Source of the DNA: Pararhizobium sp. IMCC21322 | GTDB lineage: Bacteria > Pseudomonadota > Alphaproteobacteria > Rhizobiales > GCA-2746425 | DNA: 64,000 nt | Reading direction: 5' to 3' | NCBI RefSeq assembly: GCF_030758295.1 | Contig: NZ_CP132335.1 | Span: 558,001 to 622,000 of the forward strand | Shown: positions 1 to 64,000 of the stretch, in pieces | Layout of the letters: each line of letters starts with the position of its first letter | How positions within the stretch are numbered: the first letter of the stretch is position 1 | Program-made: the position numbers and the translations under genes | Notes under the pieces: model-generated | Seen by the model: only the letters and a program-made list of their open reading frames with translations | Database searches by the model: none | Told to the model about the DNA's origin: nothing

Positions 1-352
1 CAAATTCATCAAACTTGTCCGCATAGCCATAAAAGCCAAGAATCGGTTGCGCCACCGTTTCAAACAGCAGGGCGCCAATGGCATAGCCCAGCAGCGCACC
101 CAGCACCGAAGCCACGGTACACAAAAACGCATACCACCAGGCTTTTGCCCGGTTGGACAGTACCATGGGGATCAGCAGCACATCCGGCGGAATGGGAAAC
201 ACCGAGCTTTCAATGAAGGACACAAAGGACAAAGCCCATGCTGCATTTTTCTTCGCGGCCAGTTCCAGCGTCCAGTCATAGAGACGGCGCAGCGGAGAAG
301 GGGTCGGAGCCGGAACCGGAGTAGGCGATTGGGAAAATTTTTCATCTGTCAT
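1..352 (-). CDS. YqaA/DedA-like (VTT domain) membrane protein, partial
   Basis: The reading frame opens with ATG at 352-350 and runs off the left edge, so only about 117 N-terminal residues are visible. They comprise a Pro-rich cytoplasmic head, then a hydrophobic stretch with FIESSVFPIPPDVLL, then a second hydrophobic segment rich in Ala, Leu and Gly. The E-x-x-x-F-P-I-P-P-D/E motif is characteristic of the YqaA branch of the DedA/VTT family of small integral membrane proteins. These are thought to act in membrane homeostasis or lipid flipping, but the function of this branch is unsettled. The gene points away from the tRNA and is probably ordinary chromosome outside the island. Confidence 0.75.
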   Translation of the reverse strand, partial: MTDEKFSQSPTPVPAPTPSPLRRLYDWTLELAAKKNAAWALSFVSFIESSVFPIPPDVLLIPMVLSNRAKAWWYAFLCTVASVLGALLGYAIGALLFETVAQPILGFYGYADKFDEF

Positions 353-453
353 GGCGCTCCTTTATCAAACGTCACGACCCAAAGAAAGGGACTTGTGCAT
401 CACCCGCACTTTCGGTTAATCAGTGCGCACCAGTTGCAAGTAACTGCTCAAGT

Positions 454-538
454 GCCCCTTTGGCGGAACTGGTAGACGCGCGGGATTCAAAATCCCGTTC
501 CTTCGGGAGTCCCGGTTCGATTCCGGGAGGGGGCACCA
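454..538 (+). tRNA. tRNA-Leu (anticodon CAA)
   Basis: An 85-nt cloverleaf with encoded CCA. The acceptor stem GCCCCTT pairs with AGGGGGC, the anticodon arm CGGGA/TCCCG closes a 7-nt loop TTCAAAA giving anticodon CAA, a variable-arm hairpin typical of class II tRNA follows, and the T-loop GTTCGATTCC is intact. Its 3' 24 bases are the left attachment site of the island that begins immediately downstream, so integration left the tRNA functional. Confidence 0.95.
515..538 (+). other. attL, left attachment site of the genomic island
   Basis: The T-arm and acceptor end of tRNA-Leu. The same sequence with one G fewer in the G-run recurs at 23159-23181 without the rest of a tRNA, the expected pattern for integration into a tRNA 3' end by a P4-type integrase. 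The integrase gene starts 189 bases downstream. Confidence 0.85.
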
Positions 539-659
539 TCGGCTCGTTTGAGAGCGTCCGGAAAATCCCTCAAAACCTCACGTAAACCTAAAGAAATAGC
601 CGTTTGTAGGCATCATGTTGTCGGATGTGATCCGAAGTAGTGTGTTGGCATCCGAGGAG

Positions 660-682
660 TTTGTTGGTATCGTTGTTGGTAT
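660..682 (+). repeat. paired TTGTTGGTA repeat inside left island end
   Basis: Two TTGTTGGTA copies separated by three bases, just upstream of the integrase start. The same double unit with the same spacing occurs at 23084-23106 just inside the right end. Direct repeats inside both ends of an integrative element are the usual layout of arm-type integrase binding sites; that role is inferred. Confidence 0.5.
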
Positions 683-726
683 ATTGCAGAATATCAACAC
701 TTCATTCGGAATTGAGATACCAACAA

Positions 727-1920
727 ATGCCGTTGACTGACGCGAAACTGCGAGCCCTGAAGCCAGAGGCAAAGCCGACAAAGCACAGTGATAGCGGTGG
801 GCTGCATGTGTTGGTTACGCCAACTGGCTCGAAGCTCTGGCGCTTGTCTTATCGCTATGCGGGGAAACAGAAGACGCTGGCGCTTGGAAGCTATCCGATT
901 ATTTCTCTTATTGAAGCTCGGCAGAAGCGTGATGTTGCAAAAAAACTGATTGCAGATGGAAATGACCCGGCGCTCCAGGCCAAGCTGGAAAAGGCGCAGC
1001 GCAAGCATGCTCATTCAAACACCTTCAATGTGCTTGCAGACAAGCTTTTGGAGAAGGATGAAAGGGAAGGCAGAGCGCCCGCAACACTGAAAAAGAAGAA
1101 ATGGTTGCTGGAGCAGGCGCGTCCAGACATTGGCAACAGACCGATCTCCGAAATTTCCGCGGCTGAAATCCTGGTACCTTTACGAAAGGTGGAAGCAAAA
1201 GGAAATTTGGAAACAGCAAGGCGCATGCGCTCGACGATTGGAGAGGTATTCAGACTCGCGATTGCAAACGCATTGGCTGAAAATGATCCGACCTTTGGAC
1301 TGAAAGGCGCATTAACAACACCAACAGTCCAACATCGCGCAGCTTTCACGACAGAGCGCGAATTTGCAGGATTGATCCGGGCTGTTTGGCAATATGACGG
1401 CATGCCAGAAACACGGGCGGCTTTGCAGTTGATGGCTCTACTTTATTCAAGGCCAGGAGAATTACGTCATGCGGAGTGGTCCGAATTCGACTTTGACAGC
1501 AATTCATGGACGATACCTGCATCCAGGACCAAAACACGTAAAGAGCACAAAAAGCCATTGCCAAGCGCTGCAATCAAGATTTTGCAGGGACTGCGGAATT
1601 TAACGGGACATAGAACATTGGCGTTGCCCTCGGTGCAGTCGCCTTTGAGGCCCATGAGTGAGAACACATTTAATGGAGCTTTACGTCGTCTTGGGTTTGC
1701 CAAGAACGAGGTGACTGCGCACGGGTTTAGAGCCTCAGCGTCATCGTTACTGAACGAAAGTGGGCACTGGTCGCCAGATGCCATAGAGGCCGAACTGGGG
1801 CATGTGGGTGCAGATCAAGTCAGGAAGGCATATCACAGAGCTCTTTATTGGGAAGAGCGCGTCAGGATGGCTGAATGGTGGGCTGGTCAGATCTGCGCAT
1901 TCTCGGTGCCATTGCGATAG
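727..1920 (+). CDS. int: P4-type tyrosine integrase (DUF4102 N-terminus)
   Basis: A site-specific recombinase of 397 residues that integrates and excises the island at tRNA-Leu. The first ~90 residues (LTDAKLRALKPEAKP, then DSGGLHVLV and KTLALGSYP) match the DUF4102 arm-binding domain of P4-type integrases. The catalytic part shows the first Arg in SRPGELRHAEW, the box II HGFRASASSLL, and ELGHVGADQVRKAYHR with the late His and Tyr nucleophile region. The ATG at 727 begins the conserved domain directly; an in-frame upstream extension to 640 is possible but would read through the putative arm repeats. The gene lies just inside attL, the usual place. Confidence 0.93.
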   Translation: MPLTDAKLRALKPEAKPTKHSDSGGLHVLVTPTGSKLWRLSYRYAGKQKTLALGSYPIISLIEARQKRDVAKKLIADGNDPALQAKLEKAQRKHAHSNTFNVLADKLLEKDEREGRAPATLKKKKWLLEQARPDIGNRPISEISAAEILVPLRKVEAKGNLETARRMRSTIGEVFRLAIANALAENDPTFGLKGALTTPTVQHRAAFTTEREFAGLIRAVWQYDGMPETRAALQLMALLYSRPGELRHAEWSEFDFDSNSWTIPASRTKTRKEHKKPLPSAAIKILQGLRNLTGHRTLALPSVQSPLRPMSENTFNGALRRLGFAKNEVTAHGFRASASSLLNESGHWSPDAIEAELGHVGADQVRKAYHRALYWEERVRMAEWWAGQICAFSVPLR

Positions 1921-2878
1921 TTGACAATAATTCTGAGTAGGAGTTCGATATTGCATCTTAGAATCGATGCGACGGATGGTATTTGCTTTGCGCTTTCCTT
2001 CATTTGACCCGATAGAATATTTAGTGACAGCCAAATTCGGAAAAGTTTTGGCATCAAAGAGCGATGGCCTTGAGATTCAATTATCGCCCGAGCGGATGGC
2101 ACGTAAAGGTGGATTGACGAAGCAGAAATTAGAGGAGGCGGCTGCATACCGCAGGGAACTGGCGTCTAAATCAGAGGAAGAGCTTTCGGGTCTGGTATCG
2201 GCAGAAAAATTGCAACAACAGTTTATCGCCAAGATTCAGGCTGAAGCGAAAGAGAAAAGCCACAGTTTCAATAAGCCGGCTGCATTTGCAAACATACGTA
2301 CCTATTCGTATTGGGTGAAGGCCGCCTACTGGAATATTGATGAAGCAACGGCGTTATTCTTGGGAAGAAATCCTGAACGAGTAAAATTAAAATGGTTGGA
2401 TAGCCTCCGGCTTGTGTCAACTTTTGCGGGCGAATTTTTGGCGTTACACGAACTAATGTCACGTGCGGTGCACATGAAGCAATTGGGACATCAGAACAGC
2501 CCAGGTCACGTCGTCGCGTGGGTACAGAGAAATAGAATTGAAATTCCGCTGGAGCTAACCGCAGAGATTGAGGCCCATGGAATTCAAGTTGCCGATTGGA
2601 AGACATGTTATGATTTAGCAGAGTCAAAGGTAGATAAACTAGCTGAAGAACTGCAAGGAGCGCGCGAAGCAAACATAAATGGTATCAAGGACCATACCGA
2701 ATTTATTAGCCGTTACCAGAATGATCACAGGGCTATTTGCGACGCATATGAGCAAAAAGCGAAGGAACGTGAGGCGATGATTGCCGAGCTCCAAGAGACC
2801 ATTTCAGGCCTCGCCAAAAGCTCCTCGGGAAAAGAGTTCTCGCCCGATGGCAGAGAACAAAAGACGCTCTTGAAGCTA

Positions 2879-3719
2879 GGGTCCGGACTCTTTACAGCCA
2901 CCATACCACGGATGCGATGAGGCACAGTGCAGCCATATAGGTTTTGAGTTTTCGGTCATAGCGGGTTGCTATTCGTCGGAAATCCTTGAAGCGATTGAAG
3001 GTGCGTTCGATGATGTTTCGCTCACGGTAGAGTTTCCTGTCGTAGTGATATTGGATTTTGCGATTTGAGCGTGGCGGAATGACTGGAATAGTGCCACGGG
3101 ACGTCAGCCAATCACGAAATGCCGTGCTGTCATAGCCCTTGTCAGCGATAAGATGTGTTGCAGGTGGCATGGCTGCCAGACATTGATGCGCTGCCTTGTG
3201 ATCACTGGTGTTTCCTGGAGTTATCGCCAGAACACACGGCCTTCCACGTCCATCGGTCACGCAGTGGATTTTGGTCGTTCTTCCGCCTTTTGATAAGCCG
3301 ATACCATGAGCCAAGGCCCCCCTTTTGCACCACTTGAAGAGCGGTGCGCCTTGACGATTGTACTATCGATCATGAGCCTGTCCGGAACATCTTCACGCCC
3401 CGCAAGTGCGGAGAAAATATCTTCCCATATGCCGCGTTCTGCCCAGCGTTGGAACCGATTATACAGGGTTTTCCTGGGACCGTAATCAGCAGGAGCGTCC
3501 ACCCACCGACCGCCGGAGCGGATGACATGGACAATGCCACTCAAAACACGGCGATCATCAACACGTTTCAAGCCACGTGTGTTGCTTGGCAATAGTGGTT
3601 CAATACGAGCCCATTGTGCATCGGAAAACCAAAACAAATCAGACATTTGCAATCCTCCAAAAAAGGGGATTGAATCACATAACAAAACAATTGGGAATCC
3701 CGTTAAAGGGTCTGGACCC
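2879..3719 (-). mobile_element. IS5-family (IS427-group-like) insertion sequence, copy 1
   Basis: An 841-bp element with imperfect terminal inverted repeats: the left end reads GGGTCCGGACTCTTTACAG and the complement of the right end GGGTCCAGACCCTTTAACG. Flanking TA dinucleotides at 2877-2878 and 3720-3721 are the target duplication. It carries a two-frame DDE transposase on the minus strand. It appears base-for-base identical to the copy at 33386-34226, so at least one insertion is recent. It interrupts the gene at 1967-3898. Confidence 0.93.
2892..3646 (-). CDS. IS5-family transposase made by -1 frameshifting, copy 1
   Basis: Frame A runs from ATG at 3646 (preceded by GGAGGA) to 3257, and holds the helix-turn-helix-like part (FWFSDAQWARIEPLLP) and the first catalytic Asp in LMIDSTIVKAH. 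Frame B covers roughly 3314-2892 and holds the second Asp in ADKGYDS and the Glu in IIERTFNRFKDFRR. The overlap contains the heptamer A-AAA-GGG followed by more G, a standard -1 slippery site for this IS group; a -1 slip there joins the frames into one DDE enzyme. All three acidic residues are present, so the element looks active. Confidence 0.9.
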
Positions 3720-3898
3720 TAGTCATTGGAATGGCGATAGAGCAATATAATTACAATCATACAGGCGCGCGCAACACCGCTATCAAACAGATCAAAGATG
3801 ATCTGGAAGCCCATGAGTTAGCTGTCAGTGAAAACACAATTCTCAAATGGCTGCGCGAAGGAGCAGAACTTCTTCCTACTAGGCTGAAGGATAGTTAG

Positions 3899-4772
3899 TC
3901 ACCCTGAACTACAATTTATATCATTGACCTAACTGATATTAGTTTGGTCGGAAGGCGGATGCGGTTGTGCTGAGTGAAGAGGAACAAATGTTTCTTGAAA
4001 GTCAGGATTGGCGGCACAAAGTGTCATGTTCATTGTCTGATCGTTGCCGTACGGTCCTGCTGCGCAGCGAAGGATTGCCGAGCAAAGCAAACTTCACATG
4101 TTCGTCGCCATAAACTGCACATTGAAATTTGCTTTCGTCAAGCTGGAGGAGAAAGCAAATAGGGTCGCCTCGACTGCTTTCCTGAACGCACATGTCGAGG
4201 CGATACCCTACAAGATTCACACTGTCCTGACTGATAACGGAAACCAGTTTGCTGACCTGCCGAAAAATAGGGATGACCCCACCGCACGGCGGCGTGGCCA
4301 TCCTTTTGATCGCGCCTGCCGGCAAGATGACATAGAGCACAGGCTCACAATGCCCGACCCACCACATCCCGGGACTGGACACCCAGATACAGTTGCTGGG
4401 TAAATTCATATCGTTTGGTTGAATGCATGTCTGCTCACTCAGGTGAATAGATTGTAGAACACGTCATCATCAACTTTATGGTTGCTTCACCGGCCCTGCT
4501 GGATATGGTGTGAAACGAATAAAGTAAAATTTGCAGCAAGAATTTCACAGTTCTGCATCCAATAGTTGCATGGCCGCGAAATGTTCCTGAGATTTAGTCT
4601 GAACGCTCCAGGGGCGAAGACGTCTCGCTTGGAGGTATTGCTGAGGATGCTGAGGGGCCCGACGGTTAGGATTTAGTGACGTCGCGTAGAAACTGCGCTT
4701 TCAAGCCGCTGCCATCGTTGGCCTAGCAAAGCAATCACAACAATTAACTCTTGTTTAGAAGAAAACAACTAA
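3899..4772. other. Non-coding stretch with transposase debris
   Basis: Apart from the IS481-like fragment at 4044-4403 I see no credible gene between the end of the split gene and the large helicase. Bases 4404-4772 are presumed to include the promoter of the helicase gene, but I cannot point to a clear -35/-10 pair. Confidence 0.5.
4044..4403 (+). pseudogene. IS481-like transposase remnant
   Basis: A fragment of a DDE integrase core of the IS481 type: HMFVAINCTLKFAFVKLEEKA, then IPYKIHTVLTDNGNQF, then FDRACRQDDIEHRLT. The usual first catalytic Asp of the VAID motif is Asn here, and the C-terminal part with the catalytic Glu is scrambled after the HRLT motif. The N-terminal DNA-binding part is missing. 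It is dead mobile-element debris inside the island. Confidence 0.7.
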
Positions 4773-7700
4773 GTGCCGAATCCATCAGATACCGATAGCA
4801 ATTTAGCAGATCCGTCGATCATTGAACTTGTAGCGGAACGCCTTCAGGAACTGCGTAAACGCCTGTTAGATGCTTCTCGCAGGAACCCTCTCGTATCGAT
4901 ACCTTTTCGACCAAATTCCACAAATATCCTGCGTGTTGTGGATGAACTGCCTGACGTTTTGCGCTTCAATCTTGCAAGCGGTACATCGATGCGTCTGGTT
5001 GCGCTGCCAGCCCTAGAAGTGGAGCTGCCGGATGAGCAGACCGACGCATTTCTGGACGCGCTTTACAGGTTACGTAACGAAGACGAGGAATACCTCGCGG
5101 AAATCGAGGCGCTCGACTCTGAGGCCCAAGACTTTGAGCAGATGACGCTCGATCTTGAACGGGCGCTGAAGGACCGCTTGCGGGCGGACCTTGGTCTGCC
5201 GCAGCGTCAGACCAAGGAAAAGCTGTCTCTGGCGGAGCACGCAAAGGCTCATGGAGTTTCCCCCTCATACAGCCTGCCCGTGCCCGAGGAAGAGCACGAA
5301 GATGGACGGCACAATGATACCGATATCCAGACCTTAATATTGCCCGATAAGCTTAGCAGGGTTGCAAAAGGGATCTTGGAAAAAGGGCGTGGTTTCGAGC
5401 GGGAAACTGGCGTCAACGTGCTGCATGTCGCTTTTGGTCTGCTGGAATGGAAAAGCCCTGACGATCGCGACAACTATGTCAGCCCGCTGCTTTTAATGGA
5501 AATCCGTATTACCCGCAAACAATCGCCGCGGGGATCAGAGTTTCACTTGGTCGGGGAAGGCTCGATTTCGGTAAATACAACTCTAAAACAGAAGCTTTTC
5601 AGTGAGCACAGGTTGGACCTGCCGGAGTACATTTCGGGCAGCGTCGAGAATTATTTTGCGGAAGTCGCTGATGCCGCCCCGCCAGGTTGGGAATGGTCGG
5701 TACGCAGGGAAGTGGCAATCGGCATTTTTCCATCATCCAAGATCGCCATGTATCACGATCTCGACCCCGCCAAGCGCCCGGTGGCGGAAAATGAAGTTAT
5801 TGGCCGCCTACTGGCGACCTCCGGCAGTGGCAAAGCTGCTTATGCCGATGTCTACAGCACCGATGATCCAGAGATAACGCGCAAGGTTCCTTACCTCGTG
5901 ATGGATGCGGATGCCTCTCAGTATTCCGCGTTGGTGGATGTGGCTGATGGCGCTCATGTCAGCATTGAAGGCCCGCCAGGATCCGGCAAGAGTCAGACAA
6001 TCGTGAATCTCATTGCTGCCGCCCTTGCGGACAACAAGAAGGTTCTTTTCGCTGCGGAAAAACTGACTGCCCTCGACGTAGTGAAAAATCGACTGGAGGC
6101 CGCGAGTCTGGGCGAGTTCATTTTACCGCTTCAGGCCGGCCGGGGCACTAAGGAGAAAATCTACAACAGTCTCGAAGAGCGACTGTCGATGGGACAGGCC
6201 GACGAAGACGCCCGCCGTAAATTTGCCTCGCGGCGGGGTGCACTCGAGCAGCGCCTCAGGGTGTTGCAGGACTATCTTGATGCCCTGTCAGCGGACTTTG
6301 GGAGCTCCGGATATTCGGTCTATGATGTAATCGGCTACGGCATCACCACTAGTGATGATCGTGACAGCGTACCCAAGGCAGTCCGACGGATATCCGTGCC
6401 GGACTGTGAAAGGCTAGGGATGGCGCAGATCGAGACAATCATCAGTGACGCTGAAAGCCTGGCTGAGCGGCTGGGGCGGGTTAACCGGATGCCGGCGTTC
6501 TGGCTCGATTCGGCGGCCATGATCCTTAACCGCGATGACGCCGAGGACGTCTGTGAAAGCCTCGATGGTCTCGCCGGTCGGATGGAGGCGTTCATTTGCC
6601 GGGTCGCCGAATCTATGGCGGCACCACTAATTGCGCAGGACCCCTTTGCCGCAGGTTTCCCGAATCTTCTCGATCTTCTTCACAAGATCGAGACCCGGGG
6701 TTCCGAGGTCGACCCGGACATGGTCGAGAGACTGTCGGACCCGGCCGCGCGACTGGCCGTTCAGGACCTCTGCAGCCAGATTCGGGAGCGTCGGACCCTT
6801 ACAGCGCAGCTGATGCGTCACCTGAAAGAACCTGAAGCCTGGAACTTACTGGACCAGATGCGCAGCGCGCTCAGTTTTGCGAAAACTCAGGGAGACATCA
6901 TCGATCCATTGGCCCATAGTCGGCGTATCGAAGAAATACGGGTGAAGCTGGAGGACCTGTATCAGCAACACAGCCTCGCGGCAGACCTGCCGGGCGACTG
7001 GGCTGCGCGGACGGAACGTCCCCTCTCGGTTATTCACGGTGAAGCAAGCCGCTTAGTGGCCTCTCCAGATCACGCGCTGGCGTTCCGCAGAGCAGACCCC
7101 AAACGGGTGGCAGGGGGTCGCGCTGAAAAGCTCAAAGAGGGGGCCCGGGATCTCAGTGAAAAACTCGGATATATCCAGCAGGCTCTGCCTCATGCTGGTA
7201 AGCATGCTGAGAGCCATTTGCGACGCGCGGCTGCAACGATTGCAAATGCCGGGATGTTCCGCTTCATGTCGGGCGAGTTCAAAGCGGCGCGCAACTACTA
7301 TGTGAATATTCTCGGTGGTTCCGCGAAAGACGATCGCAAAACCATGGTGGAGCGTCTGAAAGCCTACGCGGACTGGCTCGGCAAGGAACGGGCTTTTGCC
7401 GGGGATGCCGACTTCTGGCAGAGCTTCGGAGAGACCTTCGTCAGCCTATCTACAAATCTAAACAAGATCGATGAGATGGTGGCGTTGCATAATCTCTGCG
7501 ATGAGATCTCTGACGGCGATACCAAACTTTACATGGCCCTGGAGGAGGCGGATCTTTCCAAGGTTGAGAACTTCGTGGAATACGCGGGTTGGTCGAGGTT
7601 TTCCCTGAGTGAGTTGAAGGTCGAGATCGAACTTCTCAAAGGCCGCCTCACCTGTGAGGAGGCCCTAGAAAAGGCAGCCGGTGCACATCGCGATCTTTTT

Positions 7701-10298
7701 ACCGGTGTGACCGCGGTGCCGCAGGAGGCCATCGCAGATATGTTGCAGTGCAAGGAGCGCGAGCAGGAATTGACGGTTCTGATCGAGCGGTCTGAGGCTG
7801 CGGACGTGATAGGTGACCGATTCGCCGGCACCAGAACACTCACCGAAACGCTCATTGTCGAATGCTCGGTTGCGGAACTGGTGGCCGGAGCCGCCGACCC
7901 CGTCTTCATTCTGTCGGCACTGAAGTCCGGCGCTGTAGGATCGCTTGTCACCGAGGTGGCAGACCTTACGAAGGAGCGGGAGGCGATTGATGCCGAGACG
8001 GCATCAATCAGCCTGATGCTGCAGTTGCCGGAAGATCTGGCAACGCCTGATGCGCTGTCGGCTCGCCTGTCGGACCTGCGCGCTGCGGCCGCGGATCCCT
8101 CCGGGCTCATGGAGCGAGCCCGCCTGCGCAGGAGTGAAGACATGCTGCGCGACCAGGGATTTGGCAAGCTGGTGGACTGGGTTCTGTTGGAAGGCGAGGC
8201 CTTCGATCCGGCCCGGCTTGCCCCAATCGTGCGATCCATCATTGCCAAGTCGATGGCCGACAGGGCTTATGAGATCCACGACGCGAGCCTGCGGGGGTCC
8301 AATGGTGCGGACTTCGACCGGATCCGCGCCGAGTTCGTCGAAAAGGACCGGCTTTTGATCCGGATGTCCCGGGAAGTGGTACGCAACCACTTAGTTGGCT
8401 CTGCAAACCCGCCCTCCGGTAACAGTATCGGCCGTAAATCGACTTTCACTGAAATGAGCTTGATACGCAATGAGATGGGTAAGAAACGCAACCAGATAGG
8501 CGTCCGGGAGCTGACTCGTCGCGCGGGGCGGGCCTTGCTGGAGCTCAAGCCTTGCTGGATGATGTCACCACTAGCCGTGGCCAATTACCTCCACGACGGC
8601 ATGACCTTCGATCTGGTGGTCATCGATGAGGCCTCTCAGATGACACCGGAAAATGCCATTGGCGCGCTCAGCCGTGCCCGGCAGGCGGTGGTCGTGGGGG
8701 ACACCAAGCAGCTCCCGCCCACCAGCTTCTTCCAGAAGATTCTCGATGATGGCGATGTGGATGAAGACCTACGTGAGGACAGCGAAAGCGTGCTCGACAT
8801 GGCCAATATGGCTTTTCGCCCGGTGCGTCAGCTTCGCTGGCACTACCGATCGCGTCATTCGGCGCTCATCCGTTTCTCAAACGAATGGATGTATGACGGC
8901 AAGCTGACAATCTTCCCCTCGGCCCGCGAGGATGATCCGGAATTCGGCGTCCACCTCGAAGAGGTCCCCGGCATCTATAAGGGGCGCACTAATCAGATAG
9001 AGGCGCGCGCCATTGTGACAGCGGTTGTGGCCCATATGCGCGATGCGCCAGACCTTTCACTCGGAGTCTGTACCATGAACTCGGACCAAAAGGAGCTTAT
9101 CCGGGAGGAGTTCGAGCGTGAACTGGAACGCAACCACCACGTCCAGGCCTATGTGCGCGAGTGGCAGGAGCGTAATGACAGCCTCGAGGAGTTCTTCATC
9201 AAGAACCTCGAAACCATCCAGGGGGATGAACGCGACGTGATGTTCATCTCAACACTCTATGGACCCGAAGCGGCCGGCGGGCGGCCGCACCAGCGGTTCG
9301 GACCGATAAACTCTGCCCACGGGCACCGCCGGCTAAATGTTCTCTTCACCCGCGCCAAGCGCAAGATCGTAACCTTCACATCACTCAGGCCCACCGACAT
9401 TCTGGTCAACGAGAGCAAGAATCGGGGTGTCCAGATGTTCCGGGCGTGGTTGGAGTACTGTGCGACGGGCAATATCCCAGACAAAGCCGATACCGGCGGC
9501 GGAGAGGCGGAAAATCCGTTTGAGGATTATGTCATCACTCAGATCGAAGCGCTTGGTTGCGAGGCCGTTCCGCAGGTTGGTGCGGCCGGTTACCGGATAG
9601 ATATCGGCGTACGCCATCCGGACTGGCCCTATGGCTACCTGTTAGGTGTCGAATGCGACGGTGCGAGCTATCACTCCTCAAGTTCCAGCCGCGACCGGGA
9701 CCGTTTGCGCCAGGAGGTTCTGGAAGGCCTTGGGTGGCGTTTTCATCGAATCTGGTCAACAGACTGGTTCAATGACACCAGAACACAAGTAGAGAGGCTG
9801 AAAGAAGCTATCGACGCCGCATTGGAGGCTGCACAGGCCGAACAAGCGACGAAGGAATCTCTGAACAAAAAAACTGTTTTGGCTAAGCGTCCGGAGGAAG
9901 AGAACCTTGAGTCAGCACGAGGGCGGAATGATACGGTTGATGTGCTCCTGCCTGACGAACCAGCCGCTCAAACTCGCCTTTTCGACGACGAAGAAAACGC
10001 CAATCCGGAAACACCAGCTTCAGTCAAGCTGGAAGTTTCCACCGTGCCCGCAGGAGCAAATGGCACAGAGGAATTTGAAACAATCCGGCTTGGAAGCAAT
10101 GTGAAGATTGAGAATCTGTCAGAAAAGGGCCGTATGTTCGCCTTCACGCTAGTTAACGAGGGCAATGATCTCGATAACGGCAAACTGAGTGTGCATGCGC
10201 CTCTTGGCAGTGCGCTAATCGATTGCCAGGTGGGAGATACGATTGAGTATCAGGTGGGTGTTGAAATCAAAGAGGTCCGAATTCTGGAAGTTACCTAA
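4773..10298 (+). CDS. DUF4011 SF1 helicase-nuclease with GreA/GreB-like C-terminal domain
   Basis: A very large (1841 residues) cytoplasmic ATPase, probably a stand-alone anti-phage protein. Domains in order: DUF4011 at about 10-350 (LQELRKRLLDASRRNPL); Walker A GPPGSGKS at 400-407; a long helical insert to about 1240; DEAD-like motif VIDEASQM with the Asp-Glu at 1285-1286, followed by VVGDTKQLPPTSF; SF1 motifs WHYRSRH, IQGDERDVMFIS and RRLNVLFTRAK; a Vsr/MTES_1575-like PD-(D/E)xK nuclease at about 1580-1680 (YRIDIGVRHP, LGVECDGASYHSS, WRFHRIWSTDWF); and a tail at about 1772-1840 (GSNVKIEN, GKLSVHAPLGSALIDCQVGD) that looks like the C-terminal domain of GreA/GreB. DUF4011-helicase-Vsr proteins are known from defence islands; the Gre-like domain suggests contact with RNA polymerase (inference). 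Start is GTG with a weak ribosome site. Confidence 0.88.
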   Translation: MPNPSDTDSNLADPSIIELVAERLQELRKRLLDASRRNPLVSIPFRPNSTNILRVVDELPDVLRFNLASGTSMRLVALPALEVELPDEQTDAFLDALYRLRNEDEEYLAEIEALDSEAQDFEQMTLDLERALKDRLRADLGLPQRQTKEKLSLAEHAKAHGVSPSYSLPVPEEEHEDGRHNDTDIQTLILPDKLSRVAKGILEKGRGFERETGVNVLHVAFGLLEWKSPDDRDNYVSPLLLMEIRITRKQSPRGSEFHLVGEGSISVNTTLKQKLFSEHRLDLPEYISGSVENYFAEVADAAPPGWEWSVRREVAIGIFPSSKIAMYHDLDPAKRPVAENEVIGRLLATSGSGKAAYADVYSTDDPEITRKVPYLVMDADASQYSALVDVADGAHVSIEGPPGSGKSQTIVNLIAAALADNKKVLFAAEKLTALDVVKNRLEAASLGEFILPLQAGRGTKEKIYNSLEERLSMGQADEDARRKFASRRGALEQRLRVLQDYLDALSADFGSSGYSVYDVIGYGITTSDDRDSVPKAVRRISVPDCERLGMAQIETIISDAESLAERLGRVNRMPAFWLDSAAMILNRDDAEDVCESLDGLAGRMEAFICRVAESMAAPLIAQDPFAAGFPNLLDLLHKIETRGSEVDPDMVERLSDPAARLAVQDLCSQIRERRTLTAQLMRHLKEPEAWNLLDQMRSALSFAKTQGDIIDPLAHSRRIEEIRVKLEDLYQQHSLAADLPGDWAARTERPLSVIHGEASRLVASPDHALAFRRADPKRVAGGRAEKLKEGARDLSEKLGYIQQALPHAGKHAESHLRRAAATIANAGMFRFMSGEFKAARNYYVNILGGSAKDDRKTMVERLKAYADWLGKERAFAGDADFWQSFGETFVSLSTNLNKIDEMVALHNLCDEISDGDTKLYMALEEADLSKVENFVEYAGWSRFSLSELKVEIELLKGRLTCEEALEKAAGAHRDLFTGVTAVPQEAIADMLQCKEREQELTVLIERSEAADVIGDRFAGTRTLTETLIVECSVAELVAGAADPVFILSALKSGAVGSLVTEVADLTKEREAIDAETASISLMLQLPEDLATPDALSARLSDLRAAAADPSGLMERARLRRSEDMLRDQGFGKLVDWVLLEGEAFDPARLAPIVRSIIAKSMADRAYEIHDASLRGSNGADFDRIRAEFVEKDRLLIRMSREVVRNHLVGSANPPSGNSIGRKSTFTEMSLIRNEMGKKRNQIGVRELTRRAGRALLELKPCWMMSPLAVANYLHDGMTFDLVVIDEASQMTPENAIGALSRARQAVVVGDTKQLPPTSFFQKILDDGDVDEDLREDSESVLDMANMAFRPVRQLRWHYRSRHSALIRFSNEWMYDGKLTIFPSAREDDPEFGVHLEEVPGIYKGRTNQIEARAIVTAVVAHMRDAPDLSLGVCTMNSDQKELIREEFERELERNHHVQAYVREWQERNDSLEEFFIKNLETIQGDERDVMFISTLYGPEAAGGRPHQRFGPINSAHGHRRLNVLFTRAKRKIVTFTSLRPTDILVNESKNRGVQMFRAWLEYCATGNIPDKADTGGGEAENPFEDYVITQIEALGCEAVPQVGAAGYRIDIGVRHPDWPYGYLLGVECDGASYHSSSSSRDRDRLRQEVLEGLGWRFHRIWSTDWFNDTRTQVERLKEAIDAALEAAQAEQATKESLNKKTVLAKRPEEENLESARGRNDTVDVLLPDEPAAQTRLFDDEENANPETPASVKLEVSTVPAGANGTEEFETIRLGSNVKIENLSEKGRMFAFTLVNEGNDLDNGKLSVHAPLGSALIDCQVGDTIEYQVGVEIKEVRILEVT

Positions 10299-10398
10299 CT
10301 CGATCTATTTCAATTGCGATTGGCAATAACTCAGTTGGGCCTCTTCCCGCATTGCATCTGAAACAACCATCTCGTTCCAATTAAGACGAGGTGGCACC

Positions 10399-10614
10399 AT
10401 GCCAGACGAACTCCATTTTCCCAAAACAGGCTTCGTACGCCTGAAACAAATTCTCTCCCCTATTGGCCCAATCCCAGTCAGCAAGTCCACCTGGTGGGCT
10501 GGCATCAAGGATGGCCGCTTTCCCAAGCCTGTTAAGCTTGGTTCTCGCATTACTGTTTGGCATGCTGAAGACATTCAGGCGCTGTTCGACGCAGAAAAGG
10601 CTGGCGATGCCTAA
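10399..10614 (+). CDS. AlpA-like HTH regulator
   Basis: A 71-residue protein with the AlpA/MerR-type winged helix layout: FVRLKQIL, PVSKSTWWAGIKDGRFPKPVKLGSR, VWHAEDI. AlpA proteins are small DNA-binding activators or excisionases encoded in prophages and islands. It overlaps the next gene by 8 bases and is followed by a tyrosine recombinase, so it probably controls or directs that recombinase. Ribosome site: GAGGT a few bases before the ATG. Confidence 0.85.
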   Translation: MPDELHFPKTGFVRLKQILSPIGPIPVSKSTWWAGIKDGRFPKPVKLGSRITVWHAEDIQALFDAEKAGDA

Positions 10615-11032
10615 GAAGGTTTCATCTCGCAGCCTTAAGGCTCATCGCACATACACGGTATTGGAATTGGCAGAGACGCTTGGCGTCACTGTCGGAACCG
10701 TTCGGGCTTGGATCAGACAAGGCCTTCGGACGCTATCGTCAAAACGTCCAATTCTGATCGTTGGTTCCGATGCCAAGGAATTCTTGGATAGCAGGAAAAA
10801 ACCAACCTCACGCCGATTGCATGACAATGAGTTTCATTGCTTGAGCTGTGGCACTCCCATACGCGCGTTAGGAGATCTTGTTGATTGCACCCTCCAATCT
10901 GAAACAACAGCACGCCTTTCCGCCATCTGTGTGGGTTGCGAAAAGATGGTCTGCCGAATGATCAGCCGCGCCGATCTGGCCGGTTTTGAGCGGGTTTTCG
11001 ACATTTCCTATCGCGATGTTTCAGCGACCTAA
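10607..11032 (+). CDS. HTH protein with Cys-rich zinc-binding-like C-terminus
   Basis: A 141-residue protein starting at the ATG that overlaps the AlpA-like gene. Residues ~10-55 form an excisionase/MerR-like HTH (TYTVLELAETLGVTVGTVRAWIRQGL). The second half has two CxxC pairs (HCLSCG and CVGCEK) plus extra Cys, which suggests a zinc ribbon. The gene lies between an AlpA-like regulator and a recombinase in the same direction. The likely role is a recombination accessory or regulatory protein; the family has no name I can give. Confidence 0.7.
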   Translation: MPKKVSSRSLKAHRTYTVLELAETLGVTVGTVRAWIRQGLRTLSSKRPILIVGSDAKEFLDSRKKPTSRRLHDNEFHCLSCGTPIRALGDLVDCTLQSETTARLSAICVGCEKMVCRMISRADLAGFERVFDISYRDVSAT

Positions 11033-11080
11033 ACGATAGCCACAATTCTCACTCTAATCGCTACTTGGAAAGGATATAAA

Positions 11081-12097
11081 ATGCCGCGCAAAGTGAACGA
11101 AGAAAATGAACGGATTAAACGCCAGTACCTCACCTATCAGAGAGAGGCTCGCGGAAGGGATCAAAAAACCATCGACATGATTGCAAGCGCACTTTTTGAT
11201 TTTGAAAAAAGCACAGGCTTCAAGTCGTTCAAGGCCTTTCGGATTGAACAAGCCATAGCCTACAAACAAAAGCTTTCGCTAGCCACTCATCAGCGTACGG
11301 GCAAGCCTCTTTCAAAGGCTACCATCAGCAGCCGCCTGCGTATGATCAAACCCTTCATAGTCTGGTTGGCAGACAAACCTGGTTACAAGTCTCGGATCTC
11401 ATATGGCGATGCGGAGTATTTCAACCTGAATACAAAGGACATGCGAGTAGCACATGCTCGCCGCGATATTCCTTATCCTACGCTTGACCAATGCCGTCAT
11501 GCCTTCCTGTCGATGCCAGACAAAACCATCTTCGACAAACGAGATAAGGTCATTTTCGCAATCCTCATGATCACAGGTATCAGAGACGGTGCTCTGGCTT
11601 CACTGACGCTGAAGCGCATCGATTTGGTAGAAGGCTGTGTTCATCAGGACGCCAGAGACGTAAAAACCAAGGCGTCCAAGACTTTCACGTCATGGTTTCT
11701 ACCGGTTTGGGATGAGTATCGTGCTTGTGTTGAGGATTGGGTTCGTTTCTTGCGTGAAGAAATGCTGTTTGGCTACGACGATGCATTGTTTCCCAAGCCG
11801 CAAAGGATTGTCGGAAAAAATGGTTTCGGAGTCTCAGGCCTTTCCAAAGAGCCATATGCCAGCGCCACGAAAATCCGCGAAATTATCAAGGAAGCTTTTA
11901 CCCGAGTGGGTCTGCATCCCTTTACGCCTCACAGTTTCCGTAAAACCTTGTCCTTGTGGGCCGATAAGTACTATCCGTTGCATGAAGAGTTTAAGGCGTT
12001 TTCTCAAAATATGGGGCATGAAAATGTGGCAACGACAGTGAACTCCTACATTCCGGTTTCTCGCGAGCGACAGGCGGAATTGATTCGAGGGAAATAG
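11081..12097 (+). CDS. Tyrosine recombinase (phage integrase type)
   Basis: 338 residues, with a SAM-like N-terminal core-binding domain (YLTYQREARGRDQKTIDMI and the KPLSKATISSRLRMIKPFI segment) and a catalytic domain with the first Arg in ITGIRDGALASL, box II HSFRKTLSLWA, and MGHENVATTVNSYIPV with the late His and Tyr. It differs from the P4-type integrase at the left end. With the two upstream HTH genes it forms a three-gene unit that could be a second mobile module within the island. A GGAAAGGA ribosome site precedes the ATG. Confidence 0.88.
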   Translation: MPRKVNEENERIKRQYLTYQREARGRDQKTIDMIASALFDFEKSTGFKSFKAFRIEQAIAYKQKLSLATHQRTGKPLSKATISSRLRMIKPFIVWLADKPGYKSRISYGDAEYFNLNTKDMRVAHARRDIPYPTLDQCRHAFLSMPDKTIFDKRDKVIFAILMITGIRDGALASLTLKRIDLVEGCVHQDARDVKTKASKTFTSWFLPVWDEYRACVEDWVRFLREEMLFGYDDALFPKPQRIVGKNGFGVSGLSKEPYASATKIREIIKEAFTRVGLHPFTPHSFRKTLSLWADKYYPLHEEFKAFSQNMGHENVATTVNSYIPVSRERQAELIRGK

Positions 12098-12614
12098 AAA
12101 TTTTTGTTGGAAGGCATAAAACGACTTCACACAAACTTTGTCATTTGCCGATGAATGGATTGCGCTCTACCTCTCAGTTTCCAAACCTATATCGTGCGAT
12201 GCGGTTTGGACAGGAATGCTTCAAGCGGACCGTTTTCATTTTCAAGCCAGGCTTCAAAATCCGAGCCAGACCCTGATTTTTCCCAGACTTCGCGATATGA
12301 GACACCACGATATTGCCTGTTGTTTGCAAACAGGCATTTGTCGGACCTGCGCTGATCATGATCGCCACGATGCATTTTCAGAACCGGTTTTTTTAAGGGG
12401 TTGCTTGAACAATGGCTGGCTCCGCTCCCAAAAAATGTTTCTGGCCACTATAGTAAATAGCAAATTTGCAATCTACAACTTTGGATATAAGGACTCATAT
12501 TTTCCCTGATTGCTAGATTTCTCCGCAATTGCAGTCTTTTGAGATAAGAAGGCAATAGAGCTGTCTGGACTTTCTTTCTGTGATCTGAAAACGCTTGTAA
12601 AATGGGGATGAGCT
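12098..12614. other. Intergenic region before the defence cluster
   Basis: A 517-bp, AT-leaning stretch between the recombinase and the methyltransferase. The only candidate I can offer is a 62-codon minus-strand frame at 12187-12375 (listed separately). The promoter of the methyltransferase operon should lie here, but I cannot identify it. Confidence 0.5.
12187..12375 (-). CDS. Possible small protein, unknown
   Basis: A 62-residue frame with balanced, protein-like composition (NNRQYRGVSYREVW, then DFEAWLENENGPLEAFL). I do not recognise a family, and no strong ribosome site precedes the ATG. It is listed because it is the only plausible product in a 517-bp gap; it could equally be chance. 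Confidence 0.25.
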   Translation of the reverse strand: MHRGDHDQRRSDKCLFANNRQYRGVSYREVWEKSGSGSDFEAWLENENGPLEAFLSKPHRTI

Positions 12615-15365
12615 TTGAACGCCGTTGAAATTGAAGAAGCCATATCGGGACTCGCCGAGCTGCCATTCGATGCTCAGGAGTTCCCGTTTGCCTTCTTGCA
12701 AGCCTTTGGAAACAAACCCACAACGCTCAAGCGACTTCGTTCAGGGACTTCGAACAAATCCGACCTGGACGGCGTTCTTCAAACCAACAATATTCACATC
12801 CTGGTCTGTGCTGAAGGCGAAGTCACGCAAACTCTGGCCGCTTTGAAAGCCAGTCCTGCCACGACGAAAGCCAAGGCCAAATTTATCTTGGCCACCGATG
12901 GCATCTACCTTGAAGCCGAAGACCTGACAACTGGCGAAACAATTGCCTGCGCCTACACAGGCTTTCCGGATCATTTTGGTTTTTTCCTGCCCCTGGCAGG
13001 GATCAGTACGGTCAGGCAAATCCGTGAGAGCGCCTTTGACATCAAGGCGACTGGACGTCTCAACCGGCTCTATGTTGAGCTTTTGAAAGACAACTCCGAA
13101 TGGGGCACAACCGCGCGCCGCCACGACATGAACCACTTCATGGCGCGCCTGATCTTTTGCTTCTTTGCCGAAGATACCGAGATCTTTAAGAACGACGATC
13201 AGTTCACCGGCACGATCGAACGGATGAGCGAGAAGGACAGCTCCAACACTCATGACGTGATCAGCGAGCTCTTCCGCGCCATGAACACCAGGAAGCAGGA
13301 TCACACCGCGGCAGGTATTGCCCGTTGGGCGAGTGTCTTTCCTTACGTGAATGGAGGACTGTTTTCTGGCAATATGGATGTGCCGCGTTTCAGCAAGATC
13401 GCCCGTTCTTACCTTTTGCACATCGGCAGCCTCGACTGGACGAAGATCAACCCGGATATCTTTGGCTCGATGATCCAGGCTGTGGCGGATGATGAAGAGC
13501 GCGGCGCGCTTGGCATGCACTACACATCCGTGCCGAACATCTTGAAGGTGCTCAATCCACTCTTTCTTGATGATCTGCGCGAGAAACTGGAAGAGGCAGG
13601 GGACAACCACCGCAAACTTTTGAATTTGCGCAACCGCATGGCTAAGATCAGGGTGTTCGATCCAGCCTGCGGATCGGGCAATTTTCTTGTCATCGCCTAT
13701 AAGGAAATGCGGGCGATCGAGGCTGAGATCAACAAGCAGCGGGACGAGGCGGATCGGCGCACAGAAATCCCGATTACCAATTATCGAGGGATCGAGCTGC
13801 GCGACTTTCCTGCCGAGATCGCGCGGTTGGCGCTGATCATTGCTGAGTATCAGTGCGACGTGACCTATCGCGGCCAGAAGGAAGCCTTGGCAGAATTCCT
13901 GCCGCTTGATGCCATGAACTGGATCACCTGCGGTAACTCTCTTCGGCTAGACTGGCTGAGCATCTGTCCACCAACCGGAACAGGCGTGAAGTATCAGGCG
14001 GACGATCTGTTTCACTCACCGCTCGAACAGGCTCAGATCGACTTCGAGAACAAAGGGGGGGAGACATATATTTGTGGCAACCCACCATTTGCGGGTCAAA
14101 AAAAGAAAACAAAAGAACAACGTGATGACATGGCGCTAGTAATGCCATCTGCAGTAACGAAATATGGGGAACTTGATTACGTTGCCCCGTTTTTTGTCAA
14201 AGTCAGTCAGTACTTGAAGCACACTAAAGGTGCGGCAGCGTTGGTATCCACAAACTCTATTGTTCAGGGTCGCCAAGTTCCGGCTTTGTGGCCATCTCTG
14301 TTACGGGGGGGGTTGGAAATAACATTCGGGCATCGGTCGTTTATTTGGAAAAACAGCGCTACTAAAAACGCATCGGTTTACTGCGTGGTTGTCGGGCTTG
14401 GTTTCAATTGGCAGAGAACCAAGTATCTCTATGAGGGTGGCGAACGAAAAGAAGTTGTTTCAATCAGCGGTTACCTAACGCCAGGAACCACTGTGGGAAT
14501 CAAGAAAAGGAAGACGCCCCTCTCAAAAGACCTTCAACTAATGAAATCCGGAAACATGCCTTTGGATAATGGAAATCTCCTGCTGTCGGTGAGGGAGCGA
14601 AAACAGCTATTGGACGAGTTTCCTGCCTCAAAGAAATTTATTCGGCCCGTTGTTGGAGCAAAAGAGATCAACCAAGGTCTGCAAAGGTACTGCCTGTGGA
14701 TTGACGACCAAGAGATTGATGAAGCAAAGGCAATACCACCGATTTTGAAGCGTTTGCATGAGTGTAAAAAGTTTAGGGAGACATCAAGCGCACCAGAGTT
14801 AGCGAGTACGCCTCACGCATTTCGGGACCGGCATAGGCAAGCCAAAAACGTCATACTTCTTCCAAATCTGTCGTCTGAGCGCAGACGGTTTAGGGTTCCA
14901 ATTGTCGGGTCGAGTGACGTTATCGCAACGAATCTTGCATTGGCAATTTATGATGGAATGTTGTTTCAGGTTTCAATTCTGGCCAGTCGAATGCATCATT
15001 TGTGGGTTGAAGCGGTTTGCGGAAAGTTTAAGCAAGACTTCCGCTATTCAAATGATCTTGGTTGGCACACATTTCCAATTCCAACACTCATCGATTCACA
15101 GAAAGCTGCGCTGACTAAGTGCGCTGACGATCTTCTGTTGGTACGAGAGCAATCATTTCCTGCGTGCTTAAACGATCTCTACAACTCCTCAGATGTTGAA
15201 GATCGAATGCCAAACAATCTTCGCGCCGCACATGAGCGCAACGACGAGACGATTGAGCGCATCTATATTGGCCGCCGCTTCCGCAATGACACGGAGCGGC
15301 TGGAAAAGCTTTTCGCGCTTTATACGAAGATGACGAAAAAAATACCGGAGGCGCTGAGAGAATGA
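12615..15365 (+). CDS. MmeI-like adenine-specific DNA methyltransferase
   Basis: A 916-residue class I SAM-dependent N6-adenine DNA methyltransferase. Motif I is FDPACGSGNFL (Asp 349 onward), motif IV is NPPF at 489-492, and the ~600-860 part looks like the target-recognition and C-terminal domains of MmeI-type enzymes. The N-terminal ~150 residues lack the D-ExK nuclease motif of true MmeI-type IIG enzymes; the segment around GEVTQTLAALKASPATTKAKAK does not supply it. It is therefore likely a modification-only subunit whose cutting partner is encoded downstream. Start is TTG, positioned by GGGGATG upstream; the nearest ATG, at 12608, opens only a six-codon frame. It overlaps the next gene by 4 bases (ATGA). 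Confidence 0.85.
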   Translation: MNAVEIEEAISGLAELPFDAQEFPFAFLQAFGNKPTTLKRLRSGTSNKSDLDGVLQTNNIHILVCAEGEVTQTLAALKASPATTKAKAKFILATDGIYLEAEDLTTGETIACAYTGFPDHFGFFLPLAGISTVRQIRESAFDIKATGRLNRLYVELLKDNSEWGTTARRHDMNHFMARLIFCFFAEDTEIFKNDDQFTGTIERMSEKDSSNTHDVISELFRAMNTRKQDHTAAGIARWASVFPYVNGGLFSGNMDVPRFSKIARSYLLHIGSLDWTKINPDIFGSMIQAVADDEERGALGMHYTSVPNILKVLNPLFLDDLREKLEEAGDNHRKLLNLRNRMAKIRVFDPACGSGNFLVIAYKEMRAIEAEINKQRDEADRRTEIPITNYRGIELRDFPAEIARLALIIAEYQCDVTYRGQKEALAEFLPLDAMNWITCGNSLRLDWLSICPPTGTGVKYQADDLFHSPLEQAQIDFENKGGETYICGNPPFAGQKKKTKEQRDDMALVMPSAVTKYGELDYVAPFFVKVSQYLKHTKGAAALVSTNSIVQGRQVPALWPSLLRGGLEITFGHRSFIWKNSATKNASVYCVVVGLGFNWQRTKYLYEGGERKEVVSISGYLTPGTTVGIKKRKTPLSKDLQLMKSGNMPLDNGNLLLSVRERKQLLDEFPASKKFIRPVVGAKEINQGLQRYCLWIDDQEIDEAKAIPPILKRLHECKKFRETSSAPELASTPHAFRDRHRQAKNVILLPNLSSERRRFRVPIVGSSDVIATNLALAIYDGMLFQVSILASRMHHLWVEAVCGKFKQDFRYSNDLGWHTFPIPTLIDSQKAALTKCADDLLLVREQSFPACLNDLYNSSDVEDRMPNNLRAAHERNDETIERIYIGRRFRNDTERLEKLFALYTKMTKKIPEALRE

Positions 15366-15934
15366 TGACGCCACTTGAAGTGCTTGAAGCTCCAGAAGAT
15401 CAGGTTTGGTTGACTGGAGCATTTGGTTTCACGCCCAGTGACTGGGGCTACCTCAGTTTCACTGATAAGGGGCGGCGAGATTACGTACTCAAAGAAACTC
15501 AGCCGGGTTTCCTTGCTGTGATCTACGGATCAACCAATAAGTTGGTTCGTCAGACAGAACGGCGGAAAATCCTTGGAATCGTCCAGTGCAGCCACGTAGC
15601 TGGCATTGCATCCGACTATTTGTCGCGAGAAGGGCATGCACGTTGGGAAGAAATCCGAACGAGTCCCAACAGCTGGAAGTTCGCTATTCAGCTGCTACGT
15701 GCGTGGAAGGTCTGTGAGGAAAGCCGGCCGTACGTGAAGGATTTTGCAACAGACACATATCGTCCGGAAAAAGGCCGGTCCATCAGCAGGTATTCTGCGA
15801 AACTCACAGCGCATGAAGCCCAGAAGCTACGCGACCTTGAAATTATAGAAATTGATGTATTCAATATTAGACCGCGATTTCAATCTGGTGTCGGGCAAGC
15901 GAAGGACATATTTGCGAGACCTTACGACTATTAG
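15362..15934 (+). CDS. Hypothetical protein of the methyltransferase operon
   Basis: 190 residues, translationally coupled to the methyltransferase through an ATGA overlap. The segment GFLAVIYGSTNK followed by RRKILGIVQCSHV is reminiscent of PUA/EVE-type small beta-barrels that bind modified bases, but the match is too weak to assert. No catalytic motif, signal peptide or membrane segment is visible. Position suggests a specificity or regulatory subunit of the modification-restriction system (inference). Confidence 0.6.
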   Translation: MMTPLEVLEAPEDQVWLTGAFGFTPSDWGYLSFTDKGRRDYVLKETQPGFLAVIYGSTNKLVRQTERRKILGIVQCSHVAGIASDYLSREGHARWEEIRTSPNSWKFAIQLLRAWKVCEESRPYVKDFATDTYRPEKGRSISRYSAKLTAHEAQKLRDLEIIEIDVFNIRPRFQSGVGQAKDIFARPYDY

Positions 15935-16015
15935 AAACCTATCAGCAGTCCATACACCAGCGAGAAGTTCTTTTTGAACTCTATACCAAGATGACGACAA
16001 AAGTTCGAGGGACGA

Positions 16016-16891
16016 GTGCCTGAGTTTAACAACATGACATTGGTGGCAGCGGCTGAGATGCTGGGCTATAGCAACTCCCAATCCGACTTGGATTTGTTGG
16101 AACTTGAATGGGGCATTCAGGGAAAATGTAGAAGTTCCTCAAAATCGGCGAGGTTAGCTGATTTGGCGCGTCTTGCTATTGAGGAGAATGTTGATGTTCC
16201 AACAATTAATGGACGGCTTCCTTTAGCAAATGCCATTTTGAAAATATCAATAGAAAGCTCGATCGACCTAAGAAAACGTGGCGCACAAACTTGGGTGAAG
16301 TTGGTCGCTGGGCTTAGAATGGACGGCTATGAAGTCGTGGAGACCCCCACACTGACAGGCGGTGAGGACATCTTTGGTGAACCAGAGCGGGTTTTTGTTT
16401 CGGAACTACGCCGCATGCACCCCGAGATCGCGCCAGAACTAAATTTCAGGGAGGCCGAAAGTGAAATTGAGGGTCTTCTCGATCGGCATGGTTTTCAGAT
16501 CGCCAAGGGGCATCTTAGCCAGGCTGTCGCTAATTTTACTCAGGGCAATTGGTCCTCCGCAAACGCTATGATCAGAGATTTTTATCAAGAATTACTGGAC
16601 AAAATTGCCGAGTATTTTGGTTGTGATTCCTATGTCAGTGATGATGCAAAAAGGCAATACTTGGCAACGGATCAATCGGGTCCGTTTCTGTACAACGAAT
16701 ACAATGAGTGGGAGAATGATCGAGGCCGACCTTCCTATGTTTTGGGGCTGTGGGCGAGACTGCATCCACATGGAAGCCATCCTGGGCTTTCAGATGAAGA
16801 AGATTGTGCTTTTCGGTTTCAAATTATTTTGATCACAACTCGGCTATTTTTAAGACGTTTCGACAAAAGAGTAAGTATGCGAAATGAATAA
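16016..16891 (+). CDS. Abortive-infection-like helical protein, unknown
   Basis: A 291-residue soluble protein. The GTG start at 16016 is preceded by GAGGGA; an ATG six codons in is the alternative. The C-terminal ~140 residues (LSQAVANFTQGNWSSANAMI, later LHPHGSHPGLSDEED and ITTRLFLRRF) look like the helical C-terminal domain found in abortive-infection proteins. An Arg and a His six residues apart (RLHPHGSH) fit a loose HEPN Rx4-6H pattern, unproven. It overlaps the helicase start by 8 bases, so it belongs to the operon. Possible role: toxic effector or sensor (inference). Confidence 0.6.
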   Translation: MPEFNNMTLVAAAEMLGYSNSQSDLDLLELEWGIQGKCRSSSKSARLADLARLAIEENVDVPTINGRLPLANAILKISIESSIDLRKRGAQTWVKLVAGLRMDGYEVVETPTLTGGEDIFGEPERVFVSELRRMHPEIAPELNFREAESEIEGLLDRHGFQIAKGHLSQAVANFTQGNWSSANAMIRDFYQELLDKIAEYFGCDSYVSDDAKRQYLATDQSGPFLYNEYNEWENDRGRPSYVLGLWARLHPHGSHPGLSDEEDCAFRFQIILITTRLFLRRFDKRVSMRNE

Positions 16892-18947
16892 GCAAGTTCC
16901 CTCAGTCTCCGTCACCTACGCTCAAACAGGCGCTTCCACCCAATCGAATGAGCTTGGTATGCGGGCGATGCAGGAGCGTGCTTATGAGAAGCGGGGTGAG
17001 CAATATCTTCTGATCAAGTCACCACCTGCTTCAGGCAAAAGCCGTGCGCTGATGTTCATTGCGCTCGACAAGCTGCACAATCAGGGCCTCAAACAGGCGC
17101 TAGTGGTGGTGCCGGAAAAGTCCATTGGGGCGAGCTTCAATGATGAACCATTGAGCACCTTCGGCTTTTGGACAGACTGGAGGGTCGCGCCCAAATGGAA
17201 CTTGTGCAACTCGCCTGGGACAGATGGCGGCAAGGTCAAATCGGTCACGGCATTCCTGGAGAGCGATGACCGGATTCTTGTCTGTACCCACGCCACCTTC
17301 CGCTTTGCCGTGGAAAAGCTTGGGGTGGAAGCGTTTGACGATCGGCTGATCGCTGTGGACGAATTCCATCACGTTTCAGCAAGTGAAGACAGTATCTTGG
17401 GCAAGCAGCTCAATGACTTTATAGCGCGCGACCGCGTGCATGTCGTTGCGATGACCGGCAGCTATTTTCGCGGCGATGCGGTCCCGATCCTGTTGCCCGG
17501 GAACGAGGCCAAGTTCGATACCATCACCTACACTTATTACGAGCAGTTGAACGGCTATAAATACCTGAAAACGCTCGACATCGGCTATTTCTTCTATTCT
17601 GGCTCATACGCCAATGATATCCTGAAGGTGCTCGATCCGAGCGAGAAGACGATTATTCATATTCCTTCTGTCAATTCACGAGAGAGCACCAAGGACAAAC
17701 ACAAAGAGGTCGAGCACATCATTGAGGCTCTGGGTGACTGGCAGGGATCAGACTCCGAGACTGGATTTCAACTTGTGAAGACGCCTGAAGGAAAAATTCT
17801 GAAGATCGCTGATCTGGTGGATGATGAGGCGGCGAAGCGCGACAAGGTATCAACGGCGCTGAAAGACTCCGCGCAGAAGAACAACCGCGATCATGTGGAC
17901 ATCATCATCGCCCTGGGCATGGCCAAGGAGGGCTTTGATTGGATTTGGTGCGAGCATGCGCTGACTGTCGGTTATCGGGCCAGCCTGACCGAGATTGTTC
18001 AAATCATTGGCCGTGCAACCCGCGATGCCAAGGGCAAATCACGTGCCCGTTTCACCAATCTGATCGCTGAACCTGATGCTGCTGAAACGGCGGTCACTGA
18101 AGCCGTGAATGATACGCTGAAGGCAATCGCCGCCAGCTTGCTGATGGAGCAGGTGCTTGCCCCGCGTTTTAACTTTCTACCCAAAACGCCGCAGAGCGGA
18201 CCGGTGGACGGGTTTGACTATGGGGAGGGTGGCTACGATCCCAATAAGACAAATCTGGGCTTCAATGACAAGGACGGTCAGTTTCAGATCGAGATCAAGG
18301 GGCTGGCAGAACCGAAAAGCAAGGAAGCCAAGCGCATTTGTCAGGAGGACTTGACGGATGTGATCACGGCCTTTGTGCAGGACAAGCCGACGCTTGAGCG
18401 TGGGCTGTTCGATGGCGATCATGCAGGTGGTGAAACACTGCCTGAAGAACTGACTCAGGTGCGTATGGGCAAGATCGTCGGGGCAAAGTTCCCCAAGCTT
18501 GATGCTGAGGATCAGGAGGCTGTAAGGCAGCACGCGGTCGCGGCACTGAACCTGACGCAAAAGGCGAAGGAGATTGCGCTGTCATCTTCACAGGACCAGC
18601 AGACCAGCGGCAATACCGCGCTGATCGACGGTGTGCGAAAGTTTGCATTGGATGTGCGCGAACTCGACATCGATCTGATTGACCGCATCAATCCCTTTGG
18701 TGAAGCTTATGCGATCCTGGCAAAGACCATGAGTGAAGAAAGCCTCAAACAGATTGGGGCGATAATCTCTGCGAAGAAGGTACAACTCTCGCCCGATGAG
18801 GCGCGAGATCTGGCGCGGCGTGCGGTAAAATTCAAACAGGAGCGTGGACGTTTGCCTGACATTACATCCTCTGACGCCTGGGAAAAGAAGATGGCTGAAG
18901 GCGTAGCCTATCTGGCACGCATGAAGCAGGAAGCCGACAGTGCCTAA
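16884..18947 (+). CDS. SF2 (DEAD/DEAH-like) helicase of the defence operon
   Basis: A 687-residue ATP-dependent nucleic-acid motor. Walker A is PPASGKS at about 47-53, motif II is DEFH at 159-162 (AVDEFHHVS), motif III-like VVAMTGSYF follows, and motif VI is QIIGRATRD near 373. The C-terminal third is helical and unassigned. It overlaps both neighbours by 8 bases (GTG start of the nuclease gene inside its stop), implying a coupled complex. Likely role: DNA translocase driving the GIY-YIG nuclease, as the R-subunit motor does in type I/III restriction (inference). Confidence 0.85.
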   Translation: MNKQVPSVSVTYAQTGASTQSNELGMRAMQERAYEKRGEQYLLIKSPPASGKSRALMFIALDKLHNQGLKQALVVVPEKSIGASFNDEPLSTFGFWTDWRVAPKWNLCNSPGTDGGKVKSVTAFLESDDRILVCTHATFRFAVEKLGVEAFDDRLIAVDEFHHVSASEDSILGKQLNDFIARDRVHVVAMTGSYFRGDAVPILLPGNEAKFDTITYTYYEQLNGYKYLKTLDIGYFFYSGSYANDILKVLDPSEKTIIHIPSVNSRESTKDKHKEVEHIIEALGDWQGSDSETGFQLVKTPEGKILKIADLVDDEAAKRDKVSTALKDSAQKNNRDHVDIIIALGMAKEGFDWIWCEHALTVGYRASLTEIVQIIGRATRDAKGKSRARFTNLIAEPDAAETAVTEAVNDTLKAIAASLLMEQVLAPRFNFLPKTPQSGPVDGFDYGEGGYDPNKTNLGFNDKDGQFQIEIKGLAEPKSKEAKRICQEDLTDVITAFVQDKPTLERGLFDGDHAGGETLPEELTQVRMGKIVGAKFPKLDAEDQEAVRQHAVAALNLTQKAKEIALSSSQDQQTSGNTALIDGVRKFALDVRELDIDLIDRINPFGEAYAILAKTMSEESLKQIGAIISAKKVQLSPDEARDLARRAVKFKQERGRLPDITSSDAWEKKMAEGVAYLARMKQEADSA

Positions 18948-20148
18948 GGCGTTTACCCCAGACGATGACGCGCTGCTGGCTGAACTTGGTGTTGAGGTTG
19001 AGACCAGGAAGCTTGTCAGCCGTACCCCGCGCGAGGAGCGCATTATTGCCGGTTTCGAAGAGATACAGCGCTTCACCGGGGAACACGGGCGCGCGCCGCA
19101 ACACGGTGAAGACCAGGATATCTTTGAACGCCTTTACGCCGTTCGTCTGGATCGCATCCGCGAATTTCAGGAATGCCGTGAGCTGGTGGAACCGCTTGAT
19201 CATCAAAAACTTCTGGCGGGATCAAGACAGGCAATGGCGACGGACACCGATGAGCTCGACGATGATGCGCTTCTGGCTGAACTTGGAATCGAGGTCGAAG
19301 CTTCCCCGATCACAGAGCTGAAGCACGTCCGATCGACCGCTGAAAAGAAGGCTGTCGAAGATATTGCCAACCGCGAGAGATGCGAGAACTTCGACACCTT
19401 CAAACCGCTCTTCGAGCAGGTGCAGAAGGAGCTGAATAGCGGTTTGCGTGAAACGCGTAACATAAGAAAAGATGCAGGCTTTCTGAAAACTGACATCAAG
19501 CAGGGCGAGTCTTTTATCCTCAGTGGCCAGACGCTTTACATTGCTTCGGTGGGGGAGCCAATCCGTGCACCCAATGGTGAGTTTGATGCGAGGTTGCGTG
19601 TCATTTATTCCAATGGAACAGAAAGCAATATTCTGCTGAGGTCACTTCAAAGAGCACTTTATAAAGATGAAACGAGCCGGATCATCACTGATCCAGGCAG
19701 CGCCGGTCCCCTGTTTTCTGATCAAGCCATCGATGGCGACGAGGCGAGCGGAACGATCTACGTGCTGCGCAGCAAGTCCGATCACTCGCTTGTCACTGAA
19801 AACCGCGATCTGGTTCACAAGATCGGGGTGAGCAATATGAGCGTGGAAAAACGCATCGCAGGGGCGCAGCTACAGCCGACGTTCCTTATGGCTAATGTCG
19901 AAATTGTTGCGACCTATGAGCTCTACAATATTAACCGCACAAAGCTGGAAAATCTGATCCATCGCATCTTCGAGCCTGCACGCCTTGAGATCGAGATCAT
20001 GGATCGTTTTGGGCGACCGGTAACACCACGTGAGTGGTTTCTCGTACCGCTCTTTGTGATTGATGAAGCGGTCGAGCGGATCAAGGACGGGACGATTTCT
20101 GGATATCGCTACGACGCCGACAGCGCAACTTTGCTGCGACGTGGATGA
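18940..20148 (+). CDS. GIY-YIG nuclease with duplicated N-terminal motif
   Basis: 402 residues. The C-terminal half contains a GIY-YIG fold nuclease of the T5orf172/Mug113 type: GTIYVLRSKSD at 271, KIGVS near 294, an Arg a few residues on (VEKRIAGA), then RTKLENLIHRIFEPARLEIEI and a PREWFLVPL tail. The N-terminal half carries the peptide DDDALLAELG-x-EVE twice, at 8-21 and 107-120, probably a protein-docking motif (inference). The GTG start sits inside the helicase gene. It is the best candidate for the cutting subunit matching the nuclease-less methyltransferase. Confidence 0.85.
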   Translation: MPKAFTPDDDALLAELGVEVETRKLVSRTPREERIIAGFEEIQRFTGEHGRAPQHGEDQDIFERLYAVRLDRIREFQECRELVEPLDHQKLLAGSRQAMATDTDELDDDALLAELGIEVEASPITELKHVRSTAEKKAVEDIANRERCENFDTFKPLFEQVQKELNSGLRETRNIRKDAGFLKTDIKQGESFILSGQTLYIASVGEPIRAPNGEFDARLRVIYSNGTESNILLRSLQRALYKDETSRIITDPGSAGPLFSDQAIDGDEASGTIYVLRSKSDHSLVTENRDLVHKIGVSNMSVEKRIAGAQLQPTFLMANVEIVATYELYNINRTKLENLIHRIFEPARLEIEIMDRFGRPVTPREWFLVPLFVIDEAVERIKDGTISGYRYDADSATLLRRG

Positions 20149-20681
20149 TGGCCAACTTTGAAATTGATCCAACCACCTGGTTGGCTGACAGAGTTCCGCG
20201 TTTCCATGAGCTACCGGACGGCGAGAAGAAGGCTATCGGCGACTTCTGTCTTCTATGGGGGCTGTTCGAAGGGCGATGCCTTGATGAGAGGGCTAGCATT
20301 TCTAAGATCGAGCGGTTCGTTAGCGTTATCGCGCCCGCATTGGAACAAGATAGGCGGTTTCTGGATAGCACTCTCAGATACTTTCAGGACCGCTACGTTG
20401 CACCGGGCGACGACTTCACGGACCGCTTCGAGCAACTGCAATTTGGAAATGGTGACAGGCGACGAGATGTTGAGGCTGTGCTTATAGGTCACCAAACAGA
20501 CAAGCAGGCCGTTCTGGTAGCGTTGCTGATAATAGTCTACCGGTTCCGGAACAACCTCTTCCATGGTCAAAAGTGGCAGTACGAACTTAGCGAACAACTC
20601 GACAACTTTTCGACAGCGAACCGACTACTCATGAAAGCCATGGATCTCAGCGGGATCTTTCAAGAGACAGGAGAATCGTAA
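20145..20681 (+). CDS. HEPN-type protein (Rx4H motif)
   Basis: 178 residues, all helical in appearance, starting in an ATGA overlap with the nuclease gene. The segment RFRNNLFHGQKW contains Arg135-x4-His140, the hallmark of HEPN ribonucleases; the form RNN-x-FHG is common in HEPN proteins of toxin-antitoxin and defence loci. No second domain is visible. As the last gene of the cluster it may act as an RNase effector, or as a structural HEPN partner if inactive (inference). Confidence 0.7.
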   Translation: MMANFEIDPTTWLADRVPRFHELPDGEKKAIGDFCLLWGLFEGRCLDERASISKIERFVSVIAPALEQDRRFLDSTLRYFQDRYVAPGDDFTDRFEQLQFGNGDRRRDVEAVLIGHQTDKQAVLVALLIIVYRFRNNLFHGQKWQYELSEQLDNFSTANRLLMKAMDLSGIFQETGES

Positions 20682-20827
20682 GTGATTTTTGCACGCTGCA
20701 ATTGCTTATTGTCGAATGGGTAGATCAAGCCTTCGGACCGCTTTAATTTGATCCGATGCATTGCTATCAATGACTGCAACATCATGGGTCAAAAATACTG
20801 GCAGTATCAAATTACTGGAGAATTAAT

Positions 20828-22963
20828 ATGAAGATTTCAATGATCTTGGATAAAGTTGATGAAAACCAGCTTTTTGTACCTGCTTTTCAGCGGGAGTACG
20901 TATGGAAGCGGGAAGATGCCAAGCTCCTGATGGATTCCTTGATCAAGGGATACCCAACTGGGACCATGCTGACTTGGGAGACCAACAATCCACCCGAGTT
21001 AAAAGGTGGGCATGTCTACGATGAGCGACAGGGAGCGGTCCGCATACTGCTCGACGGCCAACAGCGTGTCACAACCCTATACATGCTAGTGAAGGGGGAG
21101 CTCCCACCCTATTACACTCTCGAAGAAATTGCTAATGATACACGGGGTTTATACGTCCATGTAGAAACGCTAGAGCTTGAGTACTACTCGAAGATTCGTA
21201 TGGAAAACGAACCGCGTTGGGTCGACATCACCGACGTATTCAACAAGAAGATAAAATCTTGGAACCTAATCAAGAATCTGGAAGCTCGAGGCGAAGGTTT
21301 AACGGGTGATCAGGTAGACCTCATACAAGAAAACTTTGCGCTCGTTCTATCAATTCTTGACCGCGATTTCCCGGAGCAAACCGTGCCGGTGAAAGCAACC
21401 ATTCGCGAAGCGATTGACATCTTTTACAAGGTCAACGCTGGAGGGGTTGCGTTAACAGATGCCGAATTGGCCCTCGCCCAGATTTCCGGCTACTGGCCGC
21501 AGGCACGTGAGAGATTCAAAGCAAAGTTGGATAAGCTCGAGCAGGATGGCTTTTCCTTTAAGCTCGATTTTGTAGTCTACGTGTTGCTCGGTGTCCTCCA
21601 CCATAATGGCTCGGACATGCGCAAGCTGCACGCCGACAATAACGACGATGCGCTTCGGGCTGCGTGGGAGAAGCTCGACAACCAGGTCTTGGATTATGCA
21701 GCTAACTTGTTGCGATCCTTTGCATATGTTGACCATACCTATGAGATCAACTCGATCTATGCACTCGTTCCGATTATTGTCCATTGCTACGATCGCGACT
21801 GCGACCTCTCACAGACAGAGGTGCTAAAGATCGTCAAATGGTTTTACTATTCGCAAGTTCGGCGTCGATACGTGAGCCAATTGCCGCAAAAACTCGACTA
21901 TGACCTGAAAATCGTGGCTGAGAACTCTTCGCCGTTCGATCGGTTGCTGGACGTCATCCGCGAAGAGCGCGGTGGCAATATTTCCATCGCTGCCGATGAG
22001 TTTGAAGGCCGGGCAATTCAGCATCCGCTGTTTTCTTTGATGCGGTGGCATCTCAAGAGCCGCGGTGCGAAATGTCTCACCACAGGCGTGAAAATTCAAA
22101 AACCGATGGGTGACAAGTATCAGCTCGAAAACGATCACATCTTCCCATATTCGCGTTTGAAGGCGGCGGGATACGGAATGGATAACAGAATTAAGTATTC
22201 CCTCGCTCAGGAGCTAACGAACCGCGCCATCCTGACCCAAGTCGCAAATCGTACAAAAGGCGCGGTTCTTGCGAATGACTATCTCTCGGATGTGCAAGGC
22301 CGGTTTCCGAATGCACTTAAGTTGCAACTTATCCCAGAAGATCACGAACTCTGGGAGATCGAGAATTATGAACTCTTTCTAAAAACGCGCCGAAAAATTC
22401 TGGCAGACAGCCTGAATACCTGGCTGGAGGGTATCGTCGAAACGATTTCTATGGATGGAAAAGTCACCCTCGAAGACTTGATTGCTGACGGAGAGAATGA
22501 AGACCTAGAGTTCAAGGAAACTTTCCGTTGGGATGTGCGACAGGAGACAGTGAACAAAGACCTTGAGAATGTGATACTCAAGACCATCGCGGCGTTCTCC
22601 AACGCGTTGGGTGGTCGACTTCTGATTGGCGTTACCGACGACGGTGAAGTCGTTGGATTGGAAAGGGACTACAAGTCCCTCGGAGGCGGCGGCAAGGACA
22701 AGTTCGAACTTCACTTGACCAACCTTGTTCAAAGTTCGTTTGGCCAGTCATTTGCGGCTACCAAGGTTACAGTGACCTTCCCGGAAGTTTCAGGCGTCGA
22801 GCTCTGTAGCGTCGAGATCAGACCGGCGAACAAAGCCACCTACCTCCGGGTCTCGATGAAGGGCGGACCAGCCCAAGAGCGCTTCTATGTAAGAAGTGGT
22901 AACTCGTCTCCGGAGTTGCCACTTAGTGAGGCGAAAGCCTACATTGATGAGCGATTTGTTTGA
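20828..22963 (+). CDS. GmrSD-type DUF262/HNH protein fused to Schlafen AlbA_2 domain
   Basis: 711 residues. The N-terminal DUF262 domain (FVPAFQREYVWKREDAKLLMDS, with DGQQRVTTLY at 76-85) is the ParB/GmrS-like NTP-binding part of type IV modification-dependent restriction enzymes. A middle region with ENDHIFPYSRL (His 437), ELTNRAILTQVANRTKG resembles the DUF1524/HNH nuclease. From about 545, LEFKETFRWD, FSNALGGRLLIGVTDDGEVVGL and FYVRSGNSS form an AlbA_2 (Schlafen) domain. GmrSD proteins cut DNA with glucosylated hydroxymethylcytosine; the added AlbA_2 domain may be another nucleic-acid module. GGAG lies before the ATG, and the gene has its own 146-bp upstream gap. Confidence 0.85.
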   Translation: MKISMILDKVDENQLFVPAFQREYVWKREDAKLLMDSLIKGYPTGTMLTWETNNPPELKGGHVYDERQGAVRILLDGQQRVTTLYMLVKGELPPYYTLEEIANDTRGLYVHVETLELEYYSKIRMENEPRWVDITDVFNKKIKSWNLIKNLEARGEGLTGDQVDLIQENFALVLSILDRDFPEQTVPVKATIREAIDIFYKVNAGGVALTDAELALAQISGYWPQARERFKAKLDKLEQDGFSFKLDFVVYVLLGVLHHNGSDMRKLHADNNDDALRAAWEKLDNQVLDYAANLLRSFAYVDHTYEINSIYALVPIIVHCYDRDCDLSQTEVLKIVKWFYYSQVRRRYVSQLPQKLDYDLKIVAENSSPFDRLLDVIREERGGNISIAADEFEGRAIQHPLFSLMRWHLKSRGAKCLTTGVKIQKPMGDKYQLENDHIFPYSRLKAAGYGMDNRIKYSLAQELTNRAILTQVANRTKGAVLANDYLSDVQGRFPNALKLQLIPEDHELWEIENYELFLKTRRKILADSLNTWLEGIVETISMDGKVTLEDLIADGENEDLEFKETFRWDVRQETVNKDLENVILKTIAAFSNALGGRLLIGVTDDGEVVGLERDYKSLGGGGKDKFELHLTNLVQSSFGQSFAATKVTVTFPEVSGVELCSVEIRPANKATYLRVSMKGGPAQERFYVRSGNSSPELPLSEAKAYIDERFV

Positions 22964-22972
22964 TGCGCGTAC

Positions 22973-23001
22973 CTCCCCAGCTTGCTAGTAAAGCTGGGGA
23001 G
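22973..23001 (+). terminator. Hairpin after the GmrSD-like gene
   Basis: A perfect 11-bp stem (CTCCCCAGCTT / AAGCTGGGGAG) with a 7-base loop, starting 10 bases after the stop codon. There is no clear T-run after it, so it may be a weak terminator or an mRNA-stabilising hairpin. Confidence 0.5.
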
Positions 23002-23083
23002 CAAGCCATGGTGCATTATTTTCGAGATCCCAACGCAGGTCACAAATAGTCTGACGCTTAGAAAAATTTAGATTGCACTGACA

Positions 23084-23106
23084 TTTGTTGGTACTATTGT
23101 TGGTAT
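23084..23106 (+). repeat. paired TTGTTGGTA repeat inside right island end
   Basis: Matches the repeat at 660-682 in unit sequence and spacing, in the same orientation, 53 bases before attR. Probable integrase arm sites (inference). Confidence 0.5.
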
Positions 23107-23158
23107 TTTTGGATTTACATTTCAATAAGTTATTTAATTACTGATGTTTAGGTCTAAA

Positions 23159-23181
23159 GTTCGATTCCGGGAGGGGCACCA
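23159..23181 (+). other. attR, right attachment site of the genomic island
   Basis: A 23-base copy of the tRNA-Leu 3' end with one G missing from the G-run and no other tRNA sequence upstream. It marks the right edge of the island that began at 515. Confidence 0.85.
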
Positions 23182-23226
23182 CTTTCCAATCCAAAATCAT
23201 CCCAAGACATCCGATCCGCATTCGGA

Positions 23227-24360
23227 TCAAATGACTGCAACGTCGGCGGCACAGGGGGCGTACTGGGTGTGTGCCAGCTCAAGCGCACCGGTACTCGAAT
23301 CAATTTGGAAACATTCAACGCAGTCAGCGTCCTGGCTCGCGACAAGCAGGTACTTGCCACTCGGGTCCAGCGTGAGGTTTCGAGCATTTGAGTTTGCCGC
23401 AAGCGCATGTCGACTGGAAAATGTCAGCCTGCCATCGTCAGCGTCCACGGTGAACACGGCGATGCTCTGGTCGACCCGGCAGATGTAGTAATAGTGTGCT
23501 CCACTGGCCGAAAGACAACCTTCGGCTCCCCAGAAATCTGCCATGCCGAAATTCTCCAGATGGCCGCGCCCAGCAAAGCTTTTCGGATAGCAGCCGATGG
23601 ACTGTATAGGAACTAGTCCCTTTTCGTCGTCAACAGCGCATACGACGACGGTGCCATCAAGCTCGCAATTCACATAGGCCACCCGCAATGAGCGGTGGAA
23701 GTTGATGCCGCGCGGGCCGCACCCCGGTGCCAGCGCCACGTCTCCCTGCGGCGACAACGCGCCCGTCGCCGGGTCAAGCATGTATTGGTGCACCTTGTCC
23801 GTGCCCAAATCCATTGCATAGACCCGGTTCGATCGGGGGTCGCCGTGTATGCCGTGTGGGTGAGGCATCGACTGACGCACGGGATCGGGTCCCGCGCCGC
23901 TGTGGTCGGGCGCCGCTGTGACTGCGCCGATCATTCCGGTCTCGGGGTCAAACGGCAGCACCGAGATGCCACCCTCCCAATATCTGGTCACTAGTAGAAA
24001 CCGCCCGGTGCGGTCAAAGGCTGCACATGTGTTGCCCCGCCCGCTGGTTGACTGGGTGCAGATATTCTCCAGCGAACCATAAGGCTGTATCCGATACGAC
24101 GTCACAAATCCGAGACCAGCTGGCGTCCCTGTGTGGTGGGAAAGCTCATGTGTGGCAACAAGAAAGCGCCGGTTGGGGTGAATCTCCAGCCAGGTAGGTG
24201 AATCCTGCTTCGCAACTTTGCCGGTTGGGGACAGTGAGCCATCTGCACTGTTGAATGAAAAGGAGAGGACTCCTTCGCCGGGATTCTTTGAGCCGACCCA
24301 TCCAAGCTGCCCAGGCGCAAATCCTGAATAGCATCCAACGAAAGCGTAGTGCTGCGACAT
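23227..24360 (-). CDS. Lactonase-family beta-propeller (6-phosphogluconolactonase-like)
   Basis: A 377-residue protein of the YkgB/Pgl lactonase family (seven-bladed propeller). Motifs: FVGCYSGF at the start, PTWLEIHPNRRFLVATHE, GRFLLVTRYWEGG, PHPHGIHGDPR, GPRGINFHRSLRVAYVNCELDG, NARNLTLDPSGKYLLVASQD. Family members hydrolyse sugar lactones, or are propellers of unknown substrate. No signal peptide is seen. The gene lies between attR and a second, decayed att-like region and faces the island. Confidence 0.8.
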   Translation of the reverse strand: MSQHYAFVGCYSGFAPGQLGWVGSKNPGEGVLSFSFNSADGSLSPTGKVAKQDSPTWLEIHPNRRFLVATHELSHHTGTPAGLGFVTSYRIQPYGSLENICTQSTSGRGNTCAAFDRTGRFLLVTRYWEGGISVLPFDPETGMIGAVTAAPDHSGAGPDPVRQSMPHPHGIHGDPRSNRVYAMDLGTDKVHQYMLDPATGALSPQGDVALAPGCGPRGINFHRSLRVAYVNCELDGTVVVCAVDDEKGLVPIQSIGCYPKSFAGRGHLENFGMADFWGAEGCLSASGAHYYYICRVDQSIAVFTVDADDGRLTFSSRHALAANSNARNLTLDPSGKYLLVASQDADCVECFQIDSSTGALELAHTQYAPCAADVAVI

Positions 24361-25014
24361 TTGACATATCCTCAGTTGAAACGGTTCATCTGGTCGACTT
24401 CATTATGCGGGGCGCTTGCGGTGTTGCAAGCGCATGACTTGGAGATCGTCAGGAACTTCCTTCCATCGAATGAGCGGAAGCACCATGGGCGATGACAGGA
24501 AACAGGTACGCGCAAGCAAGCGTCTTCTCTAAAAGGGTGGAGTGTAAGTGGGTCTGTGTTCAAAGCTGCTTGTCGGTTTCGACCAAGTGCATGAATATAG
24601 GGGTATCATTGGGGGTAAATACAAAAATCTCATATAAATAACTGCATTAAATCAGATTTTTATGTGCCAAATATGAGTGCGGGGGCGCACCATCAGAGCG
24701 TCCAGAAAACCCCTCAGAAATTAGATAAACCTAAGGAGTTCGCCGTTGACAGGCGCCTTGGTGTCCGATGCCCCTCGGCCAAGATGCTGACAGGCACGTA
24801 GGCCCGTTTCATTTTTCATTGGCAAGAGTGATCTTCCGGGGGCGCTGGTCAAACGCCATGAGAGTTTTCTGTCTTGCCTTTCCATTTGGCTGTGGGACTA
24901 GTCGAACACAGAGCGCTGTTCAGGGCGCTTTGATGCTGTGTTCGAAGCCCGATTCGGATGAGCTGATTTGGTTCCTACAGCGTGAGCTGCATGATTGCAT
25001 TTGGAGCCCGTTGT
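24361..25014. other. Gene-poor stretch containing an old island-end remnant
   Basis: No convincing gene. It contains the att-like remnant at 24681-24761 described separately; the remainder looks like decayed sequence. Confidence 0.5.
24681..24761 (+). repeat. Decayed second island left-end (att-like) sequence
   Basis: Bases here (GGGGGCGCACCATC, AGAGCGTCCAGAAAAC, CCCTCAGAAA, TAAACCTAAGGAG, GCCGTTGACAGG) align in order with the sequence from the tRNA 3' end into the island's left end at about 531-632 (GGGGGCACCATC, AGAGCGTCCGGAAAAT, CCCTCAAAAC, TAAACCTAAAGAA, GCCGTTTGTAGG). This suggests the left end of a related element that once inserted next to the same tRNA and has lost its integrase. Confidence 0.55.
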
Positions 25015-26316
25015 TTAAGCTCCAGTCACGCGCCAGATAACGTTGCCAACATCATCTGCGACCAACAAGGAATTTTCGGGTCCAATCGTCACGCCAACGG
25101 GTCGCCCATAAGCTACCTTTTCATCAGGTGCTAGAAATCCGGAAAGTATGTCCCGTGCTGGTCCGGACGGCTTTCCATCTTCGAAGGGAACGAAAATTAC
25201 CTTGTACCCACTCAGGTTGCTGCGATTCCATGAGCCGTGCTGCCCAATCACCATTCCATCGGGAAAGCCGGGCAGTGTGCCCGCAGGCATCCAGCATAGG
25301 CCCAATGAGGCAGTGTGCCCGCCCAAAGCGTAATCTGGCCGCGTTGCCGTTGCCACCATTGCAGCGTCCTGTGGTACCCGGTCATCGATGGTTTGTCCCC
25401 AGTAGCAAAACGGCCAGCCGTAAAATCCGCCCTCTTGCACAGATGTCAGGTAATCCGGTGGGACTTCGTCGCCAAGACCATCGCGTTCGTTCACGACGGT
25501 CCAAAGGGTTTCGCTGGATGGTTCCCAGGCCATACCGACAGCGTTGCGCAAACCAGATGCGAAAACTCTGCTTTTTCCGGTTGTGACATCCAACTCGTGG
25601 ATGGCGGCGCGCCCTTCTTCGGCTTCCATGCCGTTGTCAGCGATATTCGTTTCAGACCCGACACCAGCATAAATTTTCGCGCCATCAGGGCTGGCCAGCA
25701 AGCTGCGCGTCCAGTGCCCTCCGGGTTTGAAATCCACCAGCTTCTTTCCGGCAGCGGTGATTTTAGTCTGGCCGTCCGAATATGGGAATGCAACGATACC
25801 GTCCGTGTTGCCGACATAAAAAGTGCCATCCAGGAGCGTCATGCCAAATGGATGGTAAAGGTTCTCCAGAAAGATGTCCCGCACTTCTCCAACGCCGTCG
25901 CCATCAGCATCCCTGAATATTGTGATCCTGTTGGCGCTTTCGCCAACTGCCTTTGCACGCTTCATCGTGCTGAAAATGGCATACTCAAATGGTGTCTTGG
26001 CTTTGTCCCACGGCAATCCCAGGGCCTCTGCCACCAGCACATCATTGTTTGGAAGTACGTAAATCCAACGAGGATGCTTCAGATCACGCGCGAACGCATT
26101 CACTTTCAGACCCGGCGCCGCAGTCGGTGTGTGATCACCAACCCAGCCTTTGGCGGTCGGCATTTTCAGCGTCGGAATGCCTTGCGCCTTGGCCTCTGGA
26201 ATCATGGGCGAGCCACCGACTGCGGGAGGATCAGTTTCCTTGCCCCATCGCCGCATCAGTATCATTGCGGCGCCGACCCAGGTGACGATTTGTGCGAAAA
26301 TTCCAGATATGCTCAT
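25015..26316 (-). CDS. PQQ-type sugar (sorbosone/glucose) dehydrogenase-like protein
   Basis: 433 residues with an N-terminal hydrophobic anchor (about 5-22), then a six-bladed propeller of the soluble glucose/L-sorbosone dehydrogenase type: DLKHPRWIYVLPNNDVLVAEA, RITIFRDADGDGVGE, ENLYHPFGM, ASGLRNAVGMAWEP, TVVNERDGLGDEVPPDYLT, GQHGSWNRSNLSGYKVIF, RPVGVTIGPENSLLVADD. These quinoproteins oxidise aldoses or other alcohols in the periplasm and pass electrons to the respiratory chain. GGAG lies before the ATG. It follows an ABC importer in the same direction after 154 bp and is probably in that operon. Confidence 0.82.
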   Translation of the reverse strand: MSISGIFAQIVTWVGAAMILMRRWGKETDPPAVGGSPMIPEAKAQGIPTLKMPTAKGWVGDHTPTAAPGLKVNAFARDLKHPRWIYVLPNNDVLVAEALGLPWDKAKTPFEYAIFSTMKRAKAVGESANRITIFRDADGDGVGEVRDIFLENLYHPFGMTLLDGTFYVGNTDGIVAFPYSDGQTKITAAGKKLVDFKPGGHWTRSLLASPDGAKIYAGVGSETNIADNGMEAEEGRAAIHELDVTTGKSRVFASGLRNAVGMAWEPSSETLWTVVNERDGLGDEVPPDYLTSVQEGGFYGWPFCYWGQTIDDRVPQDAAMVATATRPDYALGGHTASLGLCWMPAGTLPGFPDGMVIGQHGSWNRSNLSGYKVIFVPFEDGKPSGPARDILSGFLAPDEKVAYGRPVGVTIGPENSLLVADDVGNVIWRVTGA

Positions 26317-26470
26317 TTTGGTCTCCGTCAGATTTTTGCGCAGGCTAGCCTATGAGGGCTCGGCTTGGAACAAAGCTTTGTCAAGTTAATGCGGACAAGC
26401 CAGATAAGGAGGCGCTGCCCGGAATCTGGATGTGGTGCCACAATTTCACGCTCCTCCTCAAGGTCTTGCG

Positions 26471-27061
26471 TCAAAGTAGTGTGGCTGGCGACCCGCTCAG
26501 TTTTAATATCCTGTCACCCAAGCGATGCGCTTCGTCTTCAGAATGCGTCACAAAAACCGTTGCAGGGCGTGTGTCGCGGATCAATTTCTCGGTCAAAGAC
26601 AACATCTCATTGGCAGTTTCTGAATCGAGCGACACGAAGGGTTCATCCATGATCAGCACTTCGGGACGTCCTGCAAACGCGCGGGCCAACGATAGCCTTC
26701 TTTGCTGTCCAAGCGATAGCTGCCCTGGAAACATATCGTCTTTGCCGGCAATACCAACGCGCGCCAGCGCATCTCGCGCAGCTGAGATGCTCAATGTCTC
26801 GTGGACCAGAGTAATGTTTTGCAAGGTGGTGCGCCATGGCAGGAGGGTTGGTTCCTGAAAGACAAAGGATCTGGATTTGGAGCAGTTGATGGTGCCCGTA
26901 AAATTCGTGTCCGTTCCTGCAATCAGCCTCAGCAAAGTGGATTTTCCGATACCAGAGCGTCCGACAATGGCAACAGTTTCACCGGTGGCAACTTCGAACT
27001 GAATGTCACGTAGAACGGCTGTTTTCCCAAAATTCTTGGAGGCGATATTGACTTTGATCAT
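26471..27061 (-). CDS. ABC transporter ATP-binding protein (NitT/TauT type)
   Basis: A 196-residue single ATPase domain: Walker A GRSGIGKST, Q-loop FQEPTLLPW, signature LSLGQQRRLSLARAFA, Walker B LIMDEPFVSLD, H-loop VTHSEDEA. Start taken at 27061 because GGAGGG lies just upstream and the ATG overlaps the permease stop (ATGA). It powers import with the permease and binding protein upstream. It is short compared with TauB/SsuB (about 250 residues), lacking the extra C-terminal part. Confidence 0.88.
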   Translation of the reverse strand: MIKVNIASKNFGKTAVLRDIQFEVATGETVAIVGRSGIGKSTLLRLIAGTDTNFTGTINCSKSRSFVFQEPTLLPWRTTLQNITLVHETLSISAARDALARVGIAGKDDMFPGQLSLGQQRRLSLARAFAGRPEVLIMDEPFVSLDSETANEMLSLTEKLIRDTRPATVFVTHSEDEAHRLGDRILKLSGSPATLL

Positions 27062-27792
27062 GCGTCCCTCCAGCGCCGTGTGTGGCGTTCCCAGGGTTGC
27101 AGAACCAGCCATTCAACGAGCAACATGACCGCTATGAAAGAGAGCGAATAAACCAGCACCATCGCGACATCGAAAAGCTGAAAATACAAATGTATCTGAA
27201 AGCCAATCCCGTCGGAACGTCCAAGAAATTCAACCACAAGGACGATCTTCCAAATGACTGCAATGCCAGACCGGGCAGCGGCAGCAATAAACGGCGCAAT
27301 TTGGGGCAGAACGACATGACGCAGATAGGTTCTGCGCCGCATGGCAAAGACCTGGCCCATCGCTGCCAGATTCGGGTCAAGCGCACGGCCGCCTTCACGG
27401 ATGATGGTTGTCACGTTGGGGATTTTGTTGAGCGTCACAGCGATAATCGCGGCGGTCCCATTCAGACCAATCCACAGATAACACAACACAATCAGGACCA
27501 GCGCCGGAAGGTTCAGAAAAACCACCAGCCATGGGTCCAGCCATTTGTCGATGCTGGGAAAAATTCCCATTACCAGACCAAGTATGAGCCCGATCGACAT
27601 TGCCAGAGAAAAAGCCCAGGCGACCCGCAAAGCGGTCATTGCGAGATGGTATGGCAATTCGCCGGATATGAGTTCCGACCACAAAGGTCCTGCCAACGCA
27701 GTTGGCATGGGCAGGATTTGGGGGTCTGCCGTCAGCTTCGCTGCGACCACCCAAAACGCAAGTAGCACGAACAGGGATGATATCCGGATCAT
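27058..27792 (-). CDS. ABC transporter permease (NitT/TauT/SsuC type)
   Basis: 244 residues with about six hydrophobic segments and the BPD permease coupling loop (GRALDPNLAAMGQVFAMRRRTYLRHVVLPQIAPF). It is the membrane channel of the importer. The start at 27792 follows the binding-protein stop by 19 bases; no strong ribosome site is visible, so translation may be coupled. Substrate unknown; family members carry nitrate, sulfonates, taurine or thiamine precursors. Confidence 0.85.
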   Translation of the reverse strand: MIRISSLFVLLAFWVVAAKLTADPQILPMPTALAGPLWSELISGELPYHLAMTALRVAWAFSLAMSIGLILGLVMGIFPSIDKWLDPWLVVFLNLPALVLIVLCYLWIGLNGTAAIIAVTLNKIPNVTTIIREGGRALDPNLAAMGQVFAMRRRTYLRHVVLPQIAPFIAAAARSGIAVIWKIVLVVEFLGRSDGIGFQIHLYFQLFDVAMVLVYSLSFIAVMLLVEWLVLQPWERHTRRWRDA

Positions 27793-27811
27793 CACGGGGT
27801 ATAAACAGTGG

Positions 27812-28807
27812 TCATTCGATTTCCGCGAACAGACCAGCGGGCAATGTTGTCGCCGCGCCGACCAGTTTTTTGCCGCCAAGTTCAGCCATCAATTGAAGAA
27901 ATTTATCGGCACCGACTTTGTCAATTGCCCCCTTATTTGGTATCCCGGCGCGAAAATCAGCCCGCAGCGTTTCATATTGCTTGTCAGTTGTGACATTCAT
28001 CTGCTTACGCAGCGGCTCCCACGCGCTATCATCGTTTGCAAGCAGAGCTTTCGCCGCACGCGATGCATTGTAGAATTTTTGGGCAATGTCAGGATTTTCC
28101 AGAATAAAGCTGTCCTTCATGACATACCCCAGAAGCGGCGTATCAGGATTCAGTCCCAGCGCCTTGGCCGCATCCGCGACGGACACCAGTTCGCGCATTC
28201 CGGCTGCTTTCATCTTGGCCAGGAAGTGCCAGAAGTTGATGGCTCCTCCCAATTTACCCTGTAGCGCCGTCTTGAAGATCAGCGGCGACGCGCCAAACAC
28301 CTGCTCAGTGCTCGCCGCAAGCTGCATATCGTATTCCTGCAGCGCATAGGCCTGCAGGATAAGCCAACTCTTGTCGAGTGGTCCGCCAGCGATGCCAATT
28401 TTCTGCCCGACCATGTCCTGTAAGCTTTGTGCCGGGCTGTCAGCGGGCACGACCAGGCCTCCGACGGCTTTGGAATACGGAATAAAGACATAGTCTTTTC
28501 CGGCGGCACGCTGGCGCGCGACCCAGATCCAATCAGCCACGGCCACATCAGCCTCACCACCCGCCAGCGCAACGCGCGTTGCGCCATTGTCCGCAAATGG
28601 TTGGACAATCAGTTCGAATTCGTTGGCCGTGTCGAAACCGTTTCGCTTGATGGTATCAAGTTCCCAGTTCACGGTTCCGGTTTTGAGAATTGCGGCGCGT
28701 ATCTGAGGCGTTTCGGCAGCAACATATCCAGCCGACGCAAAGGCAAATATGCCAGCCGACACGAAGGCAAATACGAATGGCATCAGAATTCGGATCAGCA
28801 CGGTCAA
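27812..28807 (-). CDS. ABC transporter substrate-binding protein (NitT/TauT type)
   Basis: 331 residues with a Sec signal peptide (hydrophobic core at about 8-28, likely cut after YVAAE). The mature part has the NMT1/TauA layout: GTVNWELDTIKRNGFD, ALAGGEADVAVADWIWVARQR, DMVGQKIGIAGGPLDKSW. Starts TTG at 28807 or GTG at 28801, both downstream of GAGGA. First gene of the importer operon that ends with the PQQ-type dehydrogenase, so the ligand may be linked to a periplasmic oxidation (inference). Confidence 0.82.
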   Translation of the reverse strand: MTVLIRILMPFVFAFVSAGIFAFASAGYVAAETPQIRAAILKTGTVNWELDTIKRNGFDTANEFELIVQPFADNGATRVALAGGEADVAVADWIWVARQRAAGKDYVFIPYSKAVGGLVVPADSPAQSLQDMVGQKIGIAGGPLDKSWLILQAYALQEYDMQLAASTEQVFGASPLIFKTALQGKLGGAINFWHFLAKMKAAGMRELVSVADAAKALGLNPDTPLLGYVMKDSFILENPDIAQKFYNASRAAKALLANDDSAWEPLRKQMNVTTDKQYETLRADFRAGIPNKGAIDKVGADKFLQLMAELGGKKLVGAATTLPAGLFAEIE

Positions 28808-28963
28808 TTGTTCCTCAAAATGAAGTTTCTTAGTTGTTCGGCACGTTTATGTTAACGAGGCGGTCTTGATAAAAAGCCTGGGCCAAGGCTTCAGCTGTAC
28901 GCGATGTTCGCCACCAGCTTTATCGCTGAATCTGAACCGATCAGATCGTTTCCAGCGTTTTTT

Positions 28964-29095
28964 TCAAGGGGCATTTGCGGTCGCTTCGACTTTTCCGCTA
29001 GCTCTGTTCCAATTTTGGTCTGGTGACCGGATTACAAATTCATAGGGTGTGAGCCCGTTTAGGTTCGTGTGCGGTCTTTGAGTGTTGAAGTCAAT
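28964..29095 (-). pseudogene. IS3-family transposase C-terminal remnant
   Basis: On the minus strand, IDFNTQRPHTNLNGLTPYEF is the well-known end of the IS3-group OrfB integrase core, followed by about 20 residues and a stop at 28966-28964. Sequence upstream to about 29160 holds more out-of-frame pieces. Only a fragment is left. Confidence 0.7.
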
Positions 29096-29245
29096 TCTCC
29101 ATTACGGCAGAAGGCGTTGGCCAACTGCTTTTGCATGGGCATGCGGCAGTAGGCCTCCACCATGCCGAGGCAACGAACGGCGCTTGCAATACGACAGGCC
29201 GGCTGCATAATATCACAAAACGGATGAGCCAAAATCTCGCTTAGT

Positions 29246-29263
29246 CTAGGGTCCGCACCCTAG
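29246..29263 (+). promoter_or_regulatory. Palindrome upstream of the LysR gene
   Basis: CTAGGGT-CCGC-ACCCTAG, perfect 7-base arms, 52 bases upstream of the LysR start. It could be an autoregulatory operator, or an abutted pair of IS ends, since the window's IS begins GGGTCC. Confidence 0.3.
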
Positions 29264-29314
29264 GCTCCAATCTGTTCCAAAATCCCGGATGACGGACAGC
29301 AGGCAAAAGCGACT

Positions 29315-30190
29315 ATGGACCTCAATCAGATCAATTACTTCCTGCACTTGGCAGATGCATTGAACTTCACGGAGGCGGCACGCCGGTGCGGTGTTTCGCA
29401 ACCGAGCCTGACCAAAGCGATCCGCAAGCTGGAAGACGAATTGGGAGGCCCGCTGCTTTATCGGGATGGCAAAGACACGCGGCTGACAACTTTGGGCCGT
29501 GAAGTCCAGGTTGAGTTCATGCGTCTTGAAAAAGGGGTGCAAAACGTTCGTGAATTGGCTGAGAACTCGGTTCGTGGGCGTCGACGTGTCCTTAATCTGG
29601 GGGTGGCATCGACAATCGCACCGGCCGCGATCTCAGGGTTCCTGACACATGCTATGCGGGAACTTCCGACCATTGAGATCAATGTCCACGCGCTTCAGCC
29701 CGGGGAGGGTGCGAACGAAGTCTTGTCCGGGAAATACGATGGATGCTTCCTGCCCCAGGCGCCAAAGCAGAATTTCAAACTCGCCGTTCAGTCTCTTTAT
29801 TCTGAGCGTCTGATGCTGGCCTTCGCTGAAACACACCCATTGGCCTCCCAAAATTTGGTGAGCCCGCAGCAAATGGCCGAGCAACCTTATATGGACCGGC
29901 TGAATTGCGAATTTCATAGCCAGATCGTTGCGTATTTCATGGACCGGGACATATTGATGCACCCCCGCTTTAGCTCAGAGCGTGAGGATTGGGTGCAGCA
30001 GATGGTCCAGTCGGGAAATGCCGTTTGCATCATGCCAGAACGTTCGGCTTATTTGCCGGGGATCGTCACGCGTCCAGTTGATGGGCTCGATTTGGTTCGC
30101 GAAGTTGTTTTTGTAGTGGTTTCTGGATCCGGAAATCCGATGGAATTACGCCAATTGTTTGAGATGTCTTCGAAATTCAATTGGGACTGA
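29315..30190 (+). CDS. LysR-family transcriptional regulator
   Basis: 291 residues. The N-terminal winged HTH is clear (MDLNQINYFLHLADALNFTE, RRCGVSQPSLTKAIRKLED), followed by the usual effector-binding domain. It precedes the msrB/msrA genes in the same direction by 90 bases and is the obvious candidate to regulate them, perhaps in response to oxidants as OxyR-like LysR proteins do; no OxyR-type Cys pair is evident. Confidence 0.88.
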   Translation: MDLNQINYFLHLADALNFTEAARRCGVSQPSLTKAIRKLEDELGGPLLYRDGKDTRLTTLGREVQVEFMRLEKGVQNVRELAENSVRGRRRVLNLGVASTIAPAAISGFLTHAMRELPTIEINVHALQPGEGANEVLSGKYDGCFLPQAPKQNFKLAVQSLYSERLMLAFAETHPLASQNLVSPQQMAEQPYMDRLNCEFHSQIVAYFMDRDILMHPRFSSEREDWVQQMVQSGNAVCIMPERSAYLPGIVTRPVDGLDLVREVVFVVVSGSGNPMELRQLFEMSSKFNWD

Positions 30191-30280
30191 CTCGAATTGA
30201 ATCTATAGCCTCCTGCTATTGGTAATGCAGTTTCCGCGACCCCATCTTTATCTCAACGCAGCAAAGCCGAGAGGGAAGAT

Positions 30281-30732
30281 ATGAAATCCTATATAAAAAC
30301 CGACGACGCCATTGCCAAGCTGACGCCTGAACAGTTTCACGTCACTCAGCAAAGTGGAACGGAACGGAACGGCCCGGCACCGGCGAATATCTTGAGAACA
30401 AAGAGATCGGGCTCTACGTCGATATCGTGTCCGGCGAGCCGCTTTTTGCATCGTCTGATAAATTCGATAGCGGCTGCGGTTGGCCCAGCTTTACCAAGCC
30501 GATTGAGCCTGCCTATGTCAACGAATTACGCGATGATGCGCATGGCATGATCCGGACAGAAGTCCGCTCCAGCCACGGCGACAGCCATCTGGGCCATGTG
30601 TTCTCTGATGGACCGCAAGATCGCGGTGGACTGAGATATTGCATCAACTCGGCATCGCTTCGGTTCGTGCCTCGTGATGAAATGCAGGCTGAAGGCTATG
30701 GCGATTACATAAACCAAGTGGAGGATATCTGA
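30281..30732 (+). pseudogene. msrB: Methionine-(R)-sulfoxide reductase MsrB, frameshifted
   Basis: The frame from ATG 30281 gives the MsrB start ([18 protein letters not shown]) and is thrown out of frame at a GGAAC pentamer present three times at 30356-30370. With two copies, the frame reads [16 protein letters not shown] and continues into [35 protein letters not shown] and [11 protein letters not shown], which contains the catalytic Cys. A downstream ATG at 30427 could express the C-terminal part, but that lacks the N-terminal ~45 residues. The gene is therefore probably inactive unless the repeat reverts. The stop overlaps the msrA start by one base. Confidence 0.88.
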
Positions 30733-31241
30733 TGGACAATCAACGCGCTGTTTTTGCCGGTGGTTGCTTTTGGGGCATGCAGGATTTGATCCGCAAATTG
30801 CCTGGGGTGGTGTCGACACGGGTCGGATACACCGGTGGCGACGTGCCCGATGCCACCTATCGCAACCATGGGACCCACGCTGAGGGGATAGAGATCATTT
30901 TCGACCCAGCCGCTACCAATTATCGTGCGCTGCTTGAGTTTTTCTTCCAGATCCACGATCCGACCACGCCAATGCGGCAGGGCAATGACCGAGGCACGTC
31001 GTATCGATCGGCAATCTACCATGTTGACGAGGCCCAAAGAACTGAGGCGTTGAATGCCATCGCCGATGTCGAAGCCTCTGGTCTGTGGCCGGGCAAGGTC
31101 GTAACCGAGGTCGTTCCGGTCAGTGATTTCTGGGAGGCAGAGCCAGAACATCAGGATTATCTGGAGCGGATTCCAAACGGCTATACCTGCCACTTTGTGC
31201 GGCCCGACTGGGTTTTGCCAAAACGCGAAGCCGCTGAATAA
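30732..31241 (+). CDS. msrA: Peptide methionine-(S)-sulfoxide reductase MsrA
   Basis: 169 residues, typical length for MsrA. The active site is [19 protein letters not shown] with the catalytic Cys, followed by [27 protein letters not shown] and the RSAIY motif. It reduces the S-epimer of methionine sulfoxide in oxidised proteins, in the cytoplasm. It is coupled by a one-base overlap to the frameshifted msrB; the pair would normally repair both epimers. Confidence 0.95.
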
Positions 31242-31339
31242 CGCGAAGCCCGACACATCACTAGTTTCCCGTCGCGCATGCCTGCGCGACGGTCCGGTCG
31301 AGGGGCGCGCTGTCGCCATCAAAATCGAAGGGAAACGCT

Positions 31340-31837
31340 ATGCAATTTGGAACACTTAACGCCAAAGCACCTGACCTGCGGGTCGCTAAATGGATCGACG
31401 CTAACGGACAAGACATGGCGCCGCTGAAACTGGCCGATCTCGGTGAAGGCTACAAGATCATCTACTGCTTCCAGCACTGGTGCCCCGGTTGCCATTCCCG
31501 CGGGTTTCCAACGCTGAAACATTTGCACGACAACCTCAAGGACAAGGGTTTTGGCTTTGCCGCCATTCAAACCGTTTTTGAAGGGGCTGAGATAAATACC
31601 CAGGACAAGCTGCAGGTCAATCAGGAGCAATACAGCTTGAAAATGCCATTCGGCCATGACACGCCACCCAGGAACGAGCGTTATCCGACTTTCATGGAGG
31701 ATTATCGCAGCGGCGGCACGCCTTGGTTCACCGTAATCGATCCGGATGGACATGTGATCTACGCAGATTTCCGCATTGATCCCGAGCAGTTTCTAAAGGC
31801 TTTGGGCGCGGAAGACATCGCGTTTGAGGCCGCCTGA
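31340..31837 (+). CDS. Thioredoxin-fold redoxin (TlpA/peroxiredoxin-like)
   Basis: 165 residues, cytoplasmic (no signal peptide). The motif YCFQHWCPGCHSRGFP is a CPxC-type redox centre in a thioredoxin fold, and TPWFTVIDPDGHVIY is the cis-Pro region. It follows msrA by 98 bases and precedes selO in the same direction, so it may recycle oxidised Msr enzymes or reduce peroxides (inference). Confidence 0.8.
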   Translation: MQFGTLNAKAPDLRVAKWIDANGQDMAPLKLADLGEGYKIIYCFQHWCPGCHSRGFPTLKHLHDNLKDKGFGFAAIQTVFEGAEINTQDKLQVNQEQYSLKMPFGHDTPPRNERYPTFMEDYRSGGTPWFTVIDPDGHVIYADFRIDPEQFLKALGAEDIAFEAA

Positions 31838-31896
31838 TCCAAGAGCGGGTGGTTGTGTAACTGCCCGCCAAACTTCTGTCGCAGAAAGGCAAGCAA

Positions 31897-33378
31897 ATGA
31901 ACCTTCACGTCCCCGAATTCGGATTTGAAAACACCTATGCAAACGAGCTGGAAGGGTTTTTTGTACCGTGGCAGGCAGCAACTGCGCCACAGCCTGAACT
32001 CATCTTCCTGAATGATGAATTGGCCGAGGAGCTCGGTCTCAATCCGGAAACTTTGAAGGGTGAGGCAGGGGCCGCGCTCTTTTCTGGAAATCAGGTTCCC
32101 GATGGCGCAGCTTTGATAGCGCAGGCCTATGCCGGGCACCAATTTGGTGGCTTCTCGGCGCAGCTTGGCGATGGCCGTGCGCTGATGCTGGGCGAAGTGA
32201 AAAACGTCCATGGTGAGCGCCGTGATATCCAACTCAAAGGTTCAGGGCGCACCCCATTTTCGCGCGGCGGTGATGGCAAGGCTGTGCTGGGCCCGGTCTT
32301 GCGCGAATATTTGATGGGCGAGGCCATGCACGCACTTGGCGTTCCCACCACGCGCGGCTTGGCCGTGGTCACGACCGGCGAAGATATTCAGCGCGACGGA
32401 ACCCAGCCCGGCGCGGTCCTGACGCGTGTGGCTGCAAGCCATTTGCGCGTCGGCACATTTCAGTTTTTTGCCGCACGTGGTGAGGATGAAAAAGTTCGGA
32501 AACTGGCAGATTATGCAATTGCCCGCCACTATCCACATCTGGTGGATGCAGATGACAAGTATCTTGCATTCTTGTCTGCGGTTATCGACGCCCAGATCGC
32601 GCTCGTGGCAAAGTGGGTGCATGTCGGCTTCGTTCATGGGGTCATGAACACGGATAATGTGACGATCTCCGGCGAGACAATCGATTACGGGCCTTGTGCA
32701 TTTATAGACAGCTACGATCCCACAGCGGTTTTCAGTTCCATCGATACCGGCGGACGCTATGCCTTCGGCAACCAACCAATTATCGCACAGTGGAACCTTG
32801 CGCGATTTGCCGAAACATTGCTGCCGCTGATCGATCCGGAGGACAATGACAATGCAATCCGATTGGCCACAAATGAGGTGAACGGCATACCTGCGCGCTA
32901 TACAGCCACATGGCTTGATGGGATGCGCCACAAGATCGGGCTATTGTCGGAAGAGGGCGACGACGCCGATCTGGTCAATAACATGTTGCAGACAATGGAA
33001 GGGGAAGGTGTTGATTACACCCGGTTTTTCCGTGGTTTGGCGGTCGCGGCTGGCGGCAAAACCGATTTGGTTTTGGACCTGTTCAGCGATCCCGCGCACA
33101 TAATTGGTTGGCTGTCGAAATGGCAGGACAGATGTTTGCGCGACCCACAATCGCCGAGCGAACGCCGTGCTGCCATGAATCGCACAAACCCAATTTACAT
33201 CCCGCGCAACCACAAAGTTGAAGAAGCATTGGATGCGGCGACGCAGGGTGATCTGGAGCCGTTCAAGCGGTTGCTCGACGTGCTGTCCTCACCCTACGAC
33301 CAACGCGCCAATCTGGAGGCCTATGAGGGTCCGGCCCCAAGTGACTTTGGCCCCTATAAAACCTTTTGCGGAACATAA
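31897..33378 (+). CDS. selO: Protein adenylyltransferase SelO (YdiU/UPF0061)
   Basis: 493 residues, full length, ending in the conserved FCGT. SelO is a pseudokinase-fold enzyme that transfers AMP to Ser/Thr/Tyr of target proteins and is linked to redox stress. Visible motifs: AYAGHQFGGFSAQLGDGRALMLGE, RRDIQLKGSGRTPFSRGGDGKAVLGPVLREYL, GVPTTRGLAVV, FVHGVMNTDNVTISGETIDYGPCAF and YAFGNQPIIAQWNL. The IS copy 2 begins eight bases after its stop and does not damage it. It fits the redox-repair cluster. Confidence 0.95.
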   Translation: MNLHVPEFGFENTYANELEGFFVPWQAATAPQPELIFLNDELAEELGLNPETLKGEAGAALFSGNQVPDGAALIAQAYAGHQFGGFSAQLGDGRALMLGEVKNVHGERRDIQLKGSGRTPFSRGGDGKAVLGPVLREYLMGEAMHALGVPTTRGLAVVTTGEDIQRDGTQPGAVLTRVAASHLRVGTFQFFAARGEDEKVRKLADYAIARHYPHLVDADDKYLAFLSAVIDAQIALVAKWVHVGFVHGVMNTDNVTISGETIDYGPCAFIDSYDPTAVFSSIDTGGRYAFGNQPIIAQWNLARFAETLLPLIDPEDNDNAIRLATNEVNGIPARYTATWLDGMRHKIGLLSEEGDDADLVNNMLQTMEGEGVDYTRFFRGLAVAAGGKTDLVLDLFSDPAHIIGWLSKWQDRCLRDPQSPSERRAAMNRTNPIYIPRNHKVEEALDAATQGDLEPFKRLLDVLSSPYDQRANLEAYEGPAPSDFGPYKTFCGT

Positions 33379-33385
33379 GGGTCTA

Positions 33386-34226
33386 GGGTCCGGACTCTTT
33401 ACAGCCACCATACCACGGATGCGATGAGGCACAGTGCAGCCATATAGGTTTTGAGTTTTCGGTCATAGCGGGTTGCTATTCGTCGGAAATCCTTGAAGCG
33501 ATTGAAGGTGCGTTCGATGATGTTTCGCTCACGGTAGAGTTTCCTGTCGTAGTGATATTGGATTTTGCGATTTGAGCGTGGCGGAATGACTGGAATAGTG
33601 CCACGGGACGTCAGCCAATCACGAAATGCCGTGCTGTCATAGCCCTTGTCAGCGATAAGATGTGTTGCAGGTGGCATGGCTGCCAGACATTGATGCGCTG
33701 CCTTGTGATCACTGGTGTTTCCTGGAGTTATCGCCAGAACACACGGCCTTCCACGTCCATCGGTCACGCAGTGGATTTTGGTCGTTCTTCCGCCTTTTGA
33801 TAAGCCGATACCATGAGCCAAGGCCCCCCTTTTGCACCACTTGAAGAGCGGTGCGCCTTGACGATTGTACTATCGATCATGAGCCTGTCCGGAACATCTT
33901 CACGCCCCGCAAGTGCGGAGAAAATATCTTCCCATATGCCGCGTTCTGCCCAGCGTTGGAACCGATTATACAGGGTTTTCCTGGGACCGTAATCAGCAGG
34001 AGCGTCCACCCACCGACCGCCGGAGCGGATGACATGGACAATGCCACTCAAAACACGGCGATCATCAACACGTTTCAAGCCACGTGTGTTGCTTGGCAAT
34101 AGTGGTTCAATACGAGCCCATTGTGCATCGGAAAACCAAAACAAATCAGACATTTGCAATCCTCCAAAAAAGGGGATTGAATCACATAACAAAACAATTG
34201 GGAATCCCGTTAAAGGGTCTGGACCC
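33386..34226 (-). mobile_element. IS5-family (IS427-group-like) insertion sequence, copy 2
   Basis: Same 841 bp, same orientation and apparently the same sequence as copy 1, exactly 30507 bases away. TA duplicates flank it at 33384-33385 and 34227-34228. It lies between selO and the second MsrA-like gene and seems not to break a gene, but it may separate the latter from an upstream promoter. Confidence 0.93.
33399..34153 (-). CDS. IS5-family transposase made by -1 frameshifting, copy 2
   Basis: Identical to copy 1: frame A from ATG 34153 to 33764, frame B down to 33399, joined at A-AAA-GGG. The catalytic Asp, Asp and Glu (IDSTIV, DKGYDS, IIERTFNRF) are intact. Confidence 0.9.
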
Positions 34227-34322
34227 TAAGACATGACACGGTACCATGGCCGCCATGAAACGTAAGGTCTTAGGTAAACCCTGCTCGCTTAACGGCGGCA
34301 ATCTGATAATTGGAGCTGTGTT

Positions 34323-34844
34323 TTGAGCAACGCGCGCATTGGGTTTGGTGGGGGGTGTCATTGGTGCACCGAAGCTGTTTTCAATGCCTTGCGGGGTGTC
34401 GAACAGGTGTCACAGGGTTTCATAAAATCAGACCCGCCCCATGACAGCTTCTCTGAAGCTGTTTTGGTTGATTACAAGCCTGCCGAAATTCCGTTGGAGG
34501 TTCTGATCGAGGTCCATTTACGCACACATTCAAGCACCTCGAACCACAAGATGCGCGGAAAATACCGAAGCGCGGTCTATACATTTTCAAACGAGCAGTC
34601 GGCGGCAACCCAAGACGCGCTCACCAAACTTCAAGGCGCATTTGATTTGAAGCTGGTGACGCAGGTGCTGCAGCATGTTGCGTTCAGGGCGTCTGATGAC
34701 CAGTTTGCAAACTATCAGGAAAAAAATGCCGATGGACCTTTTTGCGAGCGCTACATTGATCCAAAACTCGACCTGCTGAGGGACAAGTACGGGGATTGGA
34801 TTAAAGCTGGCGCAAGCCGTGCCATTCCCCGGCGACAAGCATGA
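34323..34844 (+). CDS. Second MsrA-like methionine sulfoxide reductase
   Basis: 173 residues of the MsrA family with the active site FGGGCHWCTEAVFNALRGV, where the usual Phe of GCFWCTE is His. HSSTSNHKMRGKYRSAVY matches the MsrA core, and the C-terminus lacks a resolving-Cys tail. The start is TTG, with GGAG upstream at a good distance. It diverges from the canonical MsrA at 30732, so it may have a different substrate or recycling partner. It lies 96 bases beyond the IS. Confidence 0.8.
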   Translation: MSNARIGFGGGCHWCTEAVFNALRGVEQVSQGFIKSDPPHDSFSEAVLVDYKPAEIPLEVLIEVHLRTHSSTSNHKMRGKYRSAVYTFSNEQSAATQDALTKLQGAFDLKLVTQVLQHVAFRASDDQFANYQEKNADGPFCERYIDPKLDLLRDKYGDWIKAGASRAIPRRQA

Positions 34845-34907
34845 CGAGAGCCGAATTGCTTGAACAGTGCAGTTTGGGCATTCTGTTTGGCCTGCCAGTT
34901 GCACATC

Positions 34908-35186
34908 TCACAAGTCTCTTTCGCTTCCCGTGTCCATGACTTCGGCAGCCTTAAAACTTGGTAGTGCTTTCATGCGCTCATAGTAGTTTTCGAGCGCTGT
35001 CCTTCGCCACCAATCTTGAAGCTTGTGCATCTTGAACCGTGCCAGCACGGCCGTCGCGAAGCAGTCGGCGAGGGAATAAGTTGGACCAGCAAGGAACTGT
35101 TGCGACTCCAAAGCTTCGGACATGCGCAAGATAAGGGCCTTGGTCGAGGCTAGATGCCCTTCAATTTCATCGGGCTTACGCAGCAG
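34908..35186 (-). pseudogene. Glutathione S-transferase C-terminal fragment
   Basis: About 92 residues of a GST C-terminal helical domain (ALILRMSEALESQQFLAGPTYSLADCFATAVLARF, ending LPSFKAAEVMDTGSE). Stop codons precede it and the N-terminal thioredoxin-fold half is absent, so this is the remnant of a broken gene. Confidence 0.7.
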
Positions 35187-35316
35187 TTATTAAACCATCC
35201 GCTAAGGGCTGCTTTTGCCAGCGGCATTTTCGGCGTCACACACGCGTTTAAACGCCCATTTGTCAGCTCGGTCTAAAAAGAGTTGCTGGTGAAGTTTCGC
35301 TGGGCTCGGTTTCAGG

Positions 35317-36072
35317 TCACATCATGAGCGCTTTGTTCACGAGGGCTGCTTTGCCATTGTATTTCGATACATCGACACCACGCTCTCCAAGGGCCTCGCT
35401 GAGTTCAGTTTCCGTCAGAGCCTCAATGGCCTCTGTGGTCATTTTCAGAAAATTGATCTTGCGGTTTATCGGCGGATTGGTTGCACCGAACACACTGCGG
35501 TTTTCGAACGCAAACTCCTGAGAATACTTGCTCATGAAATGGGTCAGGAACGTATTGATGCTGAGACGAATTCGCGGGTCTTCGGTCATATGCTGCGTTG
35601 AGTCATCAAGCGTGTCGACCATCAACTTCGACCAACGCTTTGCCCCCTTTTCATTCATCAACTGGATCGCATTGTGGGTGTGGTGAAAGTTCAGCCTAAA
35701 TTCTGCGCCGTGGTAGTAGGGGCCGCCACCCATCACATCGATCCACATCGAAGCCTGTGTATTTACGTGGTGGCCAATACCCCCAACACGAGCAAAGACG
35801 GACGTAAACCAGTCCTCATCAGCAAACACCCGTTCGTAAAAATTTGTGACGATATGAACGATGGGGTCCTGCCCGAGCACCGAATAAAGCTGCCAAAACT
35901 GAACAGGTTTGGTCCGGTCGTTTGAAGCGTCAAGCGAAACAATTTGCTCCATCCTGTGAGCATCCCTTGGAAGCTGCTTTTTTATGATAGCTGCCGATAT
36001 GTAGTCGCGTTGAATCTTTTCGGACATGTACCCATGTCGCGTCGGATGTTTCGGATAAACGGATTTCGTCAC
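35317..36072 (-). CDS. Truncated-haemoglobin-like globin with extra tail
   Basis: 251 residues, start GTG at 36072 with AAGGA upstream (an ATG 15 codons in is possible). The central ~130 residues are a truncated globin: VTNFYERVFADEDWFTSVFARVGG, HHVNTQASMWIDVMGGGPYYHGAEFRLNFHHTHNAI, EKGAKRWSKLM. Such globins bind haem and O2 or NO. Beyond the globin end a tail of about 45 residues (LTETELSEALGERGVDVSKYNGKAAL) looks like a SAP-type helix-extended-helix motif, unusual for a globin. Family assignment good, function inferred as NO/O2 handling. Confidence 0.75.
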   Translation of the reverse strand: MTKSVYPKHPTRHGYMSEKIQRDYISAAIIKKQLPRDAHRMEQIVSLDASNDRTKPVQFWQLYSVLGQDPIVHIVTNFYERVFADEDWFTSVFARVGGIGHHVNTQASMWIDVMGGGPYYHGAEFRLNFHHTHNAIQLMNEKGAKRWSKLMVDTLDDSTQHMTEDPRIRLSINTFLTHFMSKYSQEFAFENRSVFGATNPPINRKINFLKMTTEAIEALTETELSEALGERGVDVSKYNGKAALVNKALMM

Positions 36073-36290
36073 AAATTAAGTCCTTCGCGCAAACGGATAG
36101 TCATACCAATGTCACTTCTGGATCGTGTCTTGGGTTATGACGTGCAGTTCGCACAGATTTGTACGCAGCGCAGTTTTTTCAAGAGCGTTGTTGCATGGGT
36201 TGATTTTCGTAGAACGGGTTTCTGAGGCGATAAGCGGTCTTTGGTTATTGGCAAAACAAGGTCAAGATTGTCCGTGAGCGTGCTGAATTG

Positions 36291-37301
36291 CTAGGCCGGT
36301 CCGGATGCACCCGTAATGTCTCTCAGTGCTTGGGCCGATATTTCAAAGGACTTTAGCCTCGCGGCGTGATCGTGGATCATACCCGTCACCATTATCTCGT
36401 CTGGCTGGTACCTGGCAGTCAAAGCGCCAAGTTCTCGGCGCACCGTTTCGGGACTGCCGGTTGCCGAACAGGAAAGCGCCTGTTTGACTTGCGCCATCAC
36501 AGGCGCCGGAATCTCTGCTGATGGCTCCGCAACAGGACGCGGGAGCAGGCCCGGTCGCCCGGTACGCAAACGAGCGAAAGCCAGAAGTTGGGAAGAGCGC
36601 AAATAAGAAGCCTCTTCATCGGTTTCAGCTGCACAAACACCTGCGGCCATCATGAAGTACGGCTTGGTAAGCCACTGTGATGGACGGAATGTTGTTCGAT
36701 AGGTCGCAATCGCGTCCTCGAGCATTGCAGGCGCGAAATGTGAGGCAAACGCATAGGGTAACCCAAGGTGGGCAGCCAGTTGCGCGCCATATAGGCTGGA
36801 GCCGAGCACCCAAACCGGAACATGTGTGCCTTGACCGGGGATGGCACTTATCCGCGCGCCTTCGGACGCGTCATCAAAGTAGGACAGTAATTCCACCACG
36901 TCCTGCGGGAAATTGTCATTTGCTTCCATATGCCGTCGGAGTGCGTGCGCAGTCGCTCCGTCGGTTCCAGGAGCCCGGCCGAGTCCGAGATCAATGCGCC
37001 CAGGATGGAGCGTGGCAAGGGTTCCAAACTGCTCGGCAATCACCAAAGGCGCATGGTTGGGTAACATGATGCCCCCGGCACCGACGCGAATGGTCTTTGT
37101 GCCCGCCGCAACGTGGCCGATTACAATCGAAGTTGCTGCACTGGCGATGCCCGGCATGTTGTGATGCTCCGCCAGCCAATAACGGTGATACCCGTTTGCC
37201 TCGGCATGGCGCGCAAGGTCGAGTGTATTGCGCAAAGCTTCAGCGGCTGATCCGCCTTCGGGGATCGGCGACAAGTCGAGTAGAGAGAATTTGTGCAACA
37301 C
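36291..37301 (-). CDS. LLM-class flavin-dependent oxidoreductase
   Basis: A 336-residue luciferase-like monooxygenase of the YhbW/MsnO8 subgroup: [82 protein letters not shown]. These TIM-barrel enzymes use reduced FMN and O2; the substrate is unknown. Probable GTG start (GTG-TTG-CAC) after GGAG. It is transcribed alone. Confidence 0.88.
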
Positions 37302-37395
37302 CAGACTCCATGATTGGTCAGAGCCTATATAGGTTAGTATTGAGCTCGCTGTAATGTCTTGACTTCATACAGGCCATGCTTGCCGGCAATTTGGC

Positions 37396-38370
37396 TCAAG
37401 ATGCTGCCGGGCTGACACGCCTCAGCTTCTGAAACCTTCGAGCTGGAGCAGGCATCTCGCGATCCGGAAAGACTTGGCCCCAATCAGCATCAACGACATC
37501 GCCAACGTAGAGATCTCCTTTGCTGTCATAAGCGATGCTATGGGGGGAAAGAAATTGGCCTGGCTCCAGGCCCGGCCCAGTCTTTGCGTCGAGGCGCGAC
37601 AGCACGTTGCTCTGCTGGTCAAAAATACTGACAAACGGTCCAATATTTGGAAATTCCCGGTTCACCTTCAGATACGAAGCCAACTCACCTACAATACAAT
37701 CCGGACAACTACCGGGCGCGATGGCCAATCCGCTGGGACGGTGCATGTTGTTGATTTGCGTTTCAAATCGACCGTCTTCATCGAAAATCTGAATGCGAGA
37801 ATTTTCCCTGTCGGCGACATAGATCCAGCCGTCGGCATCGCAGCAGATGTTGTGAGGAAGATTAAACTCTCCGGGACCCGTTCCGGGCGTGCCCCAACTT
37901 TTAAGCAGCCTGCCACTGGCGTCGAACTTGTGAATGCACGCGTTCTGATAGCCATCGGACACGAATATATCGCCGGAAGGCGAGACAGCCGAATGGGTGC
38001 ATTTGCAAAACGGCTTGCCGCTCATGAAGCCAGAGCTAATACCCGCCGTTCCAATTTCCAAAAGAAGCTTACCATCGAGGCTGAACTTCCGAACCGTATG
38101 GTCGAAATTATCCGTTAGATAGATACATTGGTCAGGCCCGATGCTGGCGCCGTGCGGGTTCGCAAAGGCACCATGCCCCCAGGTCGACAACACATCTCCG
38201 TTTTGACTCAGGACAACGACCGGGTGGCTGCCCCGGTTGAACAGGTAAACTCTGTCTTTGTCGTCCACGGCGATCCCTGCGACATCGCCCAACGCCACCT
38301 CCGGTGGCAAATGCGCCCAGTCCGGCAGGGGTTCGTATGAGTAATCACCTTTGCCCAGGATTTCGTTCAT
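37396..38370 (-). CDS. NHL-repeat propeller (peptidyl-alpha-hydroxyglycine lyase-like)
   Basis: 324 residues of a six-bladed NHL propeller with repeated units such as FANPHGASIGPDQCIYLTD, THSAVSPSGDIFVSDGYQNACIHKFD, FNLPHNICCDADGWIYVADRENSRIQIFDEDG and LSPHSIAYDSKGDLYVGD. The pattern matches bacterial homologues of the peptidylglycine alpha-amidating lyase domain, whose substrate in bacteria is not known. There is no signal peptide. It starts 20 bases after the histidine phosphatase gene and is probably co-transcribed with it. Confidence 0.78.
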   Translation of the reverse strand: MNEILGKGDYSYEPLPDWAHLPPEVALGDVAGIAVDDKDRVYLFNRGSHPVVVLSQNGDVLSTWGHGAFANPHGASIGPDQCIYLTDNFDHTVRKFSLDGKLLLEIGTAGISSGFMSGKPFCKCTHSAVSPSGDIFVSDGYQNACIHKFDASGRLLKSWGTPGTGPGEFNLPHNICCDADGWIYVADRENSRIQIFDEDGRFETQINNMHRPSGLAIAPGSCPDCIVGELASYLKVNREFPNIGPFVSIFDQQSNVLSRLDAKTGPGLEPGQFLSPHSIAYDSKGDLYVGDVVDADWGQVFPDREMPAPARRFQKLRRVSPAAS

Positions 38371-38390
38371 ATATTCCTCTTGGTCGCGAA

Positions 38391-38933
38391 TTAATTGGGG
38401 TATTCGCGGATTTCACAGTTTTCCATCGAGAATCCCGCCAGTTCCTTGAAGGCGTCTCCATGGCCGACCACTGCCAGTTGAATGTCTGCCATCTGGTTAA
38501 GTTCCAACGCGAATTTTCTAATGCGTTGTTGGAAAACATCCCTTGGCTCGACCGGCACGCCATTCTCGTTCGTTGGTCCCTGATGCCACCATATCTCGTC
38601 CAAATGGTCAAAAGACAGGTCGGAGAATTCCATCTGCAGAGCGCCTGGAGCGCGGCCCATATCGCAACTGTGGCTTAGAAGCTCACGGTGGCCTGCCTGC
38701 ACGCTTATTGGCGCAATACCCTGGAAAATTGTCAGGGCTGTCTGGATGGCGCGGCTCAATGGTGAGGTTATGACTTGCTGAATTCCAAGCTCCCTGATTG
38801 CGATCCTTGCTTGTTCCGCCTGCATGCGCCCTTTCTCCGTTAGTGGCGCATCAAAAATCATCGGGTCCGCCGCGCCTTCATTGTGCGCAGCATTGAATTC
38901 CGATTGGCCATGCCGGATTAGATAGACGGTCAT
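38391..38933 (-). CDS. Histidine phosphatase family protein
   Basis: 180 residues with the phosphoglycerate-mutase-like motif VYLIRHGQSEFNA carrying the catalytic His at residue 8, SPLSRAIQTAL, and the second His in AVVGHGDAFKEL. A cytoplasmic phosphatase whose substrate cannot be told from sequence. Upstream lies an 8-bp triplicate repeat. Confidence 0.85.
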   Translation of the reverse strand: MTVYLIRHGQSEFNAAHNEGAADPMIFDAPLTEKGRMQAEQARIAIRELGIQQVITSPLSRAIQTALTIFQGIAPISVQAGHRELLSHSCDMGRAPGALQMEFSDLSFDHLDEIWWHQGPTNENGVPVEPRDVFQQRIRKFALELNQMADIQLAVVGHGDAFKELAGFSMENCEIREYPN

Positions 38934-39013
38934 TTGTTTTCCTGTACCAGAAATTAGAAGGATATTTCACACTGGCATAAAGCGATTGAAGAAACGTCAG
39001 TCTCATTGAGCAT

Positions 39014-39041
39014 CTGACCAGCTGACCAGCTGACCAGCTGA
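39014..39041 (+). repeat. Tandem repeat CTGACCAG x3.5
   Basis: Three perfect CTGACCAG units plus CTGA, in the intergenic region upstream of the histidine phosphatase gene. Each junction forms a CAGCTG palindrome. Could be a slippage hotspot. Confidence 0.8.
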
Positions 39042-39120
39042 ATTGATCGGATCCTTTCAAAGAGAGTAGCAGACCAAAGAACTTTGGCAGCTGTAGTGAC
39101 GTTTTTCAGGGCTAAAAATC

Positions 39121-40113
39121 CTAGATCGGCGCGTGCCAATCCACCGTCAGGGGCGCGGTTGAACCTCGCTCAATCAGCACGTTCGGGATCAGCAGGCGCA
39201 TGGGCGCGAGTTTTTGCGAGGGGTGTCTTAAGCGGGTGTCGAGGCGTCGCACGGCTGCCCGTCCAAATTCCTGTGCCTTGATTTTGACAGTGGTCAGGGT
39301 CGGGGTAACCTGAAGGGCGGGGCTGAAATCTCCGAAACCGACAACCGAAACATCACGCGGAATGCGCCAGCCGCGTGACAGGATGTCAGAATAGGCGGTG
39401 ATGGCCAGCCCGTCGTGACCGCAGAAAAAAGCCGTTGGGTGGCCACCCTCAGCCAGAATTCGGTCAAGTCCCTGGGTAAACGTCGTGTCGCCACCCCATG
39501 TCACGTCATAGCAGGTCATGCCAGGTGTCGCCTCGACCACCTCCTGCAGGCCGAGCAGACGTTCCCGCCGACCGCGCAAATCAATGTCGCCATGGACAAA
39601 GACAATCTCGCGGTGGCCCAGATCATAAAGATAAGTGCCAATGGCGATGCCGGCCTCACGGTCAGTGCCGCCGACGAGATCAACCTGTTCCAACGGATCA
39701 GCCCAACCAGACCGCACAACGGGTTTGGCGCTGTTCATGATCTGCGCCAGCGAGGGTTTGTGCTGCACATTGACTGAGAAAATGGCGTCGCAGCCGTCAA
39801 TGAACTTTTTGAGATCGCCGTCTCCAGCGGTCCAGTGGGCACGGATCGTATAGCCAAGGCGCGCCGCCTCGCTTTGCAGGCCGTTTTGAATCTGGACGTT
39901 CATTTCCCCGTTGGCATGATCCTCGACATCAAAAACCGCACCGATTGTGAAGGTGTTGCGCGTCGGTCGGTTGTACCCAAGGTTTGTTGCGGCCTCGATC
40001 ACACGGGCGCGGGTGGACTCGCTGACGCCCTGTTTGCCGGACAGCGCGCGGGAAACAGCGAACTTGGACAGACCGGTTTGTTCGGCAATGATTCGGAGGG
40101 TGATTTTACTCAT
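39121..40113 (-). CDS. LacI-family transcriptional repressor
   Basis: 330 residues starting at ATG 40113, which places the HTH at the N-terminus (ITLRIIAEQTGLSKFAVSRALSGKQGVSESTRARVIEAATNLGY). The rest is the periplasmic-binding-like sugar-sensing domain (GWADPLEQVDLVGGTDREAG, FFCGHDGLAITAYSDILSRGWRIP). Divergent from the binding-protein gene of the glycan locus, it presumably represses that locus until a sugar ligand binds. Confidence 0.92.
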   Translation of the reverse strand: MSKITLRIIAEQTGLSKFAVSRALSGKQGVSESTRARVIEAATNLGYNRPTRNTFTIGAVFDVEDHANGEMNVQIQNGLQSEAARLGYTIRAHWTAGDGDLKKFIDGCDAIFSVNVQHKPSLAQIMNSAKPVVRSGWADPLEQVDLVGGTDREAGIAIGTYLYDLGHREIVFVHGDIDLRGRRERLLGLQEVVEATPGMTCYDVTWGGDTTFTQGLDRILAEGGHPTAFFCGHDGLAITAYSDILSRGWRIPRDVSVVGFGDFSPALQVTPTLTTVKIKAQEFGRAAVRRLDTRLRHPSQKLAPMRLLIPNVLIERGSTAPLTVDWHAPI

Positions 40114-40209
40114 TCGGGCCTCATGGTTTTGCCGCAATGCGGCGGGTTTGGGTCAACTTTTTGAGTCCCGACGGTCGCGCAGTGTTTGCTAACATGGAAA
40201 CTTTTCTTT

Positions 40210-40226
40210 TACATAACGCTTTACCT
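40210..40226 (+). promoter_or_regulatory. Possible LacI-type operator
   Basis: On the complementary strand the sequence contains AAGCGTTA, close to the AAnCGnTT core common to LacI-family operators, in the divergent region between the lacI-like gene and the transporter gene. Symmetry of the outer bases is poor. Confidence 0.3.
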
Positions 40227-40290
40227 AACGATATTCGATGTATGATGCTATGGGGGAACCAAAAAATTGTTTTGTTCTGGGAGGGACAGC

Positions 40291-42183
40291 ATGAACAGGA
40301 TTGGCAGACGTAGCTTTATTATTTCCACTACGGCCCTTGCCGGGGTCGCATTGAGCGGCATTCCGGCATTTGCACAAGAGGTTGATTTACCGCCCCAAGA
40401 CGCAAGATTGCCCGAAAATCCGCTGGTTATAACACCAACGGACCGGCCGGGCGCGCAGGGCGGCACCTGGAACCACGCACTTGTTGGTGGTGGATCCTTG
40501 TCGATGCTGATCCGCTATCAGGGCTATGAGCCACTGGTGCGTTTTACTCCGGACTGGTCTGGTCTGGAGGCTAACGTTGCAGAAAGTTATGAAGTCAACG
40601 CGGATTCAACGGTTTACACATTCCATTTGCGCAAGGGGCATAAATGGTCAGATGGCGAACCTTATACGACTGAAGACATCCGGTTTTGGTATGAAGACAT
40701 TTTTCAGGATCCCGAGGCCCCGTCGACCAAAGGCCAGAGCTATTGGCAGGCCAACGGCGAAGTTGCGAAAATAGAGATTGTCGATGAAACGACCTTCCGC
40801 GTTATCTTCGCTTCGCCCAATGGTTTTTTTGCGCAGGGTCTTGCATGGGCCAACCAGGATCAGCTGACAAAAGCGCCTGCCCATTATCTCAAGCAGTTTC
40901 ATATACGGTATAATCCCAAAGCCAATGAACTGGCGCAGGAACGGGGGTTTGAAAGCTGGGTTGCGCTGTTCGGACGTGAGCACGGTCTGGATGAGGACAA
41001 TGTCTATTTCCAGAACTCGGCCCGTCCGACCCTGAATGCCTGGAAATTCACATCAGCACCGGGCGAAGATACCGAGCGTGCCATTGCCAAGCGCAACCCT
41101 TATTACCACAAGGTCGATACCGAGGGCACACAGCTGCCATATTTCGATCAGGTGGTTTATCAGATGGTCGCTGATCCGGAGGTTCTGTTGTTGAAGACCC
41201 TTCAGGGTGAAATCGACATGATGGACCAATATATCGCCACTCCGGCAAACAAGCCGGTGTTGTTCGACGGTAAGCAGGACGGGGACTATGATTTCTATTC
41301 GCTGCAAGAAACCGCTGCGAATGTCATGGTGTTCCAGTTGAACCTGAACCACACTGATGCGGTCAAGAACGAGCTTTATAACAATATCGAGTTCCGTCAG
41401 GCGCTATCGGTTGCCATTAACCGGCAGGATCTCATTGATGCTGTGTTCGTGGGGCAGGGCAAGCCAGCGCAGCCTTCGATCAACGACAGCGATCCGCTTT
41501 ATAATGAACGGCTGGCGACGCAGTTTACCCAGTACGATCCCGATCTGGCCAATGAGATGCTCGATGCCATCGTGCCTGAGCGGGATGGGGACGGCTATCG
41601 CCTTGATCCATCGGGGCGGCGCCTGTCGATTCTGTTTGAGATTGATCAGGTACGGTCGACATTTATCGACATGTTTGAATTGGCAATCCCGATGTTTCAG
41701 GCTGTGGGCATTGATGCGCAAATCCGCACAATGGACCGCTCCCTTTGGGAAACCCGGGTGCGCAATGGCCGCGATTTCGACGCCTCGGCCCACCAGTTCG
41801 GCGCTAATGGCGGAATCGCGGCGATGCTCGATCCGCGTTATTTTGTGCCTTACAACAGCAACTCGATCTATGCGCCGGGCTGGTCGCTCTACTTCGGTTC
41901 GCCCGACAATCCCGATGCGATTGAACCGCCGCAGGAGATCAAGGATCAGCAACAGCGCTACCGCGAGTTGCTGGCCACGGGTGATCTGGCAGAGCAGCAG
42001 GCCAAGATGGCCGAGATACTCGAGGCCGCTGCCGATCAGTTCCTTGTCTTTGGCGTGTCACTGCCGCCAAACGGATACGGGGTGGTCAAGAATGACATGG
42101 TCAACACCATGCCGGTCATGCCCAACAGCTTTGGATGGCCAACACCGGCGCCATCGAGGCCGGAGCAGTTCTTCAAGAACTGA
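40291..42183 (+). CDS. ABC transporter solute-binding protein, family 5 (large)
   Basis: 630 residues, exported by a Tat-like signal (RRSFIISTTALAGVALSG, cut near AFAQE). The body is the peptide/nickel/oligosaccharide SBP fold: YEPLVRFTPDWSGLEANVAESYEVN, HLRKGHKWSDGEPYTTEDI. It is about 100 residues longer than OppA/DppA, as in relatives that bind large oligosaccharides. Start at 40291 after GGGAGGGA. First gene of the glycan locus, followed by a terminator-like hairpin that would make it more abundant than the downstream products. Confidence 0.9.
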   Translation: MNRIGRRSFIISTTALAGVALSGIPAFAQEVDLPPQDARLPENPLVITPTDRPGAQGGTWNHALVGGGSLSMLIRYQGYEPLVRFTPDWSGLEANVAESYEVNADSTVYTFHLRKGHKWSDGEPYTTEDIRFWYEDIFQDPEAPSTKGQSYWQANGEVAKIEIVDETTFRVIFASPNGFFAQGLAWANQDQLTKAPAHYLKQFHIRYNPKANELAQERGFESWVALFGREHGLDEDNVYFQNSARPTLNAWKFTSAPGEDTERAIAKRNPYYHKVDTEGTQLPYFDQVVYQMVADPEVLLLKTLQGEIDMMDQYIATPANKPVLFDGKQDGDYDFYSLQETAANVMVFQLNLNHTDAVKNELYNNIEFRQALSVAINRQDLIDAVFVGQGKPAQPSINDSDPLYNERLATQFTQYDPDLANEMLDAIVPERDGDGYRLDPSGRRLSILFEIDQVRSTFIDMFELAIPMFQAVGIDAQIRTMDRSLWETRVRNGRDFDASAHQFGANGGIAAMLDPRYFVPYNSNSIYAPGWSLYFGSPDNPDAIEPPQEIKDQQQRYRELLATGDLAEQQAKMAEILEAAADQFLVFGVSLPPNGYGVVKNDMVNTMPVMPNSFGWPTPAPSRPEQFFKN

Positions 42184-42198
42184 TTCTTTGACACCAAT

Positions 42199-42239
42199 GT
42201 GTGGCCCGTTGGGACGAAACCGGGCCGCACCCTTTTTTT
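42199..42239 (+). terminator. Rho-independent terminator/attenuator after the SBP gene
   Basis: Stem GTGTGGCCCG / CGGGCCGCAC (10 bp, one G-T) with a 12-base loop, followed by CC and seven T. It lies 15 bases after the SBP stop, between the first and second genes of the transport/hydrolase operon. Confidence 0.85.
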
Positions 42240-42260
42240 CTCTGGAATTGAGAGTATGAC

Positions 42261-44381
42261 ATGCCTGATACGGCACATGATGCTGCACGTCTTTTGCGGA
42301 GTTCAGATTGGCATCGCGGGGCGACGCGCTGGACGCAGTTGACGCTGGCCGAGGATGATCCGGTAAAGTTCGATGCAGTTGAGTGGATCGATGTGTTTCG
42401 GCAGACAGGATCAAACGCCACCTGCCTCAGTGCAGGCGGGTATATCGCCTATTACCCGACAAAGGTGCCGTACCATTATCGCAGTAAATGGCTGGGCGAT
42501 ACCGACCCGTTTGGCGCGCTGGTCGATGGCGCGCGGGCGCGGTCCATGCATGTGATGGCGCGGGTTGATCCACATGCCATTCATAATGACGCCGCTGAGG
42601 CCCATCCCGAATGGGTAGCCGTTGATGCAGCGGGCAATCCGCGGCGGCACTGGGCGTTTCCCGATGTCTGGGTTACCTGCGCCTATGGCGACTACAACAT
42701 GGAGTACATGCCTGAAATCGTGCGTGAAATCGTGCGCGAATATGACATTGATGCGGTTTTCGCCAACCGCTGGCAGGGGCATGGCATCTGCTATTGCCAG
42801 GGTTGTGCCAAGCGGTTCCGGGATGCCTCCAGCCATGATTTGCCGCAGGCTAGCAATCCCGATGACGCTGCATGGAGGGCTTGGGTGGCGTGGCGGCGCG
42901 ACCGGTTGACGAAACTGGTTGTCGACTGGGACCGCGCGGTGCAGGCGATCCGGCCCAATGCAAGCTTTATCCCCAATATGGGTGGGGCTTCGCTCATGGA
43001 ATTCGATCTGGAAACGATAGAGGCCCATTGCCCGTTTCTGGTGGTTGATCATCAGGGCCGCCATGGGCTTGAGCCGGTCTGGATGGCGGGGCGTAACGCC
43101 AAACGCATCCGCGCCACGTTCCGTGACCGGTCTGTGGTGCTGATTACATCTGTCGGACCGGAAGAGCCGGTGCACCGCTGGAAGGATTCAGTCACCACCG
43201 GACCAGAAATTACCACCTGGATCGGGGACGGAGTGGCGCATGGCATGCTGCCATGGTTTACCAAGTTTAACGGGGTCATTCCCGATCCGCGCTGGATCGC
43301 GCCGGTGGCCGAAGGCTTTGATCTGCACGCAAAGTTGGAACCCGCGCTGGAAGCGACGAAGCCGGCCTGCGAAATTGCCATTCTGGATGCGACCACGACA
43401 CTGCGTCTGTATGACTGGTCCAGCCGCGATCTGGCCGAGGCCGATGAAAAGGGCTTCTGTCACGCGCTGGTCGAGGCCGGATTGTCGTTCGAGTTTGTCT
43501 CCGATCACGCAATGACAGACGAGATGCTGGACCGGTTCCGTGTGCTGATCCTGCCCAATGCGCGATGTTTGTCCAACGCGCAATGCGCGTTGATTACCGA
43601 TTGGGTCGAACGCGGCGGCAATCTCATCGTCGCGGGCGAAAGCGCCATGGCGGGCGAGGACGGTACGCCGCGTGCAGAATGCGGTTTGACCAGGGTTTTG
43701 GGCACGCGGGTCACGGTTGCGCCACGCGGACCGGTCAAGAATACCTATGTCGAACTGTCGGGCAATCATCCGGTCAACGCCGGCTATGAAGGTGCCAAAC
43801 GGATCATCGGCGGCATTCGTCTTGTTGGGATTGAGGCGGACAAAGACACCGAGACGCCGTTTCTTTACGTTCCCGATTTCCCCGATCTGCCGATGGAGGA
43901 GGTCTATCCGCGCGATGCGGCAACAGCGCCTGCAATTGTGACGCGCCAGACACCATCGGGGGGCCGTACGGTGCATATCCCGTGGAACATCGGTGCCACC
44001 TATTGGGACGTGCAGGCCAAGGATCATCAGCGTTTGATGGAAAACGCAGTTCGTTGGGCATTATCCGGACCTGCGATGGTCGAAGTGACGGGCAAAGGCG
44101 TTCTGGATATTGGTGTGCGACAGGGGGAAGGGGCAGCGCTTGTCACACTCGTGAACCTTACCAACCCGATGATGTGGAAGGCGCAGATCCACGAGATTTA
44201 TCCCGTGGGGCCAATTGAGGTATCGATTGCACTCCCCTCTGGGGTGACTGGTGTGGCGGCGCATCTGCCGATTGCCGAAAACTCTGCAGATATAACCCTG
44301 CGCGATGGTCGCGCCATTGTAACCGTGCCGCATATTGATATCGTTGAGGCAGTTCATTTGACATGGAAGGTGCCTGCCTGA
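42261..44381 (+). CDS. Glycoside hydrolase-like protein (GHL6 / GH42-type trimerisation domain)
   Basis: 706 residues, cytoplasmic. The N-terminal ~350 residues look like an alpha-amylase-like/GHL6 TIM barrel (FRQTGSNATCLSAGGYIAYYPTKVPYHY, ARSMHVMARVDPHA, DIDAVFANRWQGHGICYCQGC). Residues ~390-620 (ICEIAILDATTTLRLY-like start, FRVLILPNARCLSNAQCALITDWVERGGNLIVAGES, RTVHIPWNIGATYWD) match the beta-galactosidase trimerisation (glutamine-amidotransferase-like) domain. It likely hydrolyses an imported oligosaccharide. Its stop overlaps the permease start by one base. Confidence 0.75.
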   Translation: MPDTAHDAARLLRSSDWHRGATRWTQLTLAEDDPVKFDAVEWIDVFRQTGSNATCLSAGGYIAYYPTKVPYHYRSKWLGDTDPFGALVDGARARSMHVMARVDPHAIHNDAAEAHPEWVAVDAAGNPRRHWAFPDVWVTCAYGDYNMEYMPEIVREIVREYDIDAVFANRWQGHGICYCQGCAKRFRDASSHDLPQASNPDDAAWRAWVAWRRDRLTKLVVDWDRAVQAIRPNASFIPNMGGASLMEFDLETIEAHCPFLVVDHQGRHGLEPVWMAGRNAKRIRATFRDRSVVLITSVGPEEPVHRWKDSVTTGPEITTWIGDGVAHGMLPWFTKFNGVIPDPRWIAPVAEGFDLHAKLEPALEATKPACEIAILDATTTLRLYDWSSRDLAEADEKGFCHALVEAGLSFEFVSDHAMTDEMLDRFRVLILPNARCLSNAQCALITDWVERGGNLIVAGESAMAGEDGTPRAECGLTRVLGTRVTVAPRGPVKNTYVELSGNHPVNAGYEGAKRIIGGIRLVGIEADKDTETPFLYVPDFPDLPMEEVYPRDAATAPAIVTRQTPSGGRTVHIPWNIGATYWDVQAKDHQRLMENAVRWALSGPAMVEVTGKGVLDIGVRQGEGAALVTLVNLTNPMMWKAQIHEIYPVGPIEVSIALPSGVTGVAAHLPIAENSADITLRDGRAIVTVPHIDIVEAVHLTWKVPA

Positions 44382-45367
44382 TGTGGGGTTATTTTCTCAA
44401 ACGGATATTGTTGATGGTGCCAACGATGTTCGGCATCTCGGTGATTTCGTTCTTCATCATCCAACTGCCACCGGGTGATTATCTGACGTCGCTTCTGGCG
44501 TCGATGGCCGACAGCGGTCAGACGGTTGATCCGGCCGAGCTTGCCCGGATGCGGGCGACTTACGGCCTTGATGATCCGATGGCACTGCAATATTTCAAAT
44601 GGATCAGCGGCATCGTGCTTCGTGGCGATTTTGGTTATTCGTTTGAATGGGGCCGCCCGGTCAGCGAGCTGATCTGGGATCGCATGGGAGCGACCCTGTC
44701 GGTCTCGATGGCGGCATTGGTGTTTGTCTGGGCAGTGTCGCTTCCCATTGGCATTTACTCCGCCGTGCGCCGTCATTCCATTGGCGATCACGTAGCAACG
44801 TTTTTCGGCTTTTTGGGCCTGGCGATCCCGAATTTCATTCTCGCGCTGACGTTGATGTATATCAGCTACAAATATTTTGGTCAGAGCGTTGGCGGGCTGT
44901 TTTCGCCGGAATATGTCGGGGCTGACTGGTCATGGGGCCGGGTCTGGGACCTGATGAAACATCTATGGATTCCGGTGATTGTCATTGGCACTTCGGGTAC
45001 CGCTGCTCTGATCCGCATTCTACGGGCCAATCTGACCGATGAGCTGTCAAAGCCCTATGTTGTGACCGCGCGGGCCAAAGGTCTGTCGGAATACAAGGTG
45101 ATCATGCGTTATCCGGTGCGCATCGCGCTCAACCCATTTGTCTCGGCAATTGGCTGGGTGCTGCCGCAATTGATCTCTGGCGTCACGATCACAGCGATTG
45201 TTCTGAACCTGCCAACCGCTGGACCGCTTTTGCTGCGGGCGCTGGTCAGTCAGGACATGTATCTGGCCGGCAGTTTCATCCTGCTTATGGGAGTGCTGAC
45301 ACTGATCGGGATGCTGGTGTCCGATCTGCTGCTGGCCCTGCTTGACCCGCGCATAAGGTTCACCTGA
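44381..45367 (+). CDS. ABC transporter permease, DppB/OppB type
   Basis: 328 residues, about six membrane segments, with the typical opening (FLKRILLMVPTMFGISVISFFIIQLPPGDYL) and the coupling loop (ANLTDELSKPYVVTARAKGLSEYKVIMRYPVRIALNP). Start at 44381 chosen because it overlaps the upstream stop (TGATG). Forms the channel with the next gene product. Confidence 0.92.
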   Translation: MWGYFLKRILLMVPTMFGISVISFFIIQLPPGDYLTSLLASMADSGQTVDPAELARMRATYGLDDPMALQYFKWISGIVLRGDFGYSFEWGRPVSELIWDRMGATLSVSMAALVFVWAVSLPIGIYSAVRRHSIGDHVATFFGFLGLAIPNFILALTLMYISYKYFGQSVGGLFSPEYVGADWSWGRVWDLMKHLWIPVIVIGTSGTAALIRILRANLTDELSKPYVVTARAKGLSEYKVIMRYPVRIALNPFVSAIGWVLPQLISGVTITAIVLNLPTAGPLLLRALVSQDMYLAGSFILLMGVLTLIGMLVSDLLLALLDPRIRFT

Positions 45368-46536
45368 TGGAAAAAACATCACAGATACAAGAGGAAACCG
45401 GCCCCGCGATCAGTCCACTGCGCCCCGGTGAGGATGCAAGCAAGATTGCTGTTTCGGGTCAATGGACGCTGATCCGGCAGAAGTTTTTTGCCAATAAGGT
45501 GGCGGTTTTTGCCGGGATCGTCGTGCTCCTGTTTTATCTCGTCGGGCTGTTTGCCGAGTTTCTGGCACCCACATCGCCCACGCTGGCACAGCCGCGTTTC
45601 ACCTATGCACCGCCGCAAAGCATTGATTTCTTTGTAACAAATGAAAGCGGCGACCGGCACTGGCAGCCACACGTCAAAGGTTACACCATGACGGTGAACC
45701 AGGAATCTCTGCGTCGATCATTTGCGATTGATGAAACGGCGGTGATCCCGATTGGTTTCTTTGTTGAAGGAACGCCCTATCGGCTCTGGGGTTTGTTTGA
45801 GATGGATACCCATCTGATTGGGCCGCTGGACGCCAGTAAACCGATGAACCTGCTGGGCACCGACAGCCTTGGCCGGGATCTGATGAGCCGACTGATCTAT
45901 GGAACACGGGTGTCGATGTCGATTGGTCTGATCGGCGTTATCTCGAGCCTGTTCATTGGCGTCGTTCTGGGGGCCCTTTCGGGATACTATGGCGGCTGGA
46001 CCGATATCGTCATCCAGCGTCTGATCGAAGTCACGAGCGCGATGCCGACAATCCCGCTTTGGCTAGGTCTTGCTGCTGCGGTGCCGATCACATGGTCTCC
46101 GCTGACCGTCTATTTCATGGTGACGCTGATCGTATCGCTGCTGGCCTGGACGAGCCTGGCGCGTGAGGTGCGCGGCCGGTTTCTGGCACTGCGCGACGAG
46201 GATTTCGTAACGGCAGCCATATTGGATGGATCCGGGCAGGCGCGTGTTATTTTCCGGCACATCCTACCCTCGCTAACCTCGCATATCCTGGCCGTGGTGA
46301 CGCTTGCAATCCCGACGATGATCGTTGCGGAAACGGCGCTGTCATTTCTTGGTATCGGGTTGAAATCACCGGTGGTCAGCTGGGGTGTGCTGCTTCAGGA
46401 CGCGCAGAATATCCGCACGGTGGCGACAGCACCCTGGTTGCTGGTCTGGCCTGCAGGAGCGGTGGTTCTGACCGTCCTTTCGTTTAATTTCCTGGGCGAC
46501 GGAATGCGTGATGCCGCAGACCCTTACGCTACATGA
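45367..46536 (+). CDS. ABC transporter permease, DppC/OppC type
   Basis: 389 residues, longer than the usual ~300 because of a soluble insert of about 100 residues between membrane segments 1 and 2 (from about SPTLAQPRF to GPLDASKPMN). Then GTDSLGRDLMSRLIYGTRVSMSIGLIG and the coupling loop VTAAILDGSGQARVIFRHILPSL follow. Such inserts occur in permeases of oligosaccharide-type systems. It overlaps the upstream stop by one base and the downstream start by four. Confidence 0.9.
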   Translation: MEKTSQIQEETGPAISPLRPGEDASKIAVSGQWTLIRQKFFANKVAVFAGIVVLLFYLVGLFAEFLAPTSPTLAQPRFTYAPPQSIDFFVTNESGDRHWQPHVKGYTMTVNQESLRRSFAIDETAVIPIGFFVEGTPYRLWGLFEMDTHLIGPLDASKPMNLLGTDSLGRDLMSRLIYGTRVSMSIGLIGVISSLFIGVVLGALSGYYGGWTDIVIQRLIEVTSAMPTIPLWLGLAAAVPITWSPLTVYFMVTLIVSLLAWTSLAREVRGRFLALRDEDFVTAAILDGSGQARVIFRHILPSLTSHILAVVTLAIPTMIVAETALSFLGIGLKSPVVSWGVLLQDAQNIRTVATAPWLLVWPAGAVVLTVLSFNFLGDGMRDAADPYAT

Positions 46537-48257
46537 GCGCTGAGATGACCCAGCTTGAGAAGATCCAGCCAGACTTGGCACAAGAGCCGGTTCTGACCGT
46601 GCGCAATCTCAGTCTGGATTTCCACCTGCGGACCCATATTCTGCATGCGGTGCGGGATGTGAGCTTTGATCTCTATCCTGGCAAAACCCTGTGTCTGGTC
46701 GGTGAGAGCGGCTCGGGCAAATCGGTTACGGCGCGGGCGCTTTTGCGGTTGATTGATGCACAGGCAAAGGTATCGAGCGGTGAGATTACATTGCGCGGGC
46801 CCGAGGGGGCGCTACCCCTTCATACTTTAGCGCCCAACAGCCGCGAAATACGTGCTGTGCGCGGCGGGCGGATTGGCCTGATCTTTCAGGAGCCGATGTC
46901 CTCACTGTCGCCGGTACGGACCATCGGTACACAGATCGTCGAGGCGCTGCTTTTGCACCGCAAGATGACCAAGGCAGAGGCCAAGGCCGAGACCGTCAAT
47001 CTGCTGCGGCAGGTCGAGATCGCTCAGCCAGAACATATGGCGGACCGATATACGTTCGAATTTTCAGGCGGCATGCGGCAACGCGCGATGATCGCCATGG
47101 CGCTGGCCTGTGATCCCGACATTTTGATTGCCGATGAGCCAACCACCGCACTTGATGTCACCACGCAGGCCGAGATCATGGATCTGATCGCCCGCCTTCA
47201 GGCCGAGCGTGGCATGGCTATGCTGATGATCACCCACGATCTTGGCCTTGTTGCTGAAGTCGCCGATCATGTTGCAGTGATGCGTTGGGGAAAGATCGTC
47301 GAGCAAGGACCGGTGGACAACATTTTTTACGGTGCTCAGCACCCTTACACCAAAGCGCTGCTGGCCGCGACTGTGCGCCTTGATACCGCAGTAAAACGCA
47401 TTGCGCCGGATAGGGCTGGGCAGCCACTGTTGCAGGCGCGGGGGTTGACCAAGGGGTTTGGTGCCACAAATTGGCGCGGCAAAAAAACTTATGAAATCAA
47501 AGCGGTGGAAGATGTCAGCCTTGATCTCTGGCCGGGTGAAAACTTGGGAATCGTGGGCGAGAGCGGTTCTGGAAAAACGACGCTTGGGCGAATGCTCTTG
47601 CGGATTGTCGAGCCGTCGGAAGGCAGCATTTTGTGGCATGGCGACGCGGGTGCCGAGGACGTAACGCAGATGCCGCGCCCCGATCTGGCGCGCTATCGCT
47701 CGGCTGTACGCCTGGTTTTTCAGGATCCCTTCGCGTCGCTCAATCCGCGGATGACGGTAAAGCAAGTGATCGCCGATCCGCTTATTGTGGGCGGCGGCAT
47801 GAGCGATGCAGCGCTTAATGCGCGGGTGGCGGAATTGCTGGAACTGGTTGGTCTGGAGCAGTCCGCGATGGAGCGCTATCCGCACGCCTTTTCCGGTGGT
47901 CAGCGTCAGCGGATCAGCATTGCCCGCGCGCTTGCTTCGAACCCGCGTGTGATCATCGCGGATGAGGCGACATCAGCGCTGGATGTGTCGATCCGGGCGC
48001 AGGTGCTGGATCTGCTTCTTGACCTGCAAAAGCGCCTCGATCTCAGCTTTATCTTCATTGCGCATGACATTTCGGTGGTGCGGTATTTCTGCGATCGGGT
48101 CGCCGTGATGCATCAGGGCCGGATCGTTGAGACGGGACCCGCCGAGCAAATCTGCACCGCCCCCACTGAACCCTATACCAAAAGCCTGATTTCCGCCGTG
48201 CCGAACCCTGATCCACGTAATCGGCGGATGCTTCACCGCACGCGGTTTAACGCCTGA
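46533..48257 (+). CDS. Fused double ATP-binding ABC protein (DppD-DppF type)
   Basis: 574 residues with two complete nucleotide-binding domains. NBD1: Walker [10 protein letters not shown], signature [16 protein letters not shown], Walker [16 protein letters not shown]2: Walker [10 protein letters not shown], signature [16 protein letters not shown], Walker [13 protein letters not shown]; each is followed by its H-loop (ITHDLG, IAHDIS). The oligopeptide-type C-terminal motif ([18 protein letters not shown]) follows each domain. It energises the two permeases. Confidence 0.94.
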
Positions 48258-48295
48258 AACAAACCCTTTCGCATAAGAAGAATATAGAGGACAAA

Positions 48296-50407
48296 ATGGC
48301 TAATTTTCCCGCCAAACTGCCACAGGTGCCCTACGGGGCTGTTTACTTTCGCAAATCCAACCCCCCGCAAGAGGATTGGACCCGTGATTACGGCATTGCA
48401 TCAAGTGATGGCCTGAACACCTTTCGCCACTGGTTTATGTGGTCGGCGATTGAACGCGCGCCCGGCAAATACGATTGGGATGATTTCGACCGACAGCTGG
48501 ATCTGGCGGCAGAAAATGGCATGGCGACGGTGATCGCAGAATTCACCATGGCGTCGCCCGACTGGCTGCAACGCAAACTGGACTTTGCAAGGATGTGCAA
48601 GGCGGACGGAACGCTGATGGCGTCGCAGCTCAGCCCCTCGGTCGCGGTTGGTGGCTTTGGCGATGGCCTGGGCGGCGCGGGGCCGCTGACGCTGAATGCA
48701 CCCGAAGTGCATGAGGCGGTGATGGGATTTCTGACCGAACTGGCAGGTCGCTATCGCGGACATCCGGGCCTGCTGGGTTATGACGTGAACAACGAGGTGA
48801 ACTACAGTCCCGACTATGATTTTTCAAAACCGACGGCAGCCGCGTTTCGCGTCTGGCTGCGTGAAAAATACGGCACGCTTGATGCGCTGGCAAAGGTCTG
48901 GCATCGCTATTCCTATGCAGAGTGGGACGACATCATGCCGCCCCGGCAAATTCAGCCCTATTCCGAATGTCTGGACTGGTTGAGATTTCGTGAGGATAAT
49001 TTCTATGGCCATGTACAGGATAAAATCAACACGATCCGCGCCGTAGATCCTGACGCCAAAATCATTTCGCATGGCATTGCGGGTGCGGTTACGGCGCTGG
49101 CCGGGCATGGCTGCAATGATTGGCGTGCAGCCGAACAGGTCGAGATTTATGGCTATACCTGGATCGGGGCGCGCAAGGGCAACCAGCCATGGCGCAACTT
49201 TTTCGCCGGTGATCTGATCCGGGGCGCGGCGCGGGGCAAACCGTTTTGGCATGCCGAACGGCAGGGCGGCCCGCTTTGGATGCAGCCTCAGGTTCTGGGC
49301 CGTGACAAGGAAGATGCACGCGTCGCCACGCCTGAGGATATCCGGCTGTGGTCGCTGGCCTCCTTTGCCGCCGGTGCCCGTGGCATGATGAATTTGCGGT
49401 ATCGTCCGCTGCTGAACGGGCCGCTTTTTGGGGCATTTGGTGCCTATGGCATGGACGGCAGCCGCACACCCCGCTCCGAAATGCAGGCCAAAATTGGCCG
49501 CTGGGTTAATGCGCCCGAGCAGACCGCCTGCATGGCTGCCAAGCCGGTGCGTGGCGATATTGGCCTGTTGATGATCCCCGAGGCGCAGCGGTTTGACCTG
49601 TTATTGTCCAGCCAAGGTGGGTTCAAGACCTACCAGGATGCCATGTGGGGCGCCTATCGCGCCTTCTTTGACATGGGTGTGCAGGCCGATTGGGTTCATG
49701 ACCAGGATATTGAAAAATACGATGTGATTTATGCGCCTTACCCGATCATGATGCCAGCGGAGCTCGCTGGTCGACTGGCCAAATGGGTGGCGGATGGCGG
49801 GCGGCTGATTTCGGAAGCCTGTCCGGGATATTTTGGCGATGATGGCCGTGTTGGCGTGCAGCAACCGAACAACGGACTGGATGCCGTATTTGGCGTGGTC
49901 GAGGACGAAGTGGAATTCATGCCCGACATAGGGGACCGGATCCGTCTTTCGCTGGACGCGGACGAGGGTACGATATTGCGCGGTGGCGGGTTCCTCCAAT
50001 CCTATTCTCCAAAGGGCGCAGACGTTCTGGGGCATTTCGAGGGCGGGCGTGTGGCAATCACCACCTCAACCCACGGCAAAGGGCGCACGCTTCTGGTCGG
50101 CACGCACATGTCCGCCGGGCATTTCCGCGATCTCGATGCCGATGGCGCGGGAGCGGCTTCGTGGTTTCAGGCCTGTGTAGACTGGGCCGAGATCACCCCT
50201 GCGGTTCAAACCGGCAACAAGGCCGTACAGGGGCGTTTGCAACAGGATGGGGATCAGCGATATCTGTGGCTCATCAATCCGACCCCAGACGCGCAACCAA
50301 TCGCAGTGACGATCGACGGTGCGCCGCTTGCCGTTAAGGATACGCTTTGGGGTGATCCGGGTGCGACGCATATTCCGGGCCGTGACGCGGTGATTGTCGC
50401 ACTGTAA
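48296..50407 (+). CDS. GH42 beta-galactosidase
   Basis: 703 residues, cytoplasmic. The GH42 TIM barrel shows GAVYFRKSNPPQEDWTRDYGIASSDGLNTFR, the acid/base region GYDVNNEVNY and the nucleophile region PFWHAERQGGPL. The middle (DLLLSSQGGFKTYQDAMWGAYRAFFDMGVQADWV, VIYAPYPIMMPAELAGRLAKWVADGGRLISEACPG) is the trimerisation domain, followed by a small beta domain. It splits terminal beta-galactosyl units (or beta-arabinosyl in some members) from imported oligosaccharides. It begins 38 bases after the ATPase gene, preceded by AGAGGAC. Confidence 0.88.
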   Translation: MANFPAKLPQVPYGAVYFRKSNPPQEDWTRDYGIASSDGLNTFRHWFMWSAIERAPGKYDWDDFDRQLDLAAENGMATVIAEFTMASPDWLQRKLDFARMCKADGTLMASQLSPSVAVGGFGDGLGGAGPLTLNAPEVHEAVMGFLTELAGRYRGHPGLLGYDVNNEVNYSPDYDFSKPTAAAFRVWLREKYGTLDALAKVWHRYSYAEWDDIMPPRQIQPYSECLDWLRFREDNFYGHVQDKINTIRAVDPDAKIISHGIAGAVTALAGHGCNDWRAAEQVEIYGYTWIGARKGNQPWRNFFAGDLIRGAARGKPFWHAERQGGPLWMQPQVLGRDKEDARVATPEDIRLWSLASFAAGARGMMNLRYRPLLNGPLFGAFGAYGMDGSRTPRSEMQAKIGRWVNAPEQTACMAAKPVRGDIGLLMIPEAQRFDLLLSSQGGFKTYQDAMWGAYRAFFDMGVQADWVHDQDIEKYDVIYAPYPIMMPAELAGRLAKWVADGGRLISEACPGYFGDDGRVGVQQPNNGLDAVFGVVEDEVEFMPDIGDRIRLSLDADEGTILRGGGFLQSYSPKGADVLGHFEGGRVAITTSTHGKGRTLLVGTHMSAGHFRDLDADGAGAASWFQACVDWAEITPAVQTGNKAVQGRLQQDGDQRYLWLINPTPDAQPIAVTIDGAPLAVKDTLWGDPGATHIPGRDAVIVAL

Positions 50408-50618
50408 AAGATTTCGCCAGCGCCGAAATATTTGGCGCGGGCTCTATGTCTGCTCTCCGCCATCAAAACGTTTGTCCAGCAGCGTTTCCTGGTCTGCCGG
50501 AGTTCGCGCTGGAATTTGTGGAACGAGCGCTGCTTCCTGCAAGTTGGATAATTGAACAACATCGCGGGATAGCGGGTGAAGGCAAACTATCTGTTGAATG
50601 TAACGACTGCAGGCACCA

Positions 50619-51542
50619 TCATCCCCTGTCTGTTTCTGATTGTAACACCACGGGCGAATACACTTCGAGGATTTCCCGCGCCAAGCCAATGACCTGACTC
50701 ATTGCAACTGACTGAAGCTCGACATGTTTCAAACCCGCGATAAAATCATATGTCAGACGGGGACGAAATGGACGAACCACCACCCCGAATGGCTCGAACA
50801 TCGGTGCACTGAAGGGCTCCATGATCGCGACGCCCAGACCGCGTTGCACCATGGCATAAGTCGCTGCTGAACTGTGGCAAAAAATGCGTTGATTGACCGC
50901 GACATCTGCCTCCTGGAACAGTTTTTCGTGCCGCAGGAAGACCCTGTGCCTGTCATCGAGAAGCGATATGATCGTCTCCCCCGCAAGATCTTCGACGTGA
51001 ACAATTTCCTGGCCCGTCAGCGGGTGCCCCGGCGGAAGGACACATACGAAATCGACCTCGGCCAGCGTTGTCTGTTCCATATTGGCCTCAAACCCGACGC
51101 GATGGCCCAGCACGATGTCATGTTCAGTTTCACAATGCGCTGCGAAATAGCTGTAATAATCCAGGGTAATCAGCTTGGCGCGCATTTCCGGATGCTCAGC
51201 AACAAGGCGGGCCATCAGTTCAGGAATAATCGTCATGGAGATCGCTGGTGTCGAGAAAATTCTGATCTCGAGAAAAGCGTTATTTCGCAAGCGTTCCGTC
51301 GTGTCATTGAGGCCAGACAAAGAGGCAAAAACCTCATCAACACTTTGATAGAACTGCATGCCTTCGTTGGTCAGATGCAGCCGCCCTTTTTCTCGTCGAA
51401 ACAGGGTGATGCCCAAATCGCGTTCCAACTGGATCAACATGCGGCTGACAGTTGGCTGCGTTGTCCGCATGTATTTTGCGGCGGCAGATATCGTGCCGTT
51501 GATGACCGTGGCGCGAAAAGCCTCAAGTTGACGAATTTTCAA
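50619..51542 (-). CDS. LysR-family transcriptional regulator
   Basis: 307 residues with the LysR winged HTH (MKIRQLEAFRATVINGTISAAAKYMRTTQPTVSRMLIQLERDLG) and a PBP-like effector domain. It is divergent from the TRAP transporter operon with a palindrome in the shared intergenic region, so it very likely regulates that operon in response to the transported acid. Confidence 0.92.
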   Translation of the reverse strand: MKIRQLEAFRATVINGTISAAAKYMRTTQPTVSRMLIQLERDLGITLFRREKGRLHLTNEGMQFYQSVDEVFASLSGLNDTTERLRNNAFLEIRIFSTPAISMTIIPELMARLVAEHPEMRAKLITLDYYSYFAAHCETEHDIVLGHRVGFEANMEQTTLAEVDFVCVLPPGHPLTGQEIVHVEDLAGETIISLLDDRHRVFLRHEKLFQEADVAVNQRIFCHSSAATYAMVQRGLGVAIMEPFSAPMFEPFGVVVRPFRPRLTYDFIAGLKHVELQSVAMSQVIGLAREILEVYSPVVLQSETDRG

Positions 51543-51575
51543 GGATATTCCAATTTTGTATAGCTACATACATAT

Positions 51576-51594
51576 TTATACGTTGCTTGTATAA
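51576..51594 (+). promoter_or_regulatory. Candidate LysR operator
   Basis: TTATAC-N7-GTATAA, perfect 6-base arms, 34 bases upstream of the LysR start in the divergent intergenic region. Size and T-N11-A-like geometry suit a LysR binding box. Confidence 0.5.
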
Positions 51595-51667
51595 GTGGCA
51601 ATGGCATACTTCGTTTCCATGAGACGTACTGATTGCAGATTTGACCAACGGAACCAGACAGGCGCGC

Positions 51668-52261
51668 ATGAATCAGGCGCCGCCCATGCGTGACCTCACG
51701 CAGACCGTGTCTCGTTGGTTTGCCTGGTTGGCGGGAGCCGTGATTTTGTTTGGCTGCGCTTTGCCAATCTCCATTGATGTGATCAGCCGCGCCATTATCG
51801 GACGCACAATTGTCGAGAGTTTTGAGATAGCAGGATATGCGCTGGCAGCCTGTATTGGTTTGGGTATGGGCTATACCGTGACAAGCAAAGCCAATGTGCG
51901 TGTCGACATTTTGACAGCCCGACTGCCGCGCGGGCTGCGTTTGGCTGTTGATCTGATTGCATCGCTGGCTTTGGCCGTAACCGCGTTTGCATTTGCTTAC
52001 TATACATTCGACGTTTTGGCCGAAAGCTGGCGGCTGGGCGCGCGGTCTGTATCTACGCTGCAAGTGCCGTTGATCTTGCCACAAAGCATCTGGTGGATTG
52101 GATTTGCATGGTTCGCCACCGTTGCGTGTCTGACCCCAATTCTCGCCTTCATCCGACTGCTCTCCCGAGATATGGATGGAGCAGAGGCACTGATCTCGAA
52201 TCCTGACCTGATGGATGAGATGAAAGAGAGCGGGATCGGGACGAAGGACCGCGCATCGTGA
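51668..52261 (+). CDS. TRAP transporter small membrane subunit (DctQ)
   Basis: 197 residues, four hydrophobic segments (WFAWLAGAVILFGCALPISIDVISR, then GYALAACIGLGMGYTV and others). DctQ is the small membrane partner of Na+/H+-driven TRAP importers. Start is uncertain: ATG 51668 is chosen; TTG 51641 is in frame upstream. It overlaps dctM. Confidence 0.85.
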   Translation: MNQAPPMRDLTQTVSRWFAWLAGAVILFGCALPISIDVISRAIIGRTIVESFEIAGYALAACIGLGMGYTVTSKANVRVDILTARLPRGLRLAVDLIASLALAVTAFAFAYYTFDVLAESWRLGARSVSTLQVPLILPQSIWWIGFAWFATVACLTPILAFIRLLSRDMDGAEALISNPDLMDEMKESGIGTKDRAS

Positions 52262-53553
52262 TCAAAACGGCTTTGCTCTTGTTGCTTGGAGGGCTGGCGC
52301 TGAGCTTGCCCGTGGCCAGCGTTCTGGCAATCGGGGGCTATTTTCTTTCAGAGAATTTTTCATTCATCCCCATGACCGGTGCTGCAGGCACGCTGACATG
52401 GAGCCATTCTACCGATTTCATCCTGATTGCAGCACCGATGTTTATCATGATGGGTGAATTGATGCACCGCTCCGGTATTTCAGAACGCTTGTTTGGCGCC
52501 CTGACACCCTGGTTTGCACGCGTGCCTGGCCAGTTGATCCATACCAATATTGCTTCCAGTGCGGTCTTTGCCGCAACGTCCGGCTCGTCCCTGGCGACGG
52601 CCGCGACCATAGGCACGGTCGCCGTGCCCAACATGGACAAGGGCGGCTACAACAGGCCACTCTTTCTGGGATCTATCGCAGCCGGTGGCACGCTGGGTAT
52701 TTTGATCCCACCCTCAATCAACATGATCGTCTATTCTGTTTTGTCCCAGACATCGGTTGTGGATCTCTATGCTGCAGGGTTTATTCCCGGTCTGATGTTG
52801 GCAATGTTGTTTTCCGGGATTGTTCTGGTGGCTGTTCTGCTTGTGCCATCATTGGTCAAGGGACAGCCTGCCGACGGCTCACTTTGGCGCGCTCGGCTAG
52901 CAGGCTTGCCGCATCTGTTGCCACCGTTGATGTTGTTTTTCGTGGTGGTCGGGTCAATTTACCTGGGCGTCGCCACCCCAACGGAGGCCTCGGCACTGGG
53001 TCTTATGGCCACGCTGGGTTTGGTCGCGATTAACGGACAGCTCAATCTTAGTGTGCTGCTGAGCGCATTTGAGGGCACTGTGCGCACGACCTGCATGATC
53101 ATGCTGATCGTGTTGTCGGCGTTTTTCCTGAACCTTGTCATGGTCTCCATCGGTTTGGTGGACACAATCACGTCCTCTATCCTGGATTTGGGATGGTCGC
53201 CTTTGGCCATGCTGCTCGCCATTATCGCTTTCTATCTGGTGCTGGGCTGTTTCATGGAGACAATCTCGATGATGATTGCCACCACGCCCATTGTCGTTCC
53301 GGTTGTTGTTGGTCTGGGCTATGATCCGGTCTGGTGGGGCATCGTCTTTGTCATCCTGATCGAAGCGGCTCTGATCACGCCCCCCGTGGGCCTGAACCTT
53401 TATATCGTCCAGGCCGTGCGCAAATCCGGCTCTATCTCGGATCTGTTTATCGGGTCTGTCCCGTTTCTCGCGGCCATGCTGGTGATGGTCGTCCTGCTTC
53501 TTCTCTTTCCGGGTCTGGCACTTTGGCTTCCTGAAGTCGTCACCCCAAATTAG
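52258..53553 (+). CDS. TRAP transporter large membrane subunit (DctM)
   Basis: 431 residues, about 12 membrane segments. Typical TRAP-T large-subunit motifs: FILIAAPMFIMMGELMHRSG, SGSSLATAATIGTVAVPNM, AAGGTLGILIPPSINMIVYSVLS, VATPTEASALGLMATLG, LITPPVGLNLYIVQAV. GTG start at 52258 overlaps the dctQ stop. It is the translocating channel. Confidence 0.94.
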   Translation: MIKTALLLLLGGLALSLPVASVLAIGGYFLSENFSFIPMTGAAGTLTWSHSTDFILIAAPMFIMMGELMHRSGISERLFGALTPWFARVPGQLIHTNIASSAVFAATSGSSLATAATIGTVAVPNMDKGGYNRPLFLGSIAAGGTLGILIPPSINMIVYSVLSQTSVVDLYAAGFIPGLMLAMLFSGIVLVAVLLVPSLVKGQPADGSLWRARLAGLPHLLPPLMLFFVVVGSIYLGVATPTEASALGLMATLGLVAINGQLNLSVLLSAFEGTVRTTCMIMLIVLSAFFLNLVMVSIGLVDTITSSILDLGWSPLAMLLAIIAFYLVLGCFMETISMMIATTPIVVPVVVGLGYDPVWWGIVFVILIEAALITPPVGLNLYIVQAVRKSGSISDLFIGSVPFLAAMLVMVVLLLLFPGLALWLPEVVTPN

Positions 53554-53588
53554 GGCGGAAACCACCAATCAATAAAATGGAGAACCTC

Positions 53589-54629
53589 ATGAAGTATAAA
53601 CCAACCCTCGCAGCCATTATGGCAATGGCATTCGCAGTGCCTGTAATGGCAGCAGACATCCCCGAAACCGAACTGAACGTTGTTGGATCAATTGGCATTC
53701 TGTCCATGTACAAGGATATGGAATCTCCGTTCTGGAACGAGACAATAAAAGAAAGCTCTGATGGTGCAATCAAAGCAAACCTGAAGCCCTTCAATGAACT
53801 GGGCTTCAAAGGCGGTGAGCTGTTTTCGCTTGTGTCAAACGGAACTGTGCAGATGGCACATCAGGTTCTGGCTTACACCTCCGGCTCTGTCCCCATGAAC
53901 GAAGCAACAGACCTTGTTGGTGTCGTTGCAGATGTTGAAGCGGTTCACATAGCGGCCAAAGCATTCCGCGACACACATGCGGAATTCTTGGCAAAGGACC
54001 ACAACATCAAACTTCTGGGCTATGGCACTTACCAAAGTCAGGTCATTTATTGCCGTGATGCCTTTACGTCTATCGCCGACATGAAGGGGCGCAAGGTGCG
54101 CGCCTCTGGTGCCTCTCAGCAGGTGTTCATCGAGCATCTTGGCGGTTCGCCGATTGGCATGTCGTTTGGTGAAGTTCCGACTGCCATGGCCAATGGCACC
54201 ATCGACTGCGCGATCACCGGGGCGCTGTCCGGTTACCAGGCCAAATGGCACGAACCAGCGAATTATATTTCCGCACTACCAATCAACCATGGCGTGATCG
54301 CGCATATTGCCAATATGGACTGGTGGAACAGCGTCGATCCCGCCGCTCAAGCCGTGATTGAGGCCGGACTGACCGATCTGGAAGAAAAGATGTTTGCTTT
54401 GGCGAAAACGGAAACCACCGATGGCCTGGCCTGTAATTCAGGCGGGGCTTGTGCATATGGGGATGCGGCCAACATGACGCTGGTGCCTGTTACAGACGCT
54501 GACCGCGCCTTGCGCACCGAAGCTGCAAATGTTGCAGTTCTGCCCGCCTACAAAGAGCGGTGCGGCGAAGAATGTTCTGCCGCATGGAATGCAACGATTG
54601 GTGCAGCGATGGGCTTCACCATCAACTAA
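53589..54629 (+). CDS. TRAP transporter solute-binding protein (DctP family)
   Basis: 346 residues with a Sec signal peptide (LAAIMAMAFAVPVMA, cut near ADIPE). The DctP fold shows MKGRKVRASGASQQVFIEHLGGSPIGMSFGEVPTAMANGTIDCAITG, including the Arg that usually contacts the ligand carboxylate. Start 53589 chosen because GGAG lies just before it; the ATG at 53577 has none. Probable ligand: an organic acid. Confidence 0.9.
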   Translation: MKYKPTLAAIMAMAFAVPVMAADIPETELNVVGSIGILSMYKDMESPFWNETIKESSDGAIKANLKPFNELGFKGGELFSLVSNGTVQMAHQVLAYTSGSVPMNEATDLVGVVADVEAVHIAAKAFRDTHAEFLAKDHNIKLLGYGTYQSQVIYCRDAFTSIADMKGRKVRASGASQQVFIEHLGGSPIGMSFGEVPTAMANGTIDCAITGALSGYQAKWHEPANYISALPINHGVIAHIANMDWWNSVDPAAQAVIEAGLTDLEEKMFALAKTETTDGLACNSGGACAYGDAANMTLVPVTDADRALRTEAANVAVLPAYKERCGEECSAAWNATIGAAMGFTIN

Positions 54630-54638
54630 GCGGATCAG

Positions 54639-54664
54639 GGACGAGTGGGTTCGCCCGCTCGTCC
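54639..54664 (+). terminator. Strong hairpin after the TRAP operon
   Basis: An 11-bp stem GGACGAGTGGG / CCCGCTCGTCC (one G-T pair) capped by TTCG, 10 bases after the dctP stop. No T-run follows, so it may terminate weakly or protect the mRNA end. Confidence 0.55.
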
Positions 54665-54748
54665 ACATCAGTGATCAGTGCCGCGTTTTGCAGGGTCACA
54701 CTACAGGCCCAATACAACGGGACTTCGTCGGCCTGAAATGGCACAATC

Positions 54749-55081
54749 TTACGGACTGTTAATCTGCGTCAATGATGATTGCAGAAAAGCCCGTACACCG
54801 TTTTCAAAATAGGCCTGCGCTGTGTGTTCATCAATCCGGTTCAGTGAAAACCGGTGCAACGCGCCGTCCCGGAACTGCTTATATCTGGTCCAGTAGAAAT
54901 TGCCCTCGAATCCATACTGACCGTCATCCGTGCTGCCATCCGCCATTGTCACGTGACAGGACCAGTCGGGACGATACTGCACCGTTGCGACCCGAGCCAA
55001 TGTCTCGGGATCAAAGGCGTGAAGCGTTTGATTAAAGAGAAATTCCTTGATCTCTTTTTTGAATAAGCGCGCGTTAGCCAT
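54749..55081 (-). CDS. Small conserved-looking hypothetical protein
   Basis: 110 residues, soluble (FKKEIKEFLFNQTLHAFDPETLARVATVQYRPDWSCHVTMADGS, GFEGNFYWTRYKQFRDGALHRFSLNRID). Composition is protein-like throughout. I do not recognise the family. It is transcribed toward the TRAP operon and sits downstream of the HxlR gene on the same strand. Confidence 0.55.
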   Translation of the reverse strand: MANARLFKKEIKEFLFNQTLHAFDPETLARVATVQYRPDWSCHVTMADGSTDDGQYGFEGNFYWTRYKQFRDGALHRFSLNRIDEHTAQAYFENGVRAFLQSSLTQINSP

Positions 55082-55172
55082 TGCTGCTTTCTAAGACCAT
55101 GAACGTGCGGCGAGACAGATTGTCAGAACAGCAACCATCGTTAAAGCTGATTGAAAACATATTGGCAAAACC

Positions 55173-55841
55173 TCAAGCGTTTTGCGACAGTGGAAACAGG
55201 GTCACAAAGCGTTCTGCGAGGCTACGGTCACCTTCAATCTGTAGCAAGTCGTCCTTCTCCATCGCCTCAATGGGTGCGCCCCCATAGATGATTCCGGCCA
55301 TCACCTCCGGTACTGCGGTGAATATGACATCGGCATGGTCTGGATCGCTGGCAACAATTCTGATCGTTCCATCCTGCATCGTAGCGACATATCGCTCTTC
55401 TCCAATTCTGAAGCCGAAGGTGGCATCAATATTGGCCGACGCTTCGCGATCAATCATGGTCCGAAATGACAGGAACATGGACGCTGCACTAAACGGGCGC
55501 GTTGGGTCGTGACCGGGAGAGCCACAGGCCCAGCGTCCCAGTTCGACAAAGATCGGTTCGCAGCGCAGCCCCCATTCGGTCAGTTCATATACCTGTGTAC
55601 CGGCGGGAGGGGGCAGCTTGCGCCGGATAAGAATGCCAACACTTTCCAACTCTTCCAGCCGCTGTGTCAGCACATTGGCGCTGATACCGGGCAGACCTCT
55701 GCGGATATCGCCAAACCGGCGCGGTCCGAACATCATCTCTCGAATGACGAGCAGCATCCATCGGTCGCCGATGAGGTCCAGGGCGTGCGCAGCAGCGCAG
55801 GCGTCATCATAGCGGCGGCGTTTGTTAGCAATTTCATTCAT
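55173..55841 (-). CDS. HxlR-family transcriptional regulator
   Basis: 222 residues from the ATG at 55841. The HxlR winged HTH is clear: CAAAHALDLIGDRWMLLVIREMMFGPRRFGDIRRGLPGISANVLTQRLEELESVGILIRR. The second half (FGFRIGEERYVATMQDGTIRIV) resembles an SCP2-like lipid-binding domain seen in some HxlR proteins. It diverges from the DUF1428/VOC genes 89 bases away and probably regulates them. Confidence 0.88.
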   Translation of the reverse strand: MNEIANKRRRYDDACAAAHALDLIGDRWMLLVIREMMFGPRRFGDIRRGLPGISANVLTQRLEELESVGILIRRKLPPPAGTQVYELTEWGLRCEPIFVELGRWACGSPGHDPTRPFSAASMFLSFRTMIDREASANIDATFGFRIGEERYVATMQDGTIRIVASDPDHADVIFTAVPEVMAGIIYGGAPIEAMEKDDLLQIEGDRSLAERFVTLFPLSQNA

Positions 55842-55930
55842 AGTTATTTTTAATAACTCAATGGTTGACAATAGTAACACGTGATTGCATCATCGGCAAA
55901 CCTTATCCTGTAATCATAAGGAGATATCCC

Positions 55931-56283
55931 ATGAACTATGTCGATGGATTTGTGACTGCGGTACCGGCCGCCAACAAACAGAAATATATCGAGCATGCGC
56001 GCAATGCGATGCCGCTCATGAAAGAATTTGGCGTACAGCGGATGGTTGAGTGCTGGGGCGACGACACCCTGAGGGCAAGACCACTGACTTCAAAGGTGCA
56101 GTAAAAGCGAAGAACAACGAGGTGGTGCTGTTTAGCTGGTTTGAATGGCCCGACAAGGCAACCCGCGACGCCGGGGTGAAGATGATGATGGAAGACCCGC
56201 GTATGAAGAAGATGGGCAATGAAATGCCCTTTGACGGCAAGCGCATGATCTTTGGCGGGTTCACACCAATTCTGGACGAATAG
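55931..56283 (+). pseudogene. DUF1428 (YbaA-like) protein, frameshifted
   Basis: The frame from ATG 55931 reads MNYVDGFVTAVPAANKQKY and breaks near 56066-56070, where one C is missing from a C-run: ACACCCTGAG instead of ACACCCCTGAG. Adding it gives WGDDTPEGKTTDFKGAVKAK and the frame runs to VVLFSWFEWP, MPFDGKRMIFGGFTPILDE. DUF1428 is a small ferredoxin-like family of unknown function that often accompanies VOC genes. Could be a sequencing error. Confidence 0.8.
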
Positions 56284-56295
56284 GGAGATAGACTG

Positions 56296-57075
56296 ATGAG
56301 CAATCGTGAAGGCACACCCATCTGGTACGAATTGATGACCGAAGAGCCCGGTGCGGCTCAGGAATTTTATGGCTCCGTCATGGGCTGGACGTTTGAGGCC
56401 ATGCCCGGCGGGCTGGAGCGCGAATATCTTGTAGCTTCTGCCGGTGACCAAACGGTCGCCGGTTTGATGCGAACGCCCGAGCATGCCAAGGGGATGCCAA
56501 ATATGTGGTTCGTCTATATCGGGGTTGAGGATGTTGACGCGTCCGCCGAAAAAGTAGCGTCGCTGGGCGGAACGGTCGATATTGAGCCGACTGACATTCC
56601 CGGTGTTGGCCGGTTTGCATTCTGTGCCGACCCGCAAGGCGCGCATTTCTATTTGATGCGCGGCAGCAGCAACGAGGACAGCACGGCCTTCGCGCCAAGG
56701 AAAGCGGGCCATTGCAGCTGGAACGAGTTGGTGACGTCCGATCAAAAGGCGGCAATGGACTTCTACAGCAAACTGCTTGGTTGGGAAAATGGCGGGGCGA
56801 TGCCAATGGGCGGAACCATGGGCGACTATACGTTCATCAATCATGGCAAAGAGATGATCGGCGCCGTTATGGATGCGCCCGACAAGGACACCAGGCCTTT
56901 CTGGAACTTTGCATTGCAAGTGACCGATATTGATGCGGCCGTGATGGCTGTCAAAAAAGGCGGTGGCACTGTGCGGACGGGTCCAAACGAATTACCGGAT
57001 AACAGTGGATGGCTGATCCAGACAACCGATCCTCAGGGCGCAAGGGTCATGTTCACCGGTGCCAGAAAATTGTGA
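56296..57075 (+). CDS. Two-domain VOC (glyoxalase-like) protein
   Basis: 259 residues made of two vicinal-oxygen-chelate repeats: IWYELMTEEPGAAQEFYGSVMGWTF with MWFVYIGVEDVDASAEKVASLGG, and CSWNELVTSDQKAAMDFYSKLLGWE with GGGTVRTGPNELPDNSGWLIQTTDPQGARVMF. It resembles the Cfp30B/27-kDa antigen group of hydroxylase/bleomycin-resistance relatives. Catalytic role unknown. It follows the DUF1428 gene by 12 bases. Confidence 0.85.
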   Translation: MSNREGTPIWYELMTEEPGAAQEFYGSVMGWTFEAMPGGLEREYLVASAGDQTVAGLMRTPEHAKGMPNMWFVYIGVEDVDASAEKVASLGGTVDIEPTDIPGVGRFAFCADPQGAHFYLMRGSSNEDSTAFAPRKAGHCSWNELVTSDQKAAMDFYSKLLGWENGGAMPMGGTMGDYTFINHGKEMIGAVMDAPDKDTRPFWNFALQVTDIDAAVMAVKKGGGTVRTGPNELPDNSGWLIQTTDPQGARVMFTGARKL

Positions 57076-57150
57076 GGTCTGCGCCTATATAACTTGGCCG
57101 TGTATATGCTGGTATAACCTATACGGCCCTGACACTGTAAGGAGAGGATA

Positions 57151-57645
57151 ATGACAGCCCAACAGAAAATAGCGCCTTGCCTGTGGTTCGACAAGCAAGC
57201 ACTGGAAGCTGCTGAATTCTACGTATCGGCGTTTCCGGATTCCCGGATAGACAACGTCATTCGATCTGGAGTGGACTGGCCGGCAGGCGAAGCCGGTGAC
57301 GTGATCTTTGTCGAGTTCACGCTTTCAGGTGTTGCGCATCAAGCATTAAACGGTGGGGCCAACCAACCCTTCACCGAAGCTATTTCGCTGTCCGTCACCT
57401 GTGAGGATCAAGCGGAAATTGATCGACTTTGGGCGGCGTTAACGGACGGCGGTGGCGAACCAATTCAATGCGGCTGGCTGAAAGACAGGTTCGGCCTCCG
57501 TTGGCAAATCGTTCCAGCGTCTCATCAGCGTATGATGAGGGAGGGAAACGATGAGCAATTGGCACGACTCATGGCTGCGATGATGAATATGGTGAAGTTC
57601 GATGTCGCTGCGCTGGAAGCGGTCTTCGAGGGCAAGGAAAAATAA
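57151..57645 (+). CDS. PhnB-like VOC protein
   Basis: 164 residues of the 3-demethylubiquinone-methyltransferase-like (PhnB) VOC subgroup: IAPCLWFDKQALEAAEFYVSAFPDSRI, FTLSGVAHQALNGGANQPFTEAISLSVTCEDQAEIDRLWAALTDGG, QCGWLKDRFGLRWQIVP. Despite the family name no methyltransferase motif exists; function unknown. AGGAGAGG lies before the ATG. Confidence 0.88.
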   Translation: MTAQQKIAPCLWFDKQALEAAEFYVSAFPDSRIDNVIRSGVDWPAGEAGDVIFVEFTLSGVAHQALNGGANQPFTEAISLSVTCEDQAEIDRLWAALTDGGGEPIQCGWLKDRFGLRWQIVPASHQRMMREGNDEQLARLMAAMMNMVKFDVAALEAVFEGKEK

Positions 57646-58040
57646 AGGGCCTTCGTAGAGTCAGGATACCTGAAAATAGTATACACCAGAAGCTGGAAGA
57701 CATCAGGCCACAAGCCGGTTTTCGCCATTAGATCACTAGCGCAGCAACGCTATCAAAAATGTTGGTCTGGAATTTGGGGCTCTCCCGAATTTATTCCAAA
57801 ATGATGCTGCCATGCCCAAACATTGTATAACTTACGGCGAGGGGCAGCCCGGTAAAATTGTGGGCTTTGATGGATTGTTCGCTTCCATGTGTCGTTCATT
57901 AAAATTGGTGATCGAATATATGACAAACCGCTGGATTGATTGCGCAAACCCATACTAAACTGACACGAATAAAATGGTGCGGACGCATGCTGTGAGGCGT
58001 TTGCGCGGGACAAATGCGCAGACTGTCGGGAGGAACTGGA
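57646..58040. other. Intergenic, no feature seen
   Basis: About 395 bases between the PhnB-like gene and the aldo/keto reductase. I find no gene or clear hairpin; the reductase promoter presumably lies here. Confidence 0.5.
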
Positions 58041-59120
58041 ATGAAATATCGGACCCTTGGGAAAACCGGGCTAAAAATTTCTGAAATCACGATGGGCACG
58101 TTCACCTTTGGGGGTAGCGGGCCATTTGGGATGGTCGCCAGTCAAGGTGTTGCCGAGGCCCGCAAGCTTGTGGATCTGTGCGTCGACAATGGCGTCAATC
58201 TGTTTGATACCGCCAATATGTACTCGACCGGATTGTCTGAAGAGATTCTTGGCGAAGTCCTTGAAGGCCGTTATGATGATATTCTCGTCACATCCAAGGC
58301 GCGCATGCCCATTGGTGAGGGACCAAATGATGAAGGCGTGTCCCGATGGCACCTCATTCGGGAATGTGAGCGGTCTCTAAAGCGTTTGCGCACTGATCAT
58401 ATCGATGTTTACTACATGCATGAATGGGACGGCATAACTCCGGTTGAGGAGAAAATGGCGGCGCTCGACACGCTCGTTCAGCATGGCAAGGTGCGCTATG
58501 TCGGTTGCTCCAATTATTCCGGCTGGCATGTCATGAAGTCGCTGGCTGCAGCACCAAGCTATGCATCGCGCTTTGTCACCCAACAAATTCACTACACTTT
58601 GGAAGCCCGCGAAGCGGAATTCGAGCTGTTGCCCTTGTCGGTCGATCAGGGTCTTGGCGTGTTGGTCTGGTCACCGCTGGCCGGTGGCCTGCTCAGCGGC
58701 AAGCATCGGCGCGGTCAGGATGCACCAGCAGGATCGCGCCAGGCTGCCGGATGGAACGAGCCACCAATCCGCGATATGTCGCGTTTGTGGAACATTGTTG
58801 ATGTGCTTGTGGAGATCGGCGAGGAGCATGATGTGGCGGCCGCGCAAATCGCGTTGGCCTGGCTTTTGACACGGCCGGCGATTTCCTCACTGGTGGTCGG
58901 AGGCCGTACAGAAGAGCAGTTCGAGCAGAACTTCAGGGCCGTCGATATCACGCTTACTGATGATCAGCTCAAACGCCTCAATGATGTGAGCCGCCTGCCG
59001 CTGCATTACCCGTATTGGCACCAGCATAATTTCGCCCGGCCACGGTTTACAGAGGCCGATCAGGCGCTGCATGCCGATTATCCGGATCGCCACTATGGTG
59101 GCGAAGATAATTTGATCTAG
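58041..59120 (+). CDS. Aldo/keto reductase
   Basis: 359 residues, NADP-dependent TIM-barrel oxidoreductase of the YajO/YghZ type: MKYRTLGKTGLKISEITMGT, GVNLFDTANMYSTGLSEEILGEVLEG with catalytic Asp/Tyr, DILVTSKARMP with the Lys, VYYMHEWDG with the His. The nucleotide-binding tail SSLVVGGRTEEQFEQN is present. Start chosen after GGAGGAACTGGA. It reduces a sugar aldehyde or ketone of unknown identity; it converges with the kinase operon. Confidence 0.9.
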   Translation: MKYRTLGKTGLKISEITMGTFTFGGSGPFGMVASQGVAEARKLVDLCVDNGVNLFDTANMYSTGLSEEILGEVLEGRYDDILVTSKARMPIGEGPNDEGVSRWHLIRECERSLKRLRTDHIDVYYMHEWDGITPVEEKMAALDTLVQHGKVRYVGCSNYSGWHVMKSLAAAPSYASRFVTQQIHYTLEAREAEFELLPLSVDQGLGVLVWSPLAGGLLSGKHRRGQDAPAGSRQAAGWNEPPIRDMSRLWNIVDVLVEIGEEHDVAAAQIALAWLLTRPAISSLVVGGRTEEQFEQNFRAVDITLTDDQLKRLNDVSRLPLHYPYWHQHNFARPRFTEADQALHADYPDRHYGGEDNLI

Positions 59121-59161
59121 AGCCTATCAACCAGCGGCGACGCTCGTCAGCTTTCACGCTG

Positions 59162-59770
59162 CTAGCGCGCCGCTGCGGCTTTAACAATGCGTTGCATGGC
59201 CAGCATCCCCGGATCGTCCATGCCGATGCTTTTTTCCCCGAAAATGCGGGCGCGGCCAATGGTTGCCGGTTTGTCGCGGATATCATCCAGCGCTTGATCA
59301 ACGGCTTTGGCAGCTGCATCTGCCAGGGCTTCCGGCGTATCAAGCCCGGCGGTTGCCTGAGCCACGGCATCAAGACTGTCGAGGACCGTTTTACCGCCCA
59401 GTTCAGCCTTGCCCCGCTCCTGCATTTTATCGCGGGCAGCGGCAACGAGATTTGAAATCTCGGCGGCATCAAATTCCGTCTGACCTTTCAGCGTCTTTGC
59501 CGCCGTCATCAGACCGGTTGCCATCAACGTTCCGTAGGATGAGCCGGACGATTTGGTAAATGCTTGGGCGCATTGAAACAACGCCATGCCGATGTCATAG
59601 GGAAGGTCGTCCTTCATCGCGGAAATGGCGCGCATGCCGCGGGTCATGGTCACCCCCAGATCGCCGTCGCCCAGCGCACCGTCAGCGGCATTCAATTCAT
59701 CAAAGTCACGTTCCATTGCCGCCGTCACACGGTCGATTGCCTGTACCAGGTCCGCCTTCGCAAGTGTCAT
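59162..59770 (-). CDS. dhaL: Dihydroxyacetone kinase subunit DhaL-like
   Basis: 202 residues. The nucleotide/Mg site is DGALGDGDLGVTMTRGM, and SSGSSYGTLMATGLM and DPGMLAMQRIV follow, as in DhaL, the ATP/ADP-binding half of DhaKL-type kinases. The ATG at 59770 overlaps the dhaK stop (ATGA) after GGAGGG. No PTS protein DhaM is visible, so phosphoryl transfer from ATP is likely. The sugar may not be dihydroxyacetone: related pairs act on tetruloses such as erythrulose (inference). Confidence 0.88.
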   Translation of the reverse strand: MTLAKADLVQAIDRVTAAMERDFDELNAADGALGDGDLGVTMTRGMRAISAMKDDLPYDIGMALFQCAQAFTKSSGSSYGTLMATGLMTAAKTLKGQTEFDAAEISNLVAAARDKMQERGKAELGGKTVLDSLDAVAQATAGLDTPEALADAAAKAVDQALDDIRDKPATIGRARIFGEKSIGMDDPGMLAMQRIVKAAAAR

Positions 59771-60768
59771 CGGACCCTCCAGAAAGCGCAGTCGCATGGG
59801 GCTTTCAAAAGCGCTTCCAGCTCATCATTAAGCTTGCACAGCGTGAAGGATACACCTGACATTTCCATGGATGTTGCGTAGCGCCCGACAAGCGGCATGA
59901 CAATTGTCACGCCGGCCTTATCAAGCCGCTGCTTGACAATTCGGTAGAGGATATAAAGTTCTTCGGGCGGTGTGGCACCAAGACTGTTGACCAGAATTGA
60001 CACGCGGTCACCCGATGCAAGCGGCATATCAGCGAGCAGGCGGTCCATCATTTCGTCCGCAATCTCATCGGCAGTGCGCAGTTTGCCGCGCCACACGCCC
60101 GGCTCACCGTGGATGCCCATGCCCATTTCCATCTCATCATCTGCGATGTCAAATGTCGGCTTGCCCGCTTGTGGAACCGTGCATGATGAGAGCGCCGCAC
60201 CGATGGAGCGGCAGGCATCGGCAGCCTTTTGTGCAACGGCGGTAACGCCTTCAAGGTCGCGGCCTTCTTCTGCGGCAGCGCCCGCCAGTTTGAACGCGTA
60301 GACCATACCGGCCACGCCGCGGCGTTTTTCATGTTCTGCTGGCGGCGCGGAGGCCACATCGTCGGCCAGCAGCACTGTGGTGCAGTTGATATCTTCAAAC
60401 TCGACCAACTCTCCGGCCATATCAAAATTCATGACATCGCCGCCATAATTGCCGTAAAGCCGCAGCACGCCCGCGCCTTGATCGGCAACGCGAATGGCAT
60501 CTGCCATCTGCTCAGCGGACGGGGAGGCGAACACATCGCCAACAGCGCAGGCATCAAGCAGCCCTTCACCGACATAGCCGGTAAACACTGGCAAATGGCC
60601 TGAGCCGCCGCCGGTGACAATGCCCACCTTGCCGTCTTTTGCCTGTTTGGCACGCGTCACGACTTTGCTGCTGTCACCGTGCATCCGGTAGAATTCAGGA
60701 TGCGCTGCGACGAAGCCTTCCAGCATTTCGTCGACGTAGTTTTCGGGTTTGTTAAGTATCTTCTTCAT
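59767..60768 (-). CDS. dhaK: Dihydroxyacetone kinase subunit DhaK-like
   Basis: 333 residues. The Gly-rich sugar site GIVTGGGSGHLPVFTGYVGEG, NYGGDVMNFDMA, TVLLADDVAS and GMGIHGEPGVWRG, where the His forms the hemiaminal bond with the ketose, are all present. With DhaL it forms the kinase. Four adjacent genes on the same strand encode a ribose-type ABC importer, so the phosphorylated ketose probably comes from an imported sugar or polyol. Confidence 0.9.
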   Translation of the reverse strand: MKKILNKPENYVDEMLEGFVAAHPEFYRMHGDSSKVVTRAKQAKDGKVGIVTGGGSGHLPVFTGYVGEGLLDACAVGDVFASPSAEQMADAIRVADQGAGVLRLYGNYGGDVMNFDMAGELVEFEDINCTTVLLADDVASAPPAEHEKRRGVAGMVYAFKLAGAAAEEGRDLEGVTAVAQKAADACRSIGAALSSCTVPQAGKPTFDIADDEMEMGMGIHGEPGVWRGKLRTADEIADEMMDRLLADMPLASGDRVSILVNSLGATPPEELYILYRIVKQRLDKAGVTIVMPLVGRYATSMEMSGVSFTLCKLNDELEALLKAPCDCAFWRVR

Positions 60769-60782
60769 CCCATCCCCTCGGT

Positions 60783-61802
60783 TCAGCTGGATTTAGTCGG
60801 TTTGGACAGGGCCGAGCGGAAAACGGCCAGTCCGTTGGTGTTGATCACCATCACAAATATAAGCAGTGCGCCCCAGATCAGTTCTCTGGCAAAATTGGAT
60901 ACCTGGAGCATGTTGAGGCCGCTCGACAAAAACTGCATGGAGAGCACGGCCAGGACCACGCCAACAACGCGCCCGTATCCGCCATAGGGGTTTACACCGC
61001 CAAGCACCGCAATCAGAACCGCAAGCAGCAGATAGCTGGAGCCATAATCTGCTTTGGCCGAGTTTGCGCGGCTCATGATGACAAGCCCGGCGACAGAGGC
61101 AAACATGCCTGCGATCACGTAAACTTTTAAAATCATGCGGTTGATATCAACTGCAGCATAGAGCGCTGCCAGCGGATTTGCACCAAACATGGTCACCCGC
61201 AGGCCAAAAGCTGTGCGCGTCAACAGCAGGTGCAAGCCAAAGCCCAGCAGCGCAAAGACGATCAATGGCACCGGTATGCCAAGCAAACGCTCATTGCCAA
61301 TCCAGGCCACAGCATCGGGAAAGCCCATTACGGCACTGCCTCCGGTCATTGCAATTGCAAAGCCGGTAAAGACAAGGCCGGAGCCGAGCGTTGCCAGGAT
61401 GGGCGGCAAGCCAAAGAATGCGATCAGTGATCCGTTGATCAAACCAGCAATTGCGCCAATGCAAAGAGCCGCGACCATAGCCAGGCCAAGCCACAGCAAC
61501 GATTGGCCAGCAGCCATTGTGGGGTCGGCAAACTGGGTCAAGATGATAGCTGCGATGACCGCCGAAAGGTTTGAGACGCCCACCACCGACAGATCAATGC
61601 CGCCGGTCATCATGGTTATCGTCATGGCAAGGGCCAGAATGGCAAATTCCGGAAACTGGAAGGCCATCGAAGTCAGGTTTTGCGGTGACAGGAACCGGTC
61701 TGGTGACAGCACCGCCATGAAAGCAAACACCGCAATGGCGATAACAAGCAGACGGAACTCGGGGGCCCGGGTGAAGTCTTTTTTATGGATTTGCGTTGTC
61801 AT
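60783..61802 (-). CDS. Sugar ABC transporter permease (RbsC type), 1
   Basis: 339 residues, about nine hydrophobic segments with the RbsC signatures MTGGIDLSVVGVSNLSAVIAA, LINGSLIAFFGLPPILATLGSGLVFTG and AVLIAVLGGVNPYGGYGRVVG. It starts 15 bases after the other permease stop and is followed after 14 bases by dhaK. Confidence 0.92.
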   Translation of the reverse strand: MTTQIHKKDFTRAPEFRLLVIAIAVFAFMAVLSPDRFLSPQNLTSMAFQFPEFAILALAMTITMMTGGIDLSVVGVSNLSAVIAAIILTQFADPTMAAGQSLLWLGLAMVAALCIGAIAGLINGSLIAFFGLPPILATLGSGLVFTGFAIAMTGGSAVMGFPDAVAWIGNERLLGIPVPLIVFALLGFGLHLLLTRTAFGLRVTMFGANPLAALYAAVDINRMILKVYVIAGMFASVAGLVIMSRANSAKADYGSSYLLLAVLIAVLGGVNPYGGYGRVVGVVLAVLSMQFLSSGLNMLQVSNFARELIWGALLIFVMVINTNGLAVFRSALSKPTKSS

Positions 61803-61817
61803 GTAAACCTCATCACC

Positions 61818-62819
61818 TCATCCGGCGCGCGCAGCGGCGCGTTTGGCACGATAGGCCGGGACACCGGTTCCGATCAGGATCAACAGCCCGATGGTCACCG
61901 ATTGCCACGTGGTTGGAATGCCGACGACGATCAGGCTGTTTTCCACAATCACAATCAGAGCAACACCAAGCAATGTTCCGGTCAAAGTACCGTAGCCCCC
62001 GATCAGCCGCGCACCGCCCAGCACGACAGCGGCAATAACTGATAATTCAAGGCCAACCAGCGAGAACGGGTCAGCCATACGGCCCACCGAACCATGAATA
62101 ATTCCTGCAAGACCTGCCAGGGCACCAACATAGACATAGACAAAAAACTGAGTGCCTTTGACATTGATACCGAGCCGCCGGGCGCTTTCCAGCGACCCGC
62201 CAATGGCATAAATGGATCGTCCTAGCATCGTCTTGTGCAAGATGAACCAGGTCATCAGGATAACGCCAATGAGCGCCACAAGCGCCCAGGGGAACGAGTA
62301 GAAACTTCCGGCTTCAGTCGTCCCGCGTGCGATCACACCACGCGAGAAATCCCGCATTTCCGGTGGCAGGGCGGAGATGCGTTGCGAGCCAATAAAGGTC
62401 AGCAGAAAGCCGCGAAACATGGATAAAGTGCCCAGCGTCACGATCAACGTTGGCAGTCCGAACACGGCAATAAACACGCCATTGATTGCACCCAGTGCCG
62501 CGCCGATGCAAATCGACAGTGCAAAGATCAGCGGCCATGGCATATCCGGCCAGATCGCGAGCGCAAGCACTGAGGCTGAATACATCGCAAAAACAGCAAT
62601 TGCGGTAAAACTGACATCAATACCGCCCGAGACAAGAACCAGCATGGCACCAACGGCCAGAATGCCGATGACGATCGATGCGCGCAGCAGATCAGACAAG
62701 GTTGTGACGGACAGGAACAGCGGGTCTGACAGCGTTGCGATAATGCAAAACAGGATTATCACGCCTGCGACAAGCGTTTCGTTTCGGGTCAAGAAATCTT
62801 TGGAAAACAAGCTACTCAT
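61818..62819 (-). CDS. Sugar ABC transporter permease (RbsC type), 2
   Basis: 333 residues, similar build: LVSGGIDVSFTAIAVFAMYSASV, AINGVFIAVFGLPTLIVTLGTLSMFRG, VVLGGARLIGGYGTLTGTLLGVALIVIVENSLI. Its start overlaps the ATPase stop by four bases. Together with permease 1 it forms a heterodimeric channel, as in AI-2 (LsrC/LsrD) and several polyol systems, rather than the RbsC homodimer. Confidence 0.92.
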   Translation of the reverse strand: MSSLFSKDFLTRNETLVAGVIILFCIIATLSDPLFLSVTTLSDLLRASIVIGILAVGAMLVLVSGGIDVSFTAIAVFAMYSASVLALAIWPDMPWPLIFALSICIGAALGAINGVFIAVFGLPTLIVTLGTLSMFRGFLLTFIGSQRISALPPEMRDFSRGVIARGTTEAGSFYSFPWALVALIGVILMTWFILHKTMLGRSIYAIGGSLESARRLGINVKGTQFFVYVYVGALAGLAGIIHGSVGRMADPFSLVGLELSVIAAVVLGGARLIGGYGTLTGTLLGVALIVIVENSLIVVGIPTTWQSVTIGLLILIGTGVPAYRAKRAAARAG

Positions 62820-64000
62820 GATGCCAAACTATGGGCTAGCTTTTCTTCGGTCGCTACTTCGCCAGCCAGTTCATCTGTAATTTTACCCTCACGCATGACC
62901 AGAATACGATGACAGGTCGCAAGCAGTTCTGGCAGATCGTCAGAGATGACGATGATCCCGATCCCTTCATTTGCCAGTTCCCGTATGATGTCGTGGATAT
63001 CGGCTTTGGAGCCAACATCGACGCCAACACTTGGTCCATTCAAAATCAGCACACGGGGTGTCCGTGACAGCCAGCGCGCCAGCGCAACACGCTGCTGGTT
63101 GCCCCCGGACAGTGACTGGACCGGCGCTTCAATATCGGGTGCCTTGACCTTCAGGCGCTTCAGCCAGTCGGCAGCTTCCGCCACAAGTCCGCCCATGTTC
63201 AGGAACCCGGCAGCGCTCGTATGTTCATCCAGACGGCCGATTGCGACATTGCGCACAATGGATTGGCTCAGGAAAAGTCCTTCAGTCAAACGGTCTTCAG
63301 GCACATACCCGATGCGTGCGTGGGACGCTGCGACAGGATCGCCAATCGGGACAGTGTTTCCGTCAACCGTAATGGTGCCATGGTCGGGTTCGATCAGTCC
63401 AAACAGTGCCTTGGCCAGGGATGTTCGGCCGCTGCCCAAAAGCCCCGTGATCCCGAGCACTTCTCCTGACATAAGCTCAAAATTGATATCGTCGAAGGAG
63501 CCGGTCTTGCCCAGATCGCGCACGCTCATCAGCGTCCGCGCGTCGGCGATAACCGGACTTGGCCGCGCTTCAGGGACATCACGCCCAGTCATGTGGCGGG
63601 TCAGTGATTGGGTATCGAATTCTGATGCGGGACCTTCTGCAACCTTTTCACCATTGCGCAGCACAACAACCTTTTCGCTGACTTCCAGCACTTCGGCCAG
63701 TTTGTGACTGACAAAGATCACGGCAACACCGTCTTCTTTGAGGCGCCGAATGATGCGCAAAAGGGCGGTGACTTCTTTCTCGGTGAGCGCTGTTGTTGGC
63801 TCATCCATAATGATCAGACGCGCTTTTGACGCCAAGGCGCGACAGATGGCGACCAATTGCTTGTGGGCAACAGGTAAATCTTCCACCCGGGCATCCAGAT
63901 CGATTTTCACGCCGACACGATCCAGCGCCTCTTGCGCAATTTTGCGCGCCTTGCCACGTTCAAAGAACCGCTTGCCTCCGGTCAATTGTGTGGAAAAGGC
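62816..64000 (-). CDS. Sugar ABC transporter ATP-binding protein (RbsA type), partial
   Basis: The frame is open to the right edge, so the N-terminal ~100 residues with the first Walker A are missing. NBD1 shows LPVAHKQLVAICRAL in place of LSGGQ and an intact Walker B LIIMDEPTTALTEKE. NBD2 has Walker A GLLGSGRTSLAK and signature LSGGNQQRVALARWL, but Walker B reads VLILNGPSVGVD, with Asn and Gly where Asp and Glu normally sit. A binding-protein gene would be expected beyond 64000. Confidence 0.9.
   Translation of the reverse strand, partial: AFSTQLTGGKRFFERGKARKIAQEALDRVGVKIDLDARVEDLPVAHKQLVAICRALASKARLIIMDEPTTALTEKEVTALLRIIRRLKEDGVAVIFVSHKLAEVLEVSEKVVVLRNGEKVAEGPASEFDTQSLTRHMTGRDVPEARPSPVIADARTLMSVRDLGKTGSFDDINFELMSGEVLGITGLLGSGRTSLAKALFGLIEPDHGTITVDGNTVPIGDPVAASHARIGYVPEDRLTEGLFLSQSIVRNVAIGRLDEHTSAAGFLNMGGLVAEAADWLKRLKVKAPDIEAPVQSLSGGNQQRVALARWLSRTPRVLILNGPSVGVDVGSKADIHDIIRELANEGIGIIVISDDLPELLATCHRILVMREGKITDELAGEVATEEKLAHSLAS

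Follow-up and report, generated by a model that had tools for sequence, protein, structure and literature searches.

A probable DnmA-YeeB-YeeC-type restriction-modification operon with two exchangeable cassettes on a tRNA-Leu island of Pararhizobium sp. IMCC21322

The genes considered here sit on a 22.6-kb tRNA-Leu island within the window, i.e., the stretch of 64,000 nucleotides from Pararhizobium sp. IMCC21322 that was analyzed, and the borders of this island are repeats. Its insertion site is a tRNA-Leu(CAA) gene detected by ARAGORN (454..538, + strand), inside which lies the left repeat, attL (515-532; GTTCGATTCCGGGAGGGG), while the right repeat, attR (23159..23176, +; GTTCGATTCCGGGAGGGG), marks the island end. 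A 28-base version of the repeat pattern matches the tRNA alone in the window because the right repeat is without one G. In the counterpart region of genome G746, the sequences equivalent to window positions 1-544 and 23218 onwards are separated by just 262 bp. The island encodes its own tyrosine integrase (640..1920, +; PF00589 at 5e-16, with Arm-DNA-bind_3 and Phage_int_M) as well as a second tyrosine recombinase upstream of the cluster (11081..12097, +; PF00589 at 1.1e-11). The latter is common to the same-genus genome G745, with different DNA downstream there (L130/L133 comparison), and the cluster helicase is missing from 4/4 other same-genus genomes searched.

The cluster itself (12615-20681) comprises six open reading frames, real, all on the + strand and ordered as a preliminary description of this DNA had reported: M, o2, o3, H, G and o6. 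Of five junctions termed tight there, four do overlap (M/o2 by 4 bp, o3/H by 8 bp, H/G by 8 bp and G/o6 by 4 bp), and the fifth, o2/o3, is open by 81 bp.

M (12615..15365, +) is an MmeI-type methyltransferase of the DnmA/YeeA type, matched by all five MmeI Pfam domains and by MmeI itself (5hr4; E 3e-129), with the motifs DPACGSG at residue 349 and NPPF at 489. Its residues 1-170 contain no match to a loose D-ExK-type pattern (D/E-x6-20-E/Q-x-K), and a single-chain Type IIL/IIG enzyme was set aside on this ground. The motif I and NPPF placements and the lack of an MmeI nuclease site proposed at the outset both stand. Among N-termini of M relatives, 3/82 match the regular expression D-x8-10-ExK, which we took as chance, given their estimated position downstream of the equivalent place in MmeI, for whose nuclease site we assumed the residue numbers. 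H (16884..18947, +) is an SF2 helicase/translocase of the YeeB type (DEAD, 1.6e-6; ResIII, 2e-6) with the motifs PPASGKS, DEFHH, TGS and QIIGRATR, which are invariant in 100/100 relatives bar one column of QIIGRATR; its PHROGs matches are DNA-helicase families, and one plasmid homologue carries the annotation YeeB. G (18940..20148, +) is a GIY-YIG protein of the YeeC type (MUG113, 2.3e-15; T5orf172, 1.4e-12), with weak or unnamed PHROGs matches only, in which Y274, K294, G296, R305, E337 and E365-W366 are invariant in 99/99 aligned relatives. We take these residues and those of the H motifs to be active-site residues. Motor and nuclease are thus separate genes with overlapping ends, as initially described.

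These three genes form the stable part of the arrangement. H and G are adjacent in 80/80 loci, with M visible upstream in 76, and the H/G junction ranges from -28 to +64 bp in 100/100 loci, never being interrupted. The remaining genes fare differently as partners of the trio: at a tblastn threshold of E 1e-4, o6 is found in 0/80 trio loci, o2-type proteins in 3/80 and the o3 family in 10/80, the last two recurring at the slot between M and H, which is occupied by different genes in other loci. None of the three is thus a fixed partner, and the neighbourhood test set for the initial proposal gives a mixed answer. Tight junctions speak for a single dedicated system of six components, as first proposed; however, none of the other loci in the set of 80 carries all six genes, and only one of them (L054) combines the o2 and o3 types, with a longer o2-type protein and the order reversed. 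We regard such a six-component system as highly improbable, and a conserved M-H-G trio with interchangeable cargo as the better reading.

The first variable part lies within M. In 29 pairs of loci in which H is at least 95% identical, M residues 1-320 show a mean identity of 97%, whereas the target segment (residues 500-785) falls below 60% identity in 20/29. In a pairwise table of region identities, the values for L034/L074 and L032/L037 are unreadable, as M is incomplete there. At the DNA level, homology in M is lost at codons 488-495 or 590-595 and returns at 785-788 or 824-829 (8/8 pairs), and the breaks recur close to the NPPF motif. Judged from these relatives, M exchanges its target-recognition part while the sequence on either side is conserved; in the window, the approximate exchangeable cassette would span 14094..14969 (+; codons ~494-785), its limits being taken from the relatives' breakpoints.

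This pattern bears on whether the trio is a restriction relic, in which M would be an orphan methylase with a regulatory role and the genes in the slot and downstream would be passengers unconnected with it. The best-studied such cluster gives reason to think so: B. subtilis DnmA-YeeB-YeeC is reported neither to restrict plasmid uptake (PMC7261158) nor to affect three phages (PMC9973331). Neither o6 nor the further downstream gene o7 is conserved with the trio. Against this, the H and G motif residues are invariant in 99-100 relatives, the two genes are never separated in 100/100 loci, and exchange of the target segment with the rest of M nearly identical would be difficult to account for if M were a regulatory methylase. 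We thus hold a relic to be quite unlikely.

The second variable part is the slot between M and H (15366..16883, +), which holds o2 and o3 in the window. The M/H junction is open by at least 300 bp in 59/96 loci, where it usually holds unrelated genes, many of which encode defence or toxin domains. The cargo falls into at least 15 groups between which BLAST shows no similarity. This cargo includes HEPN (PF05168), AlbA_2, BrnT, YafQ and CoiA, matches to the PADLOC candidates RhuM (PDC-S05), NucS-type (PDC-S11) and PDC-S67, and PLD/NgoFVII-like cargo whose match falls below the Pfam cut-off. By this comparison, unrelated genes enter the operon at the M/H junction, and many are defence-type. Of the 29 pairs compared above, 28 have cargo labels, and cargo differs in 19 of these, pairs with partly different slot gene sets being scored as different; 17 pairs differ in both target segment and cargo, nine in the target segment alone (three of these with empty slots) and two in cargo alone. 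Either can thus change without the other. On the helicase tree, the 79 labelled rows require at least 44 cargo changes (labels were assigned by us, and 14/93 rows without a clear label were left out), and 200 label shuffles gave 45-52 changes (mean, 49.5). Cargo turnover is therefore fast and its scatter on the tree almost random.

Such mobility would also suit addiction- or toxin-type hitch-hikers, stabilized inside a useful operon and not coupled to restriction. The cargo does include YafQ/RelE-type and BrnT toxins, swaps independently of the target segment with a nearly random scatter on the helicase tree, and has families found apart from the trio as well (o3 in L088-L090, o6 in L085-L087). 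However, many cargo groups carry nucleic-acid-binding or defence-type domains, three being PADLOC candidates, and the slot block of the window shares bases with both of the genes that flank it, M and H. On balance, mere hitch-hiking is a possibility to be kept in mind, if on the unlikely side.

The two slot proteins of the window are of different kinds. For o2 (15362..15934, +; 190 aa), a helical Abi-type protein had been suggested; its AF2 model (pLDDT, 89.4) is instead a beta-barrel of the EVE/YTH/ASCH kind, EVE/PUA-like by Foldseek and VIA-align, and its sequence profile matches PH1033 (1wmm; E 8.7e-4), with no match in PHROGs. From this stand-alone fold, o2 is probably a modified-base reader, and its nearly invariant W105 is suggestive, and only suggestive, of modified-base binding. 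Its relatives can have C-terminal regions with weak matches of GIY-YIG type (T5orf172 at 0.0022 in L103 and MUG113 at 0.06 in L099) or HNH type (0.15 in L102), all below Pfam cut-offs.

The HEPN assignment once given to o3 (16016..16891, +; 291 aa) finds no support from Pfam (no match above cut-off), PADLOC (no match), structure or profile comparison. Its model has a pLDDT of 75, with residues 221-252 below 50, and gave no significant structural match, sacsin HEPN ranking 39th at E 5.8; PDB profiles returned nothing usable, PHROGs matches were weak or unnamed, and profile comparison with the 277-aa RNYIH family of the slot showed no similarity. R248 is invariant in 10 close sequences and not in L089/L090. 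As expected of an embedded defence gene, o3 is facultative inside the operon, always at the M/H slot, and also occurs outside the trio, at three loci (L088-L090) without an H, G or M match.

Behind G, where some relatives carry different downstream genes, lies o6 (20145..20681, +; 178 aa), the Rx4H (RNNLFH) protein already recognized in the preliminary description. R135, N136, N137 and H140 are invariant in 8/8 sequences, window included, and RNNxxH fits Rx4-6H, the motif of HEPN RNases, making o6 a probable HEPN-type RNase on motif grounds. PMC3710099 is in line with this form of the motif. PDB profiles yielded no match to o6, PHROGs matches were weak or unnamed, and no similarity to the 277-aa RNYIH family was found. 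The o6 homologues in L085-L087 have no H or G match nearby, the best M match being E 0.79 (L085); annotated GIY-YIG genes beside the homologue in L086 were considered as a conserved G-o6 link and rejected, G having no detectable similarity there. The large gene nearest the right repeat on the island, o7 (20828..22963, +), is a neighboring defence-type gene encoding a GmrSD_N (DUF262)-Schlafen AlbA_2 fusion (PF03235, 6.5e-29; PF04326, 7.6e-17) that matches HEC-05 in PADLOC (4e-45).

We consider it fairly probable that the locus represents a type I-like restriction-modification operon of the DnmA-YeeB-YeeC type, acting as a chassis for two exchangeable cassettes; the restriction-modification logic originally seen here was, in our judgement, right. 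The data show which genes are present and in what order, that their motifs are intact, that both cassettes recur and are swapped, which fold is predicted for o2 and where the island ends; every activity, the bases that o2 would read and any link of o2, o3 and o6 with the trio we infer. For the core, domains and kin suggest that M would place its mark on adenine in a single strand of an asymmetric site and that, at unmarked sites, M would recruit the motor H and the nuclease G, with translocation followed by cutting. Swapping the target-recognition part of M (cassette 1) would alter the site that is read. The M/H junction (cassette 2) brings unrelated genes within the frame of the operon. By probably binding modified bases, o2 would expose phages that carry modified DNA to attack; o3 would be a putative effector in the slot; and o6, as a putative HEPN-type RNase, would provide a second, self-directed line once restriction fails. 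In an unlikely extension, o2 would give the same H motor and G nuclease a second trigger, reading either foreign modification or the operon's own methyl mark, the latter because kin of its fold include m6A readers. Unmarked and wrongly marked DNA would then both be attacked, with reader and target cassette exchanged independently in an arms race.

Plasmid records with an H-family match over at least 80% of the helicase number 154/72,556 (264 with any match at E 1e-5). The family is thus widespread, and its best-studied cluster was judged an inactive relic. Exchange of the target segment with the remainder kept is the pattern expected of an active, selected restriction system, and whether YeeB and YeeC restrict is therefore directly testable in this clade. 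With the slot fixed at the M/H junction, a simple rule also follows: genes between methylase and helicase are candidate defence genes.

Although the cluster was first put forward as undescribed, its M-H-G core corresponds, by composition and order, to the published DnmA(YeeA)-YeeB-YeeC cluster of B. subtilis and V. crassostreae, which PMC7261158 and PMC9973331 describe as a nuclease-less MmeI-type adenine methylase, an SF2 helicase and a T5orf172/GIY-YIG protein; the window likewise has such a methylase, followed on the same strand by the helicase and the T5orf172/GIY-YIG gene. The window differs in having genes between methylase and helicase, and its relatives visibly exchange the target segment. 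In these same sources, a Type I-like system is a cited suggestion (reference 49 of PMC7261158), and deletion of dnmA or yeeB is reported to render Vibrio crassostreae more sensitive to some phage subclades (PMC9973331, citing Piel et al.). Among 14 control genomes, Pfam T5orf172 matches two and MmeI_Mtase seven, B. subtilis being in both lists.

Other systems resemble parts of the locus. With MmeI/Type IIL enzymes (PMC3874165), M has the five MmeI domains in common; M differs in lacking D-ExK in its chain, with motor and nuclease as separate genes. Type I R-M (HsdMSR) was set aside, as motor and nuclease are separate genes here and no HsdS or HsdR is among the matches listed; MADS shows similarity at the methylase level only. 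M matches DISARM DrmMI at 5e-38; DISARM was rejected, no DrmA, DrmB or DrmC being among the matches listed for eight proteins (the best 25 of 43 for M and 25 of 26 for o7). The fold of o2 is common to the EVE/YTH proteins, including the EVE-GIY-YIG and EVE-HNH type IV restriction candidates (PMC7641849); o2 corresponds to the N-terminal domain alone, beside a separate GIY-YIG gene.

Embedded defence genes are already known, whereas no YeeABC-type carrier with two swapped cassettes was found among the literature matches listed: these include no paper on cargo between a DnmA-type methylase and its helicase and none on target-segment exchange in the DnmA-type family, preprints and most subscription papers being outside their scope. 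A 2024 preprint by Payne et al. (cited in PMC11411939 and PMC12988326) described how defence genes are embedded within defence operons of several genes, HEPN genes occur in R-M operons (PMC3710099), and TgvAB within a Vibrio cholerae type I operon is an earlier, tested case of modification-dependent restriction nested in ordinary restriction, to which the window may be likened (PMC11411939). As in these operons, unrelated facultative defence genes lie inside a restriction operon; unlike them, the carrier here is YeeABC-type, and its slot, confined to a single junction, changes independently of the target segment.

The six ORFs of the cluster (12615-20681), their order, and their motifs match the preliminary description; of its junction claims, the overlaps hold (4, 8, 8, and 4 bp at four of the five junctions) and the count of five tight junctions does not, one being open by 81 bp. 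The methylase (M; 12615-15365) is a full-length MmeI relative without the D-ExK pattern, the helicase (H; 16884-18947) carries SF2 motifs, and the third protein (G; 18940-20148) belongs to the T5orf172/MUG113 GIY-YIG type and has its motif residues conserved. By composition and order, this trio corresponds to the published DnmA(YeeA)-YeeB-YeeC cluster; one plasmid homologue of H is itself annotated YeeB. Among 14 control genomes, MmeI_Mtase matches occur in seven and T5orf172 matches in two, with B. subtilis in both sets. In plasmid records, H homologues are often named "pseudomurein-binding repeat-containing protein", a misleading name that probably stems from a short PMBR match near the H C-terminus (PF09373).

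The published accounts (PMC7261158, PMC9973331) describe DnmA as missing the endonuclease motif, place conserved helicase and GIY-YIG genes downstream of it, and mention an earlier suggestion that the three genes form a Type I-like system. They also report that restriction was absent for B. subtilis DnmA-YeeB-YeeC and, by citation, that V. crassostreae deletions raise sensitivity to some phage subclades and not to others. This negative result in B. subtilis argues against the whole family being active.

The best 80 of at least 578 confirmed helicase loci were fetched. In a search of 398 genomes, 25 had a match (own genome counted); 20 of the other 24 matching genomes were added, with the four weakest or most broken excluded, for a total of 100 loci. 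Within the best 80 of at least 578, H and G are adjacent in all 80 (G being truncated by a contig end in one) and M lies upstream in 76, contig ends cutting some; relatives of o3 (16016-16891, 291 aa) occur in 10, of o2 (15362-15934) in three, of o7 (20828-22963) in one, directly upstream of M, and of o6 (20145-20681) in none. The H-G pair is uninterrupted throughout the sample, at a distance of -28 to +64 bp in 100/100 loci. The M/H distance, by comparison, is at least 300 bp in 59 of 96 loci, 150-299 bp in two, and below 150 bp in 35. This junction is closed in 8/8 relatives with H below 65% identity and open in 59/88 closer ones. Among the first 76 loci, 52 have a gap of at least 400 bp, seven of these with minus-strand ORFs alone.

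Plus-strand cargo in this slot falls into at least 15 groups (BLAST clustering at 1e-3), including the o3 family, AlbA_2/HATPase proteins, a 135-147-aa family, and a 277-aa family with an RNYIH motif. HEPN PF05168, RhuM, CoiA, BrnT, and YafQ/RelE-type cargo lies above Pfam cut-offs, and PLD/NgoFVII-like and NucS-type cargo below them; the o3, 135-147-aa, 277-aa, and ~264-aa families and a 62-aa ORF gave no family match. Three groups match PADLOC candidates PDC-S05, PDC-S11, and PDC-S67, models that, according to papers citing the study (PMC12988326, PMC11411939), derive from research into genes embedded in defence operons. A 61-62-aa ORF devoid of Pfam matches directly precedes the helicase in seven loci (L010 8816-9004 and six others), six of which have an AlbA_2-group gene ahead of this ORF. 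In the window, the slot holds o2, with a predicted EVE/YTH-type fold, and o3, with a mean column identity of 58% over 13 sequences; the o3 model (pLDDT 75; residues 221-252 below 50) gave no significant structure match. A second o2-type protein (284 aa; locus L103, C1:1506207-1506530) is encoded elsewhere in the same genome and has a T5orf172-like C-terminus (0.0022).

Behind G, a plus-strand ORF of at least 100 aa starts within -20 to +60 bp in 46/99 loci, part of these ORFs appearing spurious; SIR2-like, reverse transcriptase-like, and PLD-like types were recognized by eye, and two cargo families are common to this position and the slot. In the window this position is occupied by o6, whose relatives (10 plasmid records; 4/385 genomes, own genome counted) share the HEPN-type RNNxxH motif in 8/8 sequences. 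Three plasmid neighbourhoods of o6 relatives contained no H, no G, and an M match at best E 0.79.

On a helicase tree of 79 labelled rows and 16 states, cargo requires at least 44 changes versus 45-52 (mean 49.5) in 200 label shuffles; cargo thus tracks the helicase lineage just slightly better than chance. Exchange of target domains as such is known in other restriction enzymes. In ten pairs with H 97-100% identical, identity falls to 34-53% in the target-recognition region of M; M 1-320 is 95-100% identical in the nine with a complete M. In 8/8 pairs compared, DNA homology inside M breaks at codons 488-495 or 590-595 and returns at 785-788 or 824-829, the NPPF at M 489 in the window lying within the first range. 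A second break, from the M end to the H start or next shared cargo gene, accompanies different slot contents in six of the eight pairs and is absent from both pairs with like contents (L010/L015, L075/L080). A comparison of 83 sequences yields 29 pairs whose H is at least 95% identical, and these are not 29 independent events, as 20 stem from seven near-identical loci in seven genera; M 500-785 is below 60% identical in 20/29, and in eight of the nine pairs outside that group. Cargo differs in 19 of the 28 pairs labelled on both sides. With the "same target" line set at 75%, 17 of the 28 differ in both target and cargo, nine in target alone (six sharing cargo, three with empty slots), two in cargo alone, and none are alike in both. 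The window and L002 have the target segment in common (80%) and not the cargo.

The cluster is flanked by repeats (515-532 and 23159-23176), and H is absent from 4/4 other genomes of the genus. In one (G746), window 1-544 and 23218 onwards are separated by just 262 bp; a second (G744) has 4446-10333 at the tRNA site and is without 10334-23225, restriction operon included; a third (G745) has 10301-12107, including the integrase, then DNA without window match up to 24699. Behind this shared integrase, where the window has the restriction operon, G745 carries other genes (L133 1741-11744), by eye transporter-like, beta-lactamase-fold, and cytochrome-like, with no evident defence gene. Window 4773-10298 encodes an 1841-aa protein (DUF4011, SF1 helicase, MTES_1575 nuclease, and a terminal GreA/GreB C-terminal domain); it is a relative of Hhe and ProA that scores under the NCBIfam cut-offs of both, and its stretch is the one that G744 shares. 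A GmrSD_N (DUF262)-Schlafen AlbA_2 fusion, o7 matches PADLOC HEC-05; in L053, a 63% identical relative immediately precedes the methylase.

The comparisons show the composition, motifs, and gene order, the unbroken H-G pair of the sampled loci, the exchange of two segments, and the predicted o2 fold. Mechanistically, M would mark adenine on a single strand, a property given for the MmeI family and for DnmA in PMC3874165 and PMC7261158, respectively; H would translocate and G would cut. For its part, o2 may read bases, o6 may cleave RNA, and the five may be coupled. The best-supported reading is a type I-like restriction chassis with specificity and accessory arm exchanged separately. This chassis picture has tested precedents: TgvAB (PMC11411939) for its nested-restriction half and PrrC, as PMC3710099 recounts, for its HEPN half. 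The core is already known; its setting is a new variant, in which a YeeABC-type operon has an internal cargo slot at a fixed place and a target cassette that is exchanged independently.
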